Virus record (IMG/VR): IMGVR_UViG_3300025853_000612 | Location: 1-24,739 of that record | Length of the DNA: 24,739 nucleotides | Strand: one strand, 5' to 3' | Source of the DNA: a virus | Shown: in pieces, positions 1 to 24,739 of the stretch | How the letters are laid out: each line of letters starts with the position of its first letter | Numbering within the stretch: the stretch's first letter is position 1 | The notes under the pieces: model-generated | The model's input: only the letters and a program-made list of their open reading frames with translations | Told to the model about the DNA's origin: nothing | The model's database searches: none | Position numbers and translations under genes: made by a program

Positions 1-609
1 CACCTGCTGGATCGGAATGCAGACTGGTACGAAATCTGGAAGGCAGGGGGTCGGATTGAGTGGCTACCAACCCCTTACTTTCATCAGCTTGATCTGCCAA
101 ACGGCTATCGCAAGTGCTTCACTGCGGCAATTGCAATGGTTGCAGCGGATCAAGCCGGCCTGCTCTACCCAAATGACTACGACAAAATACGGGCCAAGTA
201 CGGCGATACAACTGAGATTTACGCGCATCTCTCTGCCCTAAAGGAACTTGGTCTGACTGCCGAATACGTCGACAACGCAACGCCCCAGCTGCTTGAGGAA
301 GAGATCGACGCAGGTCGCCCGGTTGCTGTGGGTTGGCTGCATCACGGTGACGTCAGCAAGGGTGAGCGTCCCAGAGGTTATGGCCACTGGAGCGTGATTG
401 TCGGATACACTGATCAATTCTTCGTAGCCCACGATCCTATGGGCACCCCTGACCTTGTTCATGGCGGCCACAAGGACAAACGAGAGGCTAAGTACGTCCT
501 TTACCCAAGAAAGCAATGGCTCAAGCGCTGGGAAGTTGAAGGTCCTGGCACGGGTTGGGCAATTCGCATTACAGCTGGCGGCTGGCAGTGGAAATCGGAT
601 GTTGATTAG
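1..609 (+). CDS. C39-like cysteine peptidase domain protein (5' end missing)
   Basis: The frame is open from the first base, so this is the C-terminal 202 residues of a longer protein cut by the window edge. It resembles papain-like Peptidase_C39_2 domains: a segment WLPTPYF at visible residues 21-27, a candidate catalytic Cys at residue 39 (KCFTAAIAM), the His motif GHWSVIVGY with His129, and HDP with Asp145. Similar domains are known to me at the end of cyanophage lysozyme-like or structural proteins, where they are presumed to cut peptide bonds in the cell wall. That role is inferred from the family. The missing N-terminal part could carry another domain. The first ATG inside the frame, at 136, lies after the catalytic Cys and is unlikely to be the true start. 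Confidence 0.75.
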   Translation, partial: HLLDRNADWYEIWKAGGRIEWLPTPYFHQLDLPNGYRKCFTAAIAMVAADQAGLLYPNDYDKIRAKYGDTTEIYAHLSALKELGLTAEYVDNATPQLLEEEIDAGRPVAVGWLHHGDVSKGERPRGYGHWSVIVGYTDQFFVAHDPMGTPDLVHGGHKDKREAKYVLYPRKQWLKRWEVEGPGTGWAIRITAGGWQWKSDVD

Positions 610-648
610 CGATATACCGAGTAATGTGCTCTGAGAAATAAAAAGCAT

Positions 649-1173
649 GTGATCGTTCCCGACCACGAGATCCAGCGCCTGTGCCAGCAAGAGCGGATGG
701 TCGTTCCCTATGACCTTGAGCTGCTGAACCCCGCTTCTTTGGACCTGCGGATTGGCGAGAACATCATGGTCGAGGTTGAGCACACCTCAGAGCTGCAGAT
801 CCAGTCGATCGCTCATTGCACTAAGGACAACCCATATTGGATGGCTCCCGGCGAGTTCCTGCTCACCGAGACTCTCGAAGTGTTCAACATGCCGGCTGAC
901 ATCTGCGGCATGTTCTGCCTCAAGTCATCACGGGCCAGAGAGGGCTATGAGCACAGCCACGCGGGCTACGCCGATTGCGGATGGAACGGAAGCAAGCTCA
1001 CCCTGGAGTTGAAAAACAACAAGCGCTTTCATAATTTGCCGCTCTACCCAGGCATGAAGATCGGCCAGATGGTCTTCCTGCTGATGGTCACTAACCCTGA
1101 TTTGGATTATGGAGAAATTGGGCATTACAACGGTCAGCCCCGCGTGATGCCAAGTTGGGAGGAGTGTCTTTAG
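649..1173 (+). CDS. dcd: dCTP deaminase / dUTPase-family protein
   Basis: 174 residues, close to the usual length of dCTP deaminases. These convert dCTP to dUTP (some also hydrolyse dUTP to dUMP) and so feed thymidylate synthesis. Motifs seen: NPASLDLRIG at residues 27-36, FLLTETLEVFNMP at 70-82, KSSRAREG at 92-99, GYADCGWNGSKLTLELKN at 106-123 with Glu120 as the expected general base, PGMKIGQ, and a C-terminal YNGQP. The start is GTG at 649, because the overlapping ATG at 647 runs directly into TGA. With ThyX and the dNMP kinase on the opposite strand it forms a dTTP supply set. Whether it is mono- or bifunctional cannot be read from the sequence. Confidence 0.85.
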   Translation: MIVPDHEIQRLCQQERMVVPYDLELLNPASLDLRIGENIMVEVEHTSELQIQSIAHCTKDNPYWMAPGEFLLTETLEVFNMPADICGMFCLKSSRAREGYEHSHAGYADCGWNGSKLTLELKNNKRFHNLPLYPGMKIGQMVFLLMVTNPDLDYGEIGHYNGQPRVMPSWEECL

Positions 1174-1204
1174 CTACCCTTACTGGAAGCGGAGAGCCTC
1201 TCCC

Positions 1205-1381
1205 ATGCAGCGGTACTTAATCGAAGTAACCGGGAAGTTTTACTTCGAGACCGCGCAGGACCCTGAGAACATCCCAGGCGACATCTACGCCTGCATCTCA
1301 GAGTGCTTCAAAAGCGATGACGACATCATCGACATCGAGATCGCCACCTACGAACTTCCAAAAGATGGAGCATCAGATTGA
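1205..1381 (+). CDS. small hypothetical protein, 58 aa
   Basis: ATG at 1205 follows a GGAGAG stretch about nine bases upstream, a reasonable Shine-Dalgarno site. The protein begins MQRYLIEVTGKFYFE and is acidic, with alternating hydrophobic residues (DDIIDIEIATYEL) suggesting a small alpha/beta fold. It sits 31 bp after the dCTP deaminase gene and its last 17 bases overlap the HNH gene start, so it fits a short rightward operon. I do not recognise the family. Confidence 0.6.
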   Translation: MQRYLIEVTGKFYFETAQDPENIPGDIYACISECFKSDDDIIDIEIATYELPKDGASD

Positions 1382-1730
1382 TGGCATCTATCTCGTTAGC
1401 AAAAAAGCGAGTAAGCAACGCTTCCGTGCCTCAATCTTCTCCGCTTGGAACCACACCTGCGCCTACTGCGGGGACCACGCCACCACGATCGACCACGTAA
1501 AAGCCAAGGCTCACGGTGGTCCGACTACGCTCCGCAACTGCGTGCCAGCTTGCCTGCGCTGCAATGCCGACAAGTCCCACTCGTCGGTCTGGCTCTGGTG
1601 GATTAAGCAGCCCTTCTGGAACTTTTTCAGAGCTCACAAGCTGCTGTGCTGGATCAGTCGAAGCGAGCAGCCTTCATATGCTCTATGTAGATCTGAGCCT
1701 GCCACAGATCATTGGCATAACGGCCGATAG
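1365..1730 (+). CDS. HNH endonuclease
   Basis: 121 residues from ATG 1365. It has a complete HNH core: CAYCG (first zinc-type Cys pair), TIDHVKAKAHGG (catalytic His region), and the second half NCVPACLRCNADKS with another Cys pair and the Asn. HNH proteins nick or cut DNA. Stand-alone ones in phages are homing nucleases or act in packaging. This copy is far from any visible terminase gene, so a homing or free-standing nuclease is the simpler reading. Its 3' end overlaps convergently by 77 bp with the leftward gene ending at 1654. Confidence 0.85.
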   Translation: MEHQIDGIYLVSKKASKQRFRASIFSAWNHTCAYCGDHATTIDHVKAKAHGGPTTLRNCVPACLRCNADKSHSSVWLWWIKQPFWNFFRAHKLLCWISRSEQPSYALCRSEPATDHWHNGR

Positions 1731-1890
1731 AGCAATTCGGCATACAGGCCCGATAGCGAACTTCGCCAATTCCTGGCTCGGTGCTCACCTCGATATAGAA
1801 GCCGTCACCACAGTCGAAGGCGTCATCGGGAACGACGTACTCAGTGGTTGGCCCAGAAGGCTGAGCAGCTTTTTGCGAAGACTCCTCCAC
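1654..1890 (-). CDS. hypothetical protein, 78 aa
   Basis: Last gene of the leftward block. It begins MEESSQKAAQPSGP with a polar tail, then a compact stretch with three Cys residues (FDCGDGFYIEV, RACMPNCSIG) and an amphipathic C-terminus. Its start lies 50 bp inside the preceding leftward gene and its end overlaps the convergent HNH gene. No recognised family. Confidence 0.5.
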   Translation of the reverse strand: MEESSQKAAQPSGPTTEYVVPDDAFDCGDGFYIEVSTEPGIGEVRYRACMPNCSIGRYANDLWQAQIYIEHMKAARFD

Positions 1891-2149
1891 TGGATCGTCC
1901 CTCCGGGAAACCTAAACCGCATTGTGCCGCAACAAATTCCCAGTGGATGCAGTGCTGGCACCTGGGCTTGTTGTTTGTGATGGCCCGAGCGTCGGCATAA
2001 AGCTGCTCGGCTTCAATAACCGCCTGCTCAATCTCCTTGCAACTAAGCGGCAGATCAAGCTTGCCCGTGTGCGTCTTAATGCGGACACGCCAGCCCTCGG
2101 ATCCTTCGTACAGGACCATCCGGCCGGCGTGATACCGCAGTGAGGCCAC
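1841..2149 (-). CDS. hypothetical protein with C-terminal CxxC...C...C module
   Basis: 102 residues, GTG start at 2149 in a TAGTG overlap with the stop of the dNMP kinase gene, suggesting coupled translation. The N-terminal 60 residues look like a small alpha/beta domain. The C-terminus is C64-QH-C67-IHW, then C77-GLGFPEG, then FAKSC95. The four cysteines look like a zinc site. The same module occurs in four other proteins of this window (genes at 3266, 3432, 12522 and 17955). Function unknown; nucleic-acid or protein binding is an inference from the zinc-finger look. Confidence 0.65.
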   Translation of the reverse strand: MASLRYHAGRMVLYEGSEGWRVRIKTHTGKLDLPLSCKEIEQAVIEAEQLYADARAITNNKPRCQHCIHWEFVAAQCGLGFPEGRSSGGVFAKSCSAFWANH

Positions 2150-2691
2150 TAAGCGTGCGCTAGTAGTCGCAGCTTAGTTGTCAAGTCTTCAATCGCACCA
2201 TCATTAAATACAGCGCAATCGAAGCCGTTGTAATCGTTCAAGCTTCCTTCACTGGCGTGCTCAAAAGACTTGGGAATACCCGGTCTTTCGACATACCAAA
2301 GTGCGCCACCCAGGTTCTTGATCAACTGCGCCTCATTGAGGAAGCGGCAATCATCGACCACAACCTTGTCGTACTGCTTGATCCGCTCGGACCAGCAACG
2401 CAACCAGATTTCAGGGTGAACGCAGGATCGGCCCCACTCCGTGCCAAGCGTGCGAAGCATGTGCCGAACACTCACATCAGCAGATGGCACGACCACCTGC
2501 TTGTGCTTATAGACAAGATCCTCAGCCCCGGCCTGGTCGTAACCCAGGGCCTTGAGCATCGGAATCAGCATCTCCTTCAAGGTCTGGGCAAATGGCACGA
2601 TCGTGTAACCGCGCTCTTCCGCCAGCCATTGGGCGACGGTGGATTTGCCAGAGCCTGCAGCAGGGCTGTAGAGGCCGATCAGCTTCTTCAT
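2149..2691 (-). CDS. deoxynucleoside monophosphate kinase
   Basis: 180 residues. The P-loop is at residues 6-18 (GLYSPAAGSGKST). A segment VSVRHMLRTLGTEWGR at 73-88 and VVVDDCRFLNEAQLI at 110-124 match the phage dNMP kinase family (T4 gene 1 type), which phosphorylates dNMPs to dNDPs for phage DNA synthesis. Its ATG overlaps the previous gene's stop (TAATG at 2693-2689). Together with ThyX and dCTP deaminase it suggests the phage makes its own dTTP. Substrate range cannot be told from sequence; phages with modified bases also use relatives of this enzyme. Confidence 0.85.
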   Translation of the reverse strand: MKKLIGLYSPAAGSGKSTVAQWLAEERGYTIVPFAQTLKEMLIPMLKALGYDQAGAEDLVYKHKQVVVPSADVSVRHMLRTLGTEWGRSCVHPEIWLRCWSERIKQYDKVVVDDCRFLNEAQLIKNLGGALWYVERPGIPKSFEHASEGSLNDYNGFDCAVFNDGAIEDLTTKLRLLAHA

Positions 2692-2972
2692 TACTGGCCC
2701 GCCAACTGGGATGAGATAAAGGATGCGCGCATGATCTGGGCGGTGTCCTGCGCAAACTGGTCCATCAGACCGGTGTAAGTGCCGCGCAGACCAGGCTCAG
2801 CAGAGTCCCGCTCGTACAGCTTGTACAAGTAGTCAAGAAAGTCGGCTTTCCCTTTCTCGATTTGCCATGGCTTCAGCTCGGACAAGAGCTGTTCCGCGTC
2901 CAGCGACTGGGTCGCCCCAATAAACGATTCGCCCATCAAAGAACCAAGGCCGGTAGTAAGTTTCGATGCCAT
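2691..2972 (-). CDS. hypothetical helical protein, 93 aa
   Basis: Polar, mostly helical composition after residue 25 (AEQLLSELKPWQIEKG, ADFLDYLYKLYERD), ending in a TAATG overlap with the dNMP kinase start. Real coding character is clear in the C-terminal two thirds. The N-terminal part overlaps another frame (2833-3030) that also looks partly real, so the start at 2972 is uncertain. A later ATG is available at 2936. No family recognised. Confidence 0.6.
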   Translation of the reverse strand: MASKLTTGLGSLMGESFIGATQSLDAEQLLSELKPWQIEKGKADFLDYLYKLYERDSAEPGLRGTYTGLMDQFAQDTAQIMRASFISSQLAGQ

Positions 2973-3030
2973 AAAACAGCGGATGAGCGCCGTAGGAGCC
3001 TACCCCCGTGTTCGGGTGGTAGAGCGTCAC
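2833..3030 (-). CDS. possible overlapping small protein, 65 aa
   Basis: A GTG at 3030 sits in a GTGA overlap with the stop of the upstream leftward gene, the arrangement used by neighbouring genes. The first ~40 residues (MTLYHPNTGVGSYGAHP, then YYRPWFFDGRIVYWGD) look like genuine protein rich in aromatics. The rest looks like a shadow of the overlapping gene that starts at 2972. Either this is a true overlapping gene or one reading frame is a relic. Confidence 0.35.
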   Translation of the reverse strand: MTLYHPNTGVGSYGAHPLFYGIETYYRPWFFDGRIVYWGDPVAGRGTALVRAEAMANRERESRLS

Positions 3031-3266
3031 TTCTCAGCATCGGGCAGATGGTAGATGCGTTCCAGCTTCATGGAAGCCGGCTCATAATCGTCTGAAACAT
3101 CGTCCGGCTCTGAGTCGCCCCACGAGACAGCGTCGTTCTCATTGCGCAGCACCCAAGTAACAGTCGACTGGTACTGCTTGACGCAGATGAGTCCAATCCT
3201 TGGAGATTTCATCAACCAGCGAAAAATCGCCGCTTCTACCGGGTTGAGAAATGGGTGGGCTCGCAT
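3027..3266 (-). CDS. hypothetical protein, 79 aa
   Basis: The start was set at ATG 3266, in a TAATG overlap with the upstream gene, in preference to the in-frame start at 3296. The protein begins MRAHPFLNPVEAAIFRWLM, has a central beta-like segment (IGLICVKQYQSTVTWVLR) and an acidic stretch (DSEPDDVSDDYEP). No recognised domain. It is part of the coupled leftward chain between thyX and the dNMP kinase. Confidence 0.6.
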   Translation of the reverse strand: MRAHPFLNPVEAAIFRWLMKSPRIGLICVKQYQSTVTWVLRNENDAVSWGDSEPDDVSDDYEPASMKLERIYHLPDAEK

Positions 3267-3544
3267 TAGTTCGCCTCCGTGATCATCGCTGGGCATCCTT
3301 CCGCAAACCTCGTACCACCCTCAGGCAAGCCTAGGCAGCACCTATGGCTCCAATGCGCGCAGTTTGCACATGGTCCGCCACCAGCAAGTGGTTCGTACTT
3401 ACGCATCCGAGTCTCTTCTTTGATCTCGGCTTTACCGGCGGGCGTTCTGCGGTAGCAATCTGCGCAGATAACCGGATTGCGTGTGTCCTTGCCGCAAGAG
3501 GGGCAAATTCTCGTGTTGATTCGGCTCGTAGAGCGAGCACTCAC
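3266..3544 (-). CDS. double zinc-motif protein with CxxC module
   Basis: Two Cys clusters are visible: a zinc-ribbon-like CPSCGKDTRN then VICADCYRR, and the recurring module CANCAHW, CCLGLPEG, FAEGC near the C-terminus. The start is unclear. GTG 3544 is listed; ATG 3592 would extend further into the upstream gene; ATG 3409, preceded by an AAGAAGAG Shine-Dalgarno-like stretch, would give only the C-terminal module. In the overlap with the 3432-3875 frame (3432-3544) the Cys pattern favours this frame near 3440-3510. Function unknown; zinc and nucleic-acid binding are plausible. Confidence 0.55.
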   Translation of the reverse strand: MSARSTSRINTRICPSCGKDTRNPVICADCYRRTPAGKAEIKEETRMRKYEPLAGGGPCANCAHWSHRCCLGLPEGGTRFAEGCPAMITEAN

Positions 3545-3875
3545 TGGCGAACGATCCACCAGCTTCAGGGAACTGCATTGAACAGGAGCCATCTAACCAA
3601 TAAGAACAAGAGATGCAGGACTTGCGGGACTCGCTATTAGGCGGATCAAGGACTTGCAAGATCGCGGTATTTAGGCGAAGGAGCAGGTCGTACTCCTTCA
3701 TCTGTTTAGCCGTAATCTCGTAGGTTGTCTCGCTGAAGTTGCAGTTAAAGCAACGGCGTCGGAATCTACGTGCCGGATCTTGCTTGCGGCGGCGCGATTC
3801 AGTCACGTAGAACTTGCGCTGCCCGCATTTAGGACAAGACCTAACCGTCGTGTCTGGTCTACCGCGTTTGTTCAT
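3432..3875 (-). CDS. NrdR-like zinc ribbon fused to CxxC module
   Basis: 147 residues. The N-terminus has C14-PK-C17, then VTESRRR, RRR, C42-FN-C45 and ETTYE. This is the layout of the zinc ribbon of NrdR, the repressor of ribonucleotide reductase genes, but the ATP-cone that follows in NrdR is absent. Residues 87-113 hold the window's recurring module (CISCSYW, C98, QFPEAG, FASEC). The last ~30 residues overlap the next gene and may be fortuitous read-through. Its ATG overlaps the stop of thyX by four bases. A DNA-binding role at nucleotide-metabolism genes is an inference. Confidence 0.65.
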   Translation of the reverse strand: MNKRGRPDTTVRSCPKCGQRKFYVTESRRRKQDPARRFRRRCFNCNFSETTYEITAKQMKEYDLLLRLNTAILQVLDPPNSESRKSCISCSYWLDGSCSMQFPEAGGSFASECSLYEPNQHENLPLLRQGHTQSGYLRRLLPQNARR

Positions 3876-4594
3876 GGCGCCAACCTCGCTTTACCAAGAC
3901 GCTTGTCGATGTAGTAGCCCAGGATCTGGGGAGCCCAGTCCTGCAGGTGAGGAAGCATCAAATCGCAGAGAGTCTGGATCTCAGGCTGCGCATCAGCCTT
4001 GGCCCGCAGGTCAAGGAAATGGAGCGCACTCCGCAGGTTGAAGCTGACTACAAAGTTCTGGCGAAAGTCAAACGGCAGCATCCCGCGAATGTGCTCCTCA
4101 GCGAAGCCAGCTTTAAGGCGAATGGCGTACTGCCGAATCGACTCCATGGCCGCAACCTTGTCACGGCTTAGATCGTCGGCGGAGTAGCGGTACTTCTTGC
4201 CGTCGCGATCCCTGTAATACCCAGGCTCGCGAAAGTAAATCGCCGCCTCAACAGGCATCTCGCCGTTCACCACTTTGACCATGCGCTGGCCCGTGTAGCG
4301 CATCGATTGCACGTCAAAGCTGACGCCAACGCGATGCGTCCGAGCTTGCTGCATCACGGAGTGAGGAAACCCAGCGACACCAAACGTGATCGACGGGTGC
4401 TCAAGCGGACCAAAGTGACCACGCTCGCCAGCTAAAAGGCGCTTGACGCAGATTTCACCGGCGCGAGGTTCAGACGGCGGCTCGTCATCACCGACGTAAC
4501 CCTCGTAATAGTCCTGGTGCATGGCAGACCACACCAAGGTCTGCGGGTTGTAGGTCCGTGCAAGAACCTCAACCCTTAAATACTGGTCCGCCAT
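3872..4594 (-). CDS. thyX: flavin-dependent thymidylate synthase ThyX
   Basis: 240 residues from ATG 4594, which overlaps the upstream stop (TGATG); a TTG one codon earlier is possible. ThyX methylates dUMP to dTMP using FAD, NADPH and methylenetetrahydrofolate, and works as a tetramer. The signature region THRVGVSFDVQSMRY at residues 86-100 is a variant of the family RHRxxSxNxxSxRY pattern. ERGHFGPLEHPSITF at 58-72 and MLPFDFRQNFVVSFNLRSALHFLDLR match other conserved ThyX segments. Surrounding dCTP deaminase and dNMP kinase genes fit a dTTP pathway. Confidence 0.93.
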   Translation of the reverse strand: MADQYLRVEVLARTYNPQTLVWSAMHQDYYEGYVGDDEPPSEPRAGEICVKRLLAGERGHFGPLEHPSITFGVAGFPHSVMQQARTHRVGVSFDVQSMRYTGQRMVKVVNGEMPVEAAIYFREPGYYRDRDGKKYRYSADDLSRDKVAAMESIRQYAIRLKAGFAEEHIRGMLPFDFRQNFVVSFNLRSALHFLDLRAKADAQPEIQTLCDLMLPHLQDWAPQILGYYIDKRLGKARLAP

Positions 4595-4824
4595 CAAACA
4601 ACCGCAACGGTGGACATGGGCCAGCGCGCTTTCGCATACTTCAACGCATGAGTCTTGGACTCAGCCCGAAGCTCTACGAACATTGGACTCGCGCCAACCT
4701 GAGAGACGCGGATCCTAAAAGGCTTGGTTTTGGCACCTGGAACGGCCCTGCTAATGCCGTCGCCGTGCTGGGATTTAGATTCCGCATCATCATCCCAAGT
4801 AGTGTTCAATGCAAAGTCCGACAC
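4594..4824 (-). CDS. hypothetical protein, 76 aa
   Basis: GTG start at 4824, first gene after a divergent gap. The stop overlaps the thyX ATG (TGATG). The N-terminus is polar (MSDFALNTTWDDDAESKSQ). A central FRIRVSQVGASPMFVELRAESKTHALKYAKARWP has the strand-then-helix look of the small beta-alpha proteins phages use as regulators. Unrecognised. Confidence 0.55.
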   Translation of the reverse strand: MSDFALNTTWDDDAESKSQHGDGISRAVPGAKTKPFRIRVSQVGASPMFVELRAESKTHALKYAKARWPMSTVAVV

Positions 4825-4882
4825 AAATAAAAGATAATTGAGCAGTGGACCTACCTATAGTAACTCAAATGCAGGGAGCGCT

Positions 4883-5095
4883 ATGACCTGGTTTAACCGG
4901 GATGTAACACCCGAACGCGAGCTCTCAATCGAGTTGGCATCCCGTGAGATGGAGCCGCGAGAGGCTTATCTCTTTAAGACTCTGATGTCTTACCAGGAGA
5001 TGCTCCAGTCCGCGGTTCACGAGATCATGAGGCTTGAGTTTTTAGTCGAAGATCTTCAAGAGCAAGTTCAACAGCTTCCTCCTGAAGCTCCTTAA
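4883..5095 (+). CDS. hypothetical coiled-coil protein, 70 aa
   Basis: One of two small rightward genes inside the leftward block. The start was set at ATG 4883, with GGGAG seven bases upstream, rather than the TTG at 4838. A TATAGT at 4856-4861 could serve as a -10 box. The protein is helical with a C-terminal heptad-like run (HEIMRLEFLVEDLQEQVQQL). Its last 71 bp overlap convergently with the leftward gene ending at 5025, and both frames read as plausible helices there. Function unknown. Confidence 0.55.
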   Translation: MTWFNRDVTPERELSIELASREMEPREAYLFKTLMSYQEMLQSAVHEIMRLEFLVEDLQEQVQQLPPEAP

Positions 5096-5495
5096 ACAGG
5101 CGCTCGCCAAGCTCGTCGATCAACAGCTCTTGGAACTTCTCCTCGGCTAGTTGAGTCACCAGCCTGTCGTCAGGTTCAGGAGCAGCCTTCCGAATCTCAA
5201 CGATCTCCCGTTTCTGCGGAACTTTGAGCAGCTGCATCGCATTGGTACGGAAAGCGTTGCAGATCCCCATCTTCTTGCGGACCTTGTGAACCCAGTCAGG
5301 ATCCACAGGCTTACCGGTGCGAATCTCCTGCTGAAGCGCGTCAGACAGAGCGTTCTCCATCGAACGGGCCGCCATGACAAGCTCGCCGTTGAAGCGATAA
5401 AGCTCTGAGCTGGTCAGTTTGTCCAGCTCGTCCATCGCGATCACGCGATCAAGAGACTTGCTGTGGAACGTAAGCGGTGCGGGCTTTGTGTCCAT
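5025..5495 (-). CDS. hypothetical protein sharing a domain with the 19858 gene
   Basis: 156 residues, highly helical, with a charged C-terminus (EEKFQELLIDELGERLFKEL). Residues ~18-50 (RVIAMDELDKLTSSELYRFN and following) resemble residues ~20-50 of the protein at 19858-20124 (KVVRLDEVNKLSNQELNLLN): the DE, KL, EL and N positions match. The two proteins are 14 kb apart and on opposite strands. No function known. A hairpin at 5511-5536 separates it from the preceding leftward gene. Confidence 0.65.
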   Translation of the reverse strand: MDTKPAPLTFHSKSLDRVIAMDELDKLTSSELYRFNGELVMAARSMENALSDALQQEIRTGKPVDPDWVHKVRKKMGICNAFRTNAMQLLKVPQKREIVEIRKAAPEPDDRLVTQLAEEKFQELLIDELGERLFKELQEEAVELALEDLRLKTQAS

Positions 5496-5510
5496 AGGTA
5501 ACTAAAACGA

Positions 5511-5536
5511 TAAGTCCCAGTTTGTACCGGGACTTA
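5511..5536 (-). terminator. hairpin, possible leftward terminator
   Basis: Perfect 8-bp arms TAAGTCCC (5511-5518) and GGGACTTA (5529-5536) around a 10-base loop. Read leftward, the stem is followed by TCGTTTTAG, a short T-rich run. It lies between the leftward genes ending at 5560 and starting at 5495, so it could end the first transcript or partly attenuate it. Confidence 0.5.
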
Positions 5537-5559
5537 CATTCTACAGCATCAAATGAGAC

Positions 5560-5817
5560 TCAAGCTGCAGGCTTGTCAAGGCAGAGCACGAAGCAGCCAG
5601 GGCGAGTCGCATCCCGGCGCACCGAATACTTCACCTTGTCACTGGCACGGCTCATCACGCCAACCACCTGCGAAATAGTGGTGGGCTTGTAACCCTTGCC
5701 GGTTTCAGCGTCGAAGTAGGGCACATAGATCGCATCGCCTGGTTTCATCGCCAAAACTTCTTCGCGAAGAGGCGTCGTCTTGCAGGCGCGGCCAGTACGA
5801 ACCTTGACCTCTGACAT
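5560..5817 (-). CDS. hypothetical small basic protein, 85 aa
   Basis: The start was chosen at ATG 5817 (MSEVKVRTGRACKTTPL); earlier in-frame ATGs at 5841 and 5892 are possible. The middle (MKPGDAIYVPYFDAETGKGYKP) and the end (YSVRRDATRPGCFVLCLDKP) suggest a compact beta-rich fold with a conserved-looking VRRDATRPG segment. Similar VRRD...G ends occur in small phage DNA-binding proteins, but I cannot name a family. Confidence 0.55.
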   Translation of the reverse strand: MSEVKVRTGRACKTTPLREEVLAMKPGDAIYVPYFDAETGKGYKPTTISQVVGVMSRASDKVKYSVRRDATRPGCFVLCLDKPAA

Positions 5818-5886
5818 GGAAACTCGCTCAAACGGTGACATAACTACCAGAACAGGCGCGGGCTGTACAAATAGCGTACACTCCAC

Positions 5887-6078
5887 ATGCATTTATGGTG
5901 CAAGTTTGTGAGTAAGGAAGAAGCTAAAAAGGACCCGGCCCCACCGGATCCACACTTGGTCCAATTCATGTACAAAGGCGGAATGAGCGGGAAGTCAATC
6001 TCCCGCGCACTCCGCATCCCTTACACCCGTGTTCTCCGCTGGATCAAGGAAGAGTCACTTTCACAATCCGCTTCGTAA
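5887..6078 (+). CDS. small helix-turn-helix protein
   Basis: 63 residues. Residues ~24-55 (HLVQFMYKGGMSGKSISRAL, then IPYTRVLRWIKEE) give a clear homeodomain/resolvase-type helix-turn-helix: helix, GGMS turn, recognition helix. It is divergent from the leftward gene starting at 5817, a usual place for a local regulator. The start may instead be GTG 5908, which leaves the motif intact. The last 35 bp overlap the convergent gene ending at 6044. DNA binding is expected; the target is unknown. Confidence 0.65.
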   Translation: MHLWCKFVSKEEAKKDPAPPDPHLVQFMYKGGMSGKSISRALRIPYTRVLRWIKEESLSQSAS

Positions 6079-6262
6079 AGTCCACAGCCGCAAGGGGGTT
6101 GGCGCGCTTAAGCAGCCAAACGCCAACTCCCGTCAACTTGTTGTGCTCCCCATTAACTGGCTGGGGTTCTAAATGCTCGACGATCCACTTCGGTGGGCGC
6201 ACCACCCAGATGGGACGCTTAGATCCCATGCGAATCAACTTCAATCCGAGGCTCTGTAGCAC
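6044..6262 (-). CDS. hypothetical protein, 72 aa
   Basis: GTG start at 6262, overlapping the end of the preceding small gene by 22 bp; an internal ATG at residue 12 is an alternative. The protein is basic (MGSKRPIWVVRPPKWIVEHL, then GVGVWLLKRANPL). Last of four chained tiny leftward genes. Family unknown. Confidence 0.5.
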   Translation of the reverse strand: MLQSLGLKLIRMGSKRPIWVVRPPKWIVEHLEPQPVNGEHNKLTGVGVWLLKRANPLAAVDFTKRIVKVTLP

Positions 6263-6408
6263 GGTTCAGACTCCGAAATGAGAACGGCTTGGTTGTAAAA
6301 ACGGTAAAGAGAGCCAGAGCGCAACTTCTGGCGGGCGTCGTAAACATTTGCAGCCTGGATGACCTCATAAAGGCCCAAGCTGCCGATGTAAAAGACAAAT
6401 TTGCGCAT
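6241..6408 (-). CDS. tiny hypothetical protein, 55 aa
   Basis: Begins MRKFVFYIGSLGLYEVIQAA and continues NVYDARQKLRSGSLYRFYNQ. The ATG overlaps the upstream stop (TGATG at 6410-6406). The sequence has the feel of a real protein: strand, helix with an ARQKLRSG segment, strand. It resembles the short phage 'YxVxAxNxxxARxxL' proteins that I recall only as hypothetical. Confidence 0.55.
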   Translation of the reverse strand: MRKFVFYIGSLGLYEVIQAANVYDARQKLRSGSLYRFYNQAVLISESEPCYRASD

Positions 6409-6587
6409 CAGCTCAACTGGGTGATCTTGATGATCGTGGCATCCAGGAAAGAATCACGGACCAGCATGGCCGCCGCATAGTCATCTTCCGCCATGATCCG
6501 CACGGACTTGATGAGGGTGCTGTTGTCACGCCTGTAGCTGATCTCGTAAGTAACGAGACCGCGACGGTAGTTGGCGTAGGGGTTCAC
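6408..6587 (-). CDS. tiny hypothetical protein, 59 aa
   Basis: GTG start at 6587 in a GTGA overlap with the stop of the membrane peptide gene. It begins MNPYANYRRGLVTYEISYRR, followed by NSTLIKSVRIMAEDDYAAAM, then an alternating segment ATIIKITQLS. The pattern strand-strand-helix-strand suggests a small folded domain. It sits in an unbroken coupled chain with its neighbours. No family recognised. Confidence 0.55.
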   Translation of the reverse strand: MNPYANYRRGLVTYEISYRRDNSTLIKSVRIMAEDDYAAAMLVRDSFLDATIIKITQLS

Positions 6588-6673
6588 GAGAACTGGGTAA
6601 GAAAGATGGTGACGACCAGAAGACCAAGTAGCCAGGTAATGCCAAACAGAACGACAAGCTGGTTCTGAGTCAC
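6584..6673 (-). CDS. single-pass membrane peptide, ~29 aa
   Basis: From a GTG at 6673 the product is MTQNQLVVLFGITWLLGLLV then VTIFLTQFS: one transmembrane helix with almost nothing else. An ATG at 6769 in the same frame would lengthen it, but that part overlaps the well-supported gene ending at 6678 and looks like shadow. Small membrane peptides of this type can be holin- or inhibitor-like; nothing here decides. Confidence 0.45.
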   Translation of the reverse strand: MTQNQLVVLFGITWLLGLLVVTIFLTQFS

Positions 6674-6677
6674 GGCG

Positions 6678-6929
6678 CTACTTACGAGATCGGCGAATCC
6701 GAGACTGGAGCTCGCTGGATTCTGCTTTAAGAGCGGCGTCGGCTTCCTTAGCTCTTTCGTAAGTGGCACGAGGTACTAGCGATTCAAGAGCTTCATACAA
6801 CCGATTGCGCAAAAAAGCACTGGTCTTTAAGCAATCTTGTTCTGCCAGGGCATCAAACAACTTGGCACGATTGGGATCAAGCAGGACCTGAAAACGGCGC
6901 TTATTGCCGTGCATTACGCGGGCGCTCAT
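6678..6929 (-). CDS. ribbon-helix-helix-like DNA-binding protein
   Basis: 83 residues. The stretch KRRFQVLLDPNRAKLFDALA, followed by KTSAFLRNRLYEALE, matches the beta strand, helix, turn, helix layout of CopG/Arc-type ribbon-helix-helix repressors (residues ~10-50). A basic helical tail ends in RIRRSRK. Such proteins bind operators as dimers. A second in-frame ATG gives a start five residues later. The target could be local, since polA and the replication genes lie upstream on the same strand. Confidence 0.6.
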   Translation of the reverse strand: MSARVMHGNKRRFQVLLDPNRAKLFDALAEQDCLKTSAFLRNRLYEALESLVPRATYERAKEADAALKAESSELQSRIRRSRK

Positions 6930-6956
6930 AAGGGCAAAGGTAACGATTGGAATGTA

Positions 6957-7160
6957 CTACCAGCGAATACTGGGGTCAAGGTGCTTTCGCCAAGCGGACC
7001 GCTGCGCTTTGCGACTGGTGCGTCTCTGCTTAGTACAGCCCTTGCGGACTTCCTTTGCAAAGGCAAGAAACTCAGCAGCGCGTTGTAGGTCGGCGGTTGT
7101 GGCATCGCGCATTTCATCCTGCAACCAAGCCACCATGATTTGGCGACCAGTTCGCGCCAT
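6957..7160 (-). CDS. hypothetical basic protein, 67 aa
   Basis: The N-terminal half (MARTGRQIMVAWLQDEMRDA, then TADLQRAAEFLAFAKEV) looks like an amphipathic helical pair. The C-terminal half is rich in Arg/Lys. A competing frame on the same strand (6926-7210) has poorer composition. It lies just downstream of polA. No family recognised. Confidence 0.45.
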   Translation of the reverse strand: MARTGRQIMVAWLQDEMRDATTADLQRAAEFLAFAKEVRKGCTKQRRTSRKAQRSAWRKHLDPSIRW

Positions 7161-7206
7161 GAATTGCGCCGAGCGTGCAACTTAATAGAGATTAAGTAAC
7201 GGTGCA

Positions 7207-9084
7207 TCACTTGGCCTCGGACCAGGTTTTACCCCAAGCTGCTTCGGCCAGAGCAGGGATTTCTCCGAGCCACTTGGATTCAGCTGCTTCCATGGTTTCG
7301 CTCAAACGCTTGGCCCATTCCTCTTCAAGCCCTTCACGTACCAGCAGCACAATTTCGTCATGGACGACAGCGGCGAGCCGGACTTGCGAGGTGCCGGTTT
7401 TATGGAGTAACGGCCAGAGATTCGCAAGCGCAAACTTAAGAATGGCCGCGCCAGCTCCCTGAATTGGGGTGTTGCATCGAGTAGTCAGGCGGTTCATATC
7501 GCCAATAAGGAAGCGACGCATCTCCGTCTTTGGAATGCGAATTTCGGCAAACCTTTCATGCTCAGTCATCTTGGCGAGGTTGGCGTTCTTCCTCTGCCAG
7601 TCATGAATGCCCTGATAGGTGTTGTGGAACGTCTCGCGGATCTTTTCCGCTTCCTCCACAGTCATGGTGATACCCATGGCACCGGCATAATCCCGAAGTC
7701 CTTTGGCCCCCGAGCCGTAGAGCAGCCCGAAGTTTGCTGACTTGGCTACTTGGCGACGCGCTTTGAGCTCCGCTTCGTCCTCAGTCGGTTCGGGATAAAT
7801 CGCCTGGGCAGTAATCGTGTGCAGGTCTTCATCGCGTTGGAACGCACTAATCATCAGAGCGTCCTTAGAGACTGCGGCGGCGAGACGAAGCTCCATCTGA
7901 CCAAAGTCAGCGACAACAAAGTTCCAACCCTCGGGCGCTTCAGCTGCCTGACGGAACCCTTTGTCCCGCGGGACCTGCTGAAGATTCGGCTCCCGGCACG
8001 ACATCCTTCCGGTATCCGCCCCAAGTTGCAGGTAATTCGCACGAATAAACCCATCGCGGTCCTGGTGATCGAGTAGTGCCACGACCATCTGACGGCGCTT
8101 CTCAGCTTTCTTCCAGGCCAAATACAACTGAATGACCTTGTGGTCCGCTGCATAAGAACGAAGAGCCTGCCGAGACGCACTTGGCTTGCCGTTCTTGTCC
8201 TTGGGCTCCTCGCCCAGGAGGACGCCAAGCTTGTGAACCAGCTGCTTAGGCGAGTTGAGATTGAAGCCAGCCAGCTTCTTGGTTCCGAGCCTTACGTGGC
8301 CCGTCGCTTTGGCCCGCAAATTGAACGTGCCATCGTCATCCCGTGGCAGCTTCTCCGCGTCAGGCATCGCGGCATCGAGGTTTTCAAGAAACTCGGCACC
8401 TAGCCGCTCAATCTCGCCCTCATAGTGCTTTTGCAGCTCTTCAAGCTTGGTCCGGTTGAAGGGAAGACCGGTCAGCTGCATGTGAGCGATGGCCTGTAGA
8501 GCTCTGCACTCAATCCGCCAAGCCGTAAAGAGACGGCGAGCAAACAGGAGATCGGTGACCTTCTGAGCAAGCTGCAGAAGGATGCGAACGTCGTTGGCGG
8601 CGTAGGTCTTCTGGGACTCGCTGAGATCCGGTTTAGACCAGTCAGAAGCTTGCTCTTCCTTACTGACCTCAATCTTGAGATAGCGCTTGCAGGCCGGCGC
8701 TAGGCCGTTGCGCACATTGGGGATGCCGTTCTCCAGCAAACGCGAAGCCAGCATGGTGCAGAACACCATCCCCTCGGGGTAGATGTCGTGTTGCTGGAGC
8801 CAGGCCAAGTCAAAGGTGGCGTTGTGGGCGTACCACTCACGATCTTCGATGGCGGTGAAGAACTCCCTGACCTGATCCCACTGCTCCTCGTCAAGATCCC
8901 AGAGGTCAATAACGACCACCGGCTTACCTGGTGCGGCCAACTGCAGTAGACGTAAGCCGCCAGTCTTGGGCTTAAGTCCCGTCGTCTCTGTGTCGAAGGC
9001 AATGAGTGGGGAGTCGTAGACCCAGTGAAGGAACTCGATTCCGTGGAGCGTCTCAGGTGACGCAGACCAATCAGTGAACGTCAT
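7207..9084 (-). CDS. polA: DNA polymerase I family (PolA) with 3'-5' exonuclease
   Basis: 625 residues, the replicative polymerase candidate. Exonuclease motifs: FDTETTGL (Asp31, Glu33), NATFDLAWL (Asp92), TYAANDV (Tyr161, Asp165), so proofreading should be intact. Polymerase motifs: A is VVADFGQMELR (Asp393), where most relatives have DYSQIELR; B is RRQVAKSANFGLLYG (Lys448, Phe452, Tyr456); C is VVHDEIV (His575, Asp576, Glu577). Phe452 corresponds to E. coli Pol I Phe762, a residue used in viral ecology as a marker, with Phe usually in virulent phages. There is no 5'-3' exonuclease domain. A palindromic TTGTAGTACAAT lies ~20 bp upstream, shared with the ligase gene. Confidence 0.95.
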   Translation of the reverse strand: MTFTDWSASPETLHGIEFLHWVYDSPLIAFDTETTGLKPKTGGLRLLQLAAPGKPVVVIDLWDLDEEQWDQVREFFTAIEDREWYAHNATFDLAWLQQHDIYPEGMVFCTMLASRLLENGIPNVRNGLAPACKRYLKIEVSKEEQASDWSKPDLSESQKTYAANDVRILLQLAQKVTDLLFARRLFTAWRIECRALQAIAHMQLTGLPFNRTKLEELQKHYEGEIERLGAEFLENLDAAMPDAEKLPRDDDGTFNLRAKATGHVRLGTKKLAGFNLNSPKQLVHKLGVLLGEEPKDKNGKPSASRQALRSYAADHKVIQLYLAWKKAEKRRQMVVALLDHQDRDGFIRANYLQLGADTGRMSCREPNLQQVPRDKGFRQAAEAPEGWNFVVADFGQMELRLAAAVSKDALMISAFQRDEDLHTITAQAIYPEPTEDEAELKARRQVAKSANFGLLYGSGAKGLRDYAGAMGITMTVEEAEKIRETFHNTYQGIHDWQRKNANLAKMTEHERFAEIRIPKTEMRRFLIGDMNRLTTRCNTPIQGAGAAILKFALANLWPLLHKTGTSQVRLAAVVHDEIVLLVREGLEEEWAKRLSETMEAAESKWLGEIPALAEAAWGKTWSEAK

Positions 9085-9103
9085 AAGCGATAAGGCTGAG
9101 GTG

Positions 9104-9115
9104 ATTGTACTACAA
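9104..9115 (-). promoter_or_regulatory. TTGTAGTACAAT box upstream of polA
   Basis: Read leftward this is TTGTAGTACAAT, containing the palindrome TTGTA-G-TACAA, 19 bp before the polA ATG. The TACAAT half could be a -10 hexamer. The identical 12-mer occurs before the ligase gene at 15292-15303. No convincing -35 box is visible. Confidence 0.4.
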
Positions 9116-9116
9116 A

Positions 9117-9284
9117 TCAGGGCAAAAGGTGCCCCCGGTGGCCCCTGGTCCGTGTAGTCGAACCAGGTGGTAGCGCATCGCGTAACCAGTTCGGCGGTGG
9201 TTCAGGAATGGCCCGCTCCAACTCGGAGAAGAAGCGCGCAAAACGCTCCTTCTCCGTCGGTGGGGTGAAGGTCTTCCGTTCCAT
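9117..9284 (-). CDS. tiny hypothetical protein, 55 aa
   Basis: ATG 9284 overlaps the primase-helicase stop (TGATG). The protein begins MERKTFTPPTEKERFARFFS, continues ELERAIPEPPPNWLRDAL, and ends in a basic tail. The TEKERFARFFSELE helix looks genuine. It fills the gap between the helicase and polymerase genes, so it may belong to the replication complex, but this is only position. Confidence 0.5.
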   Translation of the reverse strand: MERKTFTPPTEKERFARFFSELERAIPEPPPNWLRDALPPGSTTRTRGHRGHLLP

Positions 9285-11785
9285 CAGCCCCACTCCTCAG
9301 CGATCTGCCGCATGGCTTCGCGCTTCTGCTCGTAGCTGAAGGCGGGGTCGTCATCCTCGCGCGCGCCTGCGCGTATAGAGCGTTCCGATGTCCCTTTACC
9401 CTCAGATCCCTGTTGCTCCAAGGGATTCAAAAAGGGACACTCTGAATCTGAAGAGAAGTTGTCCCTTTTTGTCCCCTCCGTTCCAGCGGCGTTATCACCG
9501 GCTTGAACCTGGCCCTGAGTAAAAGGGACAACTTCCTCTTTTTCAGATGCTGTCCCTTTTTCAAATCCCGTACCACTACTGGGATTAGGCCCTAAAGGGA
9601 CATTTTCAACACACTCTCCCCGCGGGGGAACAACCACAGCCCTATACAAAAACTGAGGTTTCTTGCCTTGAGTTTCTTGAGACGCACCCACGATCTCCAC
9701 CAGGCCCTTCTTCTTCCAGCGTTGGAGCGCCTTCTTGACGGCTTCGTTGTTGCCGCCGCAGGTGGGGTCTGCTTGGAGCTGCTTGAGGGTTCTGGGCTCC
9801 TTAGCCAGCCGAAGCCGCTGAAGCACCCTGTCGCTGATTCCAGAGGGCGCTGCGTTGGTCGGATCGACCTCTGGGGTCCAGTCCTGGAGCGTGTAGCTCA
9901 AGTCGGCCTGCTGCTTCATCAGCAGCTGCGTGCCACCGCGACCGCTGCGGGATTTCTCGAACGTCAAGATCCGCGCGGACTGGCCCGTCTGCTCGATCTG
10001 CTTGTCGTCAGGTTTTTTCAGCGAGATGACCTCATCCACGCTGTCCCTAATGGCAGAGCTGCCCCTGAAATTTCCATTTTTGTTCGCGTGGTGGATTACC
10101 ACGATGGTTGTGGGAGGGAATGCGTCGCCGTTGTTCCGGGTCAGCCAATACAGCGGAGTGGCGAAGTCGCTCTTGTTTTCGTCGAAGGCCTTACCGCCGC
10201 TGCAGCCAATCAACGAGTCGATGATCACGAGCTTGGGCCGGTACTTCTCGATCTGGCGGATGAAGAAGGCGTATCGCTGGATCTGGAAGTCGCTGCGGAT
10301 CGTCACGTTGGTTCCACGAGGGAAGTCCACCTCCTCCAACTGCTCCTGCACCTGAATCAGCGGCTGGTCGCCGTTGAGGATCAGAACGCCGCCCTTCTGC
10401 ACCGGAACCTCCTGACCACGGATCTTGAATGGCGCGCCAGTAGCGATGTGCTTAGCCAGTGTCCAAGCAGCCATCGACTTGCCATCGCCGCCAGAGCCGT
10501 ACATCAGAACCGTGGAGGGCGTGGCCAGCAAATCCGGGATCAAGTACTCCCGCTGGAAGTCGGTGTCCAGAAGCGTGTCGATGCTGATCGCATCGCGGCT
10601 CTTCTCATACGCGAGCTGATCAACGAGGATCCGCTCGATCTTCTCGGCATCCCTGTGGCCCGCCTCAACGGCCAGCCGGTGCATCTCATAGTTCAGCTCA
10701 GCGGGGTTTTCGAGCTCGATGATCTGCTTGGCACGCTCAAGGAGTTGCTCGAAGGAGAGGGCAACTGTCTGGAAGCGTTGAACCTGCGAGCTCTCGACCT
10801 GCTCAAGCGTTTCCCTGCTGGAGTCTTGAAATCGTTCCCTGTTGGGGTCGTAGCCGTCTGCAAGGCGGATCAGGCTGCCCAGGCCGGCGTTACCCGGTCG
10901 ACCCGCCTTCTGCAGGATCAGAGGCCATTTCTCGGCGCAGGGGTTGCCCCGCTTCCAATCCTCCTCGTAATCAGAGTCTTCAGCGGACCAAGCAGACCAC
11001 AGGGTCAGGCCCAGGTCGTTGGGCAGGTCTTCGGCAATCATTGCGCCGACGATCCACCAGTCGTCCTCATTACCCCGCCCGCACTGAGGCAGCACGGTCA
11101 AACAGTCGCGAATGATTTCAGCGACCTCGTCCTCGGTTCTCCCGGAAAAGTCGAGGCCCTTTCGGTTCTTGACAAGGCCGCTAGTCTGGGACGGCGTATC
11201 CTGTACGTAGCGAGCACGCATCTCAGCCAAGAGCCACTCAGGAGCCTGAGGGATCTGGTTGAAGTCACCTGCTGCAAGCTTGTAAGTACCTGCAGGTGCT
11301 TTGCCATCGGAGGAACCGGGGTAAGTACCGCCGATTACGCCTTGCTTGCCCCACAGAACCTCGTAGCCCTCACCGGTGTGTGAGAGGCCAAAACCCTTGA
11401 CCTGAGCTCTCTGATCCTCAGGCACACGGAAGACGTACTTAGCAGCATTCTTCTTCGTACTAATAATCTTGGGTGCGTCTTTTAGTGAGTCGCCCCACTT
11501 TTTTGACAAGGTTGCGAGGTTTGCGTCTACGTCGAGAATGACGAGACCCTGAGAGCGAATTCCGGTAAATAAGCCAACCGCAACGAACGCATCTGGGTCT
11601 CGCTCTAAGAACAGTGCGACATCACCAGGCGACATGTGCCGCTTAAACGAATCCTCGTGAGGGTTCTTGCCCTTACTGACGATGCGGTTCTTTCCGTAGA
11701 CAACACCCTTCGCATAAATAGGCGTATAGGCGGGACCAACAGGAAGCGAATTAACGAATCCAATGAGTTGTTTGTTGGGACTCAT
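9284..11785 (-). CDS. primase-polymerase / RecA-type helicase fusion
   Basis: 833 residues from ATG 11785; the open frame continues upstream to 11953, but that stretch is Cys/Arg-rich and crosses the divergent region. Domain order: N-terminal PrimPol (archaeo-eukaryotic primase type) with catalytic LDVD at Asp85/Asp87 and GGTYPGS near 152-158; a PriCT-like segment DDWWIVGAM at 241-249 to EKWPLI; a RepA/AAA_25-type ATPase with Walker A YGSGGDGKS (429-437), Walker B LVIIDS (519-524) and IHHANKNGNFRGSSAIRD; a winged-helix-like part; then a low-complexity tail. It should unwind DNA and prime replication. The DNA coding the tail holds the dyad at 9389-9602. Confidence 0.88.
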   Translation of the reverse strand: MSPNKQLIGFVNSLPVGPAYTPIYAKGVVYGKNRIVSKGKNPHEDSFKRHMSPGDVALFLERDPDAFVAVGLFTGIRSQGLVILDVDANLATLSKKWGDSLKDAPKIISTKKNAAKYVFRVPEDQRAQVKGFGLSHTGEGYEVLWGKQGVIGGTYPGSSDGKAPAGTYKLAAGDFNQIPQAPEWLLAEMRARYVQDTPSQTSGLVKNRKGLDFSGRTEDEVAEIIRDCLTVLPQCGRGNEDDWWIVGAMIAEDLPNDLGLTLWSAWSAEDSDYEEDWKRGNPCAEKWPLILQKAGRPGNAGLGSLIRLADGYDPNRERFQDSSRETLEQVESSQVQRFQTVALSFEQLLERAKQIIELENPAELNYEMHRLAVEAGHRDAEKIERILVDQLAYEKSRDAISIDTLLDTDFQREYLIPDLLATPSTVLMYGSGGDGKSMAAWTLAKHIATGAPFKIRGQEVPVQKGGVLILNGDQPLIQVQEQLEEVDFPRGTNVTIRSDFQIQRYAFFIRQIEKYRPKLVIIDSLIGCSGGKAFDENKSDFATPLYWLTRNNGDAFPPTTIVVIHHANKNGNFRGSSAIRDSVDEVISLKKPDDKQIEQTGQSARILTFEKSRSGRGGTQLLMKQQADLSYTLQDWTPEVDPTNAAPSGISDRVLQRLRLAKEPRTLKQLQADPTCGGNNEAVKKALQRWKKKGLVEIVGASQETQGKKPQFLYRAVVVPPRGECVENVPLGPNPSSGTGFEKGTASEKEEVVPFTQGQVQAGDNAAGTEGTKRDNFSSDSECPFLNPLEQQGSEGKGTSERSIRAGAREDDDPAFSYEQKREAMRQIAEEWG
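9389..9602. repeat. nested ~214-bp dyad of TGTCCCTTT words
   Basis: Three nested arm pairs share one centre near 9495: TGTCCCTTTA (9389-9398) with TAAAGGGACA (9593-9602); the 9422-9439 arm with 9551-9569 (nearly perfect); and GAAGTTGTCCCTTTT (9455-9469) with its exact complement at 9521-9535. Neighbouring words also pair: AAAAGGGACA and TGTCCCTTTT are separated by 20 bp on both sides (9430-9439 with 9460-9469; 9521-9530 with 9551-9560). The words fall in all three codon phases of the helicase tail, so the repeat is not a protein repeat. It could be an origin, a large RNA hairpin, or an inserted palindromic element. Confidence 0.85.
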
Positions 11786-11811
11786 GCGATACTCGGTAGG
11801 TAGACGACATG

Positions 11812-11848
11812 CGCTCCGTTTGGTGTAAAAACCAGGCGGAGCGTTTTT
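11812..11848 (+). terminator. strong rightward terminator-like hairpin in the divergent region
   Basis: CGCTCCG (11812-11818) pairs with CGGAGCG (11837-11843), with an inner TTGGT/ACCA pairing, and TTTTT follows at 11844-11848. It points rightward although the annotated genes to its left run leftward. It may stop antisense transcription or act as an attenuator in the leader of the gene at 11947. Confidence 0.65.
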
Positions 11849-11872
11849 CACAGTACGCATCTCGTCAAGGGG

Positions 11873-11893
11873 TTGACACACCACATAAGGTGT
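11873..11893 (+). promoter_or_regulatory. TTGACA box with overlapping inverted repeat
   Basis: A consensus -35 hexamer TTGACA is at 11873-11878. It abuts an inverted repeat ACACC-ACATAA-GGTGT at 11878-11893, which could be an operator. No good -10 box stands 16-18 bp downstream (GGGCAA is there), so the promoter would need an activator or a different factor. It lies 54-74 bp before the ssDNA-binding candidate gene. Confidence 0.35.
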
Positions 11894-11946
11894 TTGGGCA
11901 ACTCGGCAACGCCACCTACAGCGGCACCGCCATCCAGCAACCCCCC

Positions 11947-12525
11947 ATGGCACTCCTATCCAAATCCGCCAAAGCAGCAGTCAGCGGCGGCACTGGCGGT
12001 TACCTCAACCCCAGCAAGATTGTCTCCAACACCAGCGTTCGTTTCGCTTTGTTAAGCGAAGAGCCTGTCGAGGGCTACGAGCTCTGGGCTGAAGACGGCG
12101 ACGGCAAGGCCAAGTCCTTCCGCTTCGACCACGAGCCCACCCCGGCTGAGATCGACGCCAGCCTCGGCGAGTACAACCGCCGGATGAACCGCGAAGGCAC
12201 TGGGTTCGAGCCGATGAAGTTCTTCATCGCTCTGCCCGTGTACAACTACGACACCGAGCGCGTCGAAGTGATGCAGCTCAACCAGAAGGGCCTGATTCGC
12301 GAGATCGACTCGATCTCCCAATCCGAGGACTGGAACGTCCTTGAGTGCGACTTCACCCTGGGCAAAACCGGCGCAGGCCTCACCACCGAGTACAAGCTCC
12401 TTCCTGCCAACCGCAAGAAGGGCATGGACGAAGTGCTGGCCGACGCCTGGGCCGAAACCCAAGCAGCAGGCTTCGACCTGAGTCAAGTGATCAGCGGCGG
12501 CAACCCTTTCCGCCCCGAGGCTTGA
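11947..12525 (+). CDS. putative phage ssDNA-binding protein
   Basis: 192 residues from ATG 11947; the frame is open upstream to 11809 but that part crosses the terminator hairpin. It begins MALLSKSAKAAVSGGTGGYL, then a beta-rich core with VRFALLSEEPVEGYELWAED, KFFIALPVYNYDTERVEVMQ and QLNQKGLIREIDSI. I recall this layout from phage proteins treated as single-stranded DNA-binding or OB-fold proteins, where the aromatic VYNYD segment contacts DNA. The tail is short and not strongly acidic, unlike most SSBs. First gene of the rightward block, opposite the primase-helicase, which suits a replication role. Confidence 0.55.
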   Translation: MALLSKSAKAAVSGGTGGYLNPSKIVSNTSVRFALLSEEPVEGYELWAEDGDGKAKSFRFDHEPTPAEIDASLGEYNRRMNREGTGFEPMKFFIALPVYNYDTERVEVMQLNQKGLIREIDSISQSEDWNVLECDFTLGKTGAGLTTEYKLLPANRKKGMDEVLADAWAETQAAGFDLSQVISGGNPFRPEA

Positions 12526-12713
12526 TTTCGCGGCAAACGTGCTTCAATTGCCGCTGGGCACTGTTCGACCAAATCCGAGGACGGTGGAGCGCCTACGGCT
12601 CATGCCAAAGGCTTGCTCCCCCAACCGAAGACTCGGAGAACTGCCCTCTCGGACCTCGCATTAGTCGCAAAGACTTTTGCGTTGAGTTCGAGAAAGCTGC
12701 CGATTACCGGTAA
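12522..12713 (+). CDS. small CxxC-module protein, TTG start
   Basis: 63 residues. No ATG or GTG fits; a TTG at 12522 overlaps the previous stop (TTGA), implying translation coupled to the upstream gene. It has C7-FN-C10-RWALF, GSC28-QRLAPPTED, and KDFC53-VEFE. This is the recurring four-Cys module of the window with little else attached. A terminator follows at once. It is likely a zinc-binding accessory protein; the role is unknown. Confidence 0.55.
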   Translation: MISRQTCFNCRWALFDQIRGRWSAYGSCQRLAPPTEDSENCPLGPRISRKDFCVEFEKAADYR

Positions 12714-12729
12714 GCTCCTGGAGGAGAAG

Positions 12730-12761
12730 ACCCCCGACCGCGCCAACCGGTTGGGGGTTTT
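12730..12761 (+). terminator. rho-independent terminator
   Basis: ACCCCC (12730-12735) pairs with GGGGGT (12753-12758), followed by TTT. The 12-bp palindrome CCAACCGGTTGG (12743-12754) lies in the loop side of the stem. It ends the two-gene ssDNA-binding/zinc protein unit. Confidence 0.7.
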
Positions 12762-12780
12762 CCCATTTCTGGCGCAATCC

Positions 12781-12804
12781 GTCAGAACCGGTCACAACCG
12801 GTCA
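12781..12804 (+). promoter_or_regulatory. 10-bp tandem repeats before the KilA-N gene
   Basis: GTCAGAACCG, GTCACAACCG and a partial GTCAGAG stand head to tail with a period of exactly 10 bp, giving two AACCGGTCA sites on one face of the helix. A third ACCGGT lies in the palindrome at 12743-12754. They are 20 bp before the KilA-N start, fitting an operator for that protein (inference). Confidence 0.5.
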
Positions 12805-12824
12805 GAGTCCTTCAAATACCACTT

Positions 12825-13583
12825 ATGAGCAACCTGATCAGCCGCTCCTGGAACGGCACCCCGATCCAGCGCCGCACCACCGACGGCTACGTCAACGCCA
12901 CGGCCATGTGCCAAGCGAACGGCAAGAATTGGTCGAAGTACAGAGAAACTGACCGCTGTCAGGAGTATTTGGACGCTTTGGCTGAAACCTCCGATATCGG
13001 AGGAATGGTTTTGATCCAGTCTCGAAGCGGAAACGGCGGCGGAACTTGGATCCATCCCCAAATAGCCGTCGACCTGGCCCGCTGGATCAGCGCCCCATTC
13101 GCCGTGTGGATGGACAGTTGGTTTATCGGGGAACTGAACAACCGAGTGTCCCAAGTGCGGGAAGTTCAGCCCCAGCTGCCGGACGTCCTAAACACCGTCG
13201 AACGGAGCATCGGCCTACTGGAACGCCTGGGCGGAATCGACGACCGCGCCCAGCTTCTACTTAAGGACATCGTCCTCAACCACGCCGCCAAGAGCGCCGG
13301 TGGCACGTTGGCTCTTCCCGGCCAACGGATGCTTGCCCTGCAGGAGGCTTTTCTCGAATTCACCGACGCCACACCTAGCGAAGCCACAAAGCTTGCAACT
13401 GCGTGTGGCAAATCCGTCAAACGTTTTTACATGGAGGTAAACGGCCGTCCACCCAAAACCCACAAGCAACTAGTCAACGGCCGCAGCTGCGACGTCTGCG
13501 ACTACGAATTCGACTGGCTCAGCGGTATAGAAGATGATCTAAAAACCGCTGTATCGGAATTTCGATCAAACAAGACACGCTAG
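12825..13583 (+). CDS. KilA-N domain protein
   Basis: 252 residues. The N-terminal ~115 residues form a KilA-N domain: ISRSWNGTPIQRRTTDGYVN with ATAMC, then NWSKYRETDRCQEYL, GGTWIHPQIAVDLARWISA and VWMDSWFIGEL. KilA-N is a DNA-binding fold related to APSES domains and occurs in phage antirepressors and regulators. The C-terminal half contains RMLALQEAFLEF and a CDVCDYEFDWLSG end. No ANT/KilAC domain is recognisable. Start context CACTTATG. Tandem sites just upstream suggest autoregulation (inference). Confidence 0.85.
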   Translation: MSNLISRSWNGTPIQRRTTDGYVNATAMCQANGKNWSKYRETDRCQEYLDALAETSDIGGMVLIQSRSGNGGGTWIHPQIAVDLARWISAPFAVWMDSWFIGELNNRVSQVREVQPQLPDVLNTVERSIGLLERLGGIDDRAQLLLKDIVLNHAAKSAGGTLALPGQRMLALQEAFLEFTDATPSEATKLATACGKSVKRFYMEVNGRPPKTHKQLVNGRSCDVCDYEFDWLSGIEDDLKTAVSEFRSNKTR

Positions 13584-13610
13584 ACTGTCTTAATACTTAC
13601 AGCGCGACTT

Positions 13611-14447
13611 ATGGCGGCGTTTGAATTCAACCCCAAGCTCAACGCCGCCTTCCAAAACAAACTGGTCCGCGACGACGAAACAGACCCTAATGGGCGTATT
13701 TATCGCAACGGAGACGGCGAAATCTTCCACAGCGTGACGCGCATCTTGGGCGCTACGTCCCAGTCCAAAGACGCCTTAGAGGCCTGGAAAAAGCGCTTAG
13801 GCGAAGAGCTTGCGGCAGTGGAACGTGACACGGCAGCCGAGCGAGGCACCCGCACTCACAACTCTGCCGAATACGTTCTGCGCACCGCCAAAAAGATGGC
13901 GGAAGCAACCAGCGAAAAGAGAGGCACCACCTTTCTCAATAAGCAGGGCCTCCACAGCGTCCCCGCCCCCTTAGTCAAGTGGGCCATCAAGCAAGCGCTT
14001 CCCTCAGCTCCCAAGGTGGGAATTAGCGCAAGCGGTTACCGCCGCTCCTTACTCCAGTGGATCGAAGAGAACGTCACGGCAATCCACGGCATCGAATTCT
14101 CTATTCACCACCCCGCAGGTTTTGCTGGCACGGCTGACTTTCTCGGCTACGTCAACGGCAAAGGCCCCTTCATCTGCGACTGGAAAACCTCAGCTAATAA
14201 GCGGTCGGAGGAGATGCTTACCGACTACACCGACCAGCTAGGCGCTTATTCCTTGGGCCTAAAACATGTCGCCAACCTCCAGGCCAAAGGCGCCGTCATC
14301 GTCGTGGCCCGTCGCGCCGGCCCCGCCCAGGTCCGCGAGTTGACGGAGCTCGAATTACGTGGCGCGGAAGTCCGCTACCTGGAACGCTGCCACCAGTACT
14401 ACGACCAACTCCACGAGGCCCTCAAGGACTCGCAGTCACCCGGTTAA
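13611..14447 (+). CDS. PD-(D/E)XK nuclease (RecB/Cas4-like exonuclease)
   Basis: 278 residues. RGTRTH at 78-83 supplies the usual early His (His83). IEFSI at 161-165 places an acidic residue, GTADFLGY at 173-180 has Asp176, and FICDWKTS at 187-194 gives Asp190-Trp-Lys192, the D-x-K core. Late motif: YTDQLGAY, the Q-x3-Y motif of RecB-family nucleases. Such phage enzymes process DNA ends for recombination or repair. It starts in a GCGACTTATGG context and its final codons lie inside a 23-bp motif copy at 14426-14448. Confidence 0.88.
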   Translation: MAAFEFNPKLNAAFQNKLVRDDETDPNGRIYRNGDGEIFHSVTRILGATSQSKDALEAWKKRLGEELAAVERDTAAERGTRTHNSAEYVLRTAKKMAEATSEKRGTTFLNKQGLHSVPAPLVKWAIKQALPSAPKVGISASGYRRSLLQWIEENVTAIHGIEFSIHHPAGFAGTADFLGYVNGKGPFICDWKTSANKRSEEMLTDYTDQLGAYSLGLKHVANLQAKGAVIVVARRAGPAQVRELTELELRGAEVRYLERCHQYYDQLHEALKDSQSPG

Positions 14448-14489
14448 TCGCGCCTACTTAGGCTGGGGACTCGCAGACACACGGTTATA
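14426..14489 (+). repeat. two copies of the 23-bp motif GGACTCGC-N7-CGGTTWWA
   Basis: Copy A at 14426-14448 covers the end of the nuclease gene (its last base is T, not A). Copy B is at 14467-14489, six bases before the ATG at 14496. Both have exactly 7 bp between the halves. Four more copies lie at 20404-20553. Candidate promoters or protein-binding sites. Confidence 0.75.
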
Positions 14490-14495
14490 CGACTT

Positions 14496-15215
14496 ATGGC
14501 CAACCAATCAATCGAGTGGGACGTTGAGGCCTTAATCGGCAAGCTCAACATCATTGAAAAGGTCCAGATTCCTTACGCCGCCAACCGGGCGCTGAACCAG
14601 TGGGCCTACGCCTTCTCGAAAAAGGAACTGCCTAGAGAAATGCGTGACGCCTTCGAGCGTCCTGTACCTCGCACCCTGAATTCAGGTCAGTACGAAGTCA
14701 AGGGCATGGAGGCCCGCCTTTACATAAAGGACATTGAAGATAAAGGCCAATCGCCAAAAGCGTACCTCTACCCAGTCAGCACTCAGGACTCGCGCGGTCG
14801 CAAAGCCGCCTTGGATACGCGGTTCGTCAAATTCCTCCGCGGCCTGGATGCCAACCGCAAGATCGACGCAAAAACCTACGCCATTCCCAACTTTGAAAGT
14901 CCCGGTATTCGCTTGAACCAGTACGGCAACGTTTCACCCGGCCAATACCAACAGATCAGAACAGGCCTTGCAAACACCAGCGGCGTAAGCAACGGCTACC
15001 GCTACATCTCTGTGGCCCCTGGTGCGCGCAACAACTTGTCGCCCGGCATTTACCGCGTGAAAGGTCGCGGCAACCCGGTCAACCTGTTCAACTACACCAC
15101 CCGCCAACCCAAAGTCCAGACGATTTTCGACATGAAGCTCTACGTCGAAGACAGCGCCAGCCTGGAACTCCCGAAACTTCTCCAAAAATCTTTACGACAG
15201 GCCCTAGGCGGCTAG
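14496..15215 (+). CDS. hypothetical phage protein, tail-component-like family
   Basis: 239 residues beginning MANQSIEWDVEALIGKLNII. A helical N-terminal part (VQIPYAANRALNQWAYAFSK, EMRDAFERPVPRTLNSG) is followed by a Gly/Asn-rich central part (FESPGIRLNQYGNVSPGQYQ) and a beta-like end. I recall proteins with 'A..LN..A......M...F.RPTPyTL' and 'YGNvs' segments from siphophage morphogenesis regions, some compared with minor tail components. It lies here between a nuclease and a ligase, not among structural genes, so the role is open. Start context TACGACTTATGG. Confidence 0.45.
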   Translation: MANQSIEWDVEALIGKLNIIEKVQIPYAANRALNQWAYAFSKKELPREMRDAFERPVPRTLNSGQYEVKGMEARLYIKDIEDKGQSPKAYLYPVSTQDSRGRKAALDTRFVKFLRGLDANRKIDAKTYAIPNFESPGIRLNQYGNVSPGQYQQIRTGLANTSGVSNGYRYISVAPGARNNLSPGIYRVKGRGNPVNLFNYTTRQPKVQTIFDMKLYVEDSASLELPKLLQKSLRQALGG

Positions 15216-15251
15216 GTGGCGCGCTCCTAGCGTTTATCCGAGGGAGAACGT

Positions 15252-15281
15252 GGGGCGTTGGGACAGGCGCCCCGCTTTTTT
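15252..15281 (+). terminator. rho-independent terminator
   Basis: GGGGCG (15252-15257) pairs with CGCCCC (15268-15273), followed by GC and seven T (15275-15281 region). Strong, rightward, placed between the 14496 gene and the ligase gene, and just before the ligase promoter candidate. Confidence 0.85.
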
Positions 15282-15291
15282 ACTCAGAAAC

Positions 15292-15303
15292 TTGTAGTAC
15301 AAT
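15292..15303 (+). promoter_or_regulatory. TTGTAGTACAAT box before the ligase gene
   Basis: Identical to the 12-mer before polA. If TACAAT (15298-15303) is the -10 box, transcription would begin at about 15309-15311, right at the GTG start, giving a leaderless message. The -35 position has only a T-rich terminator tail. Confidence 0.45.
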
Positions 15304-15309
15304 CCTCTC

Positions 15310-16131
15310 GTGCCTGACCGCACTCCCTTACCTCTTATCCCCGTGGTCTCCTTACAGCAGCTGTCGACCGCCGAATTACGGCACCAGATCCGCGGCGACA
15401 ACGCCGCTTACCGCACTGGCACGCCCCGCGTAACCGACGAAGAGTTCGATCGCAAGATCGTCGAGCTTCGCCGTCGTGATCCCCAGGCCAAAGAGCTGTA
15501 CGACAAGGGCGACCCGGAGATGCTGAGCCTCGACAACTACCCATTTGAGGACTGGCTTGAGAAGATCCGTGTGACTCCGTCGCTGGTAGTACAACCCAAG
15601 ATCGACGGTTGCACCTTGGCTCTGCGCTATGTCAGCGGCATCCTGACTGAAGCCTGGAACCGCAAAGGCAAAGACTTGACCGCATTGGCCCGTCAGATCC
15701 CCGCCATCCCCTCAGTCATCCAACAGGGCGGCATCTTTGAAGTACACGGCGAGCTCTACGGCATCGACAAAGCGCATTCCCAAAGTGACGCTGCCCAGGC
15801 CATGCGCTTTATGAGCCTGGAACGCAAACCGACCAACAAAGACCCGCGCACCCGCCGCAACCTGGGTTTCTGCGCTTTCCGCCTCTACGGGGCGACCAGC
15901 AACGAAACCATTGCGCTAGGCGCACTAGCCAAGCTTGGCTTTGAGGTTCCCGACAACCTTCTCTGCCCCGCAAAGCAAGTCCGCCAAGTTTTCGAGGAAT
16001 GGCGCGATGACAAGCGCTTTACCAAGTGGCAGTGCGACGGGATTGTCGTAAAGGTCCACGATCACGCCACCCAACAAAAGCTGGGCCAGAGTGACTTGTG
16101 CTTCAACTGGGCACTCGCCATCAAGCACTGA
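15310..16131 (+). CDS. NAD+-dependent DNA ligase, Ia plus adenylation domain only
   Basis: 273 residues, GTG start. An N-terminal Ia-like segment (AELRHQIRGDNAAYRTG, VTDEEFDRKIVELR) suggests NMN binding. Nucleotidyltransferase motifs: I QPKIDG with Lys97; NRKGKDLT near 117-124; III FEVHGELYG at 143-151; IIIa LGFCAFRLYG; IV CDGIVVKV at 242-249; V NWALAIKH at 266-273. The protein ends at motif V, so the OB-fold, zinc finger, helix-hairpin-helix and BRCT parts of LigA are absent and are not in the next gene. It should form the ligase-AMP intermediate; sealing would need a partner or an unusual mode. Confidence 0.85.
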   Translation: MPDRTPLPLIPVVSLQQLSTAELRHQIRGDNAAYRTGTPRVTDEEFDRKIVELRRRDPQAKELYDKGDPEMLSLDNYPFEDWLEKIRVTPSLVVQPKIDGCTLALRYVSGILTEAWNRKGKDLTALARQIPAIPSVIQQGGIFEVHGELYGIDKAHSQSDAAQAMRFMSLERKPTNKDPRTRRNLGFCAFRLYGATSNETIALGALAKLGFEVPDNLLCPAKQVRQVFEEWRDDKRFTKWQCDGIVVKVHDHATQQKLGQSDLCFNWALAIKH

Positions 16132-16147
16132 TTACCGCCGCGAACTG

Positions 16148-16630
16148 ATGTCTACCCATCGCCTGTACACCGTCACGCTGACGACGGAGTGCCTCTGCTA
16201 CGCCGAAACCCCGGAAGAGGCCGAAGAACTCGCAGTCGATCAATACCTCAACGACGCCCCGGAGTGGACGACCCGCGCCCTACTTAGCCGCACCGAATCC
16301 GCCACCCCCAACCACGACGCCCGCTACAACACCCTGGGCTGGTACGACCACAGTGCGGTCTACACCTCCGCCGACTTCGACGACAACCTGACCGTCGTCC
16401 AAGCCGTCGCACTAGACCGCGAGGCAACGACTGCCCCCAGGTCTACACCGCCCTCCGGCCAGCGCTATGTGGCTAAGTGCTACACCGCCAAGGGCACCCA
16501 GCTTGAAGTCGAGATCGACGCCCTCAACGTCTTCGACGCTGTCCAGATCGCGGTCAAGTATCCCGGCGTCAGGAATGTGGCGTCTGTTCAGAGTGTGGCG
16601 CTCCCTGTGCCTGAATCTCCTCGGCCCTGA
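16148..16630 (+). CDS. hypothetical protein, 160 aa
   Basis: ATG 16148, 16 bp after the ligase stop. It has two similar-looking alpha/beta halves: LYTVTLTTECLCYAETPEEA (residues ~6-25) and YVAKCYTAKGTQLEVEIDAL (~107-126), each a pair of strands followed by a helix of the 'A..F.AV..A' type. It could be a duplicated small domain. It follows the truncated ligase but shows no OB-fold motif. The last 62 bp overlap a convergent leftward gene. Function unknown. Confidence 0.6.
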   Translation: MSTHRLYTVTLTTECLCYAETPEEAEELAVDQYLNDAPEWTTRALLSRTESATPNHDARYNTLGWYDHSAVYTSADFDDNLTVVQAVALDREATTAPRSTPPSGQRYVAKCYTAKGTQLEVEIDALNVFDAVQIAVKYPGVRNVASVQSVALPVPESPRP

Positions 16631-16850
16631 GCAGTTCCTGCTTGAGCTCCGTAAGTCTGCGGCGCAGAACGTCTGCCTGCTGCTGGTCCGCGTAATCGCC
16701 AAACCTGAAGTAGCGATCCGTATGCGCGTCTATAAGGCGCTGGAGATTTTGAATCTCGGGGTTCAAGGCTTTGCGAAGCCGGGACTGCCAGTAATCCACG
16801 TCATTGCGCCTGGGCGAACCCCCGCAGACTAAGCACCCCGTCCATCGCAT
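16569..16850 (-). CDS. hypothetical coiled-coil protein, 93 aa
   Basis: The only leftward gene within the rightward block. The start was set at ATG 16850 (MRWTGCLVCGGSPRRNDVDY). The rest is a long charged helix (LNPEIQNLQRLIDAHTDRYF, LRRRLTELKQELLRAEE) with a CxxC at the front, like small phage regulators with a zinc knuckle and a coiled coil. Orientation opposite to all neighbours suggests separate control. Start could also be 16877. Confidence 0.55.
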   Translation of the reverse strand: MRWTGCLVCGGSPRRNDVDYWQSRLRKALNPEIQNLQRLIDAHTDRYFRFGDYADQQQADVLRRRLTELKQELLRAEEIQAQGAPHSEQTPHS

Positions 16851-16965
16851 TCCGTGTCTACTTAGTCTCACGCCCACCTACTTGCCAAATCGCCGCTGAG
16901 GAATGTAGTATTTTCTCGACGGCGAGCCCACTGGCCCGCCACTTACCCTTATCCCCCTCAAACCA

Positions 16966-17484
16966 ATGCCTAAAGGCGTCTATCCCCGCCGCAAAGTCGG
17001 CCGCCCCGCAAAAGCCGCAGTCAAGCCCGAGCCCAAGGTCGATCCCCGCGCCAGCTTGAGCCTCTACGACTACATCGACAGCGACCCTGAGGTGGTCCGT
17101 CTCAACGAAGAGCGCAAGGGCTACTACGAGCGCCGCGACGAGCTCAAGCGCGACGTCACCAGAGCCTTGGACAAGATTCAGCAGTACGAGAACGCAATCA
17201 ACGTCCTTGAGGACAAGGTCATCGAGTACCAGGACTGCGACGAAGACGAGGAGAAGGTCGTCCACAAAATCACCGGCCACTACGCCGAGTGCTTTGCCCA
17301 AGGCTTCGGCTCTGTCTGTTCTGACCTGCGCGACCTGACCATTGCCAAGTCGGCTGAGATTGGCAATAAGGGAGCCGAAATTACGCTGCTGACCAAGCAA
17401 GCCGACGAGAATTGGACCGAAACCATTGCTCACCGTGAGCGTGCCCGTAATGAGTGGCAGGCGCTGCAACCCAAAGCTGACTAA
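16966..17484 (+). CDS. AT-hook-like, coiled-coil hypothetical protein
   Basis: 172 residues. The N-terminus MPKGVYPRRKVGRPAKA contains a Gly-Arg-Pro core flanked by basic residues, like an AT-hook that binds the minor groove of AT-rich DNA. Residues ~45-90 are a coiled coil (NEERKGYYERRDELKRDVTR). The rest is helical. DNA binding is inferred only from the hook. Upstream sequence ATCCCCCTCAAACCAATG is similar to the leader of the 19858 gene. Its stop overlaps the next ATG (TAATG). Confidence 0.6.
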   Translation: MPKGVYPRRKVGRPAKAAVKPEPKVDPRASLSLYDYIDSDPEVVRLNEERKGYYERRDELKRDVTRALDKIQQYENAINVLEDKVIEYQDCDEDEEKVVHKITGHYAECFAQGFGSVCSDLRDLTIAKSAEIGNKGAEITLLTKQADENWTETIAHRERARNEWQALQPKAD

Positions 17485-17822
17485 TGGCCAAGCGTCGAGA
17501 CGCGCAGTTCCCTAACTCGTGGAAGGAGCTACTCAAGTCCCCGTGGCTTGAGCGGCTCGTCTACGAAGAAGCCAGGCCTGACGATCCACCCGGCAAAGCC
17601 TGGTACGCCTACATCCGCGAAGAGTGGCTAAGCGACAGCTTTGACCGCTTCTCAAATCCCTACCAGCACAAAGGCGCTCATTACGTCTACGGGCTGGGCA
17701 CCATTGAACTCCTGACATGCCTACGCGACGTCTATTGGGACTACATCGAGAACCAGAAGGGCGACGCGGAGAGACGCCGCAAGCGCTCGATCGCCTCAAC
17801 AACGCAATCTGCCTGGCTGTAA
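17484..17822 (+). CDS. hypothetical protein, 112 aa
   Basis: ATG shares its A with the upstream stop (TAATG), so translation is probably coupled. Tryptophan-rich start (FPNSWKELLKSPWLERLVYE) with a helical end carrying a basic patch (ERRRKRS). No recognised domain. The N-terminal half might be an interaction surface for the coiled-coil neighbour; this is only position-based. Confidence 0.55.
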   Translation: MAKRRDAQFPNSWKELLKSPWLERLVYEEARPDDPPGKAWYAYIREEWLSDSFDRFSNPYQHKGAHYVYGLGTIELLTCLRDVYWDYIENQKGDAERRRKRSIASTTQSAWL

Positions 17823-17839
17823 GCGCCGCCGTCTTCGCA

Positions 17840-17971
17840 ATGATTGGCATTGAAGCTGGAGCGCACCACGGCCACACGCACTCCGGCACGCAGCCTTACG
17901 TCCGCTACGAAAACGGCAAAGTGGTTCACCAAGACCGTCAACACGACGAAGCTGATGAGCACCACCGGTAA
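17840..17971 (+). CDS. tiny His-rich protein, possible signal segment
   Basis: From ATG 17840 the product is 43 residues, His-rich (GAHHGHTHSG and DEADEHHR), perhaps metal-binding. The same frame just upstream reads a hydrophobic run (AICLAVSAAVFAM) that would make a signal or membrane segment if a non-ATG start or the ATG at 17717 is used. The next gene starts inside its 3' end. Weakly supported. Confidence 0.35.
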   Translation: MIGIEAGAHHGHTHSGTQPYVRYENGKVVHQDRQHDEADEHHR

Positions 17972-18146
17972 CTGCCAGCTTTGCGTCTACTGGGCGCAGG
18001 AGTTGGACTACAACACCGGCTCTTGCCGTCGTTACGCCCCTGAGCCTGCCCCAGGCAAAGAGCAGCTGGCTGTCTGGCCCCTAACCCTCAACACAAACTG
18101 GTGCGGCGACTACAAGCGCGGCACCTACGCCCTCAAGGGCGGTTAA
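17955..18146 (+). CDS. small CxxC-module protein, 63 aa
   Basis: ATG 17955 lies in a TGATG context inside the end of the previous frame. Four cysteines: C7-QL-C10-VYW, GSC24-RRYAPEPAP, and NWC50-GDY. This matches the 12522 protein closely in size and order (Cys pair, aromatic, ~14-17 residues, Cys, a Pro-rich stretch, late Cys). It is the fifth occurrence of the module in the window. Likely zinc-binding; role unknown. It is followed by a long structured non-coding stretch. Confidence 0.6.
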   Translation: MSTTGNCQLCVYWAQELDYNTGSCRRYAPEPAPGKEQLAVWPLTLNTNWCGDYKRGTYALKGG

Positions 18147-18492
18147 GTCTGCGCCGCCTCTCCGCCGCTCTACTCTTCTCCGCTCCCTTCATACCTCCCC
18201 GCGTCACTCCTTTTCCTGACAGCGCTTCTCCCCTCTACTCGCTTCTTGGCAGCTCCCATCAGGGCAGTTCTGATCGCTGCACTTCACCGAGGGGGCTAAT
18301 TGCCCCCGCCCAACTCACCCCTAAGCCTTTCGGCTTACTGGTGGGTTGATCCCACCAACCGCTCCCATCGTTCCACCCCTTATCAGCTCAGTTCCCTTCA
18401 GTACGACTCTGATCCAATCCACTCTTCTCTTGTCGCTGCGACTCACCGAGGGGGCTTTTTAGCCCCCGCACTCCACTTACCCACGAGGACTT
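18147..18492 (+). other. C/T-rich structured intergenic region
   Basis: 346 bp with no plausible gene. It is strikingly pyrimidine-rich on this strand. Hairpins: GGGGGC-TAATT-GCCCCC (18291-18307); TAAGCC-TTTC-GGCTTA (18322-18337); TGGTGGG-TTGAT-CCCACCA (18339-18357); GGGGGCT-TTTT-AGCCCCC (18450-18467). The first and last are preceded by nearly the same sequence (CGCTGC, then CTTCACCGA or CTCACCGA) and each follows a TCTGATC. None has a T run after it. It could hold an RNA leader or small RNAs, Rho-type termination, or processing sites for the 18493 message. Confidence 0.6.
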
Positions 18493-19125
18493 ATGGCTTT
18501 TCGCCGCTTTGCATTAACGCTTGAGGGCACCCGCCCTGTTGTTCTGGACAACTGCTGCACCGTGGATCCACTTGGTCCGCACGCCGCAGCCATTAAGCAC
18601 TTCACCGACCAAAAGAAGAATCGAAACGAGCACGCCCTGCGCCGCCTGCACTGGCTGTTTTCGGGCTACTGGAAGCAGGAGGGCACCTTCAGTTACGGCG
18701 CCGACCTTGATGGCGATTCCAGCTTTGAGGGCTACGCCGTTCCTGTGCTCCCCGCTCAGAACCTGCAGCGCTGCATCCGCGATGGTGCGACTGCCTGGAA
18801 GCTGGGCAAGGACACCAAGCGCGCCATTGTTGTCGAAAACGACGCTGAACTCGTTTACGACGGCTCTAAGGACGCCAATGTGATGTACGAGGAGAGCCGC
18901 TTTATGTCTGCGGGCAGAACTTCTCGCGGAACCATGGCAATCCGGGTTCGCATCCCCAACTGGAGCGCCAGCTACAACATCTTGGTCAACGACGAGATCA
19001 TCGACCCAGGGATGCTCGCCAAGATCCTCGACCGCTCAGGGATTGCTGAGGGCATTGGCACGTGGCGCCCCATGCACGGCCGCTTCGCTGTTAGCCAGCT
19101 TGAGGAAGTGGAGCTTGTCGGATGA
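18493..19125 (+). CDS. conserved phage protein, possible RAMP-like fold
   Basis: 210 residues; GAGG Shine-Dalgarno seven bases before ATG. It has PVVLDNCCTVDPLGPHAAAI with KHFTDQKKN, then helices with HWLFSGYW, an AYAVPVLPAQNLQRCIRDGA-like region, LVYDGSKD, and a Gly-rich end GIAEGIGTWRPMHGRFAV. I recall a widespread phage family with 'PLLxHN...DPL.P..KAIK..T.K' at the front and 'GLGDWRPRYGRFxV' at the end, function unknown. The C-terminal glycine loop resembles that of RAMP (Cas7-like) RNA-binding folds, but this is speculative. A four-base ATGA overlap links it to the next gene. Confidence 0.6.
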   Translation: MAFRRFALTLEGTRPVVLDNCCTVDPLGPHAAAIKHFTDQKKNRNEHALRRLHWLFSGYWKQEGTFSYGADLDGDSSFEGYAVPVLPAQNLQRCIRDGATAWKLGKDTKRAIVVENDAELVYDGSKDANVMYEESRFMSAGRTSRGTMAIRVRIPNWSASYNILVNDEIIDPGMLAKILDRSGIAEGIGTWRPMHGRFAVSQLEEVELVG

Positions 19126-19637
19126 TTGACCCCAACGCAGCTTCGATCGACCCCGCGTCTTTGTACAAGGGGCAGTCAATTCCTGGAGTTGTTGCCTGGA
19201 ACCATTTCGCGGTTCGCCGTCCTGACACCTACGCCAATTGGCTGAGTACATACGGCGACGAAGAGACCGCTAAGGCGCATCGTCTGCCCCAAGTGCTCGT
19301 GCAAGTACGCGATTGGCTGGACCGCGAACGCCTGGCGGCAAACCTCCCGCCCTTGGTGATGAACACCACCGGTGGCTGCATCAACGTCCTGACAGACGAA
19401 CGTGCAAGCACTTATCTCAACGACCAAGCGTTCCAAGGCCTGCGCCGTCATACCCGCGCAACCAACCGCCTAATTAACGCGGTCGATGAGACGCAGCTAA
19501 GTGGTCCGTCCAAGCGGGAGCACCAGAACCGGATAAACACCCACTCGTTTATCGCGGCTGGAATCAACGGAGCTCAGAAACAGCTACGCCTTCTTAAAAA
19601 GGCTGGCAAGCAGGCCCCAAGGCTTGAGGGCGACTAA
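19122..19637 (+). CDS. hypothetical protein coupled to the 18493 gene
   Basis: 171 residues, ATGA overlap with the upstream gene. Segments: AWNHFAVRRPDTYANWLSTY, LPPLVMNTTGGCINVLTDER (residues ~79-98), FQGLRRHTRATNRLI, and a basic helical end (NGAQKQLRLLKKAGKQAP). No recognised domain. The tight coupling suggests it works with, or is made in fixed ratio to, the putative RAMP-like protein. Confidence 0.6.
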   Translation: MIDPNAASIDPASLYKGQSIPGVVAWNHFAVRRPDTYANWLSTYGDEETAKAHRLPQVLVQVRDWLDRERLAANLPPLVMNTTGGCINVLTDERASTYLNDQAFQGLRRHTRATNRLINAVDETQLSGPSKREHQNRINTHSFIAAGINGAQKQLRLLKKAGKQAPRLEGD

Positions 19638-19857
19638 GTGGCTGGGCATTCTTTGATGTAAGTCCCAGAAACCTCTCAACTCCGCTCTCATCACTTCAGT
19701 GCAGATCTGATCGGCGCGCCGCGCCTCAACGCTACCCGTCTCACTTCGCCTCCATTCCTCTCCTAACGTCTCTCCTCAGGTCAATTCACCGCACTTCACT
19801 GAGGCCTCCCTTTACCGGGGGGCCGCCCCTCTAATCCCCCTCAACCCCAAACCATCT
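19638..19857 (+). other. second C/T-rich structured spacer
   Basis: 220 bp, no gene. It has the same pyrimidine-rich look as 18147-18492, a TCTGATC near 19706, then CACCGCACTTCACTGAGG before the hairpin GGCCTCCC-TTTACC-GGGGGGCC (19803-19824). The order (TCTGATC, C/T tract, CACTTCAC, G/C hairpin) repeats that of the two modules upstream of 18493. Confidence 0.55.
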
Positions 19858-20124
19858 ATGTCAATGATCGACCCCGCTTCACTTCCCTATTACCGCTCCT
19901 ACTTGCTGCAAGGCAAAGTCGTGCGCCTGGACGAAGTCAACAAGCTGAGCAACCAAGAGCTCAACCTGCTCAACATCGAGACTCGCGCCGGCCTAAGCGA
20001 TGCGCGTCACATGTACGAGACGTTTGAGGACAAAAGCTCTGAAGAGGCAGGCCAGTGGTATCGCCGCATCAAGGTCGCCAATTACTTCCAGGCGGCTATT
20101 GGGCTTGAGCTGACTGGCGATTAA
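19858..20124 (+). CDS. hypothetical protein, 88 aa, paralogous domain
   Basis: Helical protein beginning MSMIDPASLPYYRSYLLQGK. Residues ~20-50 (KVVRLDEVNKLSNQELNLLN and following) resemble the N-terminal part of the leftward protein at 5025-5495, including a later W in QWYRR/DWVHK position. A large hairpin follows at 20131-20177. The first codons (IDPASL) also echo the start of the 19122 protein. Function unknown. Confidence 0.65.
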   Translation: MSMIDPASLPYYRSYLLQGKVVRLDEVNKLSNQELNLLNIETRAGLSDARHMYETFEDKSSEEAGQWYRRIKVANYFQAAIGLELTGD

Positions 20125-20130
20125 AGGGGT

Positions 20131-20177
20131 GGCAGGTGGCCGGTCCTCACGCGGTGCCGGCCTCACCGCAGCCTGCC
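20131..20177 (+). terminator. GC-rich hairpin after the 19858 gene
   Basis: GGCAGG (20131-20136) pairs with CCTGCC (20172-20177), and inside it GGCCGG (20138-20143) with CCGGCC (20157-20162). No T run follows, so it is a structured 3' end rather than a classic intrinsic terminator. Confidence 0.5.
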
Positions 20178-20258
20178 TGCTACGGACGCTTCGAGATTCC
20201 TCAATAGAATTTCGAACGCCCACACTACCCTGTGCCCGAGACCTGCGCCACCCGGTTA

Positions 20259-20426
20259 ATGGACCAGCCTCGAATGCGCGACCCACGTAATCAGGACGAT
20301 TTTGATACGTGGGAGTACGGGACTGAGCCTTTGCCTGGCGACCGCACCTGGACTAAGCAGGCGGCATTGGCACGGTTACTGGAGCAAGTTCATTGGAAGC
20401 GCGGGACTCGCAGCCATCCGGTTTAA
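20259..20426 (+). CDS. tiny hypothetical protein, 55 aa
   Basis: From ATG 20259 (MDQPRMRDPRNQDDFDTWEY); a GTG at 20232 in frame is an alternative. Acidic first half, then a helix (KQAALARLLEQVHWKRG). Its last eight codons overlap a copy of the 23-bp motif (20404-20426), just as the nuclease gene's end overlaps copy A. It is the last gene with the codon usage of the rightward block. Confidence 0.45.
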   Translation: MDQPRMRDPRNQDDFDTWEYGTEPLPGDRTWTKQAALARLLEQVHWKRGTRSHPV

Positions 20427-20553
20427 GTGGCGGGGGACTCGCTAGACCGCGGTTTATCGCGCACGCGGGGGCGCGGGACTCGCGAGGTTCCGGTTTTAGG
20501 CCCTTACGCGCACACACAAAAAATGCTGGGGGACTCGCGGGGGTCCGGTTATA
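20404..20553 (+). repeat. four copies of the 23-bp motif GGACTCGC-N7-CGGTTWWA
   Basis: Copies at 20404-20426, 20435-20457, 20476-20498 and 20531-20553, all in the same direction, all with a 7-bp gap; the second ends in T instead of A. Copies at 20476 and 20531 are each followed by GGCCC and the last by TTTTT. With 14426 and 14467 this makes six copies. Confidence 0.8.
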
Positions 20554-20780
20554 GGCCCTTTTTCACACACACCCTCACATACACACGCACACGGCGCCCC
20601 AGGGGGGTGGGGGCGAGTTTTCCTGGCCTTATATTATACAAACTGTGCGGCCCTAAGTAACACAAACTAATCGTAAATACAGGGGTCAGTGTAGCAAACT
20701 CTAGTTGAGTAAGCTACATCGAAAGTGTGTCTACAGCTAGTTTGTTACATCAAGCCCAAGAGTTACTAAAATCAACCGGG
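20554..20780. other. CA-rich then AT-richer spacer with hairpin
   Basis: 20567-20600 is a run of CACACAC-type words. 20630-20770 is AT-richer than both sides. A hairpin GTAGC-AA-ACTC, TAGTT, GAGT-AA-GCTAC spans 20691-20717. GTAACACAAACTA near 20657 is nearly the inverse of TAGTTTGTTAC near 20738. No gene is supported, although a GTG frame from 20727 runs into the repeat array. An AT-rich stretch beside iterons is what plasmid-type origins look like. Confidence 0.5.
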
Positions 20781-20782
20781 TG

Positions 20783-20907
20783 CACGGTTTGCAACGCTTA
20801 CCACGTGCGCGGTTTGCGTTGCTTACTGTTGGCCGGTTTGCATTTAGAACGCGTTGCCGGTTTGCGTCGCTTACCGCGTGCACGGTTTGCAACGCTTACC
20901 GGGTGCG
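20783..20907 (+). repeat. five imperfect ~24-bp iteron-like tandem repeats
   Basis: Units of 23-26 bp with the consensus CGGTTTGCnnCGCTTACC followed by nCGTG. The first and last units are identical over 22 bp (20781-20802 and 20879-20900). The third unit is the most degenerate. The array lies directly after the AT-richer spacer and just before the GC-rich genes. The core CGCTTACC recurs in their leaders. Candidate Rep-type binding sites. Confidence 0.7.
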
Positions 20908-21042
20908 GCGTGGTGCACACGCCGACGGCCGCACGTTCGCGCCGTGGCGCGTGGTGGTGACAACGCGGCCGGATGACGCGCCGGCCTACTTGCCGGGTGC
21001 ACGCGCACCGGGTGCGCCGTTTGCGTTTGCCGCGTGCGCTGC

Positions 21043-21062
21043 TATATATGGGCGCGCTTACC
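21043..21062 (+). promoter_or_regulatory. TATATAT box and CGCTTACC leader word
   Basis: TATATAT at 21043-21049 stands out in very GC-rich sequence and could be a -10 box; CGCTTACC follows at 21055-21062, 15 bp before ATG 21077. No clear -35 hexamer. Confidence 0.35.
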
Positions 21063-21076
21063 GTTTATCTGCCGTC

Positions 21077-21631
21077 ATGGCCTATTACTTGCCGTCCGAA
21101 CCGACCGCGCGCGCTGCCGTTACGTGCGCGCCGCGCGGCGTCGCCGTTGTGCCGTTCGCTGCCGTTGCCGACGTGGTGCGCGACGCCGGCGTGCGTTTGT
21201 TCCGCGCCAAACGTTTCGCCGTTTACGCGACAAACGCGGACGCCGAACGCGTGCGCGACGCAATTGGTGACCGCGTGTGCGCCGACGTGGTGCGCGCCGT
21301 TGCCGACGCCGCGCCGTTCGCTGCCGCGTCCGTTGTTGTGGTGGTATCGGCTGCCAACGCGTCCGAATGGCGAACGCTTGCGTGGTGCGGCGTGCGTTGC
21401 GTGATCCCTGAAACGCGCACCGGGTGCCGTCCGTTTATTGCGCACAACGGCTTAAGCGATCCGCGGTGGTGCGTTTCGCTTGCCGACGCCGTGGCGTTTG
21501 CTGCCGGCGTTTCCGACAACGCGGCCGAAACCGCGGCGCCGCTGCCGGTGCTGCCGGGTGAGCTCGCACCACCACCGGCGCCGGTGCACGCCGACGCGGC
21601 GCCGACGCTGCCAACGCTTGCGCGTGCGTGA
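21077..21631 (+). CDS. unknown protein of the GC-rich block, 184 aa
   Basis: The start was set at ATG 21077 because CGCTTACC precedes it as it does three other genes of the block; the frame is open upstream to 20780 through the iterons. Ala/Val-rich. Segments: FRAKRFAVYATNADAERVRD, a hydrophobic strand ASVVVVVSAANASEW, then TLAWCGVRCVIPETRTGCRP with three Cys and FIAHNGLSD, and a Pro/Ala-rich tail. The strand-helix pattern suggests an alpha/beta fold. I do not recognise it. Confidence 0.55.
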   Translation: MAYYLPSEPTARAAVTCAPRGVAVVPFAAVADVVRDAGVRLFRAKRFAVYATNADAERVRDAIGDRVCADVVRAVADAAPFAAASVVVVVSAANASEWRTLAWCGVRCVIPETRTGCRPFIAHNGLSDPRWCVSLADAVAFAAGVSDNAAETAAPLPVLPGELAPPPAPVHADAAPTLPTLARA

Positions 21632-21733
21632 CAATCGCGCGGCCGCACACGCGCCGATAGCTTGCGCGCCGACGTGCCGGCAGAATGACCGCGGACGCGT
21701 TGCGCGTCCGTTTATCGCTTACCGCTTGAAACC

Positions 21734-21940
21734 ATGGCCTACGAAACCGTCCGCGTGCCGTCCGCCACGTCTTACGTGGTGGAACGTTTCCACGGCGCTT
21801 TAAACGGCTGGCAGCCTGAAACCGACCGGCTGCCGCTTGCCGTTGCCGAACGCCGCGCACGCTTGCGCCGCGCCGTGCGCGGTTCTGAATTTATTTATCG
21901 CGTCGCGCCGTACGTGCACACGTTCCGCGTCGCCGTTTGA
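21734..21940 (+). CDS. unknown small protein of the GC-rich block, 68 aa
   Basis: The leader CGCTTACCGCTTGAAACC runs directly into the ATG; there is no Shine-Dalgarno site. The product begins MAYETVRVPSATSYVVERFH and ends in a basic, aromatic segment (SEFIYRVAPYVHTFRVAV). It could be a small beta-rich protein. No family recognised. Confidence 0.5.
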   Translation: MAYETVRVPSATSYVVERFHGALNGWQPETDRLPLAVAERRARLRRAVRGSEFIYRVAPYVHTFRVAV

Positions 21941-21975
21941 CCGTCCGACCGCTTACCGCTCACCACCTAGAAACC

Positions 21976-22311
21976 ATGCCAACAACGCACGAGAAACCAC
22001 GTCACCCGTTGTCAGGCGCGCCGCTGCCGGCGCCGTTCCGCGGTCCCGTGATTGTCACGCGCTACGCGAACGGCAAGATTCGCGCGTCGCACAAGCGCGA
22101 CCGTGAAACCACATACCGGTGCGCCGTGCCGTACAACAACGGCGCCGATACCGACGCAAACCACCAGACCGCGGCCGCGTGGTTGCTGGCTAAGTGTTTC
22201 GATGACGCGCCGCGCATGACGCTCATCGCCTTAGGCCATGACGCCGACGCTTACTACCACGTGGCAGTTGGCACGTGGCAGCTTCCAGAAACCACCAACG
22301 CCGACGCTTGA
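21976..22311 (+). CDS. small hypothetical protein, plasmid/phage-type family
   Basis: 111 residues from ATG 21976, preceded by CGCTTACC and GAAACC. Segment VIVTRYANGKIRASHKRDRE, then YRCAVPYNN, NHQTAAAWLLAK and YYHVAVG. I recall short proteins on plasmids and phages with the pattern 'GxRIkA....PY.....NH..AA..L..K......Y.fV' and no known function; this may be a longer version. Its TGA is four bases from the next ATG (TGAAACCATG). Confidence 0.5.
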   Translation: MPTTHEKPRHPLSGAPLPAPFRGPVIVTRYANGKIRASHKRDRETTYRCAVPYNNGADTDANHQTAAAWLLAKCFDDAPRMTLIALGHDADAYYHVAVGTWQLPETTNADA

Positions 22312-22315
22312 AACC

Positions 22316-23056
22316 ATGACAACGACAACCACCACGCCGACCGTTTCGCTTGCCATGGCAAACGGCGACCGCGTCGACGCGCCGACGCGTTGGCACGGCC
22401 GCGCGTTGTGCGTGCATGCACCCGTGGCGCACGTACGTGACGGCAAACGGACGCGCGGCGTTTGGGCGATCACTGGCCACGTGCACGGCCTAAGCGCCGG
22501 CGTTTACCGCGGCAAGCTTGCCGACGCCGTGCGTTTGGCGCGCGTTTGGGATGACGCGTTTGCCGACGCGTTGCCAACGTGGCGCACAACGGCGCCAAAC
22601 CTTTCTAAATGGCCGCACGCGCAAGAATGGAACCGCCAACTACGCGGCGAAACGGCGCCAGTAGGGCCGGCCGGCACCGGTGAAACCGTGCGCACCCGTC
22701 CGCGCGTTGCCGCTGCCGACGGTGACGGCGCCGAACAGTTACCGGTAACGCCAACTATCACGCCGGCCGGTTCCGGCCGTGTGCGTTACGCGGCAACGCT
22801 CAACAACGGCAAACCGCGTTTGCGTCATCCTGAAACCGGCGCCGCGTTGCGCATGCATGGCGACGTTGTGGCGTTTAAAGGCCCCGACCCGTTCGTGCCG
22901 GTGTTTCGCTTGTGGTGGCACGGCGTTTGGGTCGACGTTCCGACAATCGCCGAATGCATGGAGTGGGCAGCGGATGGCGTCGCCGAAACACCGGCCGGCG
23001 ACCGCGTAGAAACCGACGCGCCCGACTCGTGGTTGTCACTCTTAGGTGTTGTCTGA
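22316..23056 (+). CDS. unknown protein of the GC-rich block, 246 aa
   Basis: ATG 22316 in the tight TGAAACCATG junction. Thr-rich start (MTTTTTTPTVS), then TRWHGRALCVHAPVAHVRDG and TRGVWAITGHVHGLSAGVYR, LADAVRLARVWDDAFADALP, a polar linker (~residues 110-150), and a second part with RVRYAATLNNGKPRLRHPET and FRLWWHGVWVDVPTIAECME. It looks like two small domains, each with strands followed by a helix. Function unknown. Confidence 0.55.
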   Translation: MTTTTTTPTVSLAMANGDRVDAPTRWHGRALCVHAPVAHVRDGKRTRGVWAITGHVHGLSAGVYRGKLADAVRLARVWDDAFADALPTWRTTAPNLSKWPHAQEWNRQLRGETAPVGPAGTGETVRTRPRVAAADGDGAEQLPVTPTITPAGSGRVRYAATLNNGKPRLRHPETGAALRMHGDVVAFKGPDPFVPVFRLWWHGVWVDVPTIAECMEWAADGVAETPAGDRVETDAPDSWLSLLGVV

Positions 23057-23091
23057 AACGCCGCACCCGTTCCGCTTACCGCTTAGAAACC

Positions 23092-24204
23092 ATGCCAACG
23101 CTTACCGTTCCGCACACGTCCGCAATAGTTGCGCCACGCACCGGCGCCGGCCGCGCAAACCAGCCGCACCGGCTGCCGGATGACGTCGCGTCATTACTTG
23201 CCACGTTTGATCTAACACTTGGTGCGCTGCTTACCACCAGTAGCGCTAAGGCTCAGCACACGGCCGCGCACGGCGTGCACAACGCCATGCATTACGCGTT
23301 GCCGCATCGCCAGTTAGCGCGCGCGATCGATCCGCGCACGGTCGCGACAACGGCGCCGCGCGGTTACGTTCCGGCGTTGCGTGCGTTGGCCGAACGCACC
23401 GGCACGGTCGACGCTGCGATGCGTCATAACGCGTGCATGCACGCCACGGCCGGGTGCGTGGCGGCTTGCCTCGCGTCGGCTGGCCATGGCGGCCTAAGCG
23501 TTGACGTCACGGCAGCACGCGGCCGGCGTTCGCTCGCATACGTGGCGGATCCGACAACGTACGCGCGCGCCGTTGTGTTTGCCGTTGCGGCTGAGCTCGC
23601 ACGCGCCGCACGCGCCGGCATGCCGGCCGCGGTCCGCTTAAACGGCACAAGCGAGTGGCCATGGTTTGCGCGCGCCGTGCCGTTGTCGCTTGCCGATGCG
23701 TTGACAATCCGGCGCCGTTACGGCGTCGACGTGGAAACCGGTGGTTTCAACAACGTGGCCGAAACGTTCGCGCCGATGGTTGAACGTGGCGCCGTCCGCT
23801 TTTACGAATACGTGAAGGCGCACGCCGACGCTTGGGATGGTTTGCGCGCGTGGCACGCTGCCGGGTTTGACGTCACGGCGTCATTCGCTGCCGACCGGTC
23901 GACCGCGTGCGCCGACGCCGTGGCGGCCGTTCGTGCCGGTTTCCGCGTGGCGCTGCCAATTGCGCTCAAACGTGGCGCGCCGCTGCCGTCATCCGTCACG
24001 CTTGAAACGCACGGCGAAACCGTCACGCTGCCGACCGTCGACGGCGACACCACCGACGCGCGCTACGCGGACCCGTGCGGCGTTGCCGTCTTGCTACGCG
24101 AGAAACGCGCACGCGGCGCGGATCGCGCACGCGCCGACCGTTTCGTGCTGCCGTACGCGGACGCCGTAACGCTTGCCGACGGCGTTGTGCGTTTCAACCG
24201 GTAA
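23092..24204 (+). CDS. GP88 / DUF7227-type phage protein
   Basis: 370 residues from ATG 23092 (leader CGCTTACCGCTTAGAAACC). Motifs that match the family I know as GP88 or DUF7227: C115-MHATAG-C122-VAA-C126 followed by GHGG; VRLNGTSEWPW at 181-191; RFYEYVKAH; TASFAADRS; and VDGDTTDARYADPCGVAVLL at 316-335. The family is common in phages and plasmids of many bacteria; its function is unknown to me. The C-x6-C-x3-C pattern with a barrel-like strand-helix rhythm invites a metal or iron-sulphur site, which is inference. The gene is followed by a terminator. Confidence 0.75.
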   Translation: MPTLTVPHTSAIVAPRTGAGRANQPHRLPDDVASLLATFDLTLGALLTTSSAKAQHTAAHGVHNAMHYALPHRQLARAIDPRTVATTAPRGYVPALRALAERTGTVDAAMRHNACMHATAGCVAACLASAGHGGLSVDVTAARGRRSLAYVADPTTYARAVVFAVAAELARAARAGMPAAVRLNGTSEWPWFARAVPLSLADALTIRRRYGVDVETGGFNNVAETFAPMVERGAVRFYEYVKAHADAWDGLRAWHAAGFDVTASFAADRSTACADAVAAVRAGFRVALPIALKRGAPLPSSVTLETHGETVTLPTVDGDTTDARYADPCGVAVLLREKRARGADRARADRFVLPYADAVTLADGVVRFNR

Positions 24205-24235
24205 GCGCCGACGCACCACCACCACCACCACGCAC

Positions 24236-24260
24236 GGCGCCGTTAACGCGGCGCCTTTCT
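24236..24260 (+). terminator. terminator-like hairpin after the GP88-type gene
   Basis: GGCGCC (24236-24241) and GGCGCC (24250-24255) flank GTTAACGC; TTTCT follows. Placed 32 bp after the stop codon, it would close the five-gene GC-rich unit. A CACCACCACCACCACCAC run lies just before it. Confidence 0.6.
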
Positions 24261-24739
24261 CGTGCGCGTACGTGTGCGGCGTTTCCACGCCACGCCGTAC
24301 GGCCGCACGCATGACAACGCCGAAACGTCGCACGCGGTAAGCGCGCGAACGTGGCCGGCCAAACCACACGCCGACGCACCACGCGGCCACCACCACAACG
24401 GCGCCGCACGCGTTGCCGGTGGTGCGTCATGCCGTGCCAACAATGGCCGGCGTTCGTGACAACAACGCCACGCACACGGCACCGGGTGCACGCCGTCGAC
24501 GTGGTGCACAACGTGGCGCGCTGCCGACAACAACAACGCAAACCACGCCGCACGTTTCAGACAACAACGCCGGCGCAAGTCTGCCGCACGTGTGCACGTC
24601 GCCGCGTTGATTAGTTAGCTATTGTTTTAATTTAGTAATCACTAAATTACACAAACACAAAACACTTACGATTGTCGTTTATATTTATATGCTTACTCGC
24701 GGGTCCTTTTGCCGCCCAGACCTGCGAGGTATTTCGAGC
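24261..24739. other. non-coding tail of the GC-rich block and AT-rich palindrome
   Basis: No convincing gene on either strand. 24261-24600 keeps the block's word style and repeats (A/G)ACAACAACG-type words near 24458, 24526 and 24559. After 24611 the sequence becomes AT-rich with a perfect hairpin TAATTTAGT-AATC-ACTAAATTA (24628-24649). Near 24695, TACTCGCGGGTCC resembles part of the 23-bp motif copy at 20531 but lacks the second half. Confidence 0.5.

Follow-up and report, generated by a model that had tools for sequence, protein, structure and literature searches.

In the window, by which we mean the whole 24,739-nt IMG/VR virus contig analyzed here, the final ~330 nt of a primase-helicase gene contain a conserved array of short inverted words, and this array is probably an origin of the iteron type, to which the primase-helicase that is encoded over it binds. 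An iteron origin fits the combination of a putative reader in the same gene, sites at the 3' end of that gene, helical phasing of the sites, and arrays in the same place on plasmids, which must replicate. The array itself, its conservation, its helical phasing, its independence of coding, the concerted change of its words and the covariation of the words with residue 740 of the protein are established by computation.

The array consists of six exact copies of the 9-mer TGTCCCTTT/AAAGGGACA between positions 9389 and 9602. A search of the whole 24.7-kb contig, as the earlier note had recommended, found none elsewhere. The orientation of the words alternates strictly, with plus-strand copies at 9389-9397 (TGTCCCTTT), 9460-9468 and 9551-9559, and minus-strand copies at 9431-9439, 9522-9530 and 9594-9602. 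The start-to-start distances of 42, 29, 62, 29 and 43 bp, given already in the earlier note, were confirmed and are close to mirror-symmetric. The shared dyad axis proposed near 9495 was also recovered: the outer words are centered on it, as are the arm pairs 9455-9469/9521-9535 (15 bp, 100%) and 9426-9439/9551-9564 (14 bp, 93%), and the two arm pairs with a 20-nt gap are present. A seventh core, TGTCCC, lies on the plus strand at 9470-9475, and is also found in the close relatives L007-L009. At each end of the array, an inverted word pair forms a module, of 51 bp at 9389-9439 and of 52 bp at 9551-9602; the first encloses an inner dyad AATCCC...GGGATCT, and the second encloses AATCCC...GGGATT. 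The mean GC content of the array is 0.53, the same as that of the gene.

We used a detector that reports any 8-mer clustered in both orientations, with shuffled windows serving as the null model. The largest mixed-orientation cluster had six members, compared to a maximum of three in the shuffles, and six 8-mers were not reached in any of 5000 sequences that encode the identical peptide with synonymous codons. The codon phases of the six words are 2, 0, 2, 1, 0 and 0; thus, all three phases are used, in agreement with the earlier note. The array is neither a product of chance nor imposed by the protein sequence.

Four profile searches of viral contigs yielded 167 distinct homologues of the primase-helicase. 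In 153 of them, the 3' end of the gene has four or more words, with both orientations represented; 10 have three words, and the four without any run off contig ends. The close relatives L007-L010 (61-96% identical) retain the array, and in L010 the same words are read in other frames. In complete phage contigs, the word of the respective lineage is clustered where the helicase gene ends (3'), in a stretch no longer than ~250 bp. Several lineages (L159, L165, L181, L190 and L203) encode a shorter protein and carry 3 to 8 words past the stop codon; therefore, the array is kept whether it is translated or untranslated. It is a conserved DNA array and not a peculiarity of a single gene. The earlier claim that selection acts on the nucleic acid and not on the protein is borne out, since homologues keep the words while the frame and the amino acids change, and some arrays lie past the stop. 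Homologues in which the tail amino acids are kept and the DNA symmetry is lost had been named as the observation that would speak against this claim; the reverse was found. The protein tail was also considered as the selected feature, and was ruled out by the frame changes together with the synonymous-recoding nulls.

These data bear on one of the three readings offered in the earlier note, namely, that the array is an in-frame inserted palindromic element similar to those of Rickettsia. The low-complexity tail, the palindromic DNA and the preserved frame are compatible with such an insertion, whereas the presence of a single cluster per genome, its shared position in ~150 homologues, none of which showed an empty site, the fit of the word to the protein, and the arrays outside the reading frame make it hardly credible. 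Neither copies in unrelated genes nor empty sites, which characterize Rickettsia-type insertions, were found.

It should be noted that the array is not universal in the wider family. Some distant RepA relatives (L230, L231, L232, L235 and L011 of S-CBS4) are without it, and the named phage records include only remote relatives, e.g., Synechococcus phage S-CBS4, that are likewise without it. A search of genome collections returned five matches only, in MAG contigs with mixed, unreliable host labels. Scanning viral contigs for the DNA pattern AAAGGGACA...TGTCCCTTT yielded few clusters; simple hairpins resembling terminators predominated, and homology searches were therefore used instead. Neither these words nor arrays embedded in coding sequence turned up for this helicase family in the open-licence full texts searched.

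Across the homologues, the spacings are strongly quantised: within TGT..ACA pairs they are 10-12, 21-23, 32-34, 42-46, 53-57, 77, 88-90 and 99, and within ACA..TGT pairs they are 14-16, 26-29 and 37. A period of 11.0-11.2 bp, and not of 3, fits these values best; this is approximately the DNA helical repeat of ~11 bp; the P value associated with this spacing assumes independent draws and, because the homologues are related, serves as a guide only. As a rule, two modules of ~50 bp flank a middle module, the length of which varies, and an interval of 27-28 bp separates it from each of them. An end module of ~49-51 bp is common to most homologues, the middle spacing ranges from ~20 to ~99, and many words are direct repeats. 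For example, the word starts of phage L162 are exactly 43, 28, 43, 28 and 43 bp apart. The interiors of the modules hold a further dyad, AATCCC...GGGAT(C/T)T.

The gene that contains the array (9284-11953, minus strand; start codon uncertain) encodes a PriCT_2 domain, an AAA_25/RepA-like ATPase, a predicted winged helix and the low-complexity tail. Pfam searches matched AAA_25 (3.7e-16) and PriCT_2 (1.6e-5), the PHROG matches of the product are to primase/helicase, and the ATPase fold is nearest to RadA and to RSF1010 RepA (1nlf/1olo). In AlphaFold models, a helix-helix-helix-strand-strand unit follows C-terminal to the ATPase domain at moderate confidence (pLDDT about 75). It comprises residues ~706-770, encoded at 9644-9838 on the minus strand, and Foldseek aligns the predicted domain to ArsR/MarR/Fur-type winged helices, with weak E-values and a probability of ~1. 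We propose that this domain reads the words. Its third helix, residues 736-749, is the predicted recognition helix, and Lys740 (codon 9734-9736, minus strand) is situated early in it.

The words change in concert across each array. TGGGACA is found in most homologues, AAAGGGACA in the group of the window, GGGGACA in L010, L143, L146 and L278, TGCGACA in L164, and TGGACA in two or more groups. Among 354 protein columns, residue 740 ranks first as a predictor of the word class. Arginine at this position accompanies T-GGGACA in 34 homologues and TAGGACA in three, lysine accompanies A/G-GGGACA in four of five, and histidine, glutamine, glycine or threonine accompanies TGGACA or GCGACA in all 22 cases. 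The exceptions to the rule are L281, with lysine and T-GGGACA, and L311, L447 and L432, with arginine and TGGACA. In a tree from which the winged helix was left out, eight of nine changes of word class coincide with a change at residue 740, the highest value of the 354 columns; with about nine word switches, eight of them accompanied by a switch of a recognition-helix residue, the family constitutes a natural experiment in protein-DNA coevolution. A comparison of independent pairs gave 5.8 concordant and 0 discordant pairs (p = 0.03). These results strongly suggest sequence-specific binding of the words by the winged helix of the helicase itself. Covariation is indicative of binding and says nothing on what the binding does.

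A different function was proposed in the earlier note, namely, a long mRNA hairpin controlling the downstream polA. The in silico fold that it called for is strongly stable for the 223-nt strand (-100.5 kcal/mol, z = -7.4), which speaks for this reading; however, the opposite strand folds alike (z = -8.9), which is an automatic consequence of inverted words in DNA. The ~11-bp phasing follows the DNA helical repeat, direct and inverted words are mixed, the middle spacing is variable, and the words covary with a predicted DNA-binding helix. Searching Rfam gave no family match for the array, and a strand-specific fold was also absent. We consider control by an mRNA hairpin very unlikely, and of the three readings in the earlier note it is the origin that the data favor.

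A second conserved DNA element, CTATACGCGCAGGCGCGCGCGAGG (9355-9378, minus strand), lies just past the last word on the gene strand. It takes the forms TATACGCGCGCGAGG, TATCCCCGCGCGAGG and TATACGCGC, positioned roughly ten to twenty bases past the last module. Of 58 homologues, 52 have the pattern in the 85 bp that follow the array, compared to 2 of 290 control segments. It occurs in several frames, and 14 copies lie past the stop codon. This GCGCG/CCCC element may be a priming or opening site.

Primase-helicase genes of cyanobacterial plasmids also have arrays in the corresponding place, but their words are quite different. The proteins of the Anabaena, Nostoc C057, Aulosira and Nostoc HK-01 plasmids are distant relatives of the helicase of the window, and those of the DUF3987 and VapE types share the N-terminal domain alone with the Nostoc C057 protein. 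The arrays contain eight copies of TTGGACAA in Anabaena pANACY.03, six of AACCTAAC in Nostoc C057 (with four directly past the stop codon in Aulosira), six of ATGTGGAC in a 7.6-kb Oscillatoria plasmid, 12 of CAGTAGTC in Crinalium, and eight to nine of GGTGGAAC in two Nostoc plasmids. In a Microcystis plasmid of 7 kb, eight copies of AAAGGTGA, mostly in one orientation (L237:7-218), lie ~440 bp past an apparently shortened DUF3987 gene.

As a control, the same 8-mer detector was applied to phage P4 and recovered both ori1 and crr; for N15 repA, it found no exact-word cluster. In P4, 46 bp separate the end of crr, annotated as "cis required region for replication", from the 3' end of the alpha gene. 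The crr and ori1 are ~4.5 kb apart and carry the same type 1 repeats, TGTTCACC, the inverted copies of which have a 43-bp spacing.

Binding of the words by the helicase would be equally expected if the array were an autoregulatory or road-block operator, at which the bound helicase controls transcription into polA and no replication starts. The evidence for binding is identical for the two explanations, and polA (7207-9084) directly follows the primase-helicase gene on the same strand. However, the array is located where the gene ends and not at a promoter, an operator would need fewer sites than the six to eight, phased and grouped in three modules, that are present, plasmid primase-helicases with other neighboring genes also carry arrays, and the equivalent site of P4 is, by its annotation, required in cis for replication. 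An operator thus appears unlikely. Somewhat less likely still is another cis site, for the same or another DNA-binding protein, that serves in partition, packaging or satellite recognition or as a crr-like helper of a distant origin. The separation of P4 crr from ori1 despite their shared type 1 repeats is a precedent for such a helper, and plasmid6 of Scytonema carries an additional array whose word differs; against this, each of the phages examined has one array per genome, i.e., a second site of the P4 type was not found. The Scytonema array (eight copies of GGTGTGAA in mixed orientation, L239:16604-16807) is far from the helicase gene, and perhaps represents sites of another protein.

The preferred reading, an iteron-type origin, has a well-known precedent for its location in lambda ori, in which the sites of the initiator are embedded in the initiator gene O, as proposed here, although O is not a helicase and the sites are in the middle of the gene beside an AT-rich stretch. 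Published analogues of the combination of reader and origin are P4 alpha, pRN1 and RSF1010 (PMC4234260). The alpha protein unites primase, helicase and winged helix in one polypeptide and binds short words in both orientations (PMC4234260). The crr is directly past the 3' end of its gene, and in our case the words are at or beside the 3' end of the helicase gene; the inverted pairs of P4 are 43 bp apart with an outer span of 51 bp, compared to 49-52 bp here, and TGT is at the outer edge of the word. Conversely, the present protein combines a RepA/RecA-like ATPase with PriCT_2, whereas alpha has an SF3 helicase and a Toprim-type primase; the words of the window are all in the coding tail, and in some relatives they are partly or mostly past the stop codon; each genome has a single array, with no separate ori1; and a tail comes after the winged helix. 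With a RepA-like and not an SF3 helicase, and with sites in the coding region, the system does not belong to the P4 family proper.

In SaPI Rep and SCCmec Cch2, the iteron origin that the C-terminal domain of the helicase recognizes lies immediately 3' of the helicase gene (PMC7581432), although those origins are non-coding and have short direct repeats, and the helicases belong to other families. If the C-terminal domain of the present helicase likewise matched its iterons, the covariation of residue 740 with the word would be expected. The pRN1 ORF904 and Bordetella phage BIP-1 proteins are primase-helicase-winged-helix proteins with a required palindromic or stem-loop element 3' of the gene, and PriCT_2 is present in the BIP-1 protein as well (PMC4234260); one stem-loop and no iterons are reported there, in contrast to a palindrome of repeated, phased words here. 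The oriV of RSF1010 is similar in that its initiator reads iterons and loads RepA, the ATPase fold of which is close to that of our protein, but RepA, RepC and RepB' are separate proteins, and the iterons are long direct repeats accompanied by an AT-rich region. Classical iteron origins of the RSF1010 and RK2 type have direct iterons of ~20 bp and an AT-rich region; the present words are 7-9 bp long and mostly inverted. The best explanation, by analogy, is that the array works like P4 alpha/ori/crr and SaPI Rep/ori.

We infer physical binding, the origin function and the role of the second element, and propose the following scheme. The array would provide the iterons for the protein whose gene overlaps them; the winged helix following the RepA-like ATPase would bind each word, with residue 740 helping to set the word sequence. 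With whole helical turns between the words, the protomers would all sit on the same side of the double helix, grouped in modules of ~50 bp that each hold an inverted pair. Assembly on the array would then load the helicase ring and deliver the fused primase, so that replication of the phage would start there, and the GCGCG/CCCC element beside the array may be the place of duplex opening or priming. Since the site is inside the 3' end of the gene itself, reader and site travel as one cassette. Against an origin, cumulative GC skew is monotone in complete relatives, with no switch at the array (a result that is uninformative in itself), the array is not AT-rich, and neither an AT-rich unwinding element nor a DnaA site was identified. 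The homologues that deviate from the residue-word rule and the distant relatives lacking an array also count against it.

We lean, with some reserve, toward a broader interpretation in which the coding-embedded origin of phased inverted iterons is a widespread replicon design, shared by this phage group and by cyanobacterial plasmids that encode primase-helicases of the DUF3987, VapE and AAA types, with a word of its own in each lineage, set by the winged helix of that lineage according to a simple residue-to-base code. If true, the repetitive tails (KGT...VPF and similar) would be origin DNA read in any frame, and not functional peptides, which would explain the repetitive, frame-shifting appearance of these helicase tails. 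For a large group of uncultured phages, and for several plasmids too, a particular replication site and the protein that reads it could then be put to the test, and mixed-orientation words at the 3' end of a primase-helicase gene suggest a rule for finding origins in other replicons.

Several other features of the contig were observed. Genes of nucleotide metabolism (dCTP deaminase-like, deoxynucleotide monophosphate kinase and ThyX) are at 649-4597, and a short NAD-dependent DNA ligase with the adenylation domain only is at 15310-16131. From 20300 to 24739, GC content rises from ~0.58 to ~0.67 and the gene style shifts, with a GP88-like ORF at 22912-24204; this part may have been acquired recently or may reflect a chimeric join in the assembly. 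Several direct GGGACTCGC...CCGGTTTA-like units, about 60-70 bp apart, are present in non-coding DNA at 20350-20620, and are possibly repeated promoters. Short repeats GGTTTGC(A/G)(A/T)CGCTTACC are found at 20830-20990 within a questionable ORF.
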